Of a stretch of 64,000 nt of DNA, positions 1 through 64,000 are shown in pieces; positions within the stretch are counted from its first letter, which is position 1, and each line of letters opens with the position of its first letter. The position numbers were made by a program, and so were the translations under genes. A model generated the notes under the pieces. That model was not told the origin of the DNA, did not search any database, and worked only from the letters and a program-made list of their open reading frames with translations. The stretch is from Lachnospiraceae bacterium (GTDB lineage Bacteria > Bacillota > Clostridia > Lachnospirales > Lachnospiraceae), in the NCBI GenBank assembly GCA_017553505.1, contig JAFZLD010000010.1, positions 62,001 to 126,000 on the forward strand, written 5' to 3'.

Positions 1-146
1 GTAAGGATTCCGATGAGTGGCATCAAAATGTCGTTAACAAGAGAGGTAACAATCTTACCGAATGCGCCACCGATGATAACGCCGACTGCCATGTCCATGA
101 CATTTCCTTTGGAGATGAAATCTTTGAATTCTTTGAATGCTTTCAT
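1..146 (-). CDS. mscL: Large-conductance mechanosensitive channel MscL, partial (N-terminus)
   Basis: This minus-strand gene runs off the left edge of the window; only about the first 48 codons are present. Translating the reverse complement gives a start [10 protein letters not shown] followed by a glycine/valine-rich first membrane helix ([14 protein letters not shown]) and [12 protein letters not shown]. These are the hallmark N-terminal helix and TM1 of MscL, the homopentameric membrane tension valve that releases solutes on osmotic downshock. The ATG at 146-144 is preceded by a strong AGGAGG site at 159-154 on the minus strand. The C-terminal half is outside the window, so intactness cannot be judged. 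Confidence 0.9.
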
Positions 147-322
147 AGTATACCCTCCTAGAGTAATATTGTTAATGTACCAAGAAAAAGTATAGCAACT
201 GTAGCTACAAATATCAATGATATCTGTCAATTTTTTGGGAGATTTTCGCTTGATTGGTCACATTTGCAAAAAAACGCTTTTCAAGGTATATTTACTTAGG
301 AAAAACATAATGGAGATGTGCT

Positions 323-1099
323 ATGAAGACATGTTCGAATTGTGGCGGTTCATACGACGAGAAAGAGCCCAAATGCCCTTACTGCGGCATGATTAACGAA
401 GTCGGAGCCGAGAATGAATACAAGAATAAACTTAACCAAATCAGGAAGGATTTAGATAACGTAGACGAGCTTGCGGTTATCGACTACAAGAGTGAGTTAA
501 GAGCCTTCCTTAAGACGTTTGCTGCGACGCTTTTGATTGTGGGATTTTTTGCAATCATGATAGTCAGTGCTCAGATTTCTAAAAGAGAAGGCGCAGGCGG
601 CGGCGAAAGAAAAGCCATGGATGCCAAGATTGAAGAAATCAAAACCCTCAGAGCTTACACCGAGAAGTGGGACGAGCTGTATGATGCGGGAAAATATGAC
701 GAAATGTGTGATGTCATAGCGTCGGACAACGGCAAGATAAATATGTATGACTGGCAGCATTATGACTTTTACAAGGGATATGAAGCTTATTATGATACCC
801 GTCATAAGACCGAAGAGATATTGAGCAAGGATAGTGCAGCGACTTATCTGAAGGCTGATGCCATTCACCACGCTCTTTACGCATATTATATGACCGTATC
901 ATCAAAGTCTACATACAAATTTACTCCCGCCGAGAAAGAACTCTTTAAGGAAGAATGGCCCAAGCTTGTTAAAGAAGTATGCGAAGCTTTCGACCTTACC
1001 GAAGAAGAGTTTGACACATTGAGAATCAGAGCAGGTAGCGACAGCTATCCGGACTATACGGAAGTAAATCATTTTGCGGAAGAAAGGTGGGGCAAGTAA
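323..1099 (+). CDS. Zinc-ribbon membrane protein
   Basis: The 258-residue protein starts with a four-cysteine zinc ribbon (CSNCGG at 4-9 and CPYCG at 18-22), followed by a soluble linker, one predicted transmembrane helix at about residues 62-83, then a long charged region. The layout suggests a single-pass membrane protein with the zinc ribbon in the cytoplasm and the C-terminal part outside. The start at 323 follows GGAGATG. It is the first of three co-directional genes of similar architecture (the next starts 2 bases after this stop), so they probably form one operon with the glycosyltransferase at 2254. No specific function is recognised. Confidence 0.75.
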   Translation: MKTCSNCGGSYDEKEPKCPYCGMINEVGAENEYKNKLNQIRKDLDNVDELAVIDYKSELRAFLKTFAATLLIVGFFAIMIVSAQISKREGAGGGERKAMDAKIEEIKTLRAYTEKWDELYDAGKYDEMCDVIASDNGKINMYDWQHYDFYKGYEAYYDTRHKTEEILSKDSAATYLKADAIHHALYAYYMTVSSKSTYKFTPAEKELFKEEWPKLVKEVCEAFDLTEEEFDTLRIRAGSDSYPDYTEVNHFAEERWGK

Positions 1100-1100
1100 T

Positions 1101-1835
1101 ATGAAATGTCAACAATGCGGATCCAATCTTCAGATAGATAATGCTTATTGTCCTTACTGCGGCGCCGCCAACCCTGTGGCCAAGAAGCACCGCGAGGATA
1201 TGAAGCGCTACGCCAACGATTACAAGAGGACCAAAGAAGAAGTTGTAAGAAACACTCGCAGCTTCAACAAGAAAACCTTCAGAATTACAGCCATTGCGGT
1301 TACCGTGGCTGCTGTTTTGGGAAGCTTTATTTTTACTGCTTTGGCTGACACCATCGGTCGTAATATGTATTACGATAAGAGACGTCAGAATGCATCTCAG
1401 TATTTTGAAGAGGTAATTCAACTCATAGAGGACTGTGATTATATTAAGCTTGATACGCTGGCAAGATCCAAGAATGTAAGGAGCACAAGCGACAAGTCCA
1501 TGAGGGAGTACTACAATGCCGAGAGACTTGCCACGGAATATTCCTATGTATTTAACGATGTAATGATTAAGCTTACGGATAATGATATTACGCAGACGGA
1601 GCTTTCAAATCTCGGCAACGAAATATTCAGCTTTTATAAATATTACAATGCGGGCCCCGATACCGAGAATGAGACGGTTGTGAAGTTCTTCGAGAACTGT
1701 AAGCGCGATATGGGCTTTCTTTTGACAACATATGTAGGAATTTCCAAGGAAGATGCCGATAACCTGGCAAATATGAGTGAGGGACAGATTCACGTTCTGG
1801 TAGAGGAGGCTTACAATGGCAAGAGTACGAAGTAA
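1101..1835 (+). CDS. Zinc-ribbon membrane protein, paralog-like
   Basis: This 244-residue protein opens MKCQQCGSNL with a second CPYCG pair about 14 residues later, a zinc ribbon like that of the upstream gene, and has one hydrophobic helix at about residues 64-85 followed by an alpha-helical, charged C-terminal half. I chose the ATG at 1101 rather than the in-frame ATG at 1074 because the zinc ribbon starts there, AAAGGTGGGG sits just upstream, and 1074 would overlap the previous gene by 26 bases. It is probably translationally coupled to the gene at 323. Similar architecture without obvious close sequence identity suggests an old duplication. Function unknown. Confidence 0.75.
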   Translation: MKCQQCGSNLQIDNAYCPYCGAANPVAKKHREDMKRYANDYKRTKEEVVRNTRSFNKKTFRITAIAVTVAAVLGSFIFTALADTIGRNMYYDKRRQNASQYFEEVIQLIEDCDYIKLDTLARSKNVRSTSDKSMREYYNAERLATEYSYVFNDVMIKLTDNDITQTELSNLGNEIFSFYKYYNAGPDTENETVVKFFENCKRDMGFLLTTYVGISKEDADNLANMSEGQIHVLVEEAYNGKSTK

Positions 1836-2241
1836 CAGAGGCAAGAAGACTCTCGCAGTAATCCTCGGATTTATTTGGGGAATTATTGTGGCGGTGGTAG
1901 TGGCTGATTTATATATGATGTTCAACTACAAGCCCAATTATTATTCAAGTGCGGTCCGTATGGCTGACAAAGTATCTAACAAGACATACGGCCAGCTCTA
2001 CGGCATGATGCAGACAGATTTGGTTGACAATCTTGATACCGACAAGCAGACGGAATATGCGGAAGTGCTTGCGATTCACGATTATATGGAGGCGGCAGCT
2101 CAGTACAGGATGTACAGCGAGAACGGAATTTCAGACATGGCTGCCCGTTACAAAGAAAGAATGGACAAGGCCGAGAGCCGTATGGGCGAACTTGACTTTG
2201 CGGCCGACGACATCGACAAAATTATAGGGGAGAAGCGCTAA
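1816..2241 (+). CDS. Small single-pass membrane protein
   Basis: A 141-residue protein with a basic N-terminus (MARVRSNRGKK), one strongly hydrophobic helix at about residues 12-34, and a soluble helical C-terminal part rich in Met, Ala and acidic residues. It overlaps the end of the preceding gene by 20 bases and has GGTAGAGGAGG-like sequence just upstream of the ATG, so it is likely made from the same mRNA. It lacks the zinc ribbon of its two neighbours but shares their layout of cytoplasmic tail, one membrane helix and outside domain. No family recognised; possibly all three form one envelope complex (inference from order only). Confidence 0.7.
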   Translation: MARVRSNRGKKTLAVILGFIWGIIVAVVVADLYMMFNYKPNYYSSAVRMADKVSNKTYGQLYGMMQTDLVDNLDTDKQTEYAEVLAIHDYMEAAAQYRMYSENGISDMAARYKERMDKAESRMGELDFAADDIDKIIGEKR

Positions 2242-2253
2242 GAGCGTAACTAC

Positions 2254-3753
2254 ATGACTGAGAAGATAAAGGCATTAATTGAAAAGTATTTTATATACCT
2301 GTTTGCGGCTGCGGTGGTGGCTATTAACTTCACGCTCATTTTTGACAATGTTGTGTGGGGCGATGAGGCATTTTCCGGCAATGTTATTCGCGGCACGAAT
2401 ATAGCGGGACTGCTTCAGAGGATATATTACTGGGACAATCATCCTCCGCTTTATTACATCCTTCTTCAGGGATTATGTGCGGTGCTTGGGCATTATACGT
2501 GGGTTATGCATCTGCTTTCTTTTCTGCTTTTTGCGGTTGGCGTTGTTTTCGCGGTTGCAGTGTGGAAGAAAGAAGCCGGCTGGTTTCCCGCGTCGATGTT
2601 TGTACTGGTAAGCGGGCTTTCGGCTACATGCGTTGAGTACAATCTCGAGATCAGAATGTATGCGCTTGTATTTCTTGAGCTTTTCGTCTGCGCATATTTG
2701 TCGTACAGAATCATCAGCGGTGATGACAGGATACGAAATTTTGTGTGTATAGTTTTGTTCGGAGTGATGGCGGCGTATACGCATCATTACGGACTTGTGA
2801 CGAGCGGTATATTGCTTGCGGTGACTTTCTTTGGCTATTTCCTTAGGAACAAGGGTAAGTCATGGGTGAGAGGCGTGATATGCCTTGCTGCGTATATTGT
2901 GTTATATCTGCCGTGGCTGTTTGTGTTGCTTAAGCAAATGAAAGGTGTTGCGGGCAGTTGGTGGGCTACGGAGCCTTCGAAGCTCAGTGCGGTGCTGGAG
3001 TTTGTATTCGGCGGCGCGAGGCTGAAACCGATATTGCTTTGGATGACGGTTGTGCTTTCGCTGATTTCGGTGCTTGTTGATTTGGGAGTTTTGAAGCTTG
3101 GCGGTGCAAAGGGAAAGTTCGAGCTTTCTTTGGCTACTAAGGACTTGAAGGTTGCTCTGTCAGATAAGACTCGCGGAATAATGGTGCTCTGGGCAGCAGT
3201 ATTGCTGGTGCTTGGATTCGCGTACGGAATCAGCGCGGTTTACAAGCCGATTCTTGAGCTTAGATACATGTATCCGATTGTTCCGTTGTTACTTACGATT
3301 CTCATGCTTGCGATATCAAGAGTGCTTGATTATGCACGGGAGCAGAAGCTGGTGAAGCTTTTTGGCGTAATCTTTTTTGTGCTGTTCTCGGTGAGCCTTG
3401 TGTTCGGACTTTTGGATTTTAAATATTTCAGAAGTGTTACCAAGACCCAGAATGTGGAGACGCGGAAGGTTCTTGATGTAATCGGAGAAGTGGATGACGA
3501 TACTGTCATGACATCAATCGCCGTGCAGCATCTGGCTTGGACGGTGCTTGAGTACTATTATCCCGATACCGAGATTGTAGAGGGATTCCCGACAGAAGCA
3601 AGAGAAGATGCGGGAACCGTGTGGTCATTCTATACAGGTCCCTTGTCAGACAGCGAGATCGAATCGATGCAGGCACGTGGCTACAACGTGGAAGTCCATG
3701 AAGACATGTGGTTCGGTAAGTACGGATGTTATATATACAAGTTTTATAAGTAA
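2254..3753 (+). CDS. GT-C type membrane glycosyltransferase (PMT/ArnT-like)
   Basis: The 499-residue polytopic protein has roughly a dozen hydrophobic helices. The first outside loop carries WGDEAF (Asp37-Glu38), matching the acidic D-E motif of GT-C enzymes, followed by DNHPPLYY at about 61-68, typical of the PMT/GT39-ArnT superfamily that transfers a sugar from a polyprenyl-phosphate donor on the outer face of the membrane. The C-terminal roughly 110 residues after the last helix form a soluble domain. It starts 12 bases after the preceding gene and ends at a hairpin terminator. The acceptor (protein, lipid or wall polymer) cannot be told from sequence. Confidence 0.8.
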   Translation: MTEKIKALIEKYFIYLFAAAVVAINFTLIFDNVVWGDEAFSGNVIRGTNIAGLLQRIYYWDNHPPLYYILLQGLCAVLGHYTWVMHLLSFLLFAVGVVFAVAVWKKEAGWFPASMFVLVSGLSATCVEYNLEIRMYALVFLELFVCAYLSYRIISGDDRIRNFVCIVLFGVMAAYTHHYGLVTSGILLAVTFFGYFLRNKGKSWVRGVICLAAYIVLYLPWLFVLLKQMKGVAGSWWATEPSKLSAVLEFVFGGARLKPILLWMTVVLSLISVLVDLGVLKLGGAKGKFELSLATKDLKVALSDKTRGIMVLWAAVLLVLGFAYGISAVYKPILELRYMYPIVPLLLTILMLAISRVLDYAREQKLVKLFGVIFFVLFSVSLVFGLLDFKYFRSVTKTQNVETRKVLDVIGEVDDDTVMTSIAVQHLAWTVLEYYYPDTEIVEGFPTEAREDAGTVWSFYTGPLSDSEIESMQARGYNVEVHEDMWFGKYGCYIYKFYK

Positions 3754-3757
3754 AAGC

Positions 3758-3790
3758 AAAAGAACTAGTCCCGACGGGGCTAGTTCTTTT
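3758..3790. terminator. Bidirectional hairpin terminator between convergent genes
   Basis: AAAGAACTAGTCCC pairs with GGGGCTAGTTCTTT around a GAC loop, with a T-run on the plus side and an A-rich stretch on the other. It ends the operon 323-3753, and the stop codon of the minus-strand gene at 3780 lies inside it. Confidence 0.85.
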
Positions 3791-4886
3791 TATTTTCAAC
3801 ATATGATTTGATTCCTTCATAGATGGCGTCGGGTTCGGGAGGACAGCCGGGAACGTAGTGGTTAAAGAGCCTTGTGCAGTTGCCAATGCCGAGCTCGCCG
3901 GTCTTGCCGCGATAACCTTGGCCGATGCAGATCTTCTCGGTGAGCTTGTCGAGGATGCCTTCTTCCTCGAGACGGGAGAGCGCTTCCATGAGACTTTCGT
4001 AGCATGCGCTGCAGGTGTCTACGTCTTCAGCTTTGTCTTTGAGCTTAAAAAGGCTGTGGGTGCGGGGAAGAACCTCGTCTTTCTCGGTGCCGTCACCGCC
4101 GATTGTGCGGATGCTGAGGGTAGAAAGGTCGGAGCATCCTACGCCGGCTTCCGCTGCCAGCTTGATATAGGGAACATCGTCAAGCGTGTAGCCCATAAGC
4201 TTGCAGAGGTATGAATCTATGAGTACGGGGTCGAGACCGGCCATAACGCAATCGCTGTGATAAGGGTTACCGCCGCCCTCACTGTCAAGGTCGCCGCAGA
4301 TATGATCGACGACAATAAAGTCCTGTTTAATCGCGGAGTTTAAGATTGCTATAGGATTATGAAGTCCCATGGAGTGGAAACGTCTCTTCTCGGGATTCGG
4401 AATAAGACCTTTCATGTTCTTAAGTGCGCAGGTGATGTTGGTCTGGCAATGCCCCTTGAGCACGGGAACGTTAATCATGAAGTCAACGTCGCGCACGCAG
4501 TTACATATGCTGACGGTAATGTCACCGCAGGGGACGGTATAGGATTTTTCTTTTTGCGTATCGATAAGAGTGATGCCGTACTTGTCTCTGAGGGCATTGT
4601 AACCGCAGTATTCAAAAGAATCCTCGGTCTTGTCGCCTACCCAGGAGCCTTCGATGATACGAATGTCGGTAAAGCCGTGCTCGTTCAGATGCTCGATAAT
4701 ACCTGCGACCACTTCGGGATGAGTGGTGGCACCGAAGTCTGCGGGTACAGGAGCCACGAGATTGGGCTTGATACCAATCTTAGAGCCGGGCTCAATATGT
4801 TGATACAAAGCAGCCTCTTCAAGAAGGCGCTTGGTCATGTCTTTGTAATCGGTTCCGTAGATACGGAGAATCTCGTTCTTAAGCAT
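3780..4886 (-). CDS. DUF362 domain protein
   Basis: The protein (368 residues from the chosen start) matches the DUF362 family in its conserved blocks: IGIKPNLV near the N-terminus, GATTHPEVV, a long central segment with LKGHCQTNITCALKNMKG, and VVDHICGDLDSEGGG. Members are soluble and often sit near Fe-S proteins; their reaction is not established. A TCSACYESL segment supplies cysteines late in the protein. I start it at the ATG at 4886, with GCGAGG just upstream; the ATG at 4904 has no ribosome binding site. Its own promoter with an extended -10 lies at 4919-4948. Monocistronic. Confidence 0.75.
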   Translation of the reverse strand: MLKNEILRIYGTDYKDMTKRLLEEAALYQHIEPGSKIGIKPNLVAPVPADFGATTHPEVVAGIIEHLNEHGFTDIRIIEGSWVGDKTEDSFEYCGYNALRDKYGITLIDTQKEKSYTVPCGDITVSICNCVRDVDFMINVPVLKGHCQTNITCALKNMKGLIPNPEKRRFHSMGLHNPIAILNSAIKQDFIVVDHICGDLDSEGGGNPYHSDCVMAGLDPVLIDSYLCKLMGYTLDDVPYIKLAAEAGVGCSDLSTLSIRTIGGDGTEKDEVLPRTHSLFKLKDKAEDVDTCSACYESLMEALSRLEEEGILDKLTEKICIGQGYRGKTGELGIGNCTRLFNHYVPGCPPEPDAIYEGIKSYVENKKN

Positions 4887-4918
4887 AAAACCTCGCTTTT
4901 TCATTAAATGTATGATTG

Positions 4919-4948
4919 ATTATAGCATAACAGAGGCGTCAAATTGAA
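4919..4948 (-). promoter_or_regulatory. Sigma-A type promoter for the DUF362 gene
   Basis: On the minus strand TTCAAT and TGCTATAAT are separated by 18 bases; the TGnTATAAT is a perfect extended -10. It lies about 35 bases upstream of the chosen start. Confidence 0.55.
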
Positions 4949-4975
4949 CCAAATCTGAGTGATATACAGCAATAT

Positions 4976-5005
4976 TTGAGTGTAAATAGTTTTTGTGCGT
5001 ATTCT
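4976..5005 (+). promoter_or_regulatory. Candidate promoter for the esterase gene
   Basis: TTGAGT and TATTCT are spaced by 18 bases and lie 40 bases upstream of the esterase start, ahead of a TTAGGAGG ribosome binding site. The -10 is imperfect. Confidence 0.4.
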
Positions 5006-5045
5006 AAAATATTGTTATTAAGAGAAGATTTAGGAGGTTACAGTT

Positions 5046-5900
5046 ATGGATTTTGTATTTGAAATGCCCGAAGCAATGCTTAAAGAATGCGCCAAGAAAG
5101 GCACGGTAGAGCGCTTCGAGTACGACACATTCACTTATGATGAAGGCGACAGCAAGCCTATGCACAAGGGCGCCTGGGTATATCTGCCTTACGGCTACGA
5201 CAAGACCAAGAAGTACAATGTGCTTTATCTCTTGCACGGCGGTGCTGTTAACGAAGACTGGTGGTTCAAGATGTTCCCCGACACTGTTACCATTCTTGAC
5301 AACATGGTTAATGACGGTGTCTGCGAGCCTTGCATCATCGTAACACCTACTTACTACAGAGGCGATGCCGAATTTGACAAAGAAAAAGGCGAATACCTGA
5401 CCGAACATTTCGCCATCGAGCTTCGCAAGGACTTAATTCCCGCAGTTGAGGCTCATTACAGTACTTTCACCGGCGCCGATGTTTCCGAGGCCAACCTTGT
5501 TAAGACCAGAGAGCACAGGGCATTTGCAGGCTTGTCACTCGGCTCCATGACCACTTACAGAGCTGCTTTTTACAACAACTACGATTTGTTCGCATGGTAC
5601 GGACCTTTCTCCGGCTGCTGCGGACCTTTCGGCAATCACTACGTTGAAGTTAAGCGTATCTGCGAGACTCTTGAAAACGGCGAGAAGAAAGGTCTTCCCC
5701 TCAAGTATCTCTTCTGCTGCAACGGCGACAAAGACATCGCTTATGCCGAGCATACGGATATCATGGGCAAGGTTCTCGATAAGTGCGCAATCCTCAAAAA
5801 GGGCGTGAATTACGATTTCTTCACAATTCCCGGCGGCGTGCACGATATGAAGGCTTGGCAGTTACATTTGTATCATGCATTGCAGATATTCTTTAAATAA
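5046..5900 (+). CDS. Esterase, CE1/feruloyl-esterase-like alpha/beta hydrolase
   Basis: A 284-residue alpha/beta hydrolase without a signal peptide. It has the early LYLLHGGAVNEDWWF oxyanion block (61-74), the nucleophile elbow GLSLG with Ser164, a GDKD acid candidate near 228-230, and the catalytic His266 in GGVHDMKAW. This is the pattern of the esterase D / CE1 family, which includes feruloyl and acetyl-xylan esterases that cut ester side chains from plant xylan. Lack of a signal peptide suggests it works on imported oligosaccharides in the cytoplasm (inference). The ATG follows TTAGGAGG. It stands alone, divergent from the DUF362 gene. Confidence 0.8.
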   Translation: MDFVFEMPEAMLKECAKKGTVERFEYDTFTYDEGDSKPMHKGAWVYLPYGYDKTKKYNVLYLLHGGAVNEDWWFKMFPDTVTILDNMVNDGVCEPCIIVTPTYYRGDAEFDKEKGEYLTEHFAIELRKDLIPAVEAHYSTFTGADVSEANLVKTREHRAFAGLSLGSMTTYRAAFYNNYDLFAWYGPFSGCCGPFGNHYVEVKRICETLENGEKKGLPLKYLFCCNGDKDIAYAEHTDIMGKVLDKCAILKKGVNYDFFTIPGGVHDMKAWQLHLYHALQIFFK

Positions 5901-6000
5901 GTCTTTGGTACCCCGGTGTTGTATTCTAAAAATATAGTTCCGGGGTGCAGTTATTTACAGATTAAGGCGCTTAATCCTACGGAAAACCGTCATTTTGCAC

Positions 6001-6030
6001 TTGACACTGAAAAATACTTGGCTGTAAAAT
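6001..6030 (+). promoter_or_regulatory. Promoter of the ileS T-box transcript
   Basis: A consensus TTGACA at 6001-6006 and TAAAAT at 6025-6030 are separated by 18 bases. Transcription would begin about 6037, right at the 5' edge of the T-box leader. Confidence 0.75.
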
Positions 6031-6039
6031 ATACCACAA

Positions 6040-6285
6040 AGCATTGACGAAGACAGTACCGAAATACGTAAAGGTTACAGAGAGTCGGGGGCAGGTGAAA
6101 GCCCGACACCGGAGTATGAGGGAATATCACTTCCGAGCTTCGCCCTGAAAGCGTAAGCAACTAAGCGGCGACGGAATCCAACCGTTAAGATGGAGGCGTA
6201 TGAACGTAAAAGGGAGTACTCTTAAAAAGGTGGTTAACAAGACTAATTTCAGGACTTGTCCTTTTTAGGGCAGGTCCTTTTTCAT
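6040..6285 (+). ncRNA. T-box leader, isoleucine-specific
   Basis: The leader between the promoter and ileS shows T-box layout. Stem I carries GAGTATGAGGG followed by a specifier-loop codon ATC (6126-6128) for isoleucine. The antiterminator has AAGGTGGTTAAC near 6226-6238, where TGGT can pair with the ACCA end of uncharged tRNA-Ile. A terminator follows: AGGACTTGTCCT (6251-6262) pairs over 12 positions, with wobbles, to AGGGCAGGTCCT (6267-6278), then T5. The usual ACCGCG part of the T-box motif is replaced by TTAACAAG, so it is a divergent example. The mechanism would be tRNA-controlled transcription antitermination. Confidence 0.85.
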
Positions 6286-6337
6286 TACTCGGAGCAACCG
6301 CCAAGTGCCCCGACAGTTTGCGACAGGAGGTTAGATT

Positions 6338-9300
6338 ATGTACAAACAGGTACCCACAAACATGAACTTTGTGGACAGAGAGAAAGAAACACTGAAATTC
6401 TGGCAGGAAAACAACATTTTTGAAAAGAGTATGGAGAACCGTAAGGAAGGCCCCACATACACCTTCTACGACGGCCCCCCTACCGCAAACGGTAAGCCCC
6501 ACATCGGTCACGTGCTTACCCGTGTTATAAAGGACATGATTCCCAGATACCGCACCATGAAGGGCTACATGGTACCCCGTAAGGCCGGCTGGGACACTCA
6601 CGGACTTCCTGTTGAGCTTGAAGTTGAAAAGCTTCTGGGCATCGACGGCAAGGACCAGATTGAAGCATACGGTCTCGATCCCTTCATCACCAAGTGTAAG
6701 GAATCCGTATGGAAATATAAGGGAATGTGGGAGGACTTCTCCGGCACAGTAGGTTTCTGGGCTGATATGGATGAACCCTACGTTACTTATCATGACGATT
6801 ACATCGAGTCCGAATGGTGGGCTCTTAAGGAAATCTGGGACAAGAAGCTCCTCTACAAAGGCTTCAAGATTGTTCCCTACTGCCCTCGTTGCGGTACCCC
6901 TCTTTCATCTCACGAGGTAGCACAGGGCTATAAGACATTGAAGGAACGCACTGCTGTAGTACGTTTCAAGATTAAGGGTGAAGATGCATACTTCCTTGCA
7001 TGGACGACTACACCTTGGACACTTGCATCGAACATTGCACTCTGCGTTAACCCTGAGGAAACCTACGCTAAGGTTAAGGCAGCAGACGGCTACACCTACA
7101 TCATGGCTCAGGCACTTCTTGATAACGTGCTTAATGCTATCGAGCGTCCCGAAGGCACACCCGCTTACGAAGTTCTCGAGACTTACACCGGTAAGGACCT
7201 TGAGTACAAGGAATACGAGCCTTTATACCAGTGCGCAGCCGACGTAGTTGAGAAACAGCATAAGAAAGCATTCTTTGTATACTGCGACGACTATGTAACC
7301 ATGCAGGACGGTACCGGTATCGTACATATCGCTCCCGCATTCGGTGAAGACGACGCCCGCGTAGGACGTAAGTATGACGCTCCTTTCGTACAGATGGTAG
7401 ACGATCACGGTGTTATGAAGCCCGAGACTCCTTTTGCAGGCATGCGTTGTAAGCCTACGCAGAAAGAAATCGAGGCAGGCGCAATCAACTGTGACCCCGA
7501 AGTACTTAAAGAACTTTCCGAAAGAAAGCTTTTATTCAGCGCGCCCAAGGTAGAGCACGATTATCCTCACTGCTGGCGTTGCGGAACCCCTCTTTTGTAC
7601 TATGCAAGAGAGTCCTGGTTCATCAAGATGACAGCCGTAAGAGACGACTTAGTACGTAACAATAAGACAGTTAACTGGATTCCCCCTACAATCGGTGAAG
7701 GACGTTTCGGTAACTGGCTTGAGAATATTCAGGACTGGGGCATTTCCCGTAACCGTTACTGGGGTACTCCCCTTAACATCTGGGAGTGCGCGGATTGCGG
7801 TCACCAGGAAGCAATCGGCTCCAGAAAACAGCTTGAAGAAATGTCAGGTAACCCTGCAGCAGCTACTGTAGAGTTACACAGACCTTACATCGATGAGATT
7901 ACCTGCACATGTCCTAAGTGCGGTAAGCAGATGAAGCGTGTTCCCGAAGTTATCGACTGCTGGTTCGATTCAGGTGCAATGCCTTTCGCTCAGCATCATT
8001 ATCCTTTCGAGAACAAGGACCTCTTTGAGAAGCAGTTCCCCGCTCAGTTCATTTCCGAAGCGGTTGACCAGACCAGAGGATGGTTCTACTCACTTATGGC
8101 TGAGAGCACCCTTCTTTTCAACAAGGCTCCTTACGAGAACGTAATCGTACTCGGTCTTGTACTTGATGAGAACGGTGAAAAGATGAGTAAGTCTAAGGGT
8201 AATGCGGTAGATCCTTTCGACGCACTCAAGACTTACGGCGCAGATGCCATCAGATGGTACTTCTACACCAACTCCGCACCTTGGCTTCCCAACAAGTTCT
8301 CGGGAGACACCGTTGTGGAAGGTCAGAGAAAGTTCATGGGTACTCTCTGGAATACTTACGCTTTCTTTGTACTGTATGCAAATATCGATAATTTTGATGC
8401 TACGAAGTACACACTTGACTATGATAAGTTACCCGTAATGGACAAGTGGCTTCTTTCCAAGATGAACACTATGGTTAAGGACGTTGACACCAACCTTGAG
8501 AATTACCGTATTCCCGAGGCAGGCCGCGCACTTGACGAGTTCGTTGATGATATGAGTAACTGGTACGTTCGTCGCTCACGTGAAAGATTCTGGGCTAAGG
8601 GTATGGAGCAGGATAAGATTAACGCTTACATGACTCTCTACACCGCTCTTGTAACCGTTGCCAAGGCTGCAGCTCCCATGATTCCTTTCATGGCGGACGA
8701 TATCTATCGTAACCTTGTATGCTCGATCGATTCTTCAGCTCCTGTAAGCGTTCACCTTTGCGACTTCCCTGTATGTGAAGACGCTCACGTGGACAAGGAA
8801 CTTGAGAAGAACATGGACGCTGTACTTAAGACCGTTGTTATGGGTCGTGCCGCCAGAAACGCTTCCAACATCAAGAACAGACAGCCCATCTCCAAGATGT
8901 TTGTTAAGGCTCCCTTCGAACTTTCCGAGTTCTTCAAGAAAATCATCGAGGACGAGTTAAACGTTAAGGATGTAGTATTTACAGATGATGTACGCGAGTT
9001 CACTTCATATACCTTCAAGCCCCAGCTTCGTACCGTAGGACCCAAGTACGGCAAGCAGCTTGGCGGTATCCAGAAGTACCTTGGTGAGCTTGACGGTAAC
9101 GCAGCTATGGATACACTTAAGGCAGACGGAGCGCTTACTTTTGACGTAAACGGTACAGAAGTTAAGCTTACCGAGGAAGACCTCCTCATCTCCATCGCTC
9201 AGAAAGAAGGCTACGTAACCGAGGCTGACAACGTTGTCACTGTAGTGCTTGACACCAACCTTACACAGGAATTGATCGAGGAAGGCTTCGTATACGAAGT

Positions 9301-9529
9301 TATCTCCAAGATTCAGACCATGCGTAAGGATTCGGGCTTCGAGGTTATGGACCGTATTAAGGTTGTGGTAACCGGAAGCAATGTAGTATCAGAAGTTGTG
9401 CTTAAGAATAAAGACGCAATCGCCACCAAGGTTTTGGCGGTTGATATTGCCGATAACGGAACCCTTTCCAACATGAAAGAATGGAACGTTAATGGTGAAA
9501 ATGTTACAATAGGCGTTGAAAGGGTTTAA
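6338..9529 (+). CDS. ileS: Isoleucyl-tRNA synthetase
   Basis: A class I aminoacyl-tRNA synthetase of 1063 residues that charges tRNA-Ile. HIGH is intact at 55-58 (GKPHIGH) and KMSKS at 615-619. The editing (CP1) domain lies between them, with several CPRCG/CWRCG zinc-binding pairs. The length and motifs such as WDTHGLPVE and the shape of the C-terminal extension fit the long, eukaryote-like type 2 IleRS, members of which are often intrinsically mupirocin resistant (family knowledge; not testable here). It starts at the ATG after ACAGGAGG and is controlled by the upstream isoleucine T-box. glgP follows after 32 bases without a promoter. Confidence 0.97.
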   Translation: MYKQVPTNMNFVDREKETLKFWQENNIFEKSMENRKEGPTYTFYDGPPTANGKPHIGHVLTRVIKDMIPRYRTMKGYMVPRKAGWDTHGLPVELEVEKLLGIDGKDQIEAYGLDPFITKCKESVWKYKGMWEDFSGTVGFWADMDEPYVTYHDDYIESEWWALKEIWDKKLLYKGFKIVPYCPRCGTPLSSHEVAQGYKTLKERTAVVRFKIKGEDAYFLAWTTTPWTLASNIALCVNPEETYAKVKAADGYTYIMAQALLDNVLNAIERPEGTPAYEVLETYTGKDLEYKEYEPLYQCAADVVEKQHKKAFFVYCDDYVTMQDGTGIVHIAPAFGEDDARVGRKYDAPFVQMVDDHGVMKPETPFAGMRCKPTQKEIEAGAINCDPEVLKELSERKLLFSAPKVEHDYPHCWRCGTPLLYYARESWFIKMTAVRDDLVRNNKTVNWIPPTIGEGRFGNWLENIQDWGISRNRYWGTPLNIWECADCGHQEAIGSRKQLEEMSGNPAAATVELHRPYIDEITCTCPKCGKQMKRVPEVIDCWFDSGAMPFAQHHYPFENKDLFEKQFPAQFISEAVDQTRGWFYSLMAESTLLFNKAPYENVIVLGLVLDENGEKMSKSKGNAVDPFDALKTYGADAIRWYFYTNSAPWLPNKFSGDTVVEGQRKFMGTLWNTYAFFVLYANIDNFDATKYTLDYDKLPVMDKWLLSKMNTMVKDVDTNLENYRIPEAGRALDEFVDDMSNWYVRRSRERFWAKGMEQDKINAYMTLYTALVTVAKAAAPMIPFMADDIYRNLVCSIDSSAPVSVHLCDFPVCEDAHVDKELEKNMDAVLKTVVMGRAARNASNIKNRQPISKMFVKAPFELSEFFKKIIEDELNVKDVVFTDDVREFTSYTFKPQLRTVGPKYGKQLGGIQKYLGELDGNAAMDTLKADGALTFDVNGTEVKLTEEDLLISIAQKEGYVTEADNVVTVVLDTNLTQELIEEGFVYEVISKIQTMRKDSGFEVMDRIKVVVTGSNVVSEVVLKNKDAIATKVLAVDIADNGTLSNMKEWNVNGENVTIGVERV

Positions 9530-9561
9530 GGGATATAAACTCAAAAAGGAGACGTGTAACA

Positions 9562-12039
9562 ATGGGAGCACCTAAGTTTGATAAAGAATTGTTCAAAAGA
9601 AGTGTAGTTTACAACGTTAAGACTACTTACAGAAAGACTTTGGAAGAGGCTACCGATCAGCAGATATTCCAGGCAGTCTGTTATGCCATCAAGGATCAGA
9701 TAATCGATTCCTGGATGGATACGCAGAAAGCAATCGAGGAGCAGGATGCCAAGATTGTTTACTATATGTCCATGGAATTCCTGATGGGAAGAGCCTTAGG
9801 CAATAACCTTATCAACATGAAGGCATACAAGGAAGCGGCAGCTGCCCTTGAGGAGCTCGGAGTGAATATAGACATTGTGGAAGACGAAGAGCCCGATGCG
9901 GCTTTGGGTAACGGCGGTCTTGGAAGACTTGCCGCATGCTTCCTTGATTCACTTGCAACTCTCGGCTATCCTGCTTACGGATGCGGTATCAGATATCGCT
10001 ACGGTATGTTCAAGCAGGTAATCCGCGACGGCTATCAGGTAGAGGTACCCGATAACTGGCTTGAGAACGGCAATCCCTTTGAATTACGCCGTCCCGAATA
10101 TACCAAGGAAGTAAAGTTCGGAGGATATACTGAATTTGACACAGACGCCTTTGGTCGTAACCACTACAGACAGGTAGGTTACCAGTCTGTTAATGCTGTG
10201 CCTTACGATTTGCCTATCTTAGGCTATGGTAACGGCATGGTTAATACATTAAGAATATGGGACGCTCAGCCCATGGAGGTATTCAAGCTTGATTCTTTTG
10301 ACAAGGGCGATTACCAGAAGGCGGTTGAGCAAGAGAACCTCGCGCGCAACATCGTAGAGGTTCTGTACCCCAACGATAATCACTATGCAGGTAAGGAATT
10401 AAGACTTAAACAGCAGTACTTCTTTATTTCTGCATCCGTTCAGGAAGCGGTAGACAAGTACTTAAGAACCCACAAGGATCTGCTTAAGTTCCATGAGAAG
10501 GTTACCTTCCAGCTTAACGATACTCACCCGACGGTTGCGGTTCCCGAGCTTATGCGTATTCTTTTGGACGAGCATAATCTCACATGGGAAGAGGCGTGGG
10601 AAGTTACTTCCAAGACCTGTGCTTACACCAATCATACAATTATGGCTGAAGCACTTGAGAAATGGCCTATTGACCTCTTCTCAAGACTCCTTCCCCGTAT
10701 CTACCAGATTGTGGAAGAGATTAACAGACGCTTCATTGAAGACATAGAGGCCAGGTTCCCCGGCAATAAGGAGAAGGTTCGTAAGATGGCCATTCTCTGG
10801 GACGGTCAGGTGCGCATGGCCAATCTCGCAATTGCCGCAGGCTACTCAGTTAACGGTGTTGCAAGACTTCATACCGAGATTCTTAAGAAGCAGGAGCTTC
10901 GAGACTTCTACGAGATGTTCCCCGAGAAGTTCAACAATAAGACGAACGGTATTACGCAGAGACGTTTTCTTTTGCATGCTAACCCGCTTCTTGCAGACTG
11001 GGTTACCAAGAAGATTAAGTCAGATAAGTGGGTGACAGATTTGTCAGCCATTGAAGGTGTTGCCAAGTACGCAGACGATGCCGAGGCTCGCAAGGAATTC
11101 ATGGAGATTAAGCGCCTTAATAAGGTGCGCCTTGCTAAGTACATCAAGGCTCATAACGGAGTGGATGTTAATCCCGACTCCATCTTCGATGTGCAGGTTA
11201 AGAGACTTCACGAATACAAGCGTCAGCTTCTTAACATCCTCGATATCATGTACCTTTACAACATGCTTAAGGCTAATCCCGACATGGATTTCTACCCTCG
11301 CACATTTATCTTCGGTGCGAAGGCAGCTGCGGGTTATCATACCGCCAAGCAGACCATTAAGCTTATTAACTCCGTTGCGGACGTAATCAACAACGATGCG
11401 TCTATCAAGGGAAAGATTAAAGTAGTATTTATAGAGAATTACAGAGTATCCAATGCAGAACTTATTTTTGCCGCATCGGATATTTCGGAGCAGATATCCA
11501 CAGCATCCAAGGAAGCTTCCGGTACCGGTAACATGAAGTTCATGCTTAACGGCGCCATCACCCTTGGTACAATGGACGGCGCCAATGTCGAGATAGTCGA
11601 GGAAGTAGGCGCTGAGAATGCTCAGATATTCGGCCTGTCCGCCGAGGAAGTCATCAACTTCGAGAATTACGGCGGCTATATGCCTATGGAGATTTATAAC
11701 TCCGATCCCGATATCAAAAAGGTTTTGGAACAGCTTGTAGACGGTACTTACGATTCCGATAACGTTGAGGAATTCAGGTCCCTTTACAACTCGTTACTTA
11801 ATACAAAAGAAACAAACAGAGCCGACAGATACTTTATTTTGAAGGATTTCAGATCCTATCATGACGCGCGCGAAGAGCTGTGCCGCAAGTATACTGACAA
11901 GGATGCCTGGGCAAAATCGGCAATTCTTAACGTCGCTCATGTCGGCAAGTTCTCATCAGACAGAACCATACAGGAATATGTCGATGATATCTGGCACCTT
12001 AAAAAGGTGACTGACTCAAAGAGGGGACAGACCAAATGA
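9562..12039 (+). CDS. glgP: Glycogen/maltodextrin phosphorylase
   Basis: An 825-residue GT35 phosphorylase that releases glucose-1-phosphate from alpha-1,4-glucan ends in the cytoplasm. The pyridoxal-phosphate lysine is Lys659 within [10 protein letters not shown], and the N-terminal part has [15 protein letters not shown], the classic substrate-channel block. Length is normal for the family. The start follows AAAAAGGAGA. It lies 32 bases after ileS with no visible terminator or promoter and overlaps the next gene by 4 bases, so it may be read through from the isoleucine T-box transcript, an unexpected arrangement for a carbon-storage enzyme. Confidence 0.96.
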
Positions 12040-14318
12040 TTAAATTACATGAGAACGGTGCATTTTTGGTAGGCGGGGTAGAGATTGTACCCGAGAACAG
12101 CGAGGCCGCTAAGGCTTATTCGGCATCCGGCGCCAGAAAAGGCACAATGGCTTACCATATCCTTGAGGCTCACAACACCTCAGGCAACATGGAAAAGCTT
12201 AAGATTAAATTTGACAAGCTCACATCTCACGATATTACCTTCGTAGGTATTATCCAGACTGCAAGAGCTTCGGGACTTACCAAGTTCCCGATTCCTTACG
12301 TACTTACCAACTGCCACAATTCACTTTGTGCGGTAGGCGGTACCATCAATGAAGATGACCACATGTTTGGCCTTACCTGTGCCAAGAAATACGGCGGAAT
12401 CTACGTTCCCCCTCACCAGGCGGTTATTCATCAGTTCGCCCGTGAGATGCTTGCTGAGGCAGGCGGAATGATTCTTGGTTCCGACTCACATACCCGTTAC
12501 GGTGCCCTCGGCACCATGGCAGTGGGCGAAGGCGGACCCGAACTTGTTAAGCAGCTTCTTTCGCAGACATATGATATTAAGCTTCCCGGCGTGGTAGGTG
12601 TATACCTTAAAGGTGAGCCTGTACCCGGCGTAGGCCCTCAGGACGTGGCACTTGCCATTATCGGTGCGGTATTTGCTAACGGCTACGTTAATAACAAGGT
12701 TATGGAGTTCGTGGGACCCGGTGTTAAGAACCTTTCCGCAGACTTCCGAATCGGTGTCGATGTAATGACTACCGAGACCACATGTCTTTCTTCTATCTGG
12801 ACCACAGACGAGAAGATTGAAGAGTTCTATGAAATCCACGGCAGACATTCCGCGTACAAAGAACTCGCTCCCGATGAGGTGGCATATTATGACGGCATGA
12901 TTGAGGTTGATCTCTCTCAGGTTAAGCCCATGATTGCAATGCCCTTCCATCCTTCTAATGTTTACACCATCGAAGAGGTTAACAAGAACCTTAAAGATGT
13001 GCTTCATGAAGTTGAAGAGCGCGCTAAGGTAAGTTTCGGCGAGAAGGTCAACTATTCACTTCAGGACAAGATTCGCGACGGTAAGCTCTATGTAGATCAG
13101 GGTATCATCGCAGGTTGTGCGGGTGGCGGATTTGAGAATATCTGTGCAGCAGCCGATATCCTTGAAGATGCATACATCGGTAACGATGAGTTTACCTTGA
13201 GCGTATATCCCGCATCCACACCCATTTATATGGAACTTGTCAAGAACGGCGCCGTTACCAAGCTTATTAAGGCCGGCGGTGTAGTGAAGACAGCATTCTG
13301 CGGACCTTGCTTTGGCGCAGGAGACACTCCTTCCAATAATGCATTCTCTATCCGTCACTCTACGAGAAACTTCCCTAACCGCGAAGGCTCCAAGATTCAG
13401 AATGGTCAGATTGCTTCCGTTGCACTTATGGACGCCCGCTCCATCGCAGCTACTGCAGCTAATAAAGGCTTCCTTACACCTGCTACGGAAATTGACAAGG
13501 AACTTAAGAAGTACAAGTACTTCTTTGACTCTTCAATATATGCTAACCGTGTATTCGATTCTCACGGTGTGGCTGATCCTAACCAGGAGATTAAAATGGG
13601 TCCCAACATTAAGGACTGGCCCAAGATGGTAGCCCTTACGGACAATCTTCTTTTGAAGGTGGTATCCGAGATTCACGATCCCGTAACCACTACCGACGAG
13701 TTGATTCCTTCCGGCGAGACTTCTTCTTACCGCTCCAATCCTTTGGGACTTGCAGAGTTTACTCTCTCCCGTAAGGACCCCGAGTACGTAGGCCTCGCTA
13801 AAGAGGTTCAGAAGGCCGAGAAGGCCCGTGAAGCGGTTCTGGTGGACGATAACGCACAGAAGCCCACAGAGGCCCTTCCTGAGCTTAAGACGGTCATGGA
13901 TAAGGTGCTTGCGCAGTTCCCTGACGTTAACCGCAATAACTTCGGTATCGGCTCCACAATCTTCGCCGTTAAGCCCGGCGACGGCTCCGCTCGTGAGCAG
14001 GCAGCTTCCTGTCAGAAGGTTCTCGGAGGATGGGCTAACATCGCCAATGAATACGCGACCAAGCGTTATCGCTCTAACCTCATTAACTGGGGCATGCTTC
14101 CCTTCGTAATCGACAAGGGAGACCTTCCTTTTACCAAGGGCGACTACGTATTCATCCCCGAGATTAAGAAGGCCGTAGTTGAAAAGGCCACTGACATCAA
14201 GGCTTTCGCGGTCAAGGCAGACGGCTTACACGAATTTGTTCTTCACCTCGGAGATTTAACCGATGAGGAAAGAGAAATCATCTTAAAGGGATGCTTGATT
14301 AACTATAATGCAGTTTAA
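12036..14318 (+). CDS. Aconitase-family hydratase (YbhJ-like)
   Basis: A 760-residue member of the aconitase superfamily. The three [4Fe-4S] cysteines are in place: Cys361 (AGCAGGG), Cys422 and Cys425 (FCGPCFGAG). Other conserved blocks are [20 protein letters not shown] and [14 protein letters not shown] in the cluster region. The C-terminal swivel domain is present. Overall shape resembles the E. coli YbhJ-type group rather than canonical AcnA or AcnB, so the substrate may be citrate or another hydroxy-acid. The ATGA overlap with glgP indicates translational coupling. A strong terminator follows at 14326. Confidence 0.85.
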
Positions 14319-14325
14319 TAAAATT

Positions 14326-14355
14326 AGGCTTCGGGATACTTCCCGAAGCCTTTTA
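14326..14355 (+). terminator. Terminator of the ileS-glgP-hydratase operon
   Basis: GGCTTCGGGA pairs perfectly with TCCCGAAGCC around TACT, followed by TTTT. Confidence 0.9.
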
Positions 14356-14419
14356 TAAGATATGGGGCTTATTTACGGGGGTATTTGGCAAGTTTAATAT
14401 AAGCAAGAAAAAGGTCTGA

Positions 14420-14749
14420 CGTAAGACGTTTATAACGGATTCTCTCGAAGCGAATGGAGCCTTTGCAGGTTATTTGTTTTACCCTATCGACACATTCACG
14501 GGGGAGGAAGGCGGTAAGCAGATACTCGATTTAAGAGATGCGATTACAAATGAATTAGAGGAATCTTTACCTGACTCATTTATGTTTATAGGCGGTGCTA
14601 CGGGAGTTAGCTCTGGCTACATTGACTTTATATCCTGGGATATCAGAGAAGTATTGGGACGAGTTCTTCCGATAGCGAATAAACACAACCTCGATTGGAT
14701 TTCTTTTCGCAGCTTCAGGCCGGGTTCGGAAACTTATTATATTAAATGA
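14420..14749 (+). pseudogene. Probable 5'-truncated gene remnant
   Basis: An open frame bounded upstream by a TGA at 14417 encodes about 109 residues ending SFRPGSETYYIK, with no ATG, GTG start or ribosome binding site at its beginning; the only usable start is a TTG at 14474 inside what reads as continuous protein (ANGAFAGYLFYPIDTFTG). Codon use and amino-acid composition (LDLRDAITNELEE, IDFISWDIREVL) look like real protein. I read it as the C-terminal part of a gene whose front has been lost. No family recognised. A small TTG-initiated gene of 91 residues is the alternative. Confidence 0.45.
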
Positions 14750-14776
14750 ACGTGATATCGGTACAGACCGGATAAA

Positions 14777-14815
14777 AAGGAGTGGTTACCACATCTGTGG
14801 AGACTGCTCTTTTTT
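14777..14815 (+). terminator. Hairpin terminator after the gene remnant
   Basis: GAGTGGT pairs, with wobbles, to ACTGCTC, enclosing an inner CCACA/TGTGG stem, then T6. It supports the preceding frame having once been a transcribed gene. Confidence 0.7.
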
Positions 14816-14860
14816 GATTAAAAAAACCACGCGATAGTCGTGCGTTCACGTTGCGAAGTG

Positions 14861-15306
14861 TTTATATCCAAATGCGAGTAGGCAAGGGCGGTAACAAGAA
14901 ATCGCTTGAAATTGTGCCCTTTTGGGGTGGTTATCGCAATATGGGTAAACGTGAGAAATTGCGATATAAAATCGCGCGAAATTGCGAGGTTTTTAGGGCG
15001 TTTATCGCAATACGAGTAAACGTGAAGAATTGCGATAAAAAAAGGGCCATTTCTTATCGCAATTTGAAATAGAATTTGCTATTGCGATAAAAGGGTCGTT
15101 TTTGGGGGTAAAAATGGCAGAAATTTATCGCAGAATGGGAGTGGACTGGTCTATTGCGATAAGCGGCAAATTTTAAGGGGAAAATAAGCGAGAATTTTAT
15201 CGCAAAATGGGGCTGATTGCGCCGATTGCGATAAGTGACCTAAGTATGGATCTTAAAGAGACAAGGATTAATCGCAGAATGGACCGACTTACTACTATTG
15301 CGATAA
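14861..15306. repeat. Array of inverted repeats, TTATCGCAAT...ATTGCGATAA, about 71-bp period
   Basis: Six clear units each have a left arm near TTATCGCAAT and a right arm ATTGCGATA(A) separated by 17-19 bases: left/right arms at 14931/14958, 15002/15029, 15054/15081, 15125/15153, 15197/15225 and 15267/15297. Start-to-start distances are 71, 52, 71, 72 and 70. A decayed seventh unit (TTATATCCAAATGCGAGTA) begins at 14861, 70 bases before the first. Loops differ, though units 1 and 2 share GAGTAAACGTGA-like loops and units 4-6 share ATGG after the left arm. The array fills most of the gene-free stretch between the hydratase operon and the trp terminator. Function unknown. Confidence 0.85.
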
Positions 15307-15322
15307 ATCGAAGAAGCGGGCA

Positions 15323-15352
15323 ATAAAAAGCCGGCGCGGGAGGGCGCCGGCG
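15323..15352 (-). terminator. trp operon terminator
   Basis: On the minus strand GCCGGCGCC pairs to the GCGCCGGC after a short CTCCC loop, followed by T5. It lies just downstream of trpA. Confidence 0.85.
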
Positions 15353-15367
15353 GTATGATGGAAGGAG

Positions 15368-16127
15368 TTACATTGCTTCTTTCATTGATTTGACGTATTC
15401 ACCGATGTGCTTGGGAGCTTCGGCGCCGTATTTCTCGAGGTACTTAATAATGGCGGAGCCGACGATGGCGCCGTCGGAGAGGGCGGACATCTTGGCGGCC
15501 TGCTCGGGGGTGGAGATACCGAAGCCTATGGCACAGGGAATATCAGTGACTCCACGAATAACGTCTACGATGGATTTTAAATCGGTCTTAATCTCGCTTC
15601 TCGTGCCCGTTACGCCCAGGCTGGAGACTACGTAGATAAATCCTTCGGCCTCACGTGCTATCATGGCTATACGCTCGCCTGAGGTGGGCGCGATGAGGGA
15701 TATAAAGGCTACATCGTACTTGCGGCAGGTGGGAGCGAAATCTTCTTTCTCTTCGAAGGGAACGTCGGGAAGGATGATGCCGTCGATGCCGACTTCACTG
15801 CAGGTCTTAACGAAACGCTCGGTGCCGTAGGAGAAGACTACGTTAGCGTAAGTCATGAATACTAACGGCACGGTAACGTCCTTGCGAAGGTCGCGGACGA
15901 AGTCGAAAATCTTGTCGGTGGTAACACCGCCGGTAAGTGCGCGGAGATTGGCGCCCTGGATGACGGGGCCTTCTGCGGTAGGATCCGAGAAGGGGATGCC
16001 AAGCTCGATAAGGTCGGCACCGTTCTTAACCGCTTCGCGGACAGCGGCGCCGGTGGTCTCAAGGTCCGGGTCACCGCAGGTTATAAAGGCGATGAAAGCC
16101 TTATTATTGTTAAAAGCATCTGCAATT

Positions 16128-16135
<8 letters not shown>
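15368..16135 (-). CDS. trpA: Tryptophan synthase alpha subunit
   Basis: A 255-residue TIM-barrel enzyme that cleaves indole-3-glycerol phosphate to indole, which passes to TrpB. The catalytic glutamate is Glu44 in [11 protein letters not shown]; the second catalytic acid position (Asp60 in the Salmonella enzyme) is Glu55 here (PTAEGP), a variant also common in Firmicutes as far as I recall. I start it at 16135 because GGGGAGGACC precedes that ATG and it overlaps trpB by only 8 bases; the longer frame from 16171 has no ribosome binding site. It is the last gene of trpEGDCFBA. Confidence 0.96.
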
Positions 16136-17318
<1,183 letters not shown>

Positions 17319-17320
17319 AT

Positions 17321-17920
17321 TCAGTCCTTTCTTACGGCCTTCACAAATGCCGTCATCTTATCTATATCCTTAAACCCGTCAGTCTCGATTCCGGAACTCA
17401 CATCCACCGCGTAGGGGTGAACCGCCGCAACAGCGTCCGCCACATTCCCGGGATTGAGCCCGCCTGCGAGAAAGAAAGATCTCTTCACATCTTTAACTAT
17501 GCTCCAGTCAAAAGTAACCCCGTCGCCTGCGCCCGCATCCAAAAGAATATAGTCTGCAGCGCTCTTAACAGCCGATTCAACATCCTCTGCAACAGCTACT
17601 TTAAATGCGCGAATAACAGGCTTGCCGGTAGCTTTCTTAAGCTCAGCCACATATTCCTCCGACTCGCTTCCGTGAAGCTGTGCCACATCTATGACACCTT
17701 TGTTAAGCAGGCCAGCAACAACAGGCAACTCTTCATTTACGAACACGCCCACAGCCTTAATATCCGGCAAAAGAAGCTGCTTAAGCTCCATAGCCTTCTC
17801 TGGCTCCACGTAACGCTTGCTTTTGCGGGCAAATACAAATCCTATATAATCGGGCTTCAGACCGTTGGCTGCGACTATATCCAAGGGCCTGCGAAGTCCG
17901 CACAGTTTAATTACAGTCAT
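17321..17920 (-). CDS. trpF: Phosphoribosylanthranilate isomerase
   Basis: A 199-residue TIM barrel that converts phosphoribosylanthranilate to the enol-carboxyphenylamino-ribulose phosphate. It starts with the KLCGLRRP block carrying the catalytic cysteine, has VAQLHGSES, and the acid in [14 protein letters not shown], followed by [11 protein letters not shown] and the terminal AVDVSSGIE phosphate site. It is a separate gene here, not fused to trpC, and starts directly after the trpC stop codon. Confidence 0.96.
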
Positions 17921-18700
17921 TTATAATCCTTTCAATTCGCGAAGCTTTAAATTCTTATCGGGAGCACGCATAAGCGCCTCACCCACAAGCACCGCATCGG
18001 CGCCCATATCGATAGCATCCACAATGTCCTGACGGCCTTTAACGCCTGACTCGGACACGAAGAGAATTCCCGAAGGAATCATGTCGCGGAGTCTCTTGGC
18101 ATTGCCGGTATCGACGGTGAAATCCTTGAGGTTACGGTTGTTGACACCGATGATTCTCGCGTCTGCTTTGATAGCTACCTCAACTTCCGCTTCGTCGTGC
18201 GCCTCCACAAGAGCGGAGAGCCCGAGCTCATCACACACACCGATGTATTCGGAAATCTGTGACGGCGAAAGAATGGAACAAATAAGCAGCGCCGCCGAAG
18301 CACCCAGAACCTTAGCCTCGTACAACATATATTCATCAACGGTGAAGTCCTTGCGAAGGCAGGGAATCGACACGTTAGAAGCAATTTCGCGTAAGTACTC
18401 GTTGCTTCCCAGGAACCACTTGGGCTCGGTGAGCACCGATATACAATCCGCACCGGCCGCCTCATACTCACGGGCTATCTGAAGATAGGGAAACTCGGGA
18501 GCAATAAGTCCTTTGGACGGAGAAGCTTTCTTGCATTCGCAGATAAAAGAAAGTCCTTCTTTTGCCAGAGCCTTCGCAAAGGGGAAATCACCCTTCCTGA
18601 GACTCCCTGTCATGCTCTTAAGTTCAACAAGCGGAACCGCCACGGATGCGGCAGCCACTCTTTCACGTGCGTGAGCGGCAAGCTCATCTAAGATAGTCAT
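17921..18700 (-). CDS. trpC: Indole-3-glycerol phosphate synthase
   Basis: A 259-residue TIM barrel that closes the indole ring. Conserved blocks are ECKKASPSKG (catalytic lysine), SVLTEPKWFLGS, LRKDFTVDEYM, GVNNRNL and the phosphate-binding SESGVK plus VLVGEALM. It overlaps the end of trpD by one base and is directly followed by trpF. Length and motifs are normal. Confidence 0.97.
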   Translation of the reverse strand: MTILDELAAHARERVAAASVAVPLVELKSMTGSLRKGDFPFAKALAKEGLSFICECKKASPSKGLIAPEFPYLQIAREYEAAGADCISVLTEPKWFLGSNEYLREIASNVSIPCLRKDFTVDEYMLYEAKVLGASAALLICSILSPSQISEYIGVCDELGLSALVEAHDEAEVEVAIKADARIIGVNNRNLKDFTVDTGNAKRLRDMIPSGILFVSESGVKGRQDIVDAIDMGADAVLVGEALMRAPDKNLKLRELKGL

Positions 18701-19728
18701 TATTCTTCCTCCGGACGGTTGCTGACTTCGATAATCTTCTTAAGGGTTTCGGTAGCCTTACCGGAGTCGATAAGAGAAGCGGCGAGAGCGATACCGTCTT
18801 TGAATGTTTCAGCCTTGCCTGCAATGTAGAGGGAAGCGCCTGCATTCATAAGAACCGCATCACGCTTGGGACCCTTGGCACCGTTCAGGATATCAAGAGT
18901 GATCTGAGCGTTCTCTGCGGGAGTGCCACCTACCAAATCAGCCTTGGTACAACGGGTGAGACCGAAATCTTCGGGAGTGATGGTGTAAGTCTTGAACCAT
19001 CCGTCGCGAATCTCGCATACCTTGGTAGGAGCGCTGAGAGATATCTCGTCGAGCTTATCCATTCCGTATACCACCATACCGCGCTTAACGCCTAAGCTTA
19101 CAAGTACCTGAGCAAGGGGCTCTACAAGGTACTCATCGTATACGCCGAGAAGCTGCATCTTGGGGGAGCCGGGATTGGTGAGTGGGCCGAGGATATTAAA
19201 TACTGTTCTGAATCCGAGCTCCTTTCTGATGGCACCTACATACTTCATGGAAGTGTGATACTTCTGGGCGAAAAAGAAGCACATTCCGGCTTCTTTTAAC
19301 AACTCAACGCAACGGGCGGGACTCTGGTTAATGTTTACACCGAGGGCCTCGAGGCAGTCAGCCGTACCGCACTTGGAAGAAGCGGCTCTGTTACCGTGCT
19401 TGGCAACCTTGACACCGCCTGCAGCGGCTACGATAGCGGAAGTTGTGGAGATGTTGAAGCTCTGTGCATTGTCTCCGCCGGTTCCCACGATTTCGAAGAT
19501 GTCCATGCCGGTCTCAACCTTGGTGGCGTGGTCTCTCATGGCAGCCGCACAACCTGCGATTTCATCGGTGGTCTCTGCGCGGGCACTCTTGGTGGAAAGA
19601 GAAGCGAGGAATGCGGCATTCTGAGTGGGAGTGGTCTCGCCACTCATAATTTCGTTCATTACGCTGTAAGCTTCGTCGTAAGATAAATCTTCTTTGTTAA
19701 CAATCTTTACAATAGCTTCTTTAATCAT
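18700..19728 (-). CDS. trpD: Anthranilate phosphoribosyltransferase
   Basis: A 342-residue enzyme that adds a phosphoribosyl group to anthranilate. The PRPP site [15 protein letters not shown] starts at residue 81, followed by [12 protein letters not shown] with the anthranilate-binding region and LGPLTNPG. It is separate from trpG, unlike in enterobacteria. An 18-base gap separates it from the trpG stop codon, and it carries its own GGAGGATACC ribosome binding site. Confidence 0.97.
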
Positions 19729-19746
19729 TTTGGTATCCTCCGTTAT

Positions 19747-20325
19747 TCAACATTTCGCTATATTTTTAATAAAGTTTCTAAGCATCGTCTTGCCGTCGGG
19801 CGTCATAATCGACTCGGGATGGAACTGCACTCCGTAAATCGGGTATTTGATGTGTTCGACAGCCATGATTTCTTTTAAATCCGTCACCGCCGTGATTCTA
19901 AGTTCATCGGGTATCGTAGTCGGGTCGGCCGCCAGCGAGTGGTATCTTGCTACCGGAGCTTTCGCGGGACATCCTTCAAAAAGCTTTGACCCTTTATCGA
20001 AAGTCACATCCGACTGCTTGCCATGCATTAGCCTGCTCGCATAAGTTACTGTAGCGCCGAAGGCCTCGCATATTGCCTGATGTCCGAGACACACGCCGAG
20101 TATCGGGTACTTGGCCCCGAGCTCTTTCACCACATCGATTATCACTCCCGCATCCGAAGGCCTTCCCGGTCCCGGCGAAAGAATGATGCATGAAGGCTTT
20201 AACGCATCTATCTCAGCCACCGTCAACTCATCATTTCTGATTACCTTTATATCGTCGTCTATCTCACCGATGAACTGGTAGAGATTGTATGAAAAACTGT
20301 CGTAGTTATCTATCAGTAGAATCAT
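19747..20325 (-). CDS. trpG: Anthranilate synthase glutamine amidotransferase subunit
   Basis: A 192-residue class I glutaminase that feeds ammonia to TrpE. The triad is Cys79 (GVCLGHQ), His168 and Glu170 (FHPESIMTPDG), and the NYDSFSYNL start is typical of TrpG/PabA. It overlaps trpE by 4 bases. A dual role in folate synthesis (PabA) is possible in such organisms but its place in a full trp operon points to tryptophan. Confidence 0.96.
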   Translation of the reverse strand: MILLIDNYDSFSYNLYQFIGEIDDDIKVIRNDELTVAEIDALKPSCIILSPGPGRPSDAGVIIDVVKELGAKYPILGVCLGHQAICEAFGATVTYASRLMHGKQSDVTFDKGSKLFEGCPAKAPVARYHSLAADPTTIPDELRITAVTDLKEIMAVEHIKYPIYGVQFHPESIMTPDGKTMLRNFIKNIAKC

Positions 20326-21788
20326 AATTCCTCCGTTCCGGCTATTTCCAAAGCCTTAAGGGAAGCTCGTGCTTTGTTTAAGCACTCTTCGAATTCCGTA
20401 GCCGGTACTGAGTCGGCTACGATACCGGCACCGCTTCTTACGAAGACCTTACCGTTTTTCTTGTAAGCAACTCTGATGGCGATGCAGGTGTCCATGTTAC
20501 CGGTGAAATCAATGTAGCCGATTGCTCCGCCGTAGATGCCGCGCTTATTGTTCTCAAGCTCGCCGATTATCTGGCAGGCGCGAATCTTGGGTGCGCCGGA
20601 GAGTGTTCCTGCGGGAAGCACTGCCTCGATGGCATCAAGTGCATCCTTGTCATCCTTAATCACTCCGCGAACCGTAGAGCCTATATGCATTACATGAGAG
20701 AACCTTTCAATCGAATGAAGCTTCTCAACCTCGACGGTACCGAACTTACTGATGCGTCCGAGATCGTTACGGCCAAGGTCCACTAACATGTTGTGCTCGG
20801 CAAGTTCTTTCTCATCCTTAAGGAGTTCAGCCTCAAGTGCCTTGTCCTCCTCATCCGTCTTGCCGCGGGGCCTTGTACCTGCAAGAGGAAATGTATGTAC
20901 CACACCGTTTTCAAGCTTCACAAGCGTCTCAGGCGATGCTCCCGCAACCTCCACATCGGTTCCCGCAAAATAAAACATATACGGAGACGGGTTAATCGTC
21001 CTAAGCACCCTGTAAGTATTGAGAAGACTGCCCTCAAACGGAGCGCTCAAGCGGTTCGACAACACTACCTGGAAGATATCACCCTCGCGAATGTACTGCT
21101 TTCCGCGCTCTACCATGTCCATGAATGCTTCTTTGGAGAATAGAGGAGTAACCTCACCTGTAAGATGTCCGCCGGGCTCGTCGCTCTTGGCGCCGTGCTT
21201 TAACAGGTTCACGAGATTCTTAAGCTCCATCACCGCTTTGTTGTAGCCGGTGGTCACATCCGAAAGGTCCATGTTAACCATGAGAATTATCTTCTGCTTG
21301 ATATGGTCAAAAGCAATTACCTTATCAAAAAGCATCAGGTCGATATCCTTGAAATTCTCCGAATCCTCAACCTTCACCCTCGCGGTAGGCTCGCTGTATC
21401 CGAAGAAATCAAATGAGAAGTAACCTACCAGTCCGCCGGTAAAAGAAGGCAGATAATCAAATCTGGGACTCTTGTAATCCGCAAGAATCTTTCTTAAGTA
21501 GTCCGAAGGCTTGTCAGTCTTGAAAGAAAGATTCGAGAACTTAATCTCACCACCAACACAAGTGATTTCCATCTTGGGATCATAACCCATGAATGTGTAG
21601 CGGCCCCAAGTATCATCAGCGCTTGCGGACTCGAGCATGTAGCAGTGAGTGGAAATGTTCTTAAGAATCCGCATGGTCTCGATGGGAGTTGTGAAATCGG
21701 AGAGAATCTCGGTGCTTACGGGAAGCACGTTGTACTTATTCTCAGCCGCAATTTTTTGTACGGTTTCAAGTGAAGGTAATACTTTCAT
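20322..21788 (-). CDS. trpE: Anthranilate synthase component I
   Basis: A 488-residue chorismate-utilising enzyme, first gene of the operon. It has the tryptophan-feedback region LLESA near the N-terminus (residues about 51-55), the catalytic core EGDIFQVVLSNR, SPSPYMFY-like NPSPYMFYF, GASPETLVKL, LAGTRPRGKT and GTLSGAPKIRACQII, and a terminal GAGIVADSVPATE. This matches TrpE rather than PabB. It is preceded by a tryptophan T-box, so expression responds to uncharged tRNA-Trp in addition to likely feedback inhibition of the protein. Confidence 0.97.
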   Translation of the reverse strand: MKVLPSLETVQKIAAENKYNVLPVSTEILSDFTTPIETMRILKNISTHCYMLESASADDTWGRYTFMGYDPKMEITCVGGEIKFSNLSFKTDKPSDYLRKILADYKSPRFDYLPSFTGGLVGYFSFDFFGYSEPTARVKVEDSENFKDIDLMLFDKVIAFDHIKQKIILMVNMDLSDVTTGYNKAVMELKNLVNLLKHGAKSDEPGGHLTGEVTPLFSKEAFMDMVERGKQYIREGDIFQVVLSNRLSAPFEGSLLNTYRVLRTINPSPYMFYFAGTDVEVAGASPETLVKLENGVVHTFPLAGTRPRGKTDEEDKALEAELLKDEKELAEHNMLVDLGRNDLGRISKFGTVEVEKLHSIERFSHVMHIGSTVRGVIKDDKDALDAIEAVLPAGTLSGAPKIRACQIIGELENNKRGIYGGAIGYIDFTGNMDTCIAIRVAYKKNGKVFVRSGAGIVADSVPATEFEECLNKARASLKALEIAGTEEL

Positions 21789-21814
21789 ACTGATTCCTTT
21801 CTGCCGTCGAGAAA

Positions 21815-22090
21815 TAAAAAAGTCCTCGACAGACTATCAATCTGTCAAGGACGAATATACTATCCGCGGTGCCACCTTGATACACAGGAGCGACCCTGTG
21901 CGCTTAGCGAGATACCAACATATCTCCGGCAATTGACGCTTGCCCAAACGTCGCAGAATACTCGGGAAATCCCTTTGACTGCGCCCTCAGCGGTCCATTT
22001 GACAATTTGTTTCTTATTCGGATCTCAGCATCCCGAACTCTCTGTGAAGGCATCACTGCCGTTATCTCCGCTTCAACGGTTTAACATATT
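21815..22090 (-). ncRNA. T-box leader, tryptophan-specific
   Basis: On the minus strand the leader of trpE carries AAGGTGGCACCGCGG (21878-21864), the canonical T-box motif; TGGC can pair with the GCCA end of tRNA-Trp. A specifier TGG lies at 21997-21995 within AAATGGACC. The terminator GTCCTTGACAGA...TCTGTCGAGGAC is followed by T6 (21852-21816). Stem I and the following stems account for the rest. It would antiterminate the trp operon when tRNA-Trp is uncharged. Confidence 0.95.
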
Positions 22091-22101
22091 AAATTGTACA
22101 C

Positions 22102-22130
22102 ATTATGTCACGGAGGGATTCTTTTGTCAA
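22102..22130 (-). promoter_or_regulatory. trp operon promoter
   Basis: Minus-strand TTGACA (22130-22125) and CATAAT (22107-22102) are separated by exactly 17 bases, directly upstream of the T-box leader. Confidence 0.8.
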
Positions 22131-22270
22131 TAATATTTTCAAAAATTTAATACTTAAACAGCGCACAATATGATTAATTAAGATTTCATGAAGATTGGCT
22201 CGGGCCGATTGACCGCGCTCCTATACGAAAGTAGACTTAAAATATCAAAGAGGAGATGAGGGGTATTAAC

Positions 22271-23542
22271 ATGAAAAAGAGGGTATTAAGTCTATTTACA
22301 TTATCGATGATTGTTCTTTTGAGCGGGTGCGGTAAGACCGTTTCGGAGCCGGAGGATACGGTTTCGGTTATCGGAGAATCGGTTGAAATATCGGCACCTG
22401 TTTCTGAATCTGTCGAGGAGCCTGAGGAAGCTTCAGTGTCCGAAGAGCCGAAACATCATTATGCTTTTTCCGAAGAAGAGGATATAATCGGCGAAGCGTG
22501 CAGAGCTAACATAGATATGGGAGCGTTTATCGACGAATTCGGTGTTGAACCGTTTAAAGACCCGGTTACGGCGGTTAAGACTGCATTCCCTTGCATGAAA
22601 GACAAGGACGCGGAATATATCAAGGCCTACGAGCATATGGGATATGTTGTCTTTGCCGAAGGCGAAGATGTTCTTTCTGTGGAGGTGTTTGTTGTCACAA
22701 AGACAGAAGACGGGGAATGCCTTTACTTTCCTTACTATGCAGACAACACGCTGCCGGAAGCTGCCATACGTACCAACGAAGAATTTGCGAAAATAACTTC
22801 CGCAGACTTTGAAAACGCTTTGGATTACGACACATTTTATAAAATCGCAATGGATGAAAAAGAAGACATCGTTTCAGAAAATCTTTATTTGGTCAAAGAA
22901 AGCGAAGACGGCAAAGCACAGTGCTATGGGCTTACCCATGCAGACGGTTCAATTATAAAAATGGGAGACTACGTGGCTCCGGTATATTATGAGGCTCTCG
23001 ACTTCAGGCCGATGCAATTTCTGACAGTTGAAGATTATGACAATGACGGTGAGGACGAATGTGCTTTTACGTTTAACAGCGGACATGGTACCGGATATTA
23101 CGTGGATAGCTTATTTATTGTCGATCCCGGTGAAGAAAAGCCTGTGAGTTTCTTTATGAATGATGCAGATATGACGTCTTCATATGGATATTATAACTAT
23201 GGCGAGAATATTTACTACAAAGTCGGCTATGAGTACGACGAGACGACCGCAGAGATGTCTTTCTGGCTTGATAAAGACGGCAAAAAAATCAATAAGGGTA
23301 GTTTTACATACGATGAAGAATATGCCAAAATGGGCAACAATCAACTTTGTTTCGGAGACCAGTTGCGATTTATAAGTGACGGAAAGAAGCTTTCGTTCGA
23401 AGCTGCCGGCGGATTCTACGGCCCGAACAGTGGCTGGGTTGACTATGTTTACAGCCTTATACTTGAGGGCGAGCTCACTTACAAAGACGGAGTGATTAAA
23501 GTTAAGAATCTTAATCTTTACTGCGAACATTCGGAAAACTAA
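22271..23542 (+). CDS. Lipoprotein of unknown function with acidic linker
   Basis: A 423-residue secreted lipoprotein: short basic start MKKRV, hydrophobic stretch, lipobox LLSGC, then a Ser/Glu/Val/Pro-rich linker to about residue 65. The mature domain includes VEDYDNDGEDECAF, a calcium-loop-like acidic motif of the type seen in FG-GAP/VCBS repeats, followed by aromatic-rich beta segments. I start at 22271 because the signal peptide begins there and GAGGGG lies 7 bases upstream; the ATG at 22256 abuts its purine run. No enzyme family recognised. Confidence 0.75.
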   Translation: MKKRVLSLFTLSMIVLLSGCGKTVSEPEDTVSVIGESVEISAPVSESVEEPEEASVSEEPKHHYAFSEEEDIIGEACRANIDMGAFIDEFGVEPFKDPVTAVKTAFPCMKDKDAEYIKAYEHMGYVVFAEGEDVLSVEVFVVTKTEDGECLYFPYYADNTLPEAAIRTNEEFAKITSADFENALDYDTFYKIAMDEKEDIVSENLYLVKESEDGKAQCYGLTHADGSIIKMGDYVAPVYYEALDFRPMQFLTVEDYDNDGEDECAFTFNSGHGTGYYVDSLFIVDPGEEKPVSFFMNDADMTSSYGYYNYGENIYYKVGYEYDETTAEMSFWLDKDGKKINKGSFTYDEEYAKMGNNQLCFGDQLRFISDGKKLSFEAAGGFYGPNSGWVDYVYSLILEGELTYKDGVIKVKNLNLYCEHSEN

Positions 23543-23573
23543 GCAATTTACTTGGATAATTACGGGGGTAGTT

Positions 23574-24020
23574 ATGGGGTTTGTTAAGGAATTTAGAGAT
23601 TTTCATAAAGAAATGCCCGAATGGCAGTATTTGACCGATATTGGCGTGAGAAGTATCGGGGGTGGAGAAATATGGAAAAACGTAAAAGAATTGGTGTTGG
23701 ACCGCGAAAATAATTATTTCTTGATTCCACAAGGACATACGGGGTTTGCTTATACTGATGAAGACATAGGATATTTTCTGCTTTGCCTAAATGGGAAAAA
23801 AATACGTATAGAGGCAGTCGAAACAAGAAATAATAACGCAGATAAAACTATAGATAGAATATATGATATACGTGATATTGTGATACTAGATGACGAAATT
23901 AGAGACATTTACACCCAAGAAGATATACATAGTTTGGTTAAGGAAGCGTTTTCTGTGATGGCGACAATTCAAGAAAGCGCGAATAGGAAGAACGGGAAAG
24001 TGAAAATAACGGGGGTCTGA
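23574..24020 (+). CDS. Small acidic protein, first of a tandem paralog pair
   Basis: A 148-residue soluble protein beginning MGFVKEFRDFHKEMPEWQYL. It has a mixed alpha/beta composition with a conserved FLIPQGHTG and YTDEDI centre and an acidic C-terminal helix region. The next gene, 7 bases on, is a paralog: the first 25 codons are almost identical at the DNA level (3 differences in 75 bases) while the rest is only about half identical in protein. Base composition is more AT-rich than the neighbouring housekeeping genes, which hints at acquisition. Size and tandem variants resemble immunity or antitoxin-like proteins, but no family was recognised. Confidence 0.7.
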   Translation: MGFVKEFRDFHKEMPEWQYLTDIGVRSIGGGEIWKNVKELVLDRENNYFLIPQGHTGFAYTDEDIGYFLLCLNGKKIRIEAVETRNNNADKTIDRIYDIRDIVILDDEIRDIYTQEDIHSLVKEAFSVMATIQESANRKNGKVKITGV

Positions 24021-24027
24021 AAAAGTT

Positions 24028-24495
24028 ATGGGGTTTGTTAAGGAATTCAGAGATTTTCACCAAGAAATGCCCGAATGGCAGTATTTGACCGATATTGGCG
24101 TTAGGGACATGTTTGGTGACGAAATTGAAAGGCATACAGCATTCATGGTATTAGACCGGATAAAAAAGTTCTTTTTAATACCACAGGGACATACGGGGGT
24201 GGCATATACAGACGAAGATATATCTTTTTATATGCTTTGCTTGGATGGCAAAAAAGTGCAAATTGAAGCCGTAGAAAATAGTAAAAAGAATGCAGATACA
24301 ACTATAGATACCTCGTTTGATATTCGCGAAATTCGAATTATTGACCAAGAAATCAAAGATATTTTTACATATGATGAAATAATAGCTTTAATCACGGATG
24401 CTTTTGAGAAACTAGCACTGGTTCGGGAGGATGAGTATAGAAAGAACGGTAATGTACGTTTCACGGGTTTAGACGAAAGCAAATTCGTTGAGTAG
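24028..24495 (+). CDS. Small acidic protein, second of a tandem paralog pair
   Basis: A 155-residue paralog of the preceding gene with the same blocks in the same order (MGFVKEFRDFHQEMPEWQYL, FLIPQGHTG, YTDEDI, KNGNVRFTG) and a longer C-terminus. The near-identical 5' segment joined to a diverged remainder suggests recent recombination or gene conversion between the copies. No toxin gene is seen next to the pair; the next gene is convergent. Function unknown. Confidence 0.7.
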   Translation: MGFVKEFRDFHQEMPEWQYLTDIGVRDMFGDEIERHTAFMVLDRIKKFFLIPQGHTGVAYTDEDISFYMLCLDGKKVQIEAVENSKKNADTTIDTSFDIREIRIIDQEIKDIFTYDEIIALITDAFEKLALVREDEYRKNGNVRFTGLDESKFVE

Positions 24496-24898
24496 TTGGG
24501 TTAAAAGCCTATATGGTTAAAAGAAGGAATTCCGGTTAAATCTAAACATTGATTTGCGACGCCACTTTCGGAACCGACATGTAAAAAGATAAAAATCCGC
24601 ATTTTTAGACATTAATAGTAAGACTAAGTAGTAAGAATAGAGTACCGGCCTTTGCTTTTTCTTATGCAGGGACAGGTAAAATATCGTTTTTTAATGAATT
24701 TAACCATTACTCTCAGGGAAACACCCTTAAGAGTAATGGTTAAAATTTTGCCTTTTTTGAGGTTTTATCTGTACTTTAAAAATCACAAGCTCCCAAATGC
24801 CGGTTAGATATTTGTAATAATGGCAAAACTAGACAATTCTATCTAGCCGTAACCATACCGCACCTTTCACTTGGGCTATATATCTGTTACTGACGCGC
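24496..24898. other. 403-base intergenic stretch with one strong hairpin
   Basis: No convincing gene on either strand. It holds the 15-bp hairpin annotated separately at 24699-24744 and, on the minus strand at 24846-24829, a weak CTAGA/TCTAG hairpin followed by TTTT that may end the EF-hand gene. The rest is AT-rich with no recognised feature. Confidence 0.6.
24699..24744. terminator. Long hairpin, probable terminator
   Basis: TTTAACCATTACTCT pairs perfectly with AGAGTAATGGTTAAA (15 bp) around a 16-base loop that contains an inner GGG/CCC pair; ATTTTGCCTTTTTT follows on the plus strand. It lies 200 bases after the paralog pair, so it may terminate that transcript. Confidence 0.65.
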
Positions 24899-26038
24899 TT
24901 ACGTTACCAAATCCACATGCTGCACTGTGCCTACATCGCCGGATTCGTAGAGGAAGATGCCGGTTTTGCGTATGAAGCCGTTGGTGGCGCCGGTGGCAAA
25001 AGAATTAAGCATGAAATCAGTGTCGCGATTCTGAAGTCCTATGGCACCGACACCCGCTTCTTTGAGCGAATAGAGGACGCTTTTGCCCTCTTCGTCAAAC
25101 GTCCAGATTTTGAGCTTTTCAAAGATTGCGTCGTTTTCGTCAATCCAGCCGTTGTGGTCGAGGTCGTACTCGGCGAGGTCTTTGAAACCGTCGCCGGAGG
25201 CTGTGCCGAAGAGCTCGGAGCCGTCGTTGATCTTGCCGTCACCGTTCTTGTCGAGAGCCAGGAATCCGCTGCCTTCGCGAAGCATGGAAATTTCTTCTTC
25301 GGTGCCGTCGCAGTCAAGGTCGAAGAAATACTTAAGATCCGAGAGTCCCGCGGGAGTGTCGTGAAGATTGACTACAAGCGGGTCGATAGCTTGGAAGTAA
25401 GCATTGATGGCGGTTTCTGACGTAAACTGACAGAGCCTTGAGGACATGGCGATATCGATGTTAACGTTGATTTCCCGTCCGTCATCAGTCTTAACAATTC
25501 CCTGCGCGGAGAACGTTGTGTACTCCATTGTCTGGAAGCAGAAAGTATCCGTGGTGCTTTCTACCACGAACTGATACTCTGTGCCGGCTTCTCGCGGCTC
25601 CGCGTTCGGAAGCGCATTGGCATCGGTCTCACAGGAATCCTTGGGCTTTCTTCTAAAAAGAAGCTCTAAGATGTCCTGAATGAACTTCTGGTGCATCTTC
25701 TGAAACTCAGACGCAGTGTCACGCGCCTTTGCAATGGACGCATCGATGCTGATTCTTTTGCCGGAATTAAGTCTGGCAAAAAAATTCTGAATAGGGTTTG
25801 GATCAAGATAGTCGACAAGGTCTGTCTGCCCCTCATCGGCCGTAAGTGCGGGGAATTTTAAATCCCCGGAAATTTCGGTGTATTCCTCTTGTAAAAAGAA
25901 ACTGCCGAAAGTAGATGTAAGCTGACTTCCTGTCGATCCTTCGCCGCTTACATGTGTTTCAACGTTGCGCTGAAACGATTTTGAAGACTTTGAAAGTCTT
26001 GCGGAGTCCATTCCTATGGTACCGGAATCGATTCTCAA
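24899..26038 (-). CDS. EF-hand calcium-binding protein, standalone RTX-type C-terminal domain
   Basis: A 379-residue protein without signal peptide. The C-terminal 150 residues hold three calcium loops in a familiar order: FDLDCDGTEEEI, LALDKNGDGKINDGSELFG and YDLDHNGWIDENDAIF. This block is known from the ends of large RTX and haemolysin-type secreted proteins, where it also follows the pattern 'data, then LDxNGDGxIxxGxELFG'. Here it stands on a short N-terminal half starting MRIDSGTIGMDSARLSK. The start is a TTG at 26038 with GGAGGG about 13 bases upstream, a long spacing, so the exact start is uncertain. Role unknown; possibly cell-surface or flagellum-related (inference). Confidence 0.65.
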   Translation of the reverse strand: MRIDSGTIGMDSARLSKSSKSFQRNVETHVSGEGSTGSQLTSTFGSFFLQEEYTEISGDLKFPALTADEGQTDLVDYLDPNPIQNFFARLNSGKRISIDASIAKARDTASEFQKMHQKFIQDILELLFRRKPKDSCETDANALPNAEPREAGTEYQFVVESTTDTFCFQTMEYTTFSAQGIVKTDDGREINVNIDIAMSSRLCQFTSETAINAYFQAIDPLVVNLHDTPAGLSDLKYFFDLDCDGTEEEISMLREGSGFLALDKNGDGKINDGSELFGTASGDGFKDLAEYDLDHNGWIDENDAIFEKLKIWTFDEEGKSVLYSLKEAGVGAIGLQNRDTDFMLNSFATGATNGFIRKTGIFLYESGDVGTVQHVDLVT

Positions 26039-26173
26039 ATTATTATTTCACCCTCCTGATAATAAAATTGGGACGTATCGTCGGAAAATTCTTTTTCCGC
26101 GTAAACGTCCCTGTAAGATATATATCGGCAGTGAAAGTGTAATCCTTAAGTATCTTTTTCACAAAAATCGATG

Positions 26174-26179
26174 TATAAT
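26174..26179 (+). promoter_or_regulatory. Candidate -10 element (TATAAT) for the GH9-like gene
   Basis: A perfect TATAAT, preceded by TG, lies 32 bases upstream of the start codon; no good -35 was found. Confidence 0.4.
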
Positions 26180-26210
26180 AGCGACTGTGCAGTAACATTA
26201 AGGGGAAACT

Positions 26211-27695
26211 ATGTCGCGTAGGAGAATACTTGCCAATTTCATAGTGATAAGCCTGATTGCGGCCCTTTTGAGCGGGTGTGACGGCAGCGGAGACGCCGAG
26301 GTAAATATGAACATTTTCACCAAGGACTCAGGCAACCGCAAGACCATGTTAGACGAGCCGTCGGTGGATTATGAGATTCCGGGAGTATACCCTTCCATTT
26401 CGGTAGATATCATGGGATACGAGGCAGGAAGGGACAAGGAGGCGGTGCTGTGGGCATCGAGGCTTCCTGCTTTTTACGAGATTAAGGATGCTGCCACGGA
26501 TGACGTTGTGTATCAGGGCAGCGTTAAGAGAAAAGATATCGAAAGCGAAGACGGTATGTCGGCCGGAGTTATTGATTTTTCGGGTCTCAATACTGTCGGA
26601 ACTTATTACATAGAGACTGAGATTCTCGGTCGTTCCAAGGTATTTAAGGTCAAAGAAAACGTGTACGATGACCTCCTTAAATCATCATTTGCCAAGCTTC
26701 ACGGCTTAAGATGTGATGGCTGTCATGATGCGTCTGTTCCGCTTGAGAGCGACAGCGGTAGGATGATAGATGTTAAGGGAGGCTGGCACACTTCGGATAA
26801 CGGCGAGAAGGATGTGGTGGAAGGCTGTCTTGCGCTTATGGACATCTGTACCATCTACGAGTTCTACCCCAAGCTTTTCGCGGATGATTACGAGATATCC
26901 GAGAGTGGCAACAGGATTCCCGACATTCTTGATGAAGCGGCTTACGAAGCCGAGTGGCTGTTACTTATGCAAAATAAAGATTCAGGCGGCGTATACGCTT
27001 CGGTTTCCTACGGCGCATCGCAGCAGAATCAGAACAGTGCGGCGCTTGTGGTGAGAAGCGAGACTACGCGTTCGACGGCGTATTTCTGCGCTTGTATGGC
27101 GAAGGTTTCTTTTACCTTCAAGCGATTTAATACAGATTTGTCCAATAAGGCGATGCAGGCGGCGGTGCTTGCGTGGAAGTGTCTTGAGGCCAATAAGGGT
27201 ATTGTGGATTCGGAGCAGATGTTCAGAGCTGCGACGGAGCTCTACAGGCTTACCGGGCAGGACACGTACAAGAACGTTGTGAACGATTTTCTGAAAGCCA
27301 ATGCAGACAAGCCCTACGACAGCAGACCGGTTCTTGACGGAGCCATTACATATCTTTCCACAGCCAGAGCAACGAATGTGGGCTTTTGTACATTGCTTAT
27401 GGACAGTCTTATGAAGCGTGAAGAGACTAAGGTTGCGCTTTCCAATGCTTCCTGCTTTGAGGTCGAGTCTGAGGATGCGGAGCCTGAGGACGTTTTGAGA
27501 ACTGCTTTTGAGTACGCGATTGTGGACTACATAAATTCTAGTATCGAGTATGTGCGCGGCGAGGAAGACTGCCTTCATTATGTGGGAGGGCGCAACGCAA
27601 TCAGCAAGAATTATTTCGATACCATTAACACGCCCGATTCGCTGGTAAATATCATTGCGGTGGCGGCAAGACTTGCTGAAAGCGGCGATAAGTAG
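26211..27695 (+). CDS. GH9-like lipoprotein with degenerate active site
   Basis: A 494-residue lipoprotein (lipobox LLSGC at about 19-23). Residues about 60-155 form the Ig-like domain that precedes family 9 cellulases (VDIMGYEAG, then DFSGLNTVGTYYIE), followed by a helical barrel-like region with MIDVKGGWHTSDNGEKDVVEG. In active GH9 enzymes that place reads GGWHDAGDYGKY, with the DAGD aspartates activating water. Here DAGD is lost, the GRN motif survives as GGRNAISKNYF, but the roughly 100-residue C-terminal stretch with the catalytic glutamate is collapsed to a few residues. It is therefore probably a non-catalytic glycan-binding or scaffold lipoprotein (inference). GGGGAAACT precedes the ATG. 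Confidence 0.7.
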   Translation: MSRRRILANFIVISLIAALLSGCDGSGDAEVNMNIFTKDSGNRKTMLDEPSVDYEIPGVYPSISVDIMGYEAGRDKEAVLWASRLPAFYEIKDAATDDVVYQGSVKRKDIESEDGMSAGVIDFSGLNTVGTYYIETEILGRSKVFKVKENVYDDLLKSSFAKLHGLRCDGCHDASVPLESDSGRMIDVKGGWHTSDNGEKDVVEGCLALMDICTIYEFYPKLFADDYEISESGNRIPDILDEAAYEAEWLLLMQNKDSGGVYASVSYGASQQNQNSAALVVRSETTRSTAYFCACMAKVSFTFKRFNTDLSNKAMQAAVLAWKCLEANKGIVDSEQMFRAATELYRLTGQDTYKNVVNDFLKANADKPYDSRPVLDGAITYLSTARATNVGFCTLLMDSLMKREETKVALSNASCFEVESEDAEPEDVLRTAFEYAIVDYINSSIEYVRGEEDCLHYVGGRNAISKNYFDTINTPDSLVNIIAVAARLAESGDK

Positions 27696-27818
27696 TGTCC
27701 CGGTGGGCCGGAAAGCACTTTTGGTCATATAATAAGCATTTACGAGGCTTTTTGCCTGCTCGCGTGAGTGATAGCATTATAAGTACAATAGGACAAATAT
27801 CAGATTGGAGTGACAACA

Positions 27819-28847
27819 ATGAAAATAGTAGTTTTGGCAGGCGGCACCAGCACCGAGAGAGATGTGTCTCTTGTGTCCGGCGCCAAGATTTATAAAGCGT
27901 TGAGTGAAAACGGTCATAAGTGCGTACTTCTCGACGTATTCTTAGGTCTTGAAGATGTGGACATCGATACGGTATTTGACAGGGGCGATGAGCTTCTTGG
28001 CAATATCGAGGGTATCAAGCAGGACAATCCCGATCTTGAGGCGGTTAAAGCGCTTCGTAAGGACGGCGGCAAGTCTTTCTTTGGCCCCAATGTACTTGAG
28101 ATTTGCAGTAAGGCTGATGTGGTATTTATGGCGCTTCATGGCGAGAACGGCGAGAACGGTAAGGTTCAGGCCGCATTCGACCTTCACGGCATCAAGTACA
28201 CCGGTAACGACTATGTAAGCTCTGCGCTTGCAATGGACAAGAATCTTTCCAAAGATTTGTTCCATCGGTATGGAATCTCCACTCCTGAGGGCTTTGCGCT
28301 TAAGAAGGGCGAGGCTGACAACAATGAAGTGAAGTTCCCTGTAGTTGTTAAGGTTACCGACGGCGGTTCCAGCATAGGCGTTTATATCGCACACAACACC
28401 GCTGAGTATGAGAAGGCCAAGAAAGACGCTTTCTTTTACGGCAACGAGCTTGTAGTGGAGCAGTTTATTGAGGGACGCGAGTTCTCTTGCGGCGTTATTC
28501 TCGGCGAGGCACTTCCCGTTATCGAAATTGCGCCCAAAGAAGGCTTCTACGACTACAAGAACAAGTATCAGGAAGGATCGACTGTCGAGACCTGTCCCGC
28601 AGTGCTTGATGATAAGACAACAAAGCGTATGCAGAAGATGGCTGTTGATGTATACAATGCGTTAAGGCTTAATCAGTATGCTAGAATTGATATAATGATG
28701 GATAAGGCGGGAGAGATTTATGCGCTTGAAGCCAATACTCTTCCCGGTATGACTCCCCTGTCGCTTATGCCTCAGGAGGCAGCGGCTGTAGGTGTCAGCT
28801 ATAATGAGCTTTGCGAGAAATTAATCAGGATGGCATTGGACAAGTAG
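27819..28847 (+). CDS. ddl: D-alanine--D-alanine ligase
   Basis: A 342-residue ATP-grasp enzyme that joins two D-alanines for the peptidoglycan stem. Conserved blocks are the N-terminal VVLAGGTSTERDVSL, FMALHGENGENGKVQ, GSSIGV, EFSCGVILGE and the C-terminal EANTLPGMTPLSLMPQ with the Mg-binding region. I use the ATG at 27819, 8 bases after TTGGAG, rather than the GTG at 27810, which abuts that site. murF follows after 4 bases, a natural pairing because MurF uses the product dipeptide. Confidence 0.95.
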   Translation: MKIVVLAGGTSTERDVSLVSGAKIYKALSENGHKCVLLDVFLGLEDVDIDTVFDRGDELLGNIEGIKQDNPDLEAVKALRKDGGKSFFGPNVLEICSKADVVFMALHGENGENGKVQAAFDLHGIKYTGNDYVSSALAMDKNLSKDLFHRYGISTPEGFALKKGEADNNEVKFPVVVKVTDGGSSIGVYIAHNTAEYEKAKKDAFFYGNELVVEQFIEGREFSCGVILGEALPVIEIAPKEGFYDYKNKYQEGSTVETCPAVLDDKTTKRMQKMAVDVYNALRLNQYARIDIMMDKAGEIYALEANTLPGMTPLSLMPQEAAAVGVSYNELCEKLIRMALDK

Positions 28848-28851
28848 AATT

Positions 28852-30225
28852 ATGAAGGCATTTACTTTCGAAGACGCGCTTAAGGCTGCGGGCGGAACCG
28901 CGGTCAATCAGGAAAACGTTACAAGAGAAATTACAAATGTAACCATGGACTCAAGAAAGGTCATCTTTGGCAGTCTTTTTGTGGCTATCAAGGGTGAGAG
29001 AGTCGATGGGCATGACTTCATGCGCGAAGTGTTCTTAAAGGGCGCGGCAGCAGTACTGTGCGACCATGTGCCGGAAGGAATAACGGGGCCTTGTATTGTG
29101 GTGCCCGATACCGTCAAGGGTCTTCAGGAGATTGCAAGATGGTACAGAAGCATTCTTCCCGTTAAGGTAGTCGGTATTACCGGAAGTGTCGGCAAGACCA
29201 GCACCAAGGAAATGGTAGCGGCTGTCCTTGCTGAGAAATTCAAAGTACTTAAGACCATCGGTAACTACAATAACGAGATAGGATTGCCTTTGACAGTTCT
29301 GTCAATCGAAGAAGATACAGAGATTGCGGTGCTTGAGATGGGTATCAGCGATTTCGGTGAGATGCGTGTATTAAGCCGTATTGCGTGCCCCGACATTTGC
29401 GTCATCACCAATATCGGACAGTGTCACCTCGAATTCTTACACGACAGAGACGGTATTTTAAAAGCCAAGTCTGAGATATTCGAATTCATGAATCCCGAGG
29501 GTCGCATTTATCTTAACGGCGACGACGATAAGCTTATTACGGTCAAGGAAGTTAACGGTATAGTGCCCACTTTCTTTGGCCTTAAGGATACGAACGATGT
29601 TTATCCCGCTGAGAAGGAGTCTATGGGACTCGGCGGTACCAAGATGAGGATTTCTCTTCGCGGAAGTCTGTTTGACGCGGAGATTCATATGCTCGGTGAC
29701 CACATGGTATCCAATGCAATGGCGGCTACGGCGATTGGCGCAGACCTCGGTATGGACAAGAATCAAATTGCCGCAGGACTCTACACAGCCAAGACCATTG
29801 ACGGACGAAGCAATCTTATTCCCAAGGGTACGGGATACATTATCGATGATTGCTACAATGCATCGCCCGCATCCATGATGGCTGCTTTGGATATGCTTAA
29901 GCTTGCCAACGGTCGTAAGGTGGCAATACTCGGTGATATGTTTGAGCTCGGACCCGATTCCGACAATATGCATGCGGCGGTCGGTCGCTACGCGGCTACA
30001 GTCGGCATCGATAAGCTTTTGTGCGTAGGTCAGAATTGCAGACACATGTACAATGCGGCTCTTCATGAGAACGGTAACGGCGGATTGGGAGTCGGCTACT
30101 ACACAGATCTCGAATCGCTTCTTAAGAGCCTTAAGATAGAGATCAAAGAAGGCGACAACGTTCTGGTTAAGTCGTCTCACGGTATGGGCTTTGCTCAGTT
30201 GGTGGAAGCGTTGAAAGAACTGTAG
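28852..30225 (+). CDS. murF: UDP-N-acetylmuramoyl-tripeptide--D-alanyl-D-alanine ligase
   Basis: A 457-residue Mur ligase that adds D-Ala-D-Ala to the UDP-MurNAc-tripeptide in the cytoplasm. The P-loop is GITGSVGKTSTKEM near residue 107, followed by NYNNEIGLPLTVL, VLEMGISDFGEM, and the DDCYNASPASM block characteristic of MurF. Length is normal. It starts 4 bases after ddl with no clear ribosome binding site of its own, so translation is probably coupled. A terminator follows at 30253. Confidence 0.97.
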   Translation: MKAFTFEDALKAAGGTAVNQENVTREITNVTMDSRKVIFGSLFVAIKGERVDGHDFMREVFLKGAAAVLCDHVPEGITGPCIVVPDTVKGLQEIARWYRSILPVKVVGITGSVGKTSTKEMVAAVLAEKFKVLKTIGNYNNEIGLPLTVLSIEEDTEIAVLEMGISDFGEMRVLSRIACPDICVITNIGQCHLEFLHDRDGILKAKSEIFEFMNPEGRIYLNGDDDKLITVKEVNGIVPTFFGLKDTNDVYPAEKESMGLGGTKMRISLRGSLFDAEIHMLGDHMVSNAMAATAIGADLGMDKNQIAAGLYTAKTIDGRSNLIPKGTGYIIDDCYNASPASMMAALDMLKLANGRKVAILGDMFELGPDSDNMHAAVGRYAATVGIDKLLCVGQNCRHMYNAALHENGNGGLGVGYYTDLESLLKSLKIEIKEGDNVLVKSSHGMGFAQLVEALKEL

Positions 30226-30252
30226 AATAATAAATGATATAATGACCGGTTA

Positions 30253-30283
30253 AGGTGCAGGATTTAGATCCTGCATCTTTTTT
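30253..30283 (+). terminator. ddl-murF terminator
   Basis: GGTGCAGGAT pairs with ATCCTGCATC around TTAG, followed by T6. Confidence 0.9.
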
Positions 30284-30519
30284 GTGCGCCCAAAGCTATT
30301 AACATCGGCATGGTATGCGATATAAGTTGCGATGCGAGATGATATGGTACACATATATAATACTATTGCGCAATATAAGCGGTATATGCAATACTATATA
30401 TACGATTATACCAACATAGTATATTGGCATCACACCAATGCAAAATGGGATTGCTTTGTTTGCATTCGATGATTACTTGTTGGGTATCGTTTATCAGCGG
30501 TTCGAAAGGAGAATACAGA
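30284..30519 (+). promoter_or_regulatory. AT-rich upstream region of Cys-rich peptide 1
   Basis: No gene. It is dense in small palindromes, including a perfect TATTGCGCAATA at 30364-30375 and a TATATATA-rich patch, but no good -35/-10 pair stands out. AACATAGTATA at 30413-30423 recurs, inverted, upstream of the second peptide at 32495-32505, in both cases about 95 bases before the start codon. A strong GAAAGGAG ribosome binding site ends the region. Confidence 0.45.
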
Positions 30520-30771
30520 ATGAATAGTTTTGAATTCATCGGAAATTGCTTTGCGGATTCAATGCCTGAAACAGATGACGTTGCATGTGCTCTCGATATG
30601 CCTTGCAGAACTGTCGGCTGTAGTGTCAAGGGTATTGGGTGCCGTATTGACGGATGCTTGTTAAAGGGCGTTGTATGCAGATTGGATGTATGCAGATTGC
30701 TCGGTTGCCGCGTTGAGGTACCTATTTGCCCTGCGGCAATTTGCAGAGCGGACGTTGTTATCCCGCGCTAA
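30520..30771 (+). CDS. Cys-rich RiPP precursor peptide 1 (11 Cys, 5/7 spacing)
   Basis: An 83-residue peptide from the ATG at 30520, 8 bases after AAAGGAG. It begins MNSFEFIGNCFAD, a short leader matching FVGNSFAE of the peptide at 32597. After a spacer, cysteines fall at 29, 34, 41, 46, 53, 58, 63, 70 and 75: steps of 5 and 7 alternate almost throughout. C10 and C23 are extra. Charged residues often sit three after a cysteine (Asp44, Asp56, Glu66, Asp78). No signal peptide. It is probably a substrate of the radical SAM protein at 32972, although 2.2 kb and a terminator separate them. Family known only as a type (Cys-rich radical SAM RiPP precursors); mature product unknown. Confidence 0.75.
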   Translation: MNSFEFIGNCFADSMPETDDVACALDMPCRTVGCSVKGIGCRIDGCLLKGVVCRLDVCRLLGCRVEVPICPAAICRADVVIPR

Positions 30772-30852
30772 GTATCTGAGTAAAGGCCATATTTGATTAA
30801 TTTGGTGTGAAATAGTGATGCATTAGAAGCAGTCCCAATACCATATTCACAA

Positions 30853-30883
30853 AAAGCTCCTCACGAATTGTATGAGGAGCTTT
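30853..30883 (+). terminator. Hairpin terminator after peptide 1
   Basis: AAAGCTCCTCA pairs perfectly with TGAGGAGCTTT (11 bp) around CGAATTGTA. The trailing T-run is short. It separates peptide 1 from the PadR operon. Confidence 0.75.
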
Positions 30884-30888
30884 AACTA

Positions 30889-30936
30889 TTGACAATTATT
30901 ACACTTAGTGATATATTACGGTTAACGATATATTAC
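30889..30936 (+). promoter_or_regulatory. Promoter and likely PadR operator
   Basis: TTGACA (30889-30894) and TATATT (30912-30917) are separated by 17 bases. The 10-mer GATATATTAC occurs at 30910-30919, over the -10, and again at 30927-30936, a 17-base direct repeat ending 26 bases before the padR start. Overlap with the -10 and the start site suggests autorepression by the PadR protein it drives. Confidence 0.6.
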
Positions 30937-30962
30937 AGTAAACGTAATAAGGAGGCTGAAAC

Positions 30963-31280
30963 GTGAAGGACAACGTTAAAGGCGGTGCACTTACAGAAGT
31001 AACTTTTTTCATACTTCTTTCTTTGTACACACCCAGGCACGGTTATGCGGTCATGCAGTTTGTTGAAGAGAAGACCGGCGGAAGACTGACACTTGGCGCC
31101 GGAACATTGTACGGAGCGATTACAACTCTTCAGGACAAAGGCTGGATAGAGCCCTGCGGAGGCGATGAAGGCAGGAGAAAAGAGTACGTGATTACAAGCA
31201 CCGGTAAGGAAGTGGTTAACAGGGAACTTGACCGACTTGAAAAGTTGACACAAGTTGCCGGAGAAATCGTTGGGAGGTAG
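30963..31280 (+). CDS. PadR-family transcriptional regulator
   Basis: A 105-residue winged-helix protein of the short PadR-s2 type: GGALTEVTFFILLSL, HGYAVMQFVEE, a recognition region GRLTLGAGTLYGAITTLQDKG and the wing GRRKEYVITSTGKE, followed by a dimerisation helix. Starts at a GTG after AAGGAGG. It is followed after 3 bases by a DUF2812 gene, a pairing repeatedly seen in Clostridia where the regulator controls the membrane protein. Position between two RiPP precursors suggests it may sense the product or envelope stress, but this is inference. Confidence 0.9.
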   Translation: MKDNVKGGALTEVTFFILLSLYTPRHGYAVMQFVEEKTGGRLTLGAGTLYGAITTLQDKGWIEPCGGDEGRRKEYVITSTGKEVVNRELDRLEKLTQVAGEIVGR

Positions 31281-31283
31281 AGT

Positions 31284-31871
31284 ATGAAGAAAATCAGATA
31301 TTTTGCCGGAATGCTTAATACCCAGGAAAAGTGGCTTAATGACATGGCTGCTCAGGGATACAGACTTAAAAAGGTCCACAAACTGGTATATGAATTCGAA
31401 GAATGTGAGCCCGGCAAGTACCAATATGCCGTAGAGTATGTCGGCAACAAGGACTATGAAGAATTGAAGAAATATCACGATTTCCTTGAAGACGTGGGGT
31501 ATACGGTCTTCTACAAGAACATCAATCTGAACTATTCGATAGGAAAAGTAAGGTTCAGACTTTATAAATCAAAGCCCTGGGTTCCCGTTACCAACAAAAC
31601 CGGTTATAACAAAGAAATCCTGATAGCAGAAAAAGAAAACGACGGGAAGCCCTTTGAACTTCATACCGACAAGGATGACAGAGTGGCGTACTACAAAGAG
31701 TTGCTATATCCATATGTGGTTTTGTTTGCCCTGTTTGCTTTGTTTGCATTTGCTATAAAGAATCTCGCGCCCGCTGTAATAGCGGCATTATTGGTAATAC
31801 CGATGGGAGTATACGGATATAGATTATACAAAGAAAAAAGAACGGGAGGTCGTTGGGAGAATGAACAATAG
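31284..31871 (+). CDS. DUF2812 membrane protein
   Basis: A 195-residue protein with the DUF2812 pattern: MKKIRYFAG, EKWLNDMAAQGYRLKK, a soluble domain of about 110 residues, then two hydrophobic helices (about 140-160 and 162-180) and a short basic tail. Such proteins are usually encoded directly after a PadR regulator, as here. Their function is not established. GGGAGGTAG precedes the ATG; its end overlaps the next gene by 11 bases. Confidence 0.85.
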   Translation: MKKIRYFAGMLNTQEKWLNDMAAQGYRLKKVHKLVYEFEECEPGKYQYAVEYVGNKDYEELKKYHDFLEDVGYTVFYKNINLNYSIGKVRFRLYKSKPWVPVTNKTGYNKEILIAEKENDGKPFELHTDKDDRVAYYKELLYPYVVLFALFALFAFAIKNLAPAVIAALLVIPMGVYGYRLYKEKRTGGRWENEQ

Positions 31872-32253
31872 CCGAAAGAAAACAATACTTACAACCATAC
31901 TTGTTGCAGCTATAGTTGTTATTGCGATTATTCTGCAGCAGAACGGATTTATACCTTCTAAAGTGGGCTCCAGGACCGGATGGACGGAGAATATCGGTAA
32001 CAAGAGCTGGGAAGTAAATTATATATCTTTGGATGGTAAATTTTCCAAGTATATTAAACCTGAGAACAATACAGTTGTTGTCGAAGTTGTAACTAAGAGT
32101 GGGGAGTTGACAATAGAGTTGACAGACAAGGACGGCAACAGCATATTTAACCATAAGTTCACGGAAAGCGAGACTTTGGAAGTCCCTGTAAGCGGCAAAA
32201 TAAAAATTAAAGCAACTGCCGATGATCATTCGGGAGGCTTTACTGTGAAGTAA
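31861..32253 (+). CDS. Small membrane-anchored extracytoplasmic protein
   Basis: A 130-residue protein with a basic start (MNNSRKKT), one uncleaved-looking membrane helix at about 8-26, and an outside beta-rich domain (VVVEVVTKSGELTIELTDKDGNSIF) of about 95 residues. It overlaps the DUF2812 gene, so the three form one operon ending at the hairpin at 32288. No family recognised. The position between RiPP precursors would fit an immunity or export accessory protein, but nothing in the sequence proves this. Confidence 0.65.
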   Translation: MNNSRKKTILTTILVAAIVVIAIILQQNGFIPSKVGSRTGWTENIGNKSWEVNYISLDGKFSKYIKPENNTVVVEVVTKSGELTIELTDKDGNSIFNHKFTESETLEVPVSGKIKIKATADDHSGGFTVK

Positions 32254-32287
32254 GAGTGCCAATGTAGGAAAAAGCCATATAAAGAAG

Positions 32288-32335
32288 GAGCCTAATGCTA
32301 ATGTCGCATGAGAAGCATTGGGCTCTTTCTTTTTA
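32288..32335 (+). terminator. Terminator of the PadR operon
   Basis: GAGCCTAATGCT pairs with AGCATTGGGCTC (one wobble) around a 14-base loop, followed by TTTCTTTTT. Confidence 0.85.
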
Positions 32336-32397
32336 TGCCATGATTAAAGTAAATGGAAACTTGTGTTGTGAGTGTAAACAAATTCATATAGGCGCAT

Positions 32398-32426
32398 TTG
32401 ACTAATATTACCAAAATAAATATACA
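32398..32426 (+). promoter_or_regulatory. Promoter of the RiPP peptide 2-maturase-exporter operon
   Basis: TTGACT and TATACA are separated by exactly 17 bases, giving a leader of about 165 bases before the peptide start. The leader includes TGCAT/ATGCA (32445-32459) and the palindromic element at 32485. Confidence 0.6.
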
Positions 32427-32484
32427 AATTGAAAATAGTATTGATGCATAATACATGCAATAGTAATATATTCATTACAAATTC

Positions 32485-32506
32485 GAACAGTATGTATACT
32501 ATGTTC
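32485..32506. promoter_or_regulatory. Palindromic element shared with the peptide 1 upstream region
   Basis: GAACA...TGTTC flank an inner GTAT-GT-ATAC. The minus strand reads AACATAGTATA, the same 11-mer found at 30413-30423 before peptide 1. It may be an operator or part of a leader stem; chance cannot be excluded in such AT-rich DNA. Confidence 0.35.
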
Positions 32507-32596
32507 TTGCCAACTGGTCAAACGGCTGCTTTTCAAGAACAGAAAACATGCCGGAGAAGTTTGCCAAGATTAGTGAGTTTGAAAGGAGAAAGTATT

Positions 32597-32881
32597 ATGA
32601 CAGCTCAATTTGTTGGAAACAGCTTTGCTGAAACAAATGCGAAAGTAAGCAAATGCCCTGCAGCAGTATGCCCTGTTGCAGTATGTCCTGCAGATGCGGG
32701 ATGTGGACTCAACGGATGTGGTACTGCGGGTTGTGGCGCTAACCTTTGCGGCGTCGATGGTTGTACAGTAGCCGGTTGCGTAATTAATGCATGTCCTATT
32801 GCCGGATGTGCACCTGCTGACGGATGCTTACTCAACGTCCTTCCTATTCCCGGTCCTTTTAGCGAAGACGACACAATTTAA
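32597..32881 (+). CDS. Cys-rich RiPP precursor peptide 2 (12 Cys, pentad spacing)
   Basis: A 94-residue peptide from the ATG at 32597, preceded by GAAAGGAGA. A 19-residue leader (MTAQFVGNSFAE...) precedes cysteines at 20, 25, 30, 36, 41, 46, 51, 56, 61, 66, 71 and 77; every step is 5 except two of 6. The residue three after each cysteine is always Ala, Asn or Asp, and glycine often precedes the next cysteine. A Cys-free tail (LLNVLPIPGPFSEDDTI) ends it. It sits 90 bases upstream of a radical SAM-SPASM gene, so it is the likely substrate for thioether crosslinking (sactipeptide or ranthipeptide class). The regular pentads could fold as a small beta-helix. Product activity unknown. Confidence 0.85.
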   Translation: MTAQFVGNSFAETNAKVSKCPAAVCPVAVCPADAGCGLNGCGTAGCGANLCGVDGCTVAGCVINACPIAGCAPADGCLLNVLPIPGPFSEDDTI

Positions 32882-32971
32882 TAATTTATAGAATAAGAGT
32901 CAATTAACAATTGGGATAAGCGTCAAGCTTATTAAAGGCAGCCGAATTTAAAGGAAAATGGGGACATAAAG

Positions 32972-34327
32972 ATGAAATATTCAAAGTTTAATCTCCTGGT
33001 AGAGGGGAAAGACAATAAAAAGATATTGTTTAACACAATGAGCGGAAACAACTTTGTCATCTCGGATGATTTGTGTGATGCGCTTAAGAGTGGAAACGTT
33101 GATGTATTGGATGAAGATATAAGAAAGGCCTTTATTGAAAAGGGCATCATTATTGACGACAAAATCGATGAAAATAAGTATTTTGCGTACTATCACAACA
33201 AAACCAAATTCGATAACAGCAGTGTCGGTTCGACCATTCTTTTGACATGGGCCTGCAATTTCGCCTGCGTATACTGCTTTGAGGGCGCCGGAGAAAAGGT
33301 TCTGACCCTGACCAAAGAAAACGCGGACAAATATGTCAAGTTCATGAAGAACCAGGCGAAGGGCAGAAAAGCTTCGTCTATGAACATCACGTTGTTTGGT
33401 GGAGAACCGCTTGTAAACATTAAGATGGGATTTGAGATTCTTGACGAGCTTCATTCTTTCTGCGACGAAGAATCCATTGAATTTTCCTGCGGAATCATTA
33501 CCAACGGTACATTGCTTACAGATGAAGTTCTCGATAAGCTCAAGGCACATAACTGCAACATGATTCAGATTACCCTTGACGGCATGAAGGAAGTTCATGA
33601 CGGCCGCAGACCTTATAAGGGCGGAAGGGGGTCTTTTGACGATGTAATAGCAGCGATTAAGAAAGTCAATGACAAAGAAGGCGTTCACGGCGTCATTCGT
33701 ATAAACGTTGACAAAACCAATATTGATGAGGCGTTTAAGCTTCTTAAGTATCTGGGCAAAGACGGCGAGAACCTTACAAATTGTACCGTGGATTTCGGTA
33801 TCGTAAGAGGATCTACAATGGCTTGCTCGGCATATGCGGGCAATTGCTTCGTAGAAGAAGAAATCGGCGAGATTTTGGATGTTCTGTGGGCCGAGGCCGA
33901 AAAGAACGGATTTATCGAGAATACCACACCTATGAGAAGGTGGATGTATTGCGGATTATACAGCGACAGCCAGTTCACCGTTACGCCTGATGCGGCAGTT
34001 TATAAATGCTGGGAGCATGCGGGTATGGATGAGCACAAGATGGGTGAGCTTGATGAGAACGGTAACTTCGTCAATCCTCAGTTTGCTTATTTTGACTGGA
34101 TGTCTGCTACTCCTACGGAAAATGAAGACTGCGCGGCTTGCGTATATCTTCCCGTATGCGGCGGCGGTTGCGGCGTAGTAAGCTACAACGAAACTCAGAG
34201 CTACCACTCTAAGGGCTGCTTCAAGGTACGCGGCGTGGTTGAGAAACAGGTAGAGAGATATGTAAATAAAAAGCTTGAGCATAAATGCGCAGAGTGCAGT
34301 GCTCAATGTGAGGCTAAGGATGCATAG
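32972..34327 (+). CDS. Radical SAM-SPASM peptide maturase
   Basis: A 451-residue enzyme. Residues 1-85 form a leader-binding-like N-terminal domain; the radical SAM motif is CNFACVYC (Cys95, 99, 102). FGGEPL, the SAM-binding GGE block, follows. The SPASM region is complete: Cys326-X18-Cys345 and CAACVYLPVCGGGC (CX2CX5CX3C) plus a later cysteine in SKGCF, enough for two auxiliary Fe-S clusters. An extra CX2CX3C (CAECSAQC) sits at the very C-terminus. Enzymes of this type make thioether bonds from cysteine to carbon in RiPP precursors; anSME-type maturases are the other branch, but the adjacent Cys-rich peptide favours a RiPP role. The exporter gene overlaps its end. Confidence 0.93.
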   Translation: MKYSKFNLLVEGKDNKKILFNTMSGNNFVISDDLCDALKSGNVDVLDEDIRKAFIEKGIIIDDKIDENKYFAYYHNKTKFDNSSVGSTILLTWACNFACVYCFEGAGEKVLTLTKENADKYVKFMKNQAKGRKASSMNITLFGGEPLVNIKMGFEILDELHSFCDEESIEFSCGIITNGTLLTDEVLDKLKAHNCNMIQITLDGMKEVHDGRRPYKGGRGSFDDVIAAIKKVNDKEGVHGVIRINVDKTNIDEAFKLLKYLGKDGENLTNCTVDFGIVRGSTMACSAYAGNCFVEEEIGEILDVLWAEAEKNGFIENTTPMRRWMYCGLYSDSQFTVTPDAAVYKCWEHAGMDEHKMGELDENGNFVNPQFAYFDWMSATPTENEDCAACVYLPVCGGGCGVVSYNETQSYHSKGCFKVRGVVEKQVERYVNKKLEHKCAECSAQCEAKDA

Positions 34328-35942
34328 CTTATTTGCAATGAGCCGGGATGTAATGCGGCGTCATGCTTTTAAAGTGGTAATCTATATTGCTTTAAGCCTG
34401 ACGCTTGGGTTACAGTCGCTGGCGATTCCCTACATAACGGGTAACTTTATAGATTGCCTTAACACCTCGGCAGATATGAGCGGCATCTATAGGTACTGCA
34501 ATATCTATTTCGGGGTGGCTGTTATAGGAATAATCGGTGGATATATCAACAACAGGCTGAATATCAATATCCTCACGCGGATGTCGTATGACCTCAACAA
34601 ATCCGTGATTGAGCATATTCAAAGAATCGGTCTGACGGCGGTAAGATATGAGAACACCGCTGAACTTAACCAGAAAGTGAACAACGATTCCAATGCCGTG
34701 ATTTCTTTCTGCGTGTCCGTAATTCAAGGCATTTTGAAAAATGTGCTTACGATAGCGGTGGCGCTCTACGTAATGATACGACTTGAGAACAGGGTTCTGA
34801 TTATTGCGATTGCCAGTATTCCGATATATGCAATCATATTCTTCCTTATCAGGCGGGCGATTTACGAAGCGGGCAAAGAATTTAAGAACGCTCAGACCGT
34901 TTTCTTTGGCAAGATGTATGAGCAGTTGTCTTACATCAAGCAGATTAAGATAAACGGACTGGTGAAGGGCTTCACAAAGCGGATGGACCGATACTTCCCG
35001 GGTCTTATGAAGAGCGCGTACAAATATCAGGATGTATCTTATCTCTTTTCGTCCATAGATACCGTAGTCATGTCGCTTGCTCAGGTTGGACTTTTTCTGT
35101 ACTGCGGCTATGCTGTTATCGGCAAAAGAATGACTATCGGCCAGCTTACTCTTGTGTCGAGCTATTTCGGGATGTTTATAGGAGCCGTGAGATATTTCTT
35201 TTCACTGGGTAAGACTGTTCAGGATACAAAGATATCGGAAGCCAGACTCAGGGAAATCATTGAGGTACCGGAGGAAGAGAACGGAACCACCGAACTTTCC
35301 GGTATCGACAGAATCAAGAGCAGTGACTTATCGCTTGCTATCGGGCCAAAGAAAATATATTCGGATATTAATCTCGATTTGGAAAAGGGAAAGATTTATG
35401 TTCTTGAGGGTGAGAACGGAAGAGGAAAGACTTCGCTGGCGTTATCGTTAATCGGACTGTATAACCCTGAGATGCACGGCGACATTACATATGACGACTT
35501 TGGTATAACGGAGCTTGATATGTATAAGGCGCGACAGGGGAAGGTAGTTTACCTTGAGCAGGAGCCCAGGCTTTTTGATGACAGCATTCTTTACAATGTT
35601 ACACTCGGGCAAGAACACTATGATTCGAAACTCATGGAAGAGCTGGCTGAAACATTTAATATCAGGGAACTGATAGAGGGGCAGCCCGAAGGCTGGAATA
35701 CTGCGACGGGAGGTTCGGATACGACTTTCTCGGGTGGTGAGAAGCAAAAGATGATGTTGGTAAGGACGTTTCTTAACAATCCGGAACTTGTGATTCTGGA
35801 TGAACCCTCATCTGCGCTTGATGCCGGTTCGACGCAGGCGCTGTGCGATTATTTAAAATCTACCGGGCGGGAACGCATCACGGTGATAATAACCCATGAT
35901 GAGATATTCAAAAATATAGCGGACAAAGTTCTGACTTTGTAA
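34320..35942 (+). CDS. ABC exporter, fused membrane and ATPase domains
   Basis: A 540-residue half-transporter: six hydrophobic helices in the first 310 residues, then an ATPase with Walker A GENGRGKTS (about 364-372), signature FSGGEKQ, Walker B LVILDEPSSALD and an ITHDE histidine switch. No N-terminal C39 peptidase domain is present, so leader removal must be done by another protease or not at all. I start at 34320, 8 bases inside the maturase gene, with GAGG upstream. Position indicates export of the modified peptide, possibly also self-protection. Confidence 0.9.
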   Translation: MHSLFAMSRDVMRRHAFKVVIYIALSLTLGLQSLAIPYITGNFIDCLNTSADMSGIYRYCNIYFGVAVIGIIGGYINNRLNINILTRMSYDLNKSVIEHIQRIGLTAVRYENTAELNQKVNNDSNAVISFCVSVIQGILKNVLTIAVALYVMIRLENRVLIIAIASIPIYAIIFFLIRRAIYEAGKEFKNAQTVFFGKMYEQLSYIKQIKINGLVKGFTKRMDRYFPGLMKSAYKYQDVSYLFSSIDTVVMSLAQVGLFLYCGYAVIGKRMTIGQLTLVSSYFGMFIGAVRYFFSLGKTVQDTKISEARLREIIEVPEEENGTTELSGIDRIKSSDLSLAIGPKKIYSDINLDLEKGKIYVLEGENGRGKTSLALSLIGLYNPEMHGDITYDDFGITELDMYKARQGKVVYLEQEPRLFDDSILYNVTLGQEHYDSKLMEELAETFNIRELIEGQPEGWNTATGGSDTTFSGGEKQKMMLVRTFLNNPELVILDEPSSALDAGSTQALCDYLKSTGRERITVIITHDEIFKNIADKVLTL

Positions 35943-35969
35943 CGCTCACAGACAATACGAAAGATAAAA

Positions 35970-35998
35970 AATATCCCGCGACAGACTCGCGGGATATT
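35970..35998. terminator. Hairpin terminator between the exporter and plsC
   Basis: AATATCCCGCG pairs perfectly with CGCGGGATATT around ACAGACT. The minus strand has T6 after it, so it serves plsC best; it may also end the exporter transcript. Confidence 0.85.
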
Positions 35999-36001
35999 GT
36001 A

Positions 36002-36733
36002 TTATGCTTCTGAAGTTTTCTCGATATATGCTTTCTCAAGCTCACCGTGAATCCTGTCCGTAAGACCCTTAATCTCATCTCTGGACATTCCTGCGGTCTC
36101 GATGGCGGGAAGGTAATTCACGTAAACGGTGGTCTTCTTAATCTTCGGAAACTGATTCTCAAAAACGTTGCTTGAGTTTATGATACATACCGGAACGATG
36201 GGGCAGCCGGTCTTCTCGGCAATCTTAAAGCTTCCTGAGTGGAATTCAAGGAGCGGGTCGGTACCCTTGTTACGTGTGCCTTCGGGAAAAATGCAGATGC
36301 TGGAACCTTTCTTAACGAGGTCGATACATTTGTTAATCATCTTAAGGCCGCTGCGAAGGTCTTTACGATCAAGGAACTGACAGTTCATAAGGCTCATCCA
36401 CCAGGAAAAGATGGGGAACTTCTTGGTTTCTTTCTTGGCAACGTAGCCGGTCTGGCCTTTGCAGAGGGGATAAGTTATTATTATGTCGAAAATACTGCGG
36501 TGATTGGGCGTATAAAGAACGGCTCCGTCGGGAATGTTTTCCTTGCCGTTTACGACGATTTTCGTGCCCGCAAGGAAAGTAACCACTTTGAAGGCTCCGC
36601 TGATGATAACCTGCGAATATTTGGCACGGGCCATCGGGCTGAAAATCTGCAAAATAAGCGCAATCAGCACAAGCGGAAGCGACAATATAAGAAACAGCAC
36701 GGTCCATACCGCACAAAGAATAAATCTAACCAA
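36002..36733 (-). CDS. plsC: 1-acyl-sn-glycerol-3-phosphate acyltransferase
   Basis: A 243-residue membrane-associated acyltransferase that makes phosphatidic acid. Hydrophobic N-terminal helix at about 4-30, catalytic NHRSIFD (HX4D), the glycerol-phosphate-binding FPEGTRN, and a GCPIVPV block. Start is a TTG at 36733 with AGAGG 8 bases upstream. Monocistronic and divergent from pyrC. Confidence 0.93.
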   Translation of the reverse strand: MVRFILCAVWTVLFLILSLPLVLIALILQIFSPMARAKYSQVIISGAFKVVTFLAGTKIVVNGKENIPDGAVLYTPNHRSIFDIIITYPLCKGQTGYVAKKETKKFPIFSWWMSLMNCQFLDRKDLRSGLKMINKCIDLVKKGSSICIFPEGTRNKGTDPLLEFHSGSFKIAEKTGCPIVPVCIINSSNVFENQFPKIKKTTVYVNYLPAIETAGMSRDEIKGLTDRIHGELEKAYIEKTSEA

Positions 36734-36853
36734 CTCAGATACCTCTTAATCCATGTAGTTTTTAAAACCATGTTAATTATATTTAATTAATTCAAATCAC
36801 GCAAGACAGAAAAGCACTTTTTGTGGTAGTCTATATGGCAAGGAGATTTTAAT

Positions 36854-38119
36854 ATGCTCAAAATATACAATGCCAAGATTGTTGACCCTGTGACCAAGCT
36901 CAAGGGCAACTACGATTTAGAAATCGATAAAGGAATTATCATGAAGGTCGCGCCTACGGAAGGTAAGCCTGAAGAAGGTGCCATCGACGCTACCGGATTA
37001 TGCCTGTCACCGGGCTTTATGGATGTGCACGTTCATTTCCGCGATCCCGGACAGACTCACAAAGAAGATATCCTGACCGGCGCCAAGTGTGCGGCTCGCG
37101 GCGGCTTTACCGATGTGGTAATGATGGCCAATACCAAGCCCGTGATAGACTCAGTCGAAACACTCGAATACGTTCTTAAGAAAGGCGAAGAGACCGCCAT
37201 CAACGTTCACAGTTGCGGTTCGGTTACCAAGAACCTAGACGGCCGCGAGCTTACAGACATGGCTCTGCTCAAAGAACACGGCGCGGTAGGTTTCACCGAC
37301 GACGGCATTCCGCTTATGAACACCGATGTGTTAAGAAGTGCTTTTGAAAAGGCTGCCGAGCTTAACGTGCCCATCAGCCTTCACGAAGAAGACAAAGGCA
37401 TCATCAAGGAGAACGGTATCAATCACGGCGCAGCCAGCGACTACTACGAAATCTACGGTTCGCCGAGAGAAGCCGAGGCTCGAATGATAGCCCGCGACTT
37501 AAAGATTGCTCTTGAAACAGGCGTTACGCTCGACATCCAGCACATCAGCACCAAGGAAGGTGTCGAATACGTCCGCAAGGCACGCAGACACAGCGACAAG
37601 ATATATGCAGAGGTTACTCCGCACCATCTTTCTTTGACCGAAGATGCGGTTATAGCTTACGGTTCCAATGCCAAGATGAACCCGCCGCTTCGCACCAAGC
37701 GAGACAGAGCGGCCATTATAGAGGGAGTCAAGGACGGCACGATTTCTATCATCGCCACCGACCACGCACCTCACAGCCCCGAGGAGAAGGGTAAGGACAT
37801 TCTTCTTGCACCTTCGGGAATTATCGGACTCGAGACTGCTTTTAGTATTGCTTATAAGGCTCTCGTATTAAGCGGTTCCATCACCCTTGAAAAATTCATT
37901 GCGATGCTTACCGTGAACCCCCGCAAGCTTTACGGCTTCAAGAATTACGGAATCAGCAAGGGTGCACCCGCGGACCTCGTTCTTTTCTCGGAAAAAGAAA
38001 AATGGGTTTACTCCGAAAGCCTTTCCAAATCCGTGAACACGCCATTCCTCGGTGATACTCTCACGGGTAAGATTAAATATACCATTTGCAAGGGAGAAAT
38101 CGTCTATGCAGATATGTGA
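36854..38119 (+). CDS. pyrC: Dihydroorotase
   Basis: A 421-residue type I dihydroorotase that closes carbamoyl-aspartate to dihydroorotate. Metal ligands are in DVHVHFRDPGQTHKED, with later LHEEDK, IQHISTKEG and the catalytic ATDHAPHS. It opens a pyrC-pyrK-pyrD operon for de novo UMP synthesis, overlapping pyrK by 14 bases. AAGGAGA precedes the ATG. No PyrR-type attenuator is seen upstream; the gap to plsC is only 120 bases. Confidence 0.96.
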   Translation: MLKIYNAKIVDPVTKLKGNYDLEIDKGIIMKVAPTEGKPEEGAIDATGLCLSPGFMDVHVHFRDPGQTHKEDILTGAKCAARGGFTDVVMMANTKPVIDSVETLEYVLKKGEETAINVHSCGSVTKNLDGRELTDMALLKEHGAVGFTDDGIPLMNTDVLRSAFEKAAELNVPISLHEEDKGIIKENGINHGAASDYYEIYGSPREAEARMIARDLKIALETGVTLDIQHISTKEGVEYVRKARRHSDKIYAEVTPHHLSLTEDAVIAYGSNAKMNPPLRTKRDRAAIIEGVKDGTISIIATDHAPHSPEEKGKDILLAPSGIIGLETAFSIAYKALVLSGSITLEKFIAMLTVNPRKLYGFKNYGISKGAPADLVLFSEKEKWVYSESLSKSVNTPFLGDTLTGKIKYTICKGEIVYADM

Positions 38120-38873
38120 AGAAGCTAGGCTTATTGAGGCCAACGAGCTTTCCGACGGAATATTCGAAATGTATATTAAGACAAGAGTGGCTTCTTTGGC
38201 TAAGCCGGGTCAGTTTGTAATGGTTTATCCCAAAGATTCCGCGACCTTACTTCCCAGGCCTATAAGCATATGTGAGGTAAGCGACGGCGAATTGAGACTT
38301 GTGTACCGCGTTCAGGGTAAGGGCACCAAGGAGTTTTCTTTGTACAAAGAAGGCGAGACGGTTAAGATTATGGGCCCTCTCGGAAACGGCTTCCCGGTAG
38401 AAGAAGGTAAGGGAAAGCGTTCCATTCTTATCGGCGGCGGAATCGGTGTGCCTCCCATCCTGGAGCTTGCGAAGGCTTTGAAGGGCGAGGACGTGACGAT
38501 TCTTGCAGGCTACCGTAACAGCGATATGTTCCTTGATGAAGACTTTAAGAAGCAAGCGCCTCTTGAAGTTGCCACGGAAGACGGCAGTGTAGGCGTTAAA
38601 GGTAACGTCATGGACGTAATCCGCGAGAAGAATTTGAAGTGCGACGTAATCTTCGCTTGCGGCCCCATGCCGATGCTTAGAGCGATTAAGAAATATGCCG
38701 AGGAAAACGGTGTGGCCGCATACATTTCTCTTGAAGAACGTATGGCGTGCGGCGTAGGTGCGTGCCTCGGATGCGTATGCAAGACGACGCATAAGGACAG
38801 CCATTCACACGTCAACAACGCAAGAGTCTGCACGGAAGGTCCGGTATTTGAAGCAAGCGAGGTGGAAATCTGA
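38106..38873 (+). CDS. pyrK: Dihydroorotate dehydrogenase electron transfer subunit
   Basis: A 255-residue FAD and [2Fe-2S] protein that passes electrons from PyrD to NAD+. It has the flavin-binding LLPRPISICEV, the nucleotide-binding LIGGGIGVPPI, and the cluster cysteines in ACGVGACLGCVC plus a later VCTEGPVF. I start at the ATG at 38106 after GGGAG; the longer frame from 38052 would lie deep in pyrC. It is the partner of the class 1B PyrD that follows. Confidence 0.96.
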   Translation: MQICEEARLIEANELSDGIFEMYIKTRVASLAKPGQFVMVYPKDSATLLPRPISICEVSDGELRLVYRVQGKGTKEFSLYKEGETVKIMGPLGNGFPVEEGKGKRSILIGGGIGVPPILELAKALKGEDVTILAGYRNSDMFLDEDFKKQAPLEVATEDGSVGVKGNVMDVIREKNLKCDVIFACGPMPMLRAIKKYAEENGVAAYISLEERMACGVGACLGCVCKTTHKDSHSHVNNARVCTEGPVFEASEVEI

Positions 38874-39775
38874 TGAATACAAGTGTCAAAATCGCAGGAG
38901 TTGAATTTAAGAACCCCGTAACCACCGCTTCGGGAACCTTCGGCTCGGGTATGGAATATTCGCAGTTTGTGGACTTATCGAGACTCGGTGCCGTTACTAC
39001 CAAGGGCGTAGCGCTTACTCCCTGGCAGGGTAATCCCACCATCCGTGTTACGGAAGTGTACGGAGGCATGCTCAATGCAATAGGCCTTCAGAATCCCGGA
39101 ATCGATGTGTTCTGTGAGCGCGACATTCCTTTTCTTAAAAAGTACGATACGAAGATAATTGTAAATGTCTGTGGAAAAACAGTCGAAGAATACGTGGGTG
39201 TTGTGGAAAAGTTATCGGAGCAACCCGTAGACATGCTCGAGATTAACGTTTCCTGCCCCAATGTCAAAGAAGGCGCCATCGCATTTGGTCAGGATGCGAA
39301 AGCCCTTGAGAACATTACCAAGGAAATAAAGAAGGTTGCCAAGCGGCCTGTTATCATGAAGCTTAGCCCCAACGTTACTAAGATTGCGGATATGGCAAGA
39401 GCGGCCGAGGCTGCAGGCGCTGATGCAATTTCTCTTATCAATACTATTACCGGCATGAAGATTGATATCAATCGTAAGACCTTTGTTCTTGCCAACAAAA
39501 CCGGCGGTATGTCAGGTCCCGCTATTAAACCTGTTGCGGTTCGCATGGTATATGAGTGCGCGCAGGCGGTTAAGATTCCGATTATCGGAATGGGCGGAAT
39601 CAGTTGCGCGGAGGATGCTATTGAGTTTATATTAGCAGGTGCTACGATGGTAGCGGTCGGTGCGGCTAACTTCACGAATCCTTTTGCCACGGTAGAAGTG
39701 ATAGACGGTATAGAAGAGTACATGAAGAGACAGAACGTGACGGATATCAATGAGTTAATCGGTGCCGTCAGATAA
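38873..39775 (+). CDS. pyrD: Dihydroorotate dehydrogenase, class 1B catalytic subunit
   Basis: A 300-residue FMN enzyme oxidising dihydroorotate to orotate. Blocks include TTASGTFGSG, NAIGLQNPG, the catalytic-cysteine region NVSCPNVKEG and the FMN phosphate site MGGISCAEDAIEFILAGA. The TGATG overlap with pyrK and the presence of PyrK fit the NAD-dependent 1B type. A hairpin follows. Confidence 0.97.
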   Translation: MNTSVKIAGVEFKNPVTTASGTFGSGMEYSQFVDLSRLGAVTTKGVALTPWQGNPTIRVTEVYGGMLNAIGLQNPGIDVFCERDIPFLKKYDTKIIVNVCGKTVEEYVGVVEKLSEQPVDMLEINVSCPNVKEGAIAFGQDAKALENITKEIKKVAKRPVIMKLSPNVTKIADMARAAEAAGADAISLINTITGMKIDINRKTFVLANKTGGMSGPAIKPVAVRMVYECAQAVKIPIIGMGGISCAEDAIEFILAGATMVAVGAANFTNPFATVEVIDGIEEYMKRQNVTDINELIGAVR

Positions 39776-39792
39776 TACGGATATAATTAAAC

Positions 39793-39817
39793 CGGGGACG
39801 AACTTAGTTCGTCCCCG
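39793..39817. terminator. Perfect hairpin after pyrD
   Basis: CGGGGACGAAC pairs perfectly with GTTCGTCCCCG around TTA. No T-run follows, so intrinsic termination would be weak. Confidence 0.55.
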
Positions 39818-39890
39818 ATCTGCGTTTAAAATAAAATCAATCGTTATGGAATTTTGTCGGATTTATCGAAGTTAAGTTCCGTAGGAACAA

Positions 39891-40472
39891 TTATGCTTCA
39901 TCCATTAAGTTGTTAAATTTCTCGATGACTGCATCATAAGTCTTCTGAGAAATTTCCGGAAGCTTGCCGCCCCAGGTCTTTTCTGCCTGTTCGTAGCCCT
40001 GTTTAAATGCTTCCATCATGTCGTTAAGCTTAGACTTGTCGCCGCCGGTTAAAGCTTTGGCGAAATCAATGATTCTGTCGGAGGTAGCATTCACTCCCCA
40101 GTATCCGTCTTCAGCGATGTCTGCCTGTGCCTGAGCTTTGGTCTCGGGATCGACTTCGACTTTTCCTTCGCGAAGTGCGTTCCAGATATCGTTAGCATCC
40201 GCATATACACCACCCTGCTTACAGATAAGCTTCTGAACCAGGTCTCTTAACTGATCCAGTCTGGCCTGTGCGTCTGCTTTAAGTCTTGCAATCACTTCTT
40301 CATTTGCTTTGTACATCTGAGTAGGTGTTTCAAGCTTGGGCTCATAGATGACGCCTTTATCTTCTGTAGACTCCATAACCGTAGAAGCATCGACGGCCTT
40401 GGTAACAGGCTCGGTCTTTGGGTAGGTTGAAAATTGCTGTTCAACTACGCCTGTAATTCCGTTTACATTCAT
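39891..40472 (-). CDS. Hypothetical soluble protein
   Basis: A 193-residue protein starting MNVNGITGVVEQ, with a disordered-looking Thr/Val/Glu-rich N-terminal 50 residues and then helices (EEVIARLKADAQARLDQLRDLVQK). No signal peptide, no membrane helix. I start at 40472, where GGAAAGGAAAA precedes the ATG; the frame extends to a GTG at 40511 but the upstream part is poor. The MxVNGIT start recalls small proteins of motile Lachnospiraceae, but no family is certain. Monocistronic. Confidence 0.6.
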   Translation of the reverse strand: MNVNGITGVVEQQFSTYPKTEPVTKAVDASTVMESTEDKGVIYEPKLETPTQMYKANEEVIARLKADAQARLDQLRDLVQKLICKQGGVYADANDIWNALREGKVEVDPETKAQAQADIAEDGYWGVNATSDRIIDFAKALTGGDKSKLNDMMEAFKQGYEQAEKTWGGKLPEISQKTYDAVIEKFNNLMDEA

Positions 40473-40628
40473 GACTTTTCCTTTCCGGGTTGCCCCTATT
40501 TTCATGAGCACTTCCTTGTGCTGTTAGTATACTTCTATCTCTAGTATCGGCACTTCCCTTTAATTACTTAACCTTTTTTACAAAAAAGTTCAAAAAAATT
40601 TTACTGTTAATCCGCGGATTGTATAGTG

Positions 40629-40650
40629 TATAATGAATATTGTATACAAT
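40629..40650 (+). promoter_or_regulatory. -10 element and GntR/FadR-type operator of the ispE-gntR operon
   Basis: A perfect TATAAT at 40629-40634 is followed at 40639-40650 by a perfect 12-bp palindrome, ATTGTATACAAT, sitting at the expected start site. TTGTATACAA is the kind of site bound by FCD-type GntR regulators (TnGTnnnACnA), and such a regulator is encoded in this operon at 41581. Autorepression is inferred. Confidence 0.6.
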
Positions 40651-40669
40651 AAACAAAGGAATACAATCT

Positions 40670-41566
40670 ATGACCATATATGAACAGGCTAGAGCCAAGA
40701 TAAATTTGTCCCTTGATGTTACCGGCAGGCGCGAGGACGGCTACCACTTGGTACGCATGATAATGCAGACGCTTGACTTATGCGACGATCTCACATTTGA
40801 GACAGCGGAAGCAGGCGCGGGCATCACACTTATTACCGACAGCGGTGTCCTTAACAAAGAGCAGTCGGAAGGCAGCGACAACCTTATTATCAAGGCTGCG
40901 CGCGCATTGGAAAAAGAAACCGACAGGCACTTCGATGTCACCATCACCCTTGCCAAGAGGATTCCAATTGCGGCAGGTATGGCAGGTGGCAGCGCAGATG
41001 CTGCAGCTACACTCAGAGGATTAAACCGACTGTTTGAACTGGGACTTTCTTTGGACAAGCTAAGAGAAATCGGACTTAAGCTAGGTGCTGACATTCCTTT
41101 CTGCGTGGAAGGAGGATTGTGTCTGTGTGAGGGAATTGGCGAGATACTAACCCCGCTTACGAAGCTTCCCAATTATCCCACGGTAGTCTGCAAGCCGCCG
41201 ATTTTTGTATCTACGCCTTCGGTTTACAAAGCTTACGACAGTCTCGAGGCACCGTTCCACCCTGACGTGGACGGAATGCTTAAGGCTATCGGCGAATACG
41301 ATGCACCCGCAATTCCGGGACTTCTCGGCAACAGCCTTGAAACTGTAACGGCCGCGGTACACCCGATTATCAAGGAAATCGAAGCTTCGATGATGGAAGC
41401 GGGCGCCCTCAATTCAATCATGAGCGGCAGCGGTCCAACAGTCTTCGGGCTCTTTAACTCGGTCAAAGAAGCCGACGATGCGGCAGCGAAGCTTAAAGAG
41501 AAATACAAGGATTTTGAAATATACTCCACAAAGTTTAACACAGGTTTTGTCAACAGATACGAATAG
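40670..41566 (+). CDS. ispE: 4-diphosphocytidyl-2-C-methyl-D-erythritol kinase
   Basis: A 298-residue GHMP kinase of the MEP isoprenoid pathway. It begins EQARAKINLSLDVTGRREDGYHLV, has the ATP loop IPIAAGMAGGSADAAATLRG and the C-terminal SIMSGSGPTVFGLF. Start at 40670 with AAAGGA upstream, chosen over the frame start at 40640 which lies in the operator. The gntR regulator follows 14 bases on. Confidence 0.96.
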   Translation: MTIYEQARAKINLSLDVTGRREDGYHLVRMIMQTLDLCDDLTFETAEAGAGITLITDSGVLNKEQSEGSDNLIIKAARALEKETDRHFDVTITLAKRIPIAAGMAGGSADAAATLRGLNRLFELGLSLDKLREIGLKLGADIPFCVEGGLCLCEGIGEILTPLTKLPNYPTVVCKPPIFVSTPSVYKAYDSLEAPFHPDVDGMLKAIGEYDAPAIPGLLGNSLETVTAAVHPIIKEIEASMMEAGALNSIMSGSGPTVFGLFNSVKEADDAAAKLKEKYKDFEIYSTKFNTGFVNRYE

Positions 41567-41580
41567 AAAGCGAGGCCCAT

Positions 41581-42255
41581 TTGGAAGGTAATTTTGAATT
41601 AAACATGGACGAATATCTGCCCTTGAGAGACGTGGTCTTTCAGACGTTAAGAAAGGCTATTCTCACAGGCGAGCTTAAACCCGGCGAGCGACTCATGGAG
41701 ATTCACCTTGCGGAGAAAATCGGTGTGAGCCGTACACCAATAAGAGAAGCTATCAGAAAGCTTGAACTTGAAGGTCTTGTTATGAACGTGCCGAGAAAAG
41801 GCGCGCAAGTGGCAGAAATCTCGCAAAAAGGTTTAAGAGATGTGCTTGAAGTTCGCAGGGCTCTCGATTCATTCTGCGCCGAACTTGCCTGCGAGAGAAT
41901 CGCCGAAGATGAGAAGAAAGCGCTCAAAGAAGCCTGCACCGCTTTTGAGGAAGCTGTTCAGACCAAAGACGCTACCATAATTGCCAAGGCTGACGTGAAC
42001 TTCCATGATATCATCATCGGAGCCACCGGCAACGAGCGTATTGTGGCTCTCATCAATAACCTTGCCGAGCAGATGTACCGTTATCGCTTCGAATACATCA
42101 AGGACGAGGCCAATCATCCCAAGCTTATCGCCGAGCATCGCATGCTGGTAGACGCAATCACCTCAGGCGACGGTGAGAAAGCAAGAGCGGTTGCGCGTGA
42201 GCACATCGACAATCAGGAAATATCTATCTTAAAGCAACTGGAGGTTGTTAAGTGA
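41581..42255 (+). CDS. GntR-family regulator, FadR/FCD type
   Basis: A 224-residue regulator: N-terminal winged helix (LRDVVFQTLRKAILTGELKPGERLME, recognition helix in GVSRTPIREAIRKLELEGLV) and an all-helical FCD ligand domain with metal-binding histidine candidates (NFHDIIIGATGN, EHRMLVDAI, REHIDNQE). Starts at a TTG with GCGAGG upstream. The operator palindrome before ispE suggests it controls its own operon. The ligand is probably a small carboxylic acid, which cannot be told here. Confidence 0.9.
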   Translation: MEGNFELNMDEYLPLRDVVFQTLRKAILTGELKPGERLMEIHLAEKIGVSRTPIREAIRKLELEGLVMNVPRKGAQVAEISQKGLRDVLEVRRALDSFCAELACERIAEDEKKALKEACTAFEEAVQTKDATIIAKADVNFHDIIIGATGNERIVALINNLAEQMYRYRFEYIKDEANHPKLIAEHRMLVDAITSGDGEKARAVAREHIDNQEISILKQLEVVK

Positions 42256-42674
42256 ATAAAGAAGTACTTGTATCCATAAAAGGCCTTCAGTACACGGGAA
42301 CGGAAGAAGACGACAATCGTGTCGAAACTCTCACGAGAGGTTCTTTTTACAAGAGAGGCGGCAAGAATTTCGTGACTTTTGAGGAAGCCTTTGACGAAGA
42401 TCAAACCGTCAAAAGTCTTGTGAAGTTCGATGCGGATTCTTTTGAGATAACCCGTAAGGGGCCGTACAGCGTAAGGCTGAGTTTTGAAAACGGCAAGAAA
42501 TACTACACCGATTACCATACTCCCTACGGAGAATTCCTCTTAGGAATCGACACCCGTCGCATAGAAGTGGTGGAACAGGACGGGGAGATGGCGGTAGTTA
42601 TCGAGTATGACATGGAATTTAATTCCGAGAGCCTCGGACGGTGTACGATAGACATGAAACTTACAGAGGTATAA
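42252..42674 (+). CDS. DUF1934 (YwiB-like) beta-barrel protein
   Basis: A 140-residue beta-rich protein of the DUF1934 calycin-like family: VLVSIKGLQ, a central LVKFDADSFEITRKGPYSVRLSFENGKK stretch (given here only as key pattern), GEFLLGIDTRRIEV and SLGRCTIDMKLTEV. Starts at GTG overlapping gntR by 4 bases. No activity is known for the family. A terminator follows. Confidence 0.85.
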   Translation: MNKEVLVSIKGLQYTGTEEDDNRVETLTRGSFYKRGGKNFVTFEEAFDEDQTVKSLVKFDADSFEITRKGPYSVRLSFENGKKYYTDYHTPYGEFLLGIDTRRIEVVEQDGEMAVVIEYDMEFNSESLGRCTIDMKLTEV

Positions 42675-42677
42675 TAA

Positions 42678-42703
42678 AAGCGCAGGCCGTATGACCTGCG
42701 CTT
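42678..42703. terminator. Hairpin terminator between convergent genes
   Basis: AAGCGCAGG pairs with CCTGCGCTT around CCGTATGA. Short A/T runs flank both sides. Confidence 0.75.
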
Positions 42704-42718
42704 AATTATGTGCCGAAA

Positions 42719-43192
42719 TTATTTAACAGCCTTGGCGCCTGCCTTCTCCTGCATGCGCTCAACCCAGGCTTTGAACTTGCCTTTCTTCTTAACGGGAACT
42801 TCAATCTTACCGTGAAGACCCTTAACGTCGGTGATGTAGATACCGCTTACAACGGCTTTAACTTCCTTCTTAACGGGAATCATGTCGAAAATCTTCTCAT
42901 CTGCTACAAGGCTCATAACCTGAGGACCAACCTTAGCCTTAACGATGGGAAGCTTGGCGCGACGCATAAGCTTGGGAGTCTGGTCGATAACCGACTGGGG
43001 AAGACCCGATTCCGTTATCTTCATACGTTTCTTGTCAATGATAAGCATCGATACCGACTGCTTGTACTGTTCAATCTGAGCGTTCTGCTCGGCCTGACGC
43101 TTCTCAGCCTTCTTGCCGAGGAAATATAATACAACGACCAAAGCGATTAATACTACCAAAACGATGATCGCTATAATCCAACCTGTAGACAT
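42719..43192 (-). CDS. Membrane-anchored cytoplasmic protein
   Basis: A 157-residue protein: one hydrophobic helix at 5-25 (IIAIIVLVVLIALVVVLYFL core), a coiled-coil-like charged stretch (KKAEKRQAEQNAQIEQYKQ) and a conserved-looking basic domain with KLMRRAKLPIVKAKVGPQVM. Topology is N-out, C-in. AGGAGGT lies upstream of the ATG. No named family recognised, though the organisation looks typical of conserved Clostridial membrane proteins. Confidence 0.7.
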   Translation of the reverse strand: MSTGWIIAIIVLVVLIALVVVLYFLGKKAEKRQAEQNAQIEQYKQSVSMLIIDKKRMKITESGLPQSVIDQTPKLMRRAKLPIVKAKVGPQVMSLVADEKIFDMIPVKKEVKAVVSGIYITDVKGLHGKIEVPVKKKGKFKAWVERMQEKAGAKAVK

Positions 43193-43219
43193 TTCATAAC
43201 CTCCTGTGTGTCTTTCAAA

Positions 43220-43248
43220 ATAATGCTACCACATTGTAACATTGTTAA
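43220..43248 (-). promoter_or_regulatory. Candidate promoter for the membrane-anchored protein
   Basis: Minus-strand TTAACA and CATTAT are separated by 17 bases, 28 bases upstream of the start codon. Confidence 0.45.
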
Positions 43249-43288
43249 TTTGTAAAAACAAGGAAATTTCTATAAACAAAGGGAAATA

Positions 43289-43317
43289 TTGAATTTGTAA
43301 GGCCTATGTGGCATAAT
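43289..43317 (+). promoter_or_regulatory. Promoter of the lipoprotein-histidine kinase genes
   Basis: TTGAAT and CATAAT are separated by exactly 17 bases, 48 bases upstream of the lipoprotein start. Confidence 0.6.
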
Positions 43318-43364
43318 CAATAGTGCGGGTTTCTGCGCATATATAAGCAAGTGAGGTTTGTTTC

Positions 43365-44072
43365 ATGAAGAAGCGAATTCTTCTTTGGGCGGCAATGGTT
43401 ATGTTGGTACTTACAACTGCCTGCGGACCGAAGGAAAAGGTTATAGAACCGGTTAATATAGACGCATCCGATGTGGATGAGTATCTTATAAATCTTCCCG
43501 ACTACAGCAAGATTGAGGTGACTATCGACAAATCGGAGTTTTCCGAAGAACTGACGGATGATTACATCAATCGTTATTATGAGAGACTTGCCAAGGATCG
43601 GGAGAATCTTACCGACGAGGAAGGCAACATTTTACCGCTCAGTGAAGAGTCGATACGGCTTCTTAACATTCCTGCTTTTTCGACCCTCAATGAATTCAAA
43701 GTCTTTGTAAGAGGCGTAGTCAAGGACTTTATAGCCAAAGAAAACGAAGACAAGAAACTCGACGCGGCACTGACCGTCATACGCACCGACTCGGAATTTG
43801 CAGAGATTCCCGAAGGCTACATCCTTAAGTTCAAAGAAAACATTCTTAAAGATTACGCAGACCTTGCGGCGAAATACGAAATCGAACCCGAATATTACCT
43901 TGAGTTAAGCAGCGTCTCTCTTGAAAACGAAGCCCTCGAGGATGCCATGAACGAACTTATATATATTAAACTTGCCGACAGGATCGGCCTTGAATATTCT
44001 TTGGAAGAAGAGCTTCATAAAGGTGTTACGGACTATATTCTGAGCATTACCAAAGTTGTGAAGAAGAAATAG
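43365..44072 (+). CDS. Lipoprotein resembling the trigger factor C-terminal domain
   Basis: A 235-residue lipoprotein (lipobox LTTAC near residue 20). The mature part is helical and acidic; segments such as LTDDYINRYYERLAKDRENL and IPEGYILKFKENILKDYADL recall the arm/chaperone domain of trigger factor and SurA-like folding factors, with no prolyl isomerase domain. It may help folding outside the membrane (inference). It lies 27 bases ahead of a hybrid histidine kinase and probably shares its mRNA. Confidence 0.65.
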   Translation: MKKRILLWAAMVMLVLTTACGPKEKVIEPVNIDASDVDEYLINLPDYSKIEVTIDKSEFSEELTDDYINRYYERLAKDRENLTDEEGNILPLSEESIRLLNIPAFSTLNEFKVFVRGVVKDFIAKENEDKKLDAALTVIRTDSEFAEIPEGYILKFKENILKDYADLAAKYEIEPEYYLELSSVSLENEALEDAMNELIYIKLADRIGLEYSLEEELHKGVTDYILSITKVVKKK

Positions 44073-44099
44073 TTACCGCAGATTTGGGGAGATTACAGC

Positions 44100-47000
44100 G
44101 TGTCGTTTTACGTTTCATACAATATTGCCAACATCATATTGTTAGTAGGCGTTTTCAACTTGATTATTGCTCTTTTCAAGCGCCTTGATGCAGAGGATAA
44201 CAGGGATCTCTTTGTCACCACCTGCGGTGTGTTTATCGTAACGGCGGGATGGTATGGCATAGGTTTGTGTACGCAGCTCGACAACGCCATTATCTATCAT
44301 AAGATAATCATGATAGGCAGCCTTTTCTTTCTGGGCGGATACGTTACTTATGTGTGCCGCATCAACGAGATTAAGCACGGCGGCTATCTGATGATTCCCG
44401 GATTTATAACGCTGGGAGGTTTCTTTGCCCATGCCGGAAGGAATATTCCGTACGACCCCTTCCTTGGCAATTTAAGACTTGAATCCGTAAGCGGAGTGTC
44501 CATTCTTGTAGGCGACAGAGGCTATATGTACTGGGCACACATTTTCTATATTATGGCGATAGGCATCTGGGGAGGCGTCTATGCCGCCCGTAACCTTTTA
44601 GATCGGAGAAAACGCGCCGAACGCCGTGTATTGGTCAATTCAATTTTCTTCCTGGTAGCAGGCCTGTTTCAGGTTGCGACCCAGATTATCTACGAGACTC
44701 ACTATTACAGCATGGTGAGTATACTGCCCCTTACATGGGCGACCACATCCACAGTCTATTCCATTCTTTCTTTCAGATACCATATATTCAATTACGATAC
44801 CCTTGCAAGACAGAGTCTTATTAATGACATCGGCGCAGGTTTTGTGGTGCTGTCCGATAATTTTGAAGTGCTCTATTGCAACGATATCGCTTACACCGTT
44901 CTGCCGGAGATGGCTTCGGGAGATTCAGAGTATTTCAGAACAATTACCCGTCGTAAGGAATTCCAGACCGAGATTAACGGTTCCACCTACAAGGTTACTG
45001 CGGACCGAATTCTGAGTGAGGGCAAGATTCAGGGTTATACCATTCTGATAGTCGATATTTCCGATATCGCATTACTGCAAAAGCAAGCGGAAGCCAACGA
45101 GAAGACCAGACAGAACCTTCTTACCAATATTTCTCACGAAATCAGAACACCTTTGAACGCTATTATCGGTGCTTCGGAGCTTATCAACTCCGAGGATATT
45201 TCGCGTGAAGATTTCAAGCAGTATGCCGAGAACATCCGCGTGTCCACCATTAACCTCGACGATATTCTCAATAACATTCTTACGGCTTCTTCTTCATACG
45301 AGAAAGTACAGTCTTCGGACATGGCTCCTTACAGCGTATTTACGCTTGTCGACAATATTGTCGGTATGTGTAACGACCGAGTGGACCGTAACAATGTTAA
45401 GCTTTCGGTTTCTTTTGCCGAGGATATACCGATTAACGCTATCGGCGATGACAGGCGCATCAGACAGGTGCTCCTTAATATACTGACAGGTGCGATTCGC
45501 TACACGGATGACGGCTTCGTAAGTCTGAGGGTATCCGGCGAATATTTGAAGGACGGAAGATTTAAGTATATCTACACCGTTCAGGATACGGGTAAGAGCG
45601 TATTCAATTCTTCCGAAGATTTTGACAGAATCGTGTCGGAGGGAGATGTCCTCGGTATCGATTACAACACCGGTTACGGCATCAGCTTAACCGTTGCCAA
45701 GAAAATTGCGGCAGCCCTCGACGGCGATGTATCCATGTACAGCCTTCGCGGCAAAGGAAACGTTTACTCCGTCACCATTCCTTCGCTTCTTCTTGATAAG
45801 AAGACTCTTGAAAACTTTGATTTCGCCAAGAAGCTTTCGATTACTTTCCTTGGTGAGAGCGATTACGATTTGGACGAGATTAAGCATTCGTGCTTTGAAA
45901 TGGGCATTCCTTACGATGAAGTGGAAGGCCTGTCCAAGCTTCGTAAGATTACCGATGATGCAAGATTCTATCGCGTACTGATTTATGATTACGACAAGTA
46001 TGCAAGGCGCGTTGCGGCGTCGGAGAGAGCCGACTCGTATGTTAAGGTCGGCATTATATCGGGAAGAAAGCTTCCCAAGCAGATTGACGACAGCATCCTT
46101 GTAAGAGCCCCCTTAAGTGCACTTACCATTCAGAGAATCCTGGCCGAGCAGGAGATGCGTATCGAGAATGAAAAGGCCAGCGACAACCTCTTTGCGGCAC
46201 CGTCCGCCAAGATTCTGGTGGTGGATGATAACACCCTGAACCTGTCGGTTGCCCGCAACATGCTCGAGCGATTCAATGTATCCGTAGATACCGCCAAGAG
46301 CGGGTATGAGTGTCTTGATCTCATAGGTGCGGGACATTCGTATGATCTTATTTTCATGGATTACATGATGGAGGGTATGGACGGCGTCGAGACCACCAAG
46401 AAGATTCGTACGACGGACGGACCAATGTCCAAAGTTCCGATAGTCGCTTACACCGCCAACTCCGTCGAAGGCGCCATGGAGAAGTATCTGGCGGCAGGCA
46501 TGAACGGTTGCGTATTTAAGCCTGCCAACATGTATTCTTTTGCTGATGCGCTTAAGAAATACCTGCCCAAGGAGCTTCTGGTATTCGAGAAGAAAAAGAA
46601 ACGTTCCGAAGTCTTAAAGACCAAGAACGAGTTCCCCGACATAGAAGGCATTAACAAAGATTCGGCGATTAAGTACTCGGGTGGCAACCTCGAGATGTTT
46701 GAGGACATGATAGCCACCTTCGCACTGGAAATTCCGGACAAAGAAAAAACAATCAGAAAATATGTCAACGAAGGCAACTTCAAGAACCTGACCGTTATGG
46801 TACACGGTATCAAGGGTCTTGCGCGCACCATGGGTATGGATGAACTTTCTGCCCGCATGGCCGATATGGAGAAAGCTTCGGCGGCTGAGGATGAAGCATA
46901 CATCAAGAAGAATCTGCCGGACCTTCTGTCACAATACAGGCATTACGGAATCGTTCTTTCGCCGTATGCGGAGAAGAAGTTGAGCCGCAGGAAGCCCGTT

Positions 47001-47228
47001 TCCGAGGGAGCAGGGCTTAAGGGCATCCTTCAGCGTATGCTTGAGTGCCTTGACGAATTCGAGATGGATGAGACTGAAAAGTTATTTGACGAAATCCATC
47101 GTGAGGACTATGATGACAAACGTGCTCCGCTTTTCGATGCGCTTAAGGACTCCATAGAGAGAGGCGATTACTACGCATCCAAGGAGCAGGTTGAGAAGCT
47201 TTTAGCTACATACGGAGAAGAAGATTAG
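44100..47228 (+). CDS. Hybrid histidine kinase with receiver and Hpt domains
   Basis: A 1042-residue sensor. About seven hydrophobic helices in the first 235 residues form a 7TM-type sensing region; a PAS-like segment follows; the phospho-accepting histidine is His346 in [11 protein letters not shown]. The ATPase domain has [12 protein letters not shown], where the usual second N-box asparagine is Gly, and DTGKS instead of DxGxG, so nucleotide binding may be altered. The receiver aspartate is Asp754 (IFMDYMM) and the Hpt histidine His902 (MVHGIKG). Starts at a GTG. No separate output regulator lies nearby, so the phosphate acceptor must be elsewhere. Confidence 0.9.
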
Positions 47229-47248
47229 GATATACGGAGGAGTCAGAC

Positions 47249-47830
47249 ATGAACTGTTTGGAAGAAAGAATTCTCAAAGACGGAGTGGTCAAAGAAGGAA
47301 ACGTGCTTAAGGTAGACAGCTTCCTTAACCACTGCATGGATGTTAAGCTTTTTGATGAGATGGGCGCCGAGTACGCGAAGAGATTTGCCGACAAGAATAT
47401 CAATAAGATTCTTACAATCGAAGCATCGGGCATCGGTATTGCCAGCATCGTAGCCCGTCATTTCGGTGACGTGCCGGTTGTATTTGCCAAGAAGTCTCAG
47501 TCCATTAACCTTGACGGCGAGATGCTTACCGCTGAGGTTGAGTCATTTACACATAAGAATATCAATCACGTAATTGTGTCCAAGCGTTTTCTTGGACCGG
47601 AAGATCATGTGCTTATTATCGACGATTTCCTTGCCAACGGATGTGCGCTTCAGGGACTTATCCAGATTTGTTCTCAGGCGGGCGCTACTGTTGAAGGTAT
47701 CGGTATTGCGATTGAGAAGGGCTTCCAGCACGGCGGTCAGATGATCAGAAACCTCGGCTACCAGCTTGAGTCTCTTGCGATTGTGGAGAGCATGGATGCC
47801 ACTACGGGTAAGATTACTTTCCGTGAGTAG
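47249..47830 (+). CDS. xpt: Xanthine phosphoribosyltransferase
   Basis: A 193-residue enzyme converting xanthine and PRPP to XMP. The N-terminal [22 protein letters not shown], and the PRPP-binding [14 protein letters not shown] are typical of Xpt. GGAGGAG lies before the ATG. It precedes, but is not downstream of, the guanine riboswitch at 47975, which controls a nucleoside importer; the two are linked by purine salvage. Confidence 0.95.
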
Positions 47831-47926
47831 GCGTAGGTAGACATAATAAAACAATATTGTTGATTTATAACACAAAGTTAACAAAACGCTTTATTAAAAA
47901 ATATTTAAAATTATCAATTTACTACA

Positions 47927-47955
47927 TTGAATTTTGAATTTGTAATTCCTATAAT
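47927..47955 (+). promoter_or_regulatory. Promoter of the riboswitch-controlled importer operon
   Basis: TTGAAT and a perfect TATAAT are separated by exactly 17 bases, starting transcription about 15 bases before the aptamer. Confidence 0.75.
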
Positions 47956-47974
47956 AGGAACGTAAAGATAATTA

Positions 47975-48137
47975 ATTTCGATATATATCAAAAGATATGG
48001 TTTTGAAGTTTCTACCCGGATACCGTAAATAACCGGACTATCGAGATATCATAAGGCAGCATTGGGAAGAAGATTAGGGATCTGTCATATGTATTTCGTA
48101 AGCGGTTTAGGAAATTTCATCCTAGGTCGCTTTTTTT
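47975..48137 (+). ncRNA. Guanine-class purine riboswitch with terminator
   Basis: The aptamer has the conserved core: GATATGG, AAGTTTCTACC, CCGTAAAT and GGACTAT, closed by a P1 helix in which TTTCGATA pairs with TATCGAGA. The discriminating base before TAT is C (GACTAT, as in xpt-type guanine switches; adenine switches have T). A terminator follows: GCGGTTTAGGA (48102-48112) pairs with TCCTAGGTCGC (48120-48130), then T7. Guanine binding should terminate transcription of the nucleoside importer. Confidence 0.95.
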
Positions 48138-48205
48138 ATTTCTTTTAGAGCTATATTGAGTTAATTAAGTCACAATAACACATTCACAGAAGAGGAGAAT
48201 GAGAA

Positions 48206-49459
48206 ATGAAAAGATTTGCAGCACTTTTGTTATCTTTACTTATGGTTGTTTCTCTTTGCGCTTGCGGTGAGACCAAGACCGAGACTTCTCAGTCTGCAGA
48301 GGTTAAGACCGAAGCATCCAACACCGAAGAGACCAAGACCGAAGTTACAGAGCCCGTGAAGATTAAGGCAGGATTTATCTTCCTTCACGATGAGAACTCT
48401 ACTTACGACAAGAACTTTATCGATGCAGCCAAGGAAGCTTGCGACAAGCTTGGCATCGAATACGTTATGAAGACCAACATTCCCGAAGGTCAGGAATGCT
48501 ACGAAGCAGCAGCTGAACTTGCAGACGAAGGATGCGGCATCGTATTTGCAGATTCTTTCGGTCATGAAGATTTCATGATTCAGGCAGCCAAGGAATACAA
48601 GGACGTTCAGTTCTGCCACGCTACAGGTACTAAGGCTCACACAGAAGGCCTTGACAACTACCACAACGCTTTCGCTTCTATCTACGAAGGTCGTTACCTT
48701 GCAGGTATCGCAGCAGGTATGAAGCTTAACGAAATGATTGAAAACGGCAAGATTACCGCTGAGCAGGCTAAGATCGGTTACATCGGCGCTTACACATACG
48801 CTGAAGTTATTTCCGGTTATACTTCTTTCTTCCTCGGCGCTCGTTCCGTTTGCCCTTCCGCTACAATGGAAGTTACCTTCACCGGTTCATGGTATGATGA
48901 GACCGCTGAGAAGGAAGGCGCTAACACCCTTATCGCTGACAACTGTGTACTTATTTCACAGCATGCAGACTCCATGGGTGCTCCTACCGCATGTGAGACC
49001 GCAGGCGTTCCCAACGTTTCTTACAACGGTTCTACCGCAAGCGTAGCTCCGAACACATTCATCGTATCTTCCAGAATCAACTGGGCTCCTTACTTTGAAT
49101 ATGCAATCACCAAGGCAGCAGCAGGCGAGACTTTCGAAGCTGACTGGACCGGCACAATCGCTACCGAATCCGTTCTTCTTACCGAGCTTGGCGGCGCAGC
49201 AGCTCCCGGAACTCAGGAAGCTATCGACGCAGCTAAGGCTAAGCTTATCGACGGCAGCCTTAAGGTATTCGATACCGCTACATTTACTGTAGACGGCGCA
49301 GCAGTTACATCTTACATGGCAGACGTTGATACCGACGCAGCATACGAAGGCGATCACGAAGTTATCGTTGACGGAGCATTCGAAGAATCCACATTCCGTT
49401 CAGCTCCTTACTTTAACTTAAATATCGACGGCATCACCCTTCTTAACAGCGCATTCTAA
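48206..49459 (+). CDS. BMP-family nucleoside-binding lipoprotein
   Basis: A 417-residue lipoprotein (lipobox near LCACG), Thr/Glu-rich linker, then a BMP/PnrA-type domain: KAGFIFLHDENSTYDKNF, ADSFGHEDF, IYEGRYLAGIAAGM, KIGYIGAYTYAEV. Such proteins bind purine nucleosides outside the cell for an ABC importer; the permease and ATPase genes follow. Control by a guanine riboswitch supports purine substrates. A terminator-like hairpin lies between it and the ATPase gene, which would make this binding protein more abundant than the membrane parts. Confidence 0.93.
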   Translation: MKRFAALLLSLLMVVSLCACGETKTETSQSAEVKTEASNTEETKTEVTEPVKIKAGFIFLHDENSTYDKNFIDAAKEACDKLGIEYVMKTNIPEGQECYEAAAELADEGCGIVFADSFGHEDFMIQAAKEYKDVQFCHATGTKAHTEGLDNYHNAFASIYEGRYLAGIAAGMKLNEMIENGKITAEQAKIGYIGAYTYAEVISGYTSFFLGARSVCPSATMEVTFTGSWYDETAEKEGANTLIADNCVLISQHADSMGAPTACETAGVPNVSYNGSTASVAPNTFIVSSRINWAPYFEYAITKAAAGETFEADWTGTIATESVLLTELGGAAAPGTQEAIDAAKAKLIDGSLKVFDTATFTVDGAAVTSYMADVDTDAAYEGDHEVIVDGAFEESTFRSAPYFNLNIDGITLLNSAF

Positions 49460-49503
49460 TTTGGCGTAACTACTTGAAGAGTGACATAGATTTTTGATAA
49501 AAT

Positions 49504-49545
49504 TCAAAGGGTGGCACACCTGCCGCCCTTTGTCTTTTATTTTAT
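49504..49545 (+). terminator. Partial terminator inside the importer operon
   Basis: CAAAGGGTGGCA pairs with TGCCGCCCTTTG, followed by TCTTTTATTTTATTT. Because no new promoter is evident before the ATPase gene, it likely lowers rather than ends transcription. Confidence 0.75.
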
Positions 49546-49573
49546 TTCAATAAAAAGCAATTGAAATAAAAAT

Positions 49574-49657
49574 GCTCCGCAGGATCACACTCGTGCGCGC
49601 GGAAATTTGTTGCTAAGGCAACCGCACGAGGCGCATGGAATTTCGCAAGCGAAATCC
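49574..49657 (+). other. Structured intergenic element (nested stems)
   Basis: CTCGTGCG (49590-49597) pairs with CGCACGAG (49623-49630), enclosing GTTGC-TAAG-GCAAC (49609-49622). A second stem, GGAATTTCGC pairing with GCGAAATCC, follows at 49637-49657. GC-rich compared with its flanks and with no T-run, so it looks like an mRNA stability element or a dispersed repeat rather than a terminator. It ends 10 bases before the ribosome binding site of the ATPase gene. Confidence 0.6.
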
Positions 49658-49680
49658 AATTTTAATAGAGGAGTACGGAT

Positions 49681-51213
49681 TTGGATAAGAAACAAGCGGC
49701 AGTGTCGCTAAGAAACGTAACCAAGACCTTCGGTTCGGTTACAGCCAATTCGAAGGTAAATCTTGATATCTACAAGGGCGAAATCTTAGCCCTTTTGGGA
49801 GAGAACGGAAGTGGTAAGACCACTTTGATGAATATGCTCTCCGGTATTTATTTTCCCGATGAAGGACAGATTTTTATCAATGGCAAGGAAGAGGTAATAC
49901 GCTCCCCTCGTGATGCGTATTCACTCGGAATCGGTATGGTTCACCAGCATTTTAAGCTTGTGGATGTACTTACTGCGGCTGAGAATATTATTCTCGGTAT
50001 GGAAGGTAAGCTTAATCTTAAGGCTGCCATTGCCAAGATAGCTGATATTTGCGACCGTTACGGTTTTGAGGTAGACCCCAATCGTAAGATTTACGATATG
50101 TCGGTATCCGAGAAGCAGACGGTTGAAATCGTTAAGGTATTGTACCGTGGCGCCGACATCTTAATACTTGATGAGCCCACAGCGGTACTCACACCTCAGG
50201 AGACTGAGAAACTCTTTAACGTACTCAGAAACATGCGTGATGACGGCAAGGCTATCGTCATCATTACCCACAAGATGCACGAGGTAGAGAGCCTCTCCGA
50301 CAGAGTGGCAGTTCTTCGTCGCGGCGAGTACGTGGGTGACATGATTACAGCGGACACAACGGCTCAGGAGATGACCGACATGATGGTAGGCCACTCCGTG
50401 ACCCTTAATATAGAGAGACCCGATCCCGTCAATCCCAAGCCTCGTATAGAGGTTAAGAACTTAACCGTTCGTAACGAAGACGGAATTATTAAGCTTGACG
50501 ATGTTTCTTTTACCGCCAACAGCGGAGAGATTTTAGGTATCGCGGGTATTTCGGGTTGCGGTCAGAAAGAACTTCTTGAAGCTATCGCGGGTCTTCAGCC
50601 TGCGGAGGCGGGAAGTATCAGTTACATCGATGATAACGGTGAGCACGACGAATTGCTCGGCAAGGATCCCCTTAAGATAGCTGCCATGGGCGTTACGCTT
50701 TCTTTTGTCCCCGAGGACAGACTCGGTATGGGACTTGTGGGTAACATGGACTTGACCGACAATATGATGCTTCGTTCCTTCAGACGAGGCAAGACCGTAT
50801 TCACCGACAGAAAGGCGCCCAAGCACCTTGCGGAAGACGTTGTCAGAGACCTTGAGGTCGTAACTCCCGGCGTCACCACTCCCGTAAGAAGACTTTCCGG
50901 CGGTAACGTTCAGAAGGTACTCGTAGGACGTGAGATTGCTTCCGCACCTACCGTATTGCTTACTGCTTACGCGGTGCGCGGCCTCGACATCAACTCATCC
51001 TACACAATTTACGACTTAATTAACCAGCAAAAGAAAGCGGGCGTGGCCGTTGTGTTCGTCGGCGAAGATTTGGATGTTTTGCTGGAGATTTCCGATAAGA
51101 TTCTGGTTCTGTGCGGCGGTAAGGTAAGCGGTATCGTAGACGGACGCACCACTGACAAGAACACTGTCGGCATGATGATGACAAGAGTAGGAGGTGGCAA
51201 GTTAAGTGACTAA
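49681..51213 (+). CDS. Nucleoside ABC importer ATPase (two fused ATPase domains)
   Basis: A 510-residue protein of the sugar/nucleoside CUT2-like class. First half: Walker A GENGSGKTT, signature MSVSEKQ, Walker B LILDEPTAVLTPQE. Second half: degenerate Walker A region GISGCGQKE, FVPEDRLGMGLV, signature LSGGNVQKV and LLTAYAVRGLDI, where the second Walker B is altered as usual in this class. Starts at a TTG after GAGGAG. It drives the two permeases that follow. Confidence 0.95.
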   Translation: MDKKQAAVSLRNVTKTFGSVTANSKVNLDIYKGEILALLGENGSGKTTLMNMLSGIYFPDEGQIFINGKEEVIRSPRDAYSLGIGMVHQHFKLVDVLTAAENIILGMEGKLNLKAAIAKIADICDRYGFEVDPNRKIYDMSVSEKQTVEIVKVLYRGADILILDEPTAVLTPQETEKLFNVLRNMRDDGKAIVIITHKMHEVESLSDRVAVLRRGEYVGDMITADTTAQEMTDMMVGHSVTLNIERPDPVNPKPRIEVKNLTVRNEDGIIKLDDVSFTANSGEILGIAGISGCGQKELLEAIAGLQPAEAGSISYIDDNGEHDELLGKDPLKIAAMGVTLSFVPEDRLGMGLVGNMDLTDNMMLRSFRRGKTVFTDRKAPKHLAEDVVRDLEVVTPGVTTPVRRLSGGNVQKVLVGREIASAPTVLLTAYAVRGLDINSSYTIYDLINQQKKAGVAVVFVGEDLDVLLEISDKILVLCGGKVSGIVDGRTTDKNTVGMMMTRVGGGKLSD

Positions 51214-52315
51214 TCAGGACAAGGTCAAAGAACCTCTTTTTCACATAGTTAAGCGCGACGCCATCCCTGCGGGCAAGGCTTGGGGCATCCGTGTCCTTGC
51301 GATTTTGGCGGCGCTTGTGGTATGCGCGATTGTAACGACCGTGCTTACCAAGGACAATCCGTTGTCGGTTTACGCTACGATTTTTAAAGGAGCTTTCGGC
51401 TCCGCCAGAAAGACTTGGGTTACATTCCAGGATCTTTCAATTTTGCTTATTATTTCACTTGCGCTCACACCTGCGTTTAAGATGAAGTTTTGGAACATCG
51501 GCGGTGAGGGTCAGGTGCTTATTGGCGGTCTTGCGGCTGCGGCATGTATGATTCAGCTTGCGGGCAAGATGAACAATGTGATGATTATCATCTGCATGAT
51601 TGTTACATCTATCGCGGCAGGCGCTTTCTGGGGATTTGTTCCGGCATTCTTTAAGGCTAAATGGAACACCAACGAGACGCTTGCAACCCTTATGATGAAC
51701 TATATTGCGACTCAGCTGGTTGCTTTTTACACCGTAAGATGGGAAGTTCCCAAGGGCTCGGGTAAGATCGGTATCATTAACCAGAACACAGAGCTTGGCT
51801 GGCTTCCTCAGATCGGTAACAAATATTTACTCAGCATCCTTGTAGCGGTTATTGTTACAACAGGTATGTACATTTACCTTAACTACAGCAAGCACGGTTA
51901 TGAAATTGCTGTTGTAGGTGAGAGCGAGAATACCGCAAGATATGTCGGCATGAAGGTTAAGAAGGTTATAATCCGTACCATGCTTTTGTCCGGCGGATTG
52001 TGCGGTCTTGCGGGACTTATGCTTGTGGGCGGTATTAACCATACCGTTACGACTACCATTGCGGGCGGACAGGGATTCACCGCTGTTATGGTGTCATGGC
52101 TTGCTAAGTTCAATCCTTTGACCATGGTATTTACGAGCTTTCTTATAGTATTCCTTGGACGCGGTGCCGGAGAGATTTCCACAAGATTCGGACTGAATCA
52201 TTCTTTCTCCGATATCCTTACAGGTATTATTCTCTTCTTCATCATTGGATGCGAATTTTTTATTTACTATAAGATTAACTTTAGAAAATCAAATAAGAAG
52301 GAGGAAGAGAAATGA
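51206..52315 (+). CDS. Nucleoside ABC importer permease 1
   Basis: A 369-residue polytopic permease of the BPD_transp_2 family (YufP/NupP type), with about ten helices, WNIGGEGQVLIGGLAAA and YEIAVVGESENTARYVGMKV, the conserved coupling loop. Starts at a GTG inside the ATPase gene with AGGAGGTGG upstream, and overlaps permease 2 by 4 bases. Confidence 0.94.
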   Translation: MTNQDKVKEPLFHIVKRDAIPAGKAWGIRVLAILAALVVCAIVTTVLTKDNPLSVYATIFKGAFGSARKTWVTFQDLSILLIISLALTPAFKMKFWNIGGEGQVLIGGLAAAACMIQLAGKMNNVMIIICMIVTSIAAGAFWGFVPAFFKAKWNTNETLATLMMNYIATQLVAFYTVRWEVPKGSGKIGIINQNTELGWLPQIGNKYLLSILVAVIVTTGMYIYLNYSKHGYEIAVVGESENTARYVGMKVKKVIIRTMLLSGGLCGLAGLMLVGGINHTVTTTIAGGQGFTAVMVSWLAKFNPLTMVFTSFLIVFLGRGAGEISTRFGLNHSFSDILTGIILFFIIGCEFFIYYKINFRKSNKKEEEK

Positions 52316-53307
52316 TTGATTTGGTAGCATTTATCCCTCGTGCGGTTGGCCAGGGTATTCCTCTTTTATACGGCAGTACAGGTGAGATTATTACTCAGAA
52401 ATCCGGTAACCTTAACCTCGGTATTCCCGGTGTTATGTACGTAGGTGCAATCAGCGGCGTTATCGGTTCTTTCTTTTACGAGCAGGCAATAAGAAACGGC
52501 GCGACGGAGAACGGATTCCTGATGATTGCGATTCCGCTTTTGTGCTCACTTGTGGGCTCACTTTTGATGGGTCTTTTGTACAGCTTCTTAACGATTACGC
52601 TGAGAGCCAATCAGAATGTTACGGGTCTTGCGATGACCACGTTCGGTGTCGGATTCGGTAACTTCTTTGGCGGTTCGCTTATTAAGCTTTCGGGTCTTGA
52701 TGTGCCTTCGATTGCACTTACCAAGACCAGCACTTACTTCAGTAAGACTATCGTGTCGGGTGATGCGGGATGGTTTGGCAAGATTTTCCTGTCATACGGT
52801 TTCCTTGCTTACCTTGCAATTATAATTGCGCTTGTGGCTTCTTTTGTCCTTAAGCGTACACGTGTGGGTCTTCACCTTCGTGCGGTCGGTGAGAGCCCTA
52901 CGACAGCAGATGCTGCAGGTATCAGCGTTACCAAGTACAAGTACGTGGCTACTTGTCTCGGCTGCATGATTGCGGGTCTCGGCGGACTTTACTACATCAT
53001 GGACTACGCATGCGGCGTATGGAGTAACGACGGATTCGGTGACAGAGGATGGCTTGCTATCGCTCTTGTAATCTTCACCATCTGGCGCCCCAACATGAGC
53101 GTGCTTGCGTCTATTCTGTTTGGTGGTTTGTATATCCTTTACCTCTACATTCCAACCGGCATGGATCACATGGAGTACAAGGAAATCTACAAGATGATTC
53201 CTTACATCGTTACTCTTGTAGTGCTCGTTATTACCAGTATGCGCAACAAGCGTGAGAATCAGCCACCGGCATCGTTGGGACTGTCGTACTTCAGAGAAGA
53301 GCGATAA
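52312..53307 (+). CDS. Nucleoside ABC importer permease 2
   Basis: A 331-residue second permease (YufQ/NupQ type) with TGEIITQKSGNLNLGIPGVM near the start and LHLRAVGESPTTADAAGISV, the coupling loop. The ATGA overlap with permease 1 and AAGGAGG upstream indicate tight coupling. Last gene of the importer operon; a terminator follows. Confidence 0.94.
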   Translation: MIDLVAFIPRAVGQGIPLLYGSTGEIITQKSGNLNLGIPGVMYVGAISGVIGSFFYEQAIRNGATENGFLMIAIPLLCSLVGSLLMGLLYSFLTITLRANQNVTGLAMTTFGVGFGNFFGGSLIKLSGLDVPSIALTKTSTYFSKTIVSGDAGWFGKIFLSYGFLAYLAIIIALVASFVLKRTRVGLHLRAVGESPTTADAAGISVTKYKYVATCLGCMIAGLGGLYYIMDYACGVWSNDGFGDRGWLAIALVIFTIWRPNMSVLASILFGGLYILYLYIPTGMDHMEYKEIYKMIPYIVTLVVLVITSMRNKRENQPPASLGLSYFREER

Positions 53308-53325
53308 TTTAATATAGGTTTCGCG

Positions 53326-53360
53326 GAGCCTTGTACCGGTGCGGTGCAGGGCTCTTTATA
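53326..53360 (+). terminator. Importer operon terminator
   Basis: GAGCCTTGTACC pairs, with wobbles, to GGTGCAGGGCTC around GGTGC, followed by TTTATATAAATTT. Confidence 0.8.
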
Positions 53361-53441
53361 TAAATTTAAGATTGCATGCAATGATTTTTTGTTGTCGTTG
53401 GTGGTATCTTATTGTAGAATAAAGTGCATGAGGAGACAGTT

Positions 53442-54833
53442 ATGGTATTACTTGTGATAGATACACAAAAGGGCATTACAGACGACAGACTCTTTGAGTT
53501 TGAGAGACTTAAAAAGAATATAAAGGAACTTATCGCGCTTGCCCGCGAGAACGGTACCGAAGTCATTTTTATTCAGCATGATGACGGACCCGGCACGGGA
53601 TTTTCGGTGGGCGATGAGGAGTTTGAGATATTTGATGAATTTGCGCCTGCGAAGGACGAGAAGATATTCATTAAGACAGTCAACAGCGCTTTGCATCCCA
53701 CAGTAGGATTGCTTGATTATTTACGTGAAAAGAAAGAGACGGCCATCATGGCTGTCGGTCTTCAGACCAATTTCTGTATCGATGCGACGATTAAGTCGGG
53801 CTTTGATAACGGTTTTGAAATGATAGTGCCCGAATACACGAATTCTACATTTGACAGCGATTATATGTCGGGAGAGACTACGTACCGATACTACAACGAA
53901 ATGATGTGGCCGGGACGATTTGCCAAGTGCATCGGCATGGATGAGGCAAGAAACCTGCTTAAAGAAGGGGCAGGCTCAGGGGTGAAAGGTAAAGCTATGA
54001 AAACTTTGTATTTGGAATGCAACATGGGTGCCGCAGGTGACATGATTACGGCGGCTCTTTCGGAGATTGTGGATGACGCGGATGCTTCTTTTGCGAAGCT
54101 TAATGCCCTGGATATTCCGGGTGTGACTTTCACAAGAGAGAAGACCGTAAAGTACGGAATCACGGGAACTTATGTATCTGTGAAGGTTAACGGTGAAGAA
54201 GAGGATGAGTATGACACTCATCACCATCATGACCACGAGCACTCACATGAGCATGAGCACCATCACGATCACGAGCATCACCACGACCACGAACACTCTC
54301 ACGACCATGAACATCATCACCACAGAAGCCTTGCGGATATAGAGCATATAGTACGTGGCCACATGAATCTTCCCGAATCGATTCAGGATGAGGTGATGGA
54401 TGTGTACAAGATTATTGCCGAGGCAGAGAGCCATGTACACGGAACCACAGTATCCGAGATTCATTTCCACGAAGTAGGCGCGCTGGATGCGATTGCCGAT
54501 ATCACGGCCGCATGTATGCTGATGGACGAGATTAAGCCCGATGAAGTGGTAGTGTCGCCCGTTCATGTAGGTTGCGGTGAGGTTAAATGTGCCCACGGAA
54601 TACTTCCGGTACCCGCGCCCGCCACTGCATACATCTTAAGGGACGTACCGATTTACGGAGGCAACATTAGAGGCGAACTCTGTACTCCTACAGGCGCCGC
54701 GCTTCTTAAGCACTTCGCGACACGATTCGGCAACATGCCTATTATTCGGGTTAAATCCATAGGTTATGGAATCGGTAAGAAAGATTTCGGAACATTAAGC
54801 GCAGTACGAGCAATGCTTGGTGAGACAGACTGA
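53442..54833 (+). CDS. Fusion of isochorismatase-family hydrolase and LarC1 nickel-insertion domain
   Basis: A 463-residue two-part protein. Residues 1-185 form an isochorismatase/nicotinamidase-like hydrolase with the triad Asp7 (VIDTQKG), Lys78 (FIKTVNS) and Cys112 (QTNFCID). From Met186 it reads as LarC1: YLECNMGAAGDMI, a His/Asp/Glu stretch of about 40 residues (257-297), IHFHEVGALDAIADI, GELCTPTGAALLKHFA and IGYGIGKKDFG. It stops there; the LarC2 half, which binds nickel to the pincer cofactor with CTP, is absent downstream. The join GAGSGVKGKAM carries a ribosome-binding-site-like AAAGGT, so separate LarC1 translation is possible. Starts at 53442 after AGGAGA. Substrate of the hydrolase is unknown; nicotinamide would fit cofactor supply (inference). 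Confidence 0.85.
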   Translation: MVLLVIDTQKGITDDRLFEFERLKKNIKELIALARENGTEVIFIQHDDGPGTGFSVGDEEFEIFDEFAPAKDEKIFIKTVNSALHPTVGLLDYLREKKETAIMAVGLQTNFCIDATIKSGFDNGFEMIVPEYTNSTFDSDYMSGETTYRYYNEMMWPGRFAKCIGMDEARNLLKEGAGSGVKGKAMKTLYLECNMGAAGDMITAALSEIVDDADASFAKLNALDIPGVTFTREKTVKYGITGTYVSVKVNGEEEDEYDTHHHHDHEHSHEHEHHHDHEHHHDHEHSHDHEHHHHRSLADIEHIVRGHMNLPESIQDEVMDVYKIIAEAESHVHGTTVSEIHFHEVGALDAIADITAACMLMDEIKPDEVVVSPVHVGCGEVKCAHGILPVPAPATAYILRDVPIYGGNIRGELCTPTGAALLKHFATRFGNMPIIRVKSIGYGIGKKDFGTLSAVRAMLGETD

Positions 54834-54841
54834 GAATAAAC

Positions 54842-54874
54842 AAAGGCTACGGAGATTTAAATCCGTAGCCTTTT
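54842..54874. terminator. Bidirectional terminator between LarC fusion and GH25 gene
   Basis: AAAGGCTACGGA pairs with TCCGTAGCCTTT around GATTTAAA, with T-rich sequence on both strands outside the stem. Confidence 0.85.
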
Positions 54875-54890
54875 CTATGTCTGAGAATAT

Positions 54891-55925
54891 TTAGTTATTG
54901 GGTATCAAAAGAATGTTGCCGTCCATGTTGCCGGGAATGCCGGGAACATGAATCTTCTCTGAATACTGCCACATTACGAAATCATAAGGAGTTTGGGGCA
55001 GTTCTTCGTAGTCCGCATACCATACGGGAATATCGGACAACTCATTAAGATCGAGCATATAAGCCTCCCACAGCATATTTGAATAAATCATGGGCTTAAA
55101 GCCGGCTTCTTTGATCTTGTCACAGAATACACGAGTGTTCTTTGTAAACTGCTCACCTGTGACGTTATCGGTGCGGGCGTCGTCCTTGCGAATGCTCTCG
55201 GGGTCGAAGACCACGGGAAGTTCCATGTCTTCGGGATTTATGTTATTGCGCTTGAAGAAATCGATTACAAACTCGGCTTCCTCCAACGCTTCCTCTTCGT
55301 TAATAGCCTGGGAAAAGAAATATGTTCCCACATCAAGACCCGCTTCGTGAGCCTTCTTAATGTTGGAAGCTGCGTATTCGTCTTCCTTAATCCAGCCGGA
55401 GTTAAGACCGTAACCGCGGTATCCTACACGAACGATAACGAACTCAACACCCGAGTCGGCAACTTTCTTCCAGTCTATCTTGCCCTTCTGGTGATGGCTT
55501 ACATCAATTCCGAGGCGGGAAGTATAGGCATCATCGCCTTGGTAATATACCTTGTCGCCGTCGTGGATAAAGCAATCCAAATTGTAATTGTGAAGCGCCC
55601 AGTCCTTTTTAAAATCTACTGTATAAGATTCCTTGTACACGTCTACAAAAGTAATGGTGTCCGGAAGCTCGGGCTCGGCGGGTACTTCCTCGGGCTCGTC
55701 TGCAGACACGTCTGTAGATGATACAGAAGAATCTTCAACTTCTACGGAAGCGACCTCGGATTCGGAAACGGAAGCGGCAGAACTGCTTGCCGGAAGTTCC
55801 AGATAAGTCTCCGTCGATACACTCGTCTGAGTCTCGGTACTTGATATTTCCTCCACCGTAATGGCAGAGCATCCCGCCAAAAGAAAGGCGGTTGCAATAA
55901 TTATAGGTAATGTTTTCTTTTTCAT
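54891..55925 (-). CDS. GH25 lysozyme-like lipoprotein
   Basis: A 344-residue lipoprotein (lipobox FLLAGC, residues about 14-19), a long Ser/Val/Glu/Pro linker to about residue 90, a short beta domain, then a GH25 muramidase domain: LGIDVSHHQKGKIDW, FVIVRVGYRG, GTYFFSQA, and the catalytic pair in PVVFDPES (Asp and Glu). It ends VMWQYS as GH25 domains do. It would cut the glycan strand of peptidoglycan from the outer face of the membrane, probably for wall remodelling. Monocistronic. Confidence 0.92.
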   Translation of the reverse strand: MKKKTLPIIIATAFLLAGCSAITVEEISSTETQTSVSTETYLELPASSSAASVSESEVASVEVEDSSVSSTDVSADEPEEVPAEPELPDTITFVDVYKESYTVDFKKDWALHNYNLDCFIHDGDKVYYQGDDAYTSRLGIDVSHHQKGKIDWKKVADSGVEFVIVRVGYRGYGLNSGWIKEDEYAASNIKKAHEAGLDVGTYFFSQAINEEEALEEAEFVIDFFKRNNINPEDMELPVVFDPESIRKDDARTDNVTGEQFTKNTRVFCDKIKEAGFKPMIYSNMLWEAYMLDLNELSDIPVWYADYEELPQTPYDFVMWQYSEKIHVPGIPGNMDGNILLIPNN

Positions 55926-56084
55926 AACGAACTGATTATATCACAGGAATTCAAGTCAGGCGAGTGATATAAGACCAATTTTGCGCAAAAAATGAATAGA
56001 CAAGTAAAACGATTTACAGTATGATACACAAAGAACCGAGGCTCGCGGATACTTTAACCGGGGCAACTTGAAAGTGAGGATAAT

Positions 56085-57818
56085 ATGACACCCGACAGAA
56101 TTAACAAAGAAGGACGTTTTGATTCTTTTGACAACGGAGAGATATTACTTAATAAGAAGAAAAACCATCTGCCTCCCATGGGCTGGAACAGCTGGAACGC
56201 TTTCGGAAGCAACAACACCGAAGCGCTTACCCGTACGATGGTAGATAAGATTAAAGAGCTGGAACTAGATAAGCTCGGATATAAATTTATCGTGCTTGAT
56301 GACGGTTGCTACAAGCCCGAGCGTGTGAACGGAAGACTTGTAAGCGATGAAGTGAAGTTTGCAAGCGGATTCAATGCAATGTCCGATTATGTGCATTCAC
56401 ACGGTCTTAAGTTCGGTATGTACAATGATATCGGCGACAGACTTTGCAGCGGTGCACAGGTAGGTACATGCGGATACGAAGACGTGGACGCGCAGAGCTA
56501 CGTGGACTGGAAGGTTGATTTCATGAAAGTAGATAACTGCTACTACCTTTGGGACAACGCAACTTTCTCCAATCCCGAGAATGCAAGATATACATTTGCG
56601 CCTAATATAAAGGCGGTTAAGATAGATGGCAAGGAATACAGCGCTGTCAAGGACGGCAAGGTAACAGGCTTTATAGGTAAGGTTGAGAAGGACTGCGTGA
56701 CATTTCTTGGAACCTTTGACGGTACCGGCCCCGATGCTTCGCCTCTTGAGGTTCGCAGCAGTGAGCTTGTTTTTGAAGTAGAAGCAGAGGCCGACAAGAC
56801 AGTTTCTTTGGCTGTGGAATACGCTACCGGTAAGAAAGAAGGAGTCGGTGAGTGGCTGGAGCTTGCGGTGGGAGAAGACATTTTCTTCGACGATTTCGTA
56901 GAGCCGACAGAGTCCGAGGAGACTTTTGTATGGAGCAAGGACTTTGAAGTTTCGCTTAAGAAGGGCGTTAACGTTATCCGCGTCATGAACCACAGAAGAC
57001 AGGAGAACACTCTCAATTCCTATTCCAGATTCTTAAGAGAATTAAATAAGCTTAAACCCGACCACGATATTATTTACTCCGCTTGTGAGTGGGGCAAGAC
57101 TCATCCTCAGAACTGGGCTTACAAGGTATGCGATTCCTGGAGAATTCTTAACGATATTACCTTCAGAGTGGGTAATGACGGAGATCCCGGCGTCGGCAAC
57201 TGGAAGGATGATTATACCCCCAGCGTAACCTCTCAGTACAATAAAGCGGTTATCATGGACGAGTTCGCCGGCCTCGACAAGGGTTGGAACGATCCCGATA
57301 TGCTTATGGTCGGTATGAACGGTCTTAACGATACCCAGTACAGAACCCACATGGCTACATGGTGCATGATGAACTCGCCCCTGTTCTTAGGCCTTGACTT
57401 AAGAAGAGTTGAGAAGGGCGACGCACTCTATCAGATTATTGCCAACAAGGACTTAATCGATCTCAACCAGGATGCGCTCGGTGTACAGGCTAAGCGAGTA
57501 TTTAGCTCATTGTCGGTAGAAAAACCCGACAAAGAATACATTCGTGACATTAACCGTGTAGATATTCTCTGCAAGCCTTTGAGTGGCGGAGACTTTGCTC
57601 TTTGCTTTGTGAATGTTAGCGAGGAAGACAAGAAGGGAGAGTTCTCCGTAGACGTTAAGGAACTTTCCAAGATATTTGCAGGTATCAAGAGTGCCGGCTC
57701 ATACGAAATCAAAGACCTCTGGACCAAGGAAGTTACAGAGAATACAACAGGAGTGTTCACGGTTAAAGAACTTCCTGCATGCGCAAGCGTAACATTGAGA
57801 ATTACACCCAAGAATTAA
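56085..57818 (+). CDS. Alpha-galactosidase, GH27, with inserted beta domain
   Basis: A 577-residue GH27 enzyme without signal peptide. The start of the barrel is PMGWNSWNAFG (31-41), the nucleophile is Asp150 in FMKVDNCYY, and the acid/base lies in GWNDPDML (Asp403/Asp405). Between them, residues about 165-335 form an inserted beta-rich segment (VDGKEYSAV-like start, DKTVSLAVEYATG, KKGVNVIRVMN) resembling a CBM35/CBM6-type module placed inside the barrel. It would act on imported galactosides such as raffinose or galactomannan oligosaccharides. A small gene follows after 1 base. Confidence 0.92.
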   Translation: MTPDRINKEGRFDSFDNGEILLNKKKNHLPPMGWNSWNAFGSNNTEALTRTMVDKIKELELDKLGYKFIVLDDGCYKPERVNGRLVSDEVKFASGFNAMSDYVHSHGLKFGMYNDIGDRLCSGAQVGTCGYEDVDAQSYVDWKVDFMKVDNCYYLWDNATFSNPENARYTFAPNIKAVKIDGKEYSAVKDGKVTGFIGKVEKDCVTFLGTFDGTGPDASPLEVRSSELVFEVEAEADKTVSLAVEYATGKKEGVGEWLELAVGEDIFFDDFVEPTESEETFVWSKDFEVSLKKGVNVIRVMNHRRQENTLNSYSRFLRELNKLKPDHDIIYSACEWGKTHPQNWAYKVCDSWRILNDITFRVGNDGDPGVGNWKDDYTPSVTSQYNKAVIMDEFAGLDKGWNDPDMLMVGMNGLNDTQYRTHMATWCMMNSPLFLGLDLRRVEKGDALYQIIANKDLIDLNQDALGVQAKRVFSSLSVEKPDKEYIRDINRVDILCKPLSGGDFALCFVNVSEEDKKGEFSVDVKELSKIFAGIKSAGSYEIKDLWTKEVTENTTGVFTVKELPACASVTLRITPKN

Positions 57819-57819
57819 T

Positions 57820-58236
57820 ATGACTACTGACAGATTTGCGGAATACGTTCTTTCGGAACATGAGAGAATAATATCGGAGACGTCGACAGATATCGCAAAA
57901 GCCGCCGACAGAGACTATCTGGTATCGGGAATATCGCAGACAGACCTGCAATCGCCCGTAACCCGGAAGCTCGCGGCAGTGATTCTTCACCGTGCCATGC
58001 AGAGGCTTACCCATGAAGAAGATGAAGACTGGGGAATCGCCAAGGGCTTTCGCGATATCTATGACTGTCGCATATGCGCCAACGCCGTTGCGCAGGTAGC
58101 GGTCAAGGGAATACTTCCGCCCGAGGCGGACAATTTCTTTGGAATGACGGACGTTTTAACCGACGAAAAGGCCTCGAAAACGATTATTCGTCTCTATAAT
58201 AAGTCACAAAGAATTACAAAGTTGTTAGAATTATGA
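57820..58236 (+). CDS. Small protein with SLH-like motif
   Basis: A 138-residue soluble protein placed 1 base after the alpha-galactosidase and so probably co-translated. The C-terminal half, FRDIYDCRICANAVAQVAVKGILPP followed by TDEKASKTIIRLY (given in parts), resembles one S-layer homology repeat: F-x-D, a helix, KGI, then a second helix with the arginine. No signal peptide, so wall anchoring is unlikely. Function unknown. Confidence 0.6.
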   Translation: MTTDRFAEYVLSEHERIISETSTDIAKAADRDYLVSGISQTDLQSPVTRKLAAVILHRAMQRLTHEEDEDWGIAKGFRDIYDCRICANAVAQVAVKGILPPEADNFFGMTDVLTDEKASKTIIRLYNKSQRITKLLEL

Positions 58237-58260
58237 AACTATAGCAGAGCATGACTATCG

Positions 58261-58286
58261 AAAGCCCGTATTTTGCGGGCTTTTTT
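58261..58286 (+). terminator. Terminator after the GH27 operon
   Basis: AAAGCCCG pairs with CGGGCTTT around TATTTTG, followed by T-rich sequence. Confidence 0.9.
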
Positions 58287-58323
58287 GTTACCCAAACAAA
58301 AAACGTTTCACTGGTTTAACACG

Positions 58324-58352
58324 TTGACAAAATAAAGCGTTGATGCTACACT
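58324..58352 (+). promoter_or_regulatory. Promoter of the subtilase gene
   Basis: A perfect TTGACA and TACACT are separated by exactly 17 bases, giving an untranslated leader of about 180 bases. Confidence 0.65.
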
Positions 58353-58439
58353 TTAAAGAAGCGGACAACGACGTCTCTTGGGTGCTTCTGGGTTATGGTT
58401 TAGTATAATTTGCGGTCGAATTAAACAGAACTATTTAAA

Positions 58440-58514
58440 CGCTTACAGTGAGTACTCATTGTAGGCGTTTGTTGTGTAGTGGAGCCGACGGCAGGGGAGA
58501 ATAAAGTGCCGTCG
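58440..58514 (+). promoter_or_regulatory. Leader structures upstream of the subtilase
   Basis: A 28-base near-perfect palindrome at 58440-58467 (CGCTTACAGTGAG against CTCATTGTAGGCG, then TTTG) could be an operator or a weak terminator. A second stem, CGACGGCA/TGCCGTCG at 58486-58514, has GGGGAGA in its loop. The AGGAGGA of the gene lies outside both. Confidence 0.45.
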
Positions 58515-58542
58515 AGCCATATTAAAACAGGAGGAATGAATT

Positions 58543-61500
58543 TTGAGAAGGTTTAGATTAAAAGCCCTTTTGGCGCTTGTTCTTTCTCTTTGCTTAAGCT
58601 TAAGTGCGCTTCCCAGCGGACTTTCTTTTGCAGCAGAAGAGGCTGAAAGTATAAGCACCGAAGCTCCCATTCTGGAGTCTCTCGACGACGTATCGGATTC
58701 GGATCTCAGCGTTGAAATCAATGCTAAGGCTATCGAGGACGAAGAGCCCGAATATAGCGAAGACGATACCGTTCGCGTATTCATCGTATTCGACGATGAA
58801 TCGGTTGTGGAAGCAGGATATTCCACAGACAACATTGCAGAGAATAATTCAGCAATGCAGTATTCCGATGAACTTACCGCTACCCAGGAGGAAGTTATCG
58901 AGAAAATCGAGGAAGAAGCTCTTAACGGAGAAAGCCTCGATACCAACTACAGCTTTACAATTCTTACAAATGCAGTTTCTGCAGATGTAAAATACGGTAC
59001 CCTTGCAGACATCGAAGCAGTTGACGGCGTATCTGCCGTTTACATCGCTCCCGTCTATGAGACAATGGGTAATGCCGATCCTCAGACCATGACCGCAGGC
59101 GAGATGGTAGGCAGCTACAGCACCTGGAAGTCCGGATACACCGGCGCAGGTATGAGAATTGCAGTTATCGATACAGGTCTTGATGTTAACCATCCTTCTT
59201 TTTCAGAAGACGGATTCTTATACGGCCTTAACGAGACCGCTGCAACCAACGGCAAGACAGTCGATTCATACAATCTTCTTACCGCAGAAGAAATCGCAGT
59301 AAGCGTTGACAAGCTCAATGCATCTGTAATGTATCCCGGTCTTACCGCAGACGATCTCTATGTTAATGCGAAGGTTCCCTTCGGCTTTAACTATGTAGAC
59401 AGAAACTTAGATCTTAAGCATCTTATTAAGTCTGACGGAAGTCACGACGATCACGGTTCACACGTTGCAGGTATTGCAACTGCCAACAAATACATCAACT
59501 ATGACGGCGAATACCGTACAGAAGAACTCGGCGTAGTAGGTGTTGCACCCGACGCACAGTTATTCGTAATGAGAGTATTCGGTAAGAACGGCGGAGCTAA
59601 TTCCGACGACTATATGGCAGCTATCGAAGATGCCATTATTCTCGGCGCAGACTCCATCAACTTAAGCCTTGGTTCCGCAAGCGCAGGTGAATCTGCAGAA
59701 GGCGAAGCATATGTCGATGAAATCTTCGACAGACTTCAGGGAAGTGACACATTGGTAGTTATTTCCGCAGGTAACGCAGGTTCTTTTGCTGACCACAGCA
59801 CATACGGCGCGAGCCTTACAACAGACGTTGCTGTTGATACCGTAGGTTCTCCCGGATCATATACCAACGCATTTACCGTTGCCAGCGCAACCAACTCCAG
59901 TTTGACAGGTTACGCAGCTACATTTAACGGCGAGCAGGTTGTAAGCTACCAGGACGGAAGCAGCGCTCCCAACCAGCCTATGTCATCTCTTGATGTTAAC
60001 GGCACAGGTACTGAGTACGATTACGTTCTTATTCCCGGTTACGGCGAAGAAGAAGACTTTGCAAACGTTGATGTTGCAGGCAAGATTGTGCTTGTTTCCA
60101 GAGGTAACATCAGCTTCTATGTTAAGCATGTAAATGCTGCCGCAGCAGGTGCAATCGGTGTGTTCGTATACAACAACACAGACGGCACCATCGGCATGAA
60201 TCTTACAGGTTCCAACGCTACCATTCCCTGCGCAAGCATCACTCTTGCAGCAGCTCAGGAAATCGTTGAGAATTCAACCTTGGATGAGACCAACGGTACA
60301 TACACCGGTAAGGTTGTCATCGTAGGCAACAAGATTATCGACTACAATGTTCCCGACGCATTCCTTATGAGCGATTTCTCCTCATGGGGTGTTCCCGGAG
60401 ACCTTTCACTTAAGCCCGAAATCACAGCACCCGGCGGAAACATTTACTCCACCACAGATGAAGGCACATACAGTGTATTGAGCGGTACCTCAATGGCAGC
60501 TCCTTCAGTTGCAGGCCTTAGCGCACTTGTAGTTCAGTACATCGAAGAGAACAATCTTACTGAGAAGACCGGTCTTTGCAAGAGAACACTTGCACAGAGC
60601 CTTCTTATGTCCACAGCTATTCCGCTTGAACAGAAGGACGGACTTCTTTACTCTCCCAGAAAGCAGGGCGCAGGTCTTGCCAATGCTTTGGCAGCTACCA
60701 CTTCCCAGGCTTACATTCTTGTAGGAGACAAGGAAGGTAACGACGGTAAGGTTAAGATTGAACTCGGTGACGATCCTAACAGAAACGGTAAGTACAGCTT
60801 TGACTTCACCGTTTACAACATGGGCAAGGATACAGCTTACTTCAAGCTTGATTCCACCACATTAACCGAAGCTGTATTACAGCAGTACTTCATTGCCAAC
60901 GCTTCTTACGAACTTAATCCTAAGGTTTCCATTAAGACAGGCAGCGAAGCATTACTTTACGATATTGATGAAAACGGACGTGTAAGCTACACAGACGTTT
61001 ACGCACTTTTATATCATGTTAACTTAAAGAAGAACTACAATAAGGTATCTACCTTCCCTGAAGCATTCGACTTCAACGGTAACGGTATTGTTGATACCGA
61101 CGACGTTGCTTCTCTTTTGAAGGCTGTTAAGAGACCTTCCAAGAGCAAGATCAACTTAAAAGAAAAAGTATTTGCTGTTAAGAACAACGCTAAGGTAAGC
61201 GTTTCAATCGAACTCAGCAATGCAGACAAGCAGTACTTAAATGAGAACTTCGAAAACGGTATGTATGTTGACGGTTTCGTAAAGCTTGACGGTAAGGTTG
61301 ACTTATCCGTTCCTTTCCTTGCTTTCTACGGCAACTGGAGCGATTCCTCAATGTATGATCCTTTCGACGCTATGGAATTCTTCTGCGGCGATGAGAATCA
61401 GCTTGCATACAACGGTATTGAAGTTACCAACTATCTCTCATATCAGTTTGCAGGCGACCCGAAGAACTACTACTTCGAGCCCAACATGTACGCAACAGAT

Positions 61501-63507
61501 GCTGAGTACATTGCAGACAGAAACGCAATCTCTTCACTTTCCGGTGATAAGATCAGCGCATTCAACTTTACACTTATCAGAAACGCAGCTGCATTCAATG
61601 CATCTGTAACCAATGCTGAGACCGGTGAGGTATACCTTTCCAAGGACTTCGGCGAAGCTACAGCTACTTACTACAGCACAACTCAGGCACAGTGGATGTC
61701 CACTAAATTGACTGCTAAGCTTAACTGGGCTGTTACCGACGCAGAAGGCAATGCACTTCCCGACGGCACAAAGGTTAATATTACAGCAACAGCAATTCCT
61801 TCATACTATGTAAAGAATGAAGACAAGCCTTTAGGCAAGGGTATCAGTTACACCATTCCCGTAACTGTAGATAACACCAAGCCTTCAGCAGAACTTAAGG
61901 AATTCACCGAAACTGTTAAGGATGTAAGCGGCAATGTTACCGAGCCCGGTAAGATTACTCTTGCAGTAACCGATAACCGTTACGTTGCAGCAGTTGCAAT
62001 TCTTGCAGCTGATAAGAAGACCGTACTTAACGGATTCGCAGTTAACCAGACTGAACTCGGTGCAACCACCGAAATCAGCTTTGAATATCCTCAGAGACTC
62101 TTCTACATCCTTGTTGTGGACTACGCAGGCAACACTCAGAGATATCGTGTAAATGCAAGCGGTGAGCCCGACGCAACAATTGCAGACAGCATTGAACTCA
62201 GCGCTGAACACCTTACAATGGTTAAGGGCGGCACTGCTAAGCTTGAAGCAACTGTAGGACCTGAAACAATTATTGACGATTCAGTTACATGGGTATCTCT
62301 TGATGAGAGCGTTGTAACAATCGATGAGAACGGTGTACTTACCGCAGTCGGCGAAGGCCGTGCTATCGTAGGCGCACTTACCAACGTACCCGGCGCAGAC
62401 GGCGAACCTCTCGCTGCAGCTTGTGTGGTAGATGTTATTACAATCGAAGCAGACCTTAATACAACCCTTTGGGACGAAGAAGGCGGCGTATACTTCGGAA
62501 GCTTCAACAGTGCAGATCTTACACTTAAGAAGATTTCCGCTAAACAGGCAGCACCTTTCCTTTCTGCAGTAGTCATCGACGGTACCCTTTATTCCGGAAC
62601 CGCTGAGGGTGAATTGTATAAGGTTAACCCGAACACCTTCGAGAGCGAGTTTGTAGGCGAACTTGCAGCAGTCAATACTGACTTTGCATACGGTGTAGGC
62701 AACGGTAAGCTCTATGGTACATACTCTAAGTACTTACTTATTCAGGACTTAGAAGGTAACCTTGAAGACGCTTATGACCTCACAAGATACACAGAAGGCA
62801 ACTACGTAAGCGGTATTGCTTATCTTGGATCTGTATACAACAGAAATTACGGATGCTACATTGACGTATGCTACGTAATCGACGAAGCAGGTATTGTTTA
62901 CAACCTCCTTATTGTAGGTAACCTCGGTATTGTATGCCAGCCTATCGGTGAGAGCGGAATCAGCACCAACGGAGAATGGAAGTACAGCTCACTTTACTAC
63001 GACGCTGATACCGGATTCATCTTCTACAGCTGCTACGACGGAACTGATGATGTATCCTTCTACGCAATCGCTGATTACTACAACAGCCAGACCGATGAGG
63101 AATGGATTGAAGCATACAGACTTGGCCAGTTCACTACCAAGGTATGGCCTGTATCAGGTTTGTACCAGTGGGCATCCGAGAACGCTGCAGTTCCCGAAAG
63201 CGTAACCAAGTTACTTGATACGGTACCTGCTCTTAACACAGATAAGCTTACTTCCGTAGAGAAGATTGACTTCAACAGCAAGAAGACACCTGTCCTTGCA
63301 GAAGACAAAGAAGAAACTACTGAAGAAGCACCTGCAGAAGAAGCAGAAGATGTATCGGACAATGACGCAGCACCTGCTGAAGATGTTTCTGAAAATGAAG
63401 CATCTGAAGAGGCTCCTGCTGAAGACGCAGCTCCCGCAGAAGAAGCTCCCGCTGAGGAAGCTCCTGCCACCGAGCCTGTAACCGATACTTCAGCAAATGA
63501 TGATTGA
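58543..63507 (+). CDS. Large secreted subtilase with embedded dockerin
   Basis: A 1654-residue S8 serine protease of the lactocepin/C5a-peptidase type. Signal peptide to about 30; acidic propeptide to about 185; catalytic Asp210 (AVIDTGLD), His304 (DDHGSHVAG), Asn411 and Ser650 (SGTSMAAPS); PA insert about 490-595. Within the following Fn3-like region, residues 805-864 are a dockerin with two calcium loops (YDIDENGRVSYTDV and FDFNGNGIVDTDDV). A BIG2-like domain spans about 1214-1300, a propeller-like region to about 1560, and an Ala/Pro/Glu tail ends the protein with no LPXTG or SLH anchor. Starts at a TTG after AGGAGGA. The next gene is cohesin-like, so docking on it is plausible. Confidence 0.92.
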   Translation: MRRFRLKALLALVLSLCLSLSALPSGLSFAAEEAESISTEAPILESLDDVSDSDLSVEINAKAIEDEEPEYSEDDTVRVFIVFDDESVVEAGYSTDNIAENNSAMQYSDELTATQEEVIEKIEEEALNGESLDTNYSFTILTNAVSADVKYGTLADIEAVDGVSAVYIAPVYETMGNADPQTMTAGEMVGSYSTWKSGYTGAGMRIAVIDTGLDVNHPSFSEDGFLYGLNETAATNGKTVDSYNLLTAEEIAVSVDKLNASVMYPGLTADDLYVNAKVPFGFNYVDRNLDLKHLIKSDGSHDDHGSHVAGIATANKYINYDGEYRTEELGVVGVAPDAQLFVMRVFGKNGGANSDDYMAAIEDAIILGADSINLSLGSASAGESAEGEAYVDEIFDRLQGSDTLVVISAGNAGSFADHSTYGASLTTDVAVDTVGSPGSYTNAFTVASATNSSLTGYAATFNGEQVVSYQDGSSAPNQPMSSLDVNGTGTEYDYVLIPGYGEEEDFANVDVAGKIVLVSRGNISFYVKHVNAAAAGAIGVFVYNNTDGTIGMNLTGSNATIPCASITLAAAQEIVENSTLDETNGTYTGKVVIVGNKIIDYNVPDAFLMSDFSSWGVPGDLSLKPEITAPGGNIYSTTDEGTYSVLSGTSMAAPSVAGLSALVVQYIEENNLTEKTGLCKRTLAQSLLMSTAIPLEQKDGLLYSPRKQGAGLANALAATTSQAYILVGDKEGNDGKVKIELGDDPNRNGKYSFDFTVYNMGKDTAYFKLDSTTLTEAVLQQYFIANASYELNPKVSIKTGSEALLYDIDENGRVSYTDVYALLYHVNLKKNYNKVSTFPEAFDFNGNGIVDTDDVASLLKAVKRPSKSKINLKEKVFAVKNNAKVSVSIELSNADKQYLNENFENGMYVDGFVKLDGKVDLSVPFLAFYGNWSDSSMYDPFDAMEFFCGDENQLAYNGIEVTNYLSYQFAGDPKNYYFEPNMYATDAEYIADRNAISSLSGDKISAFNFTLIRNAAAFNASVTNAETGEVYLSKDFGEATATYYSTTQAQWMSTKLTAKLNWAVTDAEGNALPDGTKVNITATAIPSYYVKNEDKPLGKGISYTIPVTVDNTKPSAELKEFTETVKDVSGNVTEPGKITLAVTDNRYVAAVAILAADKKTVLNGFAVNQTELGATTEISFEYPQRLFYILVVDYAGNTQRYRVNASGEPDATIADSIELSAEHLTMVKGGTAKLEATVGPETIIDDSVTWVSLDESVVTIDENGVLTAVGEGRAIVGALTNVPGADGEPLAAACVVDVITIEADLNTTLWDEEGGVYFGSFNSADLTLKKISAKQAAPFLSAVVIDGTLYSGTAEGELYKVNPNTFESEFVGELAAVNTDFAYGVGNGKLYGTYSKYLLIQDLEGNLEDAYDLTRYTEGNYVSGIAYLGSVYNRNYGCYIDVCYVIDEAGIVYNLLIVGNLGIVCQPIGESGISTNGEWKYSSLYYDADTGFIFYSCYDGTDDVSFYAIADYYNSQTDEEWIEAYRLGQFTTKVWPVSGLYQWASENAAVPESVTKLLDTVPALNTDKLTSVEKIDFNSKKTPVLAEDKEETTEEAPAEEAEDVSDNDAAPAEDVSENEASEEAPAEDAAPAEEAPAEEAPATEPVTDTSANDD

Positions 63508-63524
63508 AAGGAATGGAGCTAAAA

Positions 63525-64000
63525 GATGAAAAAAATATCAACATCGCTGGCTGCTATTGCGCTTAGCTTAGTATTGGCCCTTAGCTCTATGAGCGCCTAC
63601 GCAGCAGGCAAAGCAAAGAAGTCTAACGACTATTTTAAGACATATGTTTCAACCACACGTGAATACGTTACGGTTGATATCGAACTTGACAGAAGAAGCA
63701 GCTTAACAAGCGGACAGGTAGTATTGTTCTACGATCCCGAGGTTATGGATTTCCAGTGGGGTTACGACAACTCCTTCTTCGACATTGTTGACGTTAATGC
63801 CAATTACGGTAAGGGAGCTATCTCCTTTGCATGGGCATCCGACGAGGCAGCTTACTTCTCAGAGAGCCTAATGAGCCTTACCTTCAAGGTTAAGAACGCT
63901 CAGAACGGTCAGAAGGTTTCTTTTGTCACAGACGTTGTAGAAGCTTATCAGAACTTTGAAGCTTTGGAAAACGGCGAAGACAAGACCTCTACCGCCACTT
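63525..64000 (+). CDS. Secreted cohesin-like protein, partial
   Basis: The gene runs off the right edge; about 158 codons are visible. A signal peptide (MKKISTSLAAIALSL...SAYAA, cut about residue 27) is followed by a cohesin-type domain: VTVDIELDRR, VVLFYDPEVMDF, GAISFAWAS and LMSLTFKVKN, in the order and spacing of cohesins of cellulosome scaffoldins. It starts 17 bases after the subtilase with a TGGAG site, so both are probably co-transcribed. Whether more cohesins or an anchor follow cannot be seen. Confidence 0.8.

Follow-up and report, generated by a model that had tools for sequence, protein, structure and literature searches.

Two cysteine-ladder peptides with a common leader at a CefB-type radical SAM/SPASM locus of a Lachnospiraceae bacterium

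Within a 64,000-nucleotide stretch of a Lachnospiraceae genome (the window), the cluster at 32597-35942 comprises genes for a 12-Cys peptide, for a radical SAM/SPASM enzyme and for an ABC exporter that lacks a C39 domain. A second peptide gene, here called pepU, is found 1.8 kb upstream of the first (cefA), separated from it by other genes, and encodes an 11-Cys peptide with the same leader (Table 1). We consider the best explanation, at a probability of roughly 0.65, to be that one CefB-type maturase serves both precursors through the shared leader and closes rings to the residue at i+3. The novelty lies in a probable second substrate and in the C-x-x-[N/D/K/E] code; the system is otherwise of a known kind. 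The original prediction for this DNA had placed both peptides, the radical SAM/SPASM gene and the ABC gene correctly, and its view of a two-precursor RiPP system is supported by the shared leader, the synteny in a second species and the presence of two precursors at all four of the distinct CefB-clade loci found.

Table 1. Features of the locus (positions in the window).
Feature	Position	Strand	Remarks
AAAGGAG, pepU ribosome binding site	30505..30511	+	sequence; block also 5' of cefA
pepU (name used here), second precursor, 83 aa	30520..30771	+	leader MNSFEFIGNCFADSMPETDDVA; core 10 Cys
Leader motif F-I-G-N-C-F (pepU)	30535..30552	+	
PadR regulator, DUF2812 protein, small membrane-anchored protein	30963..32253	+	between the two precursors; Pfam
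36-nt element in cefA leader	32504..32539	+	35/36 bases the same in YSD2013
AAAGGAG, cefA ribosome binding site	32582..32588	+	sequence
cefA, operon precursor, 94 aa, 12 Cys	32597..32881	+	CX4C ladder, two CX5C steps; NF038108
Leader motif F-V-G-N-S-F (cefA)	32609..32626	+	
cefB, radical SAM/SPASM maturase, 451 aa	32972..34327	+	NF038107
CX3CX2C SAM-cluster motif, CNFACVYC	33254..33277	+	cefB residues 95-102
SPASM CX2CX5CX3C motif	34130..34171	+	cefB residues 387-400
ABC exporter, membrane + ATPase	34320..35942	+	PF00664, PF00005; overlaps cefB end

A search against RiPP families, proposed with the original prediction, found the operon peptide and enzyme already named as CefA and CefB but left pepU without a family. 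CefB scored 769.8 bits against NF038107 (cut-off 600) and CefA 57.2 bits against NF038108 ('Cys-every-fifth'; cut-off 30), although the CefA match is weak on its own, since one of 14 control genomes also scored above the NF038108 cut-off. PepU, with its X4/X6 ladder, falls outside NF038108 both in the window and in its YSD2013 copy and was placed in no NCBIfam or Pfam family; for either peptide Pfam returned nothing at E <= 1, pentapeptide repeats included. Among the papers searched, none was found under 'Cys-every-fifth' or NF038108/NF038107, and the CefB family is catalogued yet apparently unstudied. The runner-up NCBIfam models for CefB were the TIGR04463, Clo7bot, geopeptide, FlmE/OhkG, PapB, nif11 and SCIFF maturases. 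Its scores stayed below the cut-offs of TIGR04463 C-rich maturases (235.1 bits, cut-off 525), Clo7bot TIGR04334 (230.5, cut-off 600), PapB NF047865 (124.8, cut-off 340) and SCIFF TIGR03974 (98, cut-off 425). Besides the cluster motifs in Table 1, C327, C346 and C416 of CefB are invariant in the five clade members aligned. The ABC protein is a likely exporter of the matured product. It shares 28% identity with the ABC protein encoded 3' of cefB in genome G304 and only 21%, over 432 residues, with that of the C23 system described below. The predicted lack of C39 agrees with Pfam, which found no such domain in the locus.

The two peptides are linked by their leader, FIGNCFAD in pepU and FVGNSFAE in CefA, and the claim that they share a leader core proved right. 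The motif [FY][ILV]GN.[FY] is present in all ten precursors collected, and in a background of stop-free, ATG-started 20-mers from the window and 29 loci it occurred in 2 of 3,269, both being these two peptides. At the DNA level, where a further GA codon start was added to the motif, it gave two matches in the peptides' own genome, both of them these peptides (reversed control, 1). The same pattern gave five matches in G312, two of them the orthologues (control, 2), and three in G304, none a precursor (control, 2); the DNA form is not specific in relatives.

The cysteine ladders of the two peptides do differ in spacing, as had been predicted. Ten of the 11 cysteines of pepU are in the core and one is in the leader, with core gaps of 5,4,6,4,6,4,4,6,4, while the 12 of CefA are separated by 4,4,5,4,4,4,4,4,4,4,5; across the precursors the gaps span 4-7. 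These spacings are secondary, however, to a constant C-x-x-[N/D/K/E] register: the residue at +3, not the Cys spacing, is the constant feature of the ladders. Among the ten precursors, which are related so that the counts are not independent, the residue three after a core Cys is Asn, Asp, Lys, Glu, His or Gln in 111 of 130 cases, compared with 133 of 659 core non-Cys residues overall. Lys occupies this position 21 times in 130 and Gly never (0/130). When residues were shuffled within each peptide, none of 20,000 shuffles matched the +3 count in seven of the ten peptides; the p values for the others were 0.0021 (CefA), 0.0001 (CefA of YSD2013) and 0.011 (G304b). The register is keyed to the preceding Cys across X4, X6 and X7 gaps, and in X4 gaps +3 coincides with -2 from the next Cys. 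By peptide it holds for 7/10 core cysteines in pepU, 6/12 in CefA, and 17/18 and 17/17 in the C23 peptides. The counts of 11-12 cysteines were right, but the original view of their length needs correcting, as ladders of 17-18 Cys are present in sister systems, one of them within this genome. In CefA the +3 residue is Ala for 6 of the 12 cysteines, meaning that Ala serves as an acceptor or else that such rings are closed by only some half of the CefA cysteines. Ten peptides from Clo7bot loci, intended as a control, also showed +3 enrichment, if weaker (23/37 vs 71/173 overall, p 0.0007); the register may therefore be structural, or not private to the CefB clade.

A structural origin of the register could take the form of a beta-solenoid resembling pentapeptide repeats, in which the cysteines point inward and the ladder carries no cross-links. 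Solenoid geometry agrees with a five-residue periodicity, and CefA has one, with mostly hydrophobic residues at +2 after its cysteines. We regard this fold as very improbable, since the Pfam pentapeptide-repeat model was unmatched, the gaps vary from 4 to 7 and a radical SAM maturase adjoins; AlphaFold also gave no fold for CefA, which is weak evidence with two aligned rows (pLDDT 35.5, too poor to use, as was the CefB model at 43.1).

The bond made by CefB is probably a thioether. A Cys-rich precursor beside a radical SAM/SPASM enzyme, as found here, is the arrangement of ranthipeptides, and SCIFF/CteB (thermocellin) likewise pairs such an enzyme with a Cys-rich substrate, whose precursor has six Cys (PMC8326336). 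The ranthipeptide freyrasin (PapA/PapB) has six Cys-X3-Asp/Glu thioethers, in line or nested, with the bond at either C-beta or C-gamma; one radical SAM enzyme makes them all and accepts spacings of 0-6 (PMC9413430). The CefB-clade precursors differ from it in having C-x-x-[N/D/K/E] rather than CX3D and in having more cysteines (10-18 in the core, 6 in G304b). NxxcA resembles the CefB-clade register in that its Cys-Asn partners are three residues apart; it has one ring, a Cys23-Asn20 C-beta thioether with Asn before Cys (PMC8326336), whereas the CefB-clade acceptor would follow Cys, many times. Clo7bot (TIGR04333/TIGR04334), which with TIGR04463 is the next-closest maturase family to CefB, similarly has several Cys-rich precursors per maturase (locus L068), but these are short peptides (36-43 aa) with a leader of the MKYIVKP type. 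That the bridge goes to the i+3 residue is, on the register, about an even bet, and an acceptor carbon other than C-alpha is somewhat favored. It is unlikely that CefB instead joins Cys to alpha-carbons in the manner of sactipeptides, possibly as a nested hairpin and not a row of side-chain rings. The absence of Gly at +3 fits alpha-carbon acceptors as well, and the solved structure nearest CefB by sequence, 5wgg (CteB), is followed by SkfB (6efn). Against this, the sactipeptide maturase RumMC was outside the best 25 NCBIfam scores of CefB and its model gave 55-61 bits on the C23 and G459 enzymes, and regular C-x-x-[N/D/K/E] units fit local rings, not a hairpin.

The YSD2013 genome keeps the whole locus: the two precursor genes, cefB and abc stand in the same order as in the window, and so do the PadR, DUF2812 and membrane-anchored genes (L039). 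The pepU orthologue there (L039:4565-4816) keeps 11/11 Cys at 77% identity, and the two peptide genes show conservation at the protein level (dN/dS 0.25 and 0.15, with a dS of 1.05 for cefA that is near saturation). Further CefB-clade loci, each with two precursors and the same leader, were found at G000:C23, G459 and G304, and in a 14-row tree the five maturases, of which one is a fragment, group together in a single clade (support 100/99). NF038107 exceeded its cut-off in 1/299 genomes of the family, 1/391 of the class and 1/398 of the phylum, always the own genome, and in 0/32 of the family of G459; YSD2013 came from other searches. A contig scan of genomes with six short peptide patterns, which reaches close relatives only, found YSD2013 alone. 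Small ORFs of >9% Cys near 14 weaker maturase matches (L010-L023) included no ladder with the CefA/pepU leader. As to origin, CefB and the 36-nt element were unmatched in viral contigs, and window 32400-34400 was unmatched among plasmids (megablast).

This distribution bears on whether pepU belongs with CefB at all. Homologous loci with the peptides but no maturase, named beforehand as evidence against the system, have not turned up so far: of 394 relatives, three matched the precursor profile (E <= 1e-5), and each of them has a CefB-clade gene. PepU could instead be a Cys-rich peptide that binds metal or has a structural role and stays unmodified, or a different maturase could act on it; its gene is separate from the operon, NF038108 does not match it, and the genome has other radical SAM/SPASM maturases, PapB-like and TIGR04463-like. 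We think this improbable because pepU has its leader in common with CefA, has a stronger +3 register than CefA, though a weaker one than the C23 peptides, and occurs in 2 of 18 genomes of the genus, both with this cefB. YSD2013 has one CefB match at E <= 1e-60, so a C23-type maturase is unnecessary for pepU retention. It is likely that pepU and CefA are both CefB substrates.

The ribosome binding site predicted for pepU is in place (Table 1), but the 'clear promoter' claimed at 32398 did not fare as well. The sequence TTGACT-17-TATACA is present there; it was missed by a consensus scan whose 11 promoter-like sites compare with 12.5 expected by chance, and in YSD2013 the equivalent -35 reads TTGACC, with a different -10. 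The scan did report TTGACA-17-TATATT at 30889-30917. A common promoter or regulator motif upstream of pepU and cefA was rejected, the ribosome-binding block GTTYGAAAGGAGAA being all that is shared. The 36-nt element, present once each in the window genome and the YSD2013 genome, has no stable fold, and with no Rfam match and no unusual fold in the cefA leader a riboswitch was rejected as well.

In the mechanism we propose, CefB would recognize the leader [FY]-[ILV]-G-N-x-[FY] and move along the core, joining each Cys sulphur to the residue three downstream through a carbon of its side chain, probably C-beta. The product would be a series of 13-atom C-x-x-X rings in the ranthipeptide style, none nested in another and set apart by spacers of 1-3 residues, so that one rule could read both the X4 spacing of CefA and the X4/X6 spacing of pepU. 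The ABC protein would export the product, and the leader would be cut off by a protease encoded elsewhere. More tentatively, the CefB clade as a whole may use a two-residue code (Cys, polar i+3) to install as many as 17-18 side-chain thioether rings in a row, all of the same 13-atom C-x-x-[N/D/K/E] type and with both Cys-Asn and Cys-Lys among them, on two unlike substrates per locus and regardless of ring spacing. To our knowledge ladders of 17-18 rings would be new, as would a thioether between Cys and Lys, and we know of no case of Lys as a thioether acceptor.

If true, a single enzyme makes long, regular thioether ladders from a simple sequence code while tolerating varied spacing, which would be a useful tool for peptide stapling and would supply a substrate rule, open to testing, for an enzyme family that has a name but is apparently unstudied. 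Because pepU lies outside all family models, mining based on such models can overlook second substrates.

The original prediction, which had placed a radical SAM/SPASM enzyme and an ABC exporter behind one Cys-rich peptide and a second such peptide upstream, was correct in all four positions. NCBIfam models identified the operon peptide as CefA (NF038108; 57.2 bits against a cut-off of 30) and the enzyme as CefB (NF038107; 769.8 bits against a cut-off of 600). Because NF038108 also matches control genomes (2 of 14, above cut-off in 1 of 14), the CefA match is weak on its own; NF038107 was above cut-off in none of the 14. The upstream peptide, PepU, matched no model in NCBIfam or Pfam. CefB contains a CX3CX2C motif (residues 95-102) and a SPASM CX2CX5CX3C motif (residues 387-400), and both are conserved across the five aligned clade members, except that one, a C-terminal fragment, lacks CX3CX2C. 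The ABC protein consists of membrane and ATPase domains without C39, as had been claimed.

Features of the window and of related loci
Feature	Location	Strand	Remarks
pepU	window 30520-30771	+	upstream precursor
PadR, DUF2812, small membrane-anchored protein	window 30963-32253		
36-nt element	window 32504-32539		cefA 5' leader
cefA	window 32597-32881	+	operon precursor
cefB	window 32972-34327	+	maturase
abc	window 34320-35942	+	ABC exporter
Second CefB-like system	L059 (G000:C23) 7868-13440		two tandem 18-Cys precursors, maturase, ABC exporter; two-gene ABC transporter adjoins
CefB-like system of G459	L067 5356-9365		two precursors, maturase, ABC exporter
Short aromatic precursor	L078 (G304:C55) 1003-1230	-	six Cys, MNKYLGNGF leader, gaps 4,7,4,7,4
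Clo7bot locus	L068 (G509:C134) 4850-8042		ten consecutive small Cys-rich precursors
PapB-like rSAM/SPASM maturase, own genome	L004 (G000:C5)		197 bits, cut-off 340
TIGR04463-like rSAM/SPASM maturase, own genome	L003 (G000:C28)		189 bits, cut-off 525

All ten precursors of the CefB clade carry the leader motif [FY][ILV]GN.[FY] near the N-terminus, and their Cys ladders vary: X4 plus two X5 gaps in CefA; X4 and X6 mixed, plus a single X5, in PepU; X6 alternating with X4 in the C23 and G459 peptides and in G304a, among which there are also some X7 gaps, an X5 and an X3; and X4/X7 in G304b. What these ladders share is the residue three after each core Cys (+3), which has a side chain in every case (Gly in 0/130) and is N, D, K or E in most. 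N, D, K, E, H or Q occupied +3 for 111 of 130 core Cys (131 less one at a peptide end; the leader Cys of PepU in both species and of one G459 precursor, L067a, were excluded), as against 6/130 at +1, 5/130 at +2 and 3/128 at +4, and in the window PepU all seven such core residues fall at +3. Within-peptide shuffling matched the observed count in 0 of 20,000 trials for seven of the ten peptides and gave p values of 0.0021 for CefA, 0.0001 for CefA of the relative YSD2013 and 0.011 for G304b, tests that are not independent because the peptides are related. Two results count against a clean +3 reading: CefA has Ala at +3 for 6 of its 12 Cys, and the ten Clo7bot control peptides, for which family membership was confirmed for the maturase and the two peptides scanned, show a weaker polar enrichment there (23/37 versus 71/173 overall, p 0.0007).

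A scan of genome contigs found a single relative, Lachnospiraceae bacterium YSD2013 (CefB identity 93%), with the same gene order: pepU, PadR, DUF2812, small membrane protein, cefA, cefB and abc. The three genes lying between both precursors in both species possibly have a role in immunity or regulation. PepU is 77% identical between the two, with 11/11 Cys conserved and a dN/dS of 0.25; CefA of YSD2013 is shorter by one five-residue unit (dN/dS 0.15, at a near-saturated dS of 1.05), and the values for cefB, abc and murF are 0.09, 0.11 and 0.03. The 36-nt element is identical at 35/36 bases in YSD2013 while its neighboring bases have diverged. It occurs once in each of these genomes and in none of four others of the genus, has no stable fold, and does not conserve a reading frame as an upstream ORF. 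Across the genus, CefB matches (E <= 1e-60) were found in 3 and PepU in 2 of 18 genomes, 12 of which fall short of 90% completeness or exceed 5% contamination.

Beyond this pair, the window's own genome encodes a second CefB-like maturase on contig C23 (45% identity). Since a maturase 69% identical to it occurs in G459, a genome of another bacterial family, sequence comparison suggests that this type of system moved by horizontal transfer. In G304, one contig end carries two precursors and a CefB that breaks off after residue 199, and another carries the C-terminal part with an ABC protein, the two ends having a same-protein stretch in common. Its six-Cys precursor matched nothing in NCBIfam and adjoins a 12-Cys precursor. 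Each of the four distinct CefB-clade loci found thus has two precursors, one of the pair sitting outside the operon in the window and YSD2013. The five clade maturases group together (support 100/99) in a 14-row tree with 7 of 11 inner branches unresolved. The C23 and G459 maturases (557 and 574) and precursors (19-26) score below the NF038107 and NF038108 cut-offs, respectively, and the window ABC protein is only loosely related to those of G304 (28%) and C23 (21%). Among the relatives searched, such peptides occurred together with the maturase: an eight-precursor profile matched 3 of 394 genomes (E <= 1e-5), and all three have a CefB-clade gene.

The C23 maturase was considered for PepU because its peptides are nearer to PepU in spacing than CefA is. 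However, YSD2013 retains pepU with a single match to CefB at E <= 1e-60, and CefB is therefore the better candidate on these comparisons. Another SPASM enzyme of the window's own genome, which also encodes PapB-like and TIGR04463-like maturases, may instead handle PepU.

The CefA/CefB family was already named, and as far as our literature searches reach, the second substrate and the +3 code are undescribed. Searches on Cys-every-fifth, NF038107/NF038108, TIGR04463 and Clo7bot found no paper, and neither did narrow searches on ranthipeptides. Broader searches yielded no title on the CefB clade, subscription journals lying mostly beyond all of these searches. In a study of the Hungate1000 collection, ranthipeptides are counted with the TIGR03973 rule, and the name YSD2013 is absent from the main text (PMC13289728); genome mining is reviewed in PMC11002830.

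Modification by CefB would begin with leader binding, followed by putative local Cys(i)-(i+3) thioethers, probably at side-chain carbons, formed successively. Cyclophane enzymes activate Lys and Asn carbons. Among side-chain thioether partners in radical SAM chemistry, Asp and Glu are described for PapB (PMC9413430) and Asn for NxxcA (PMC8326336). PapB tolerates spacings of 0-6 residues (PMC9413430), and it is therefore plausible by analogy that varied Cys ladders are tolerated in the CefB clade as well.
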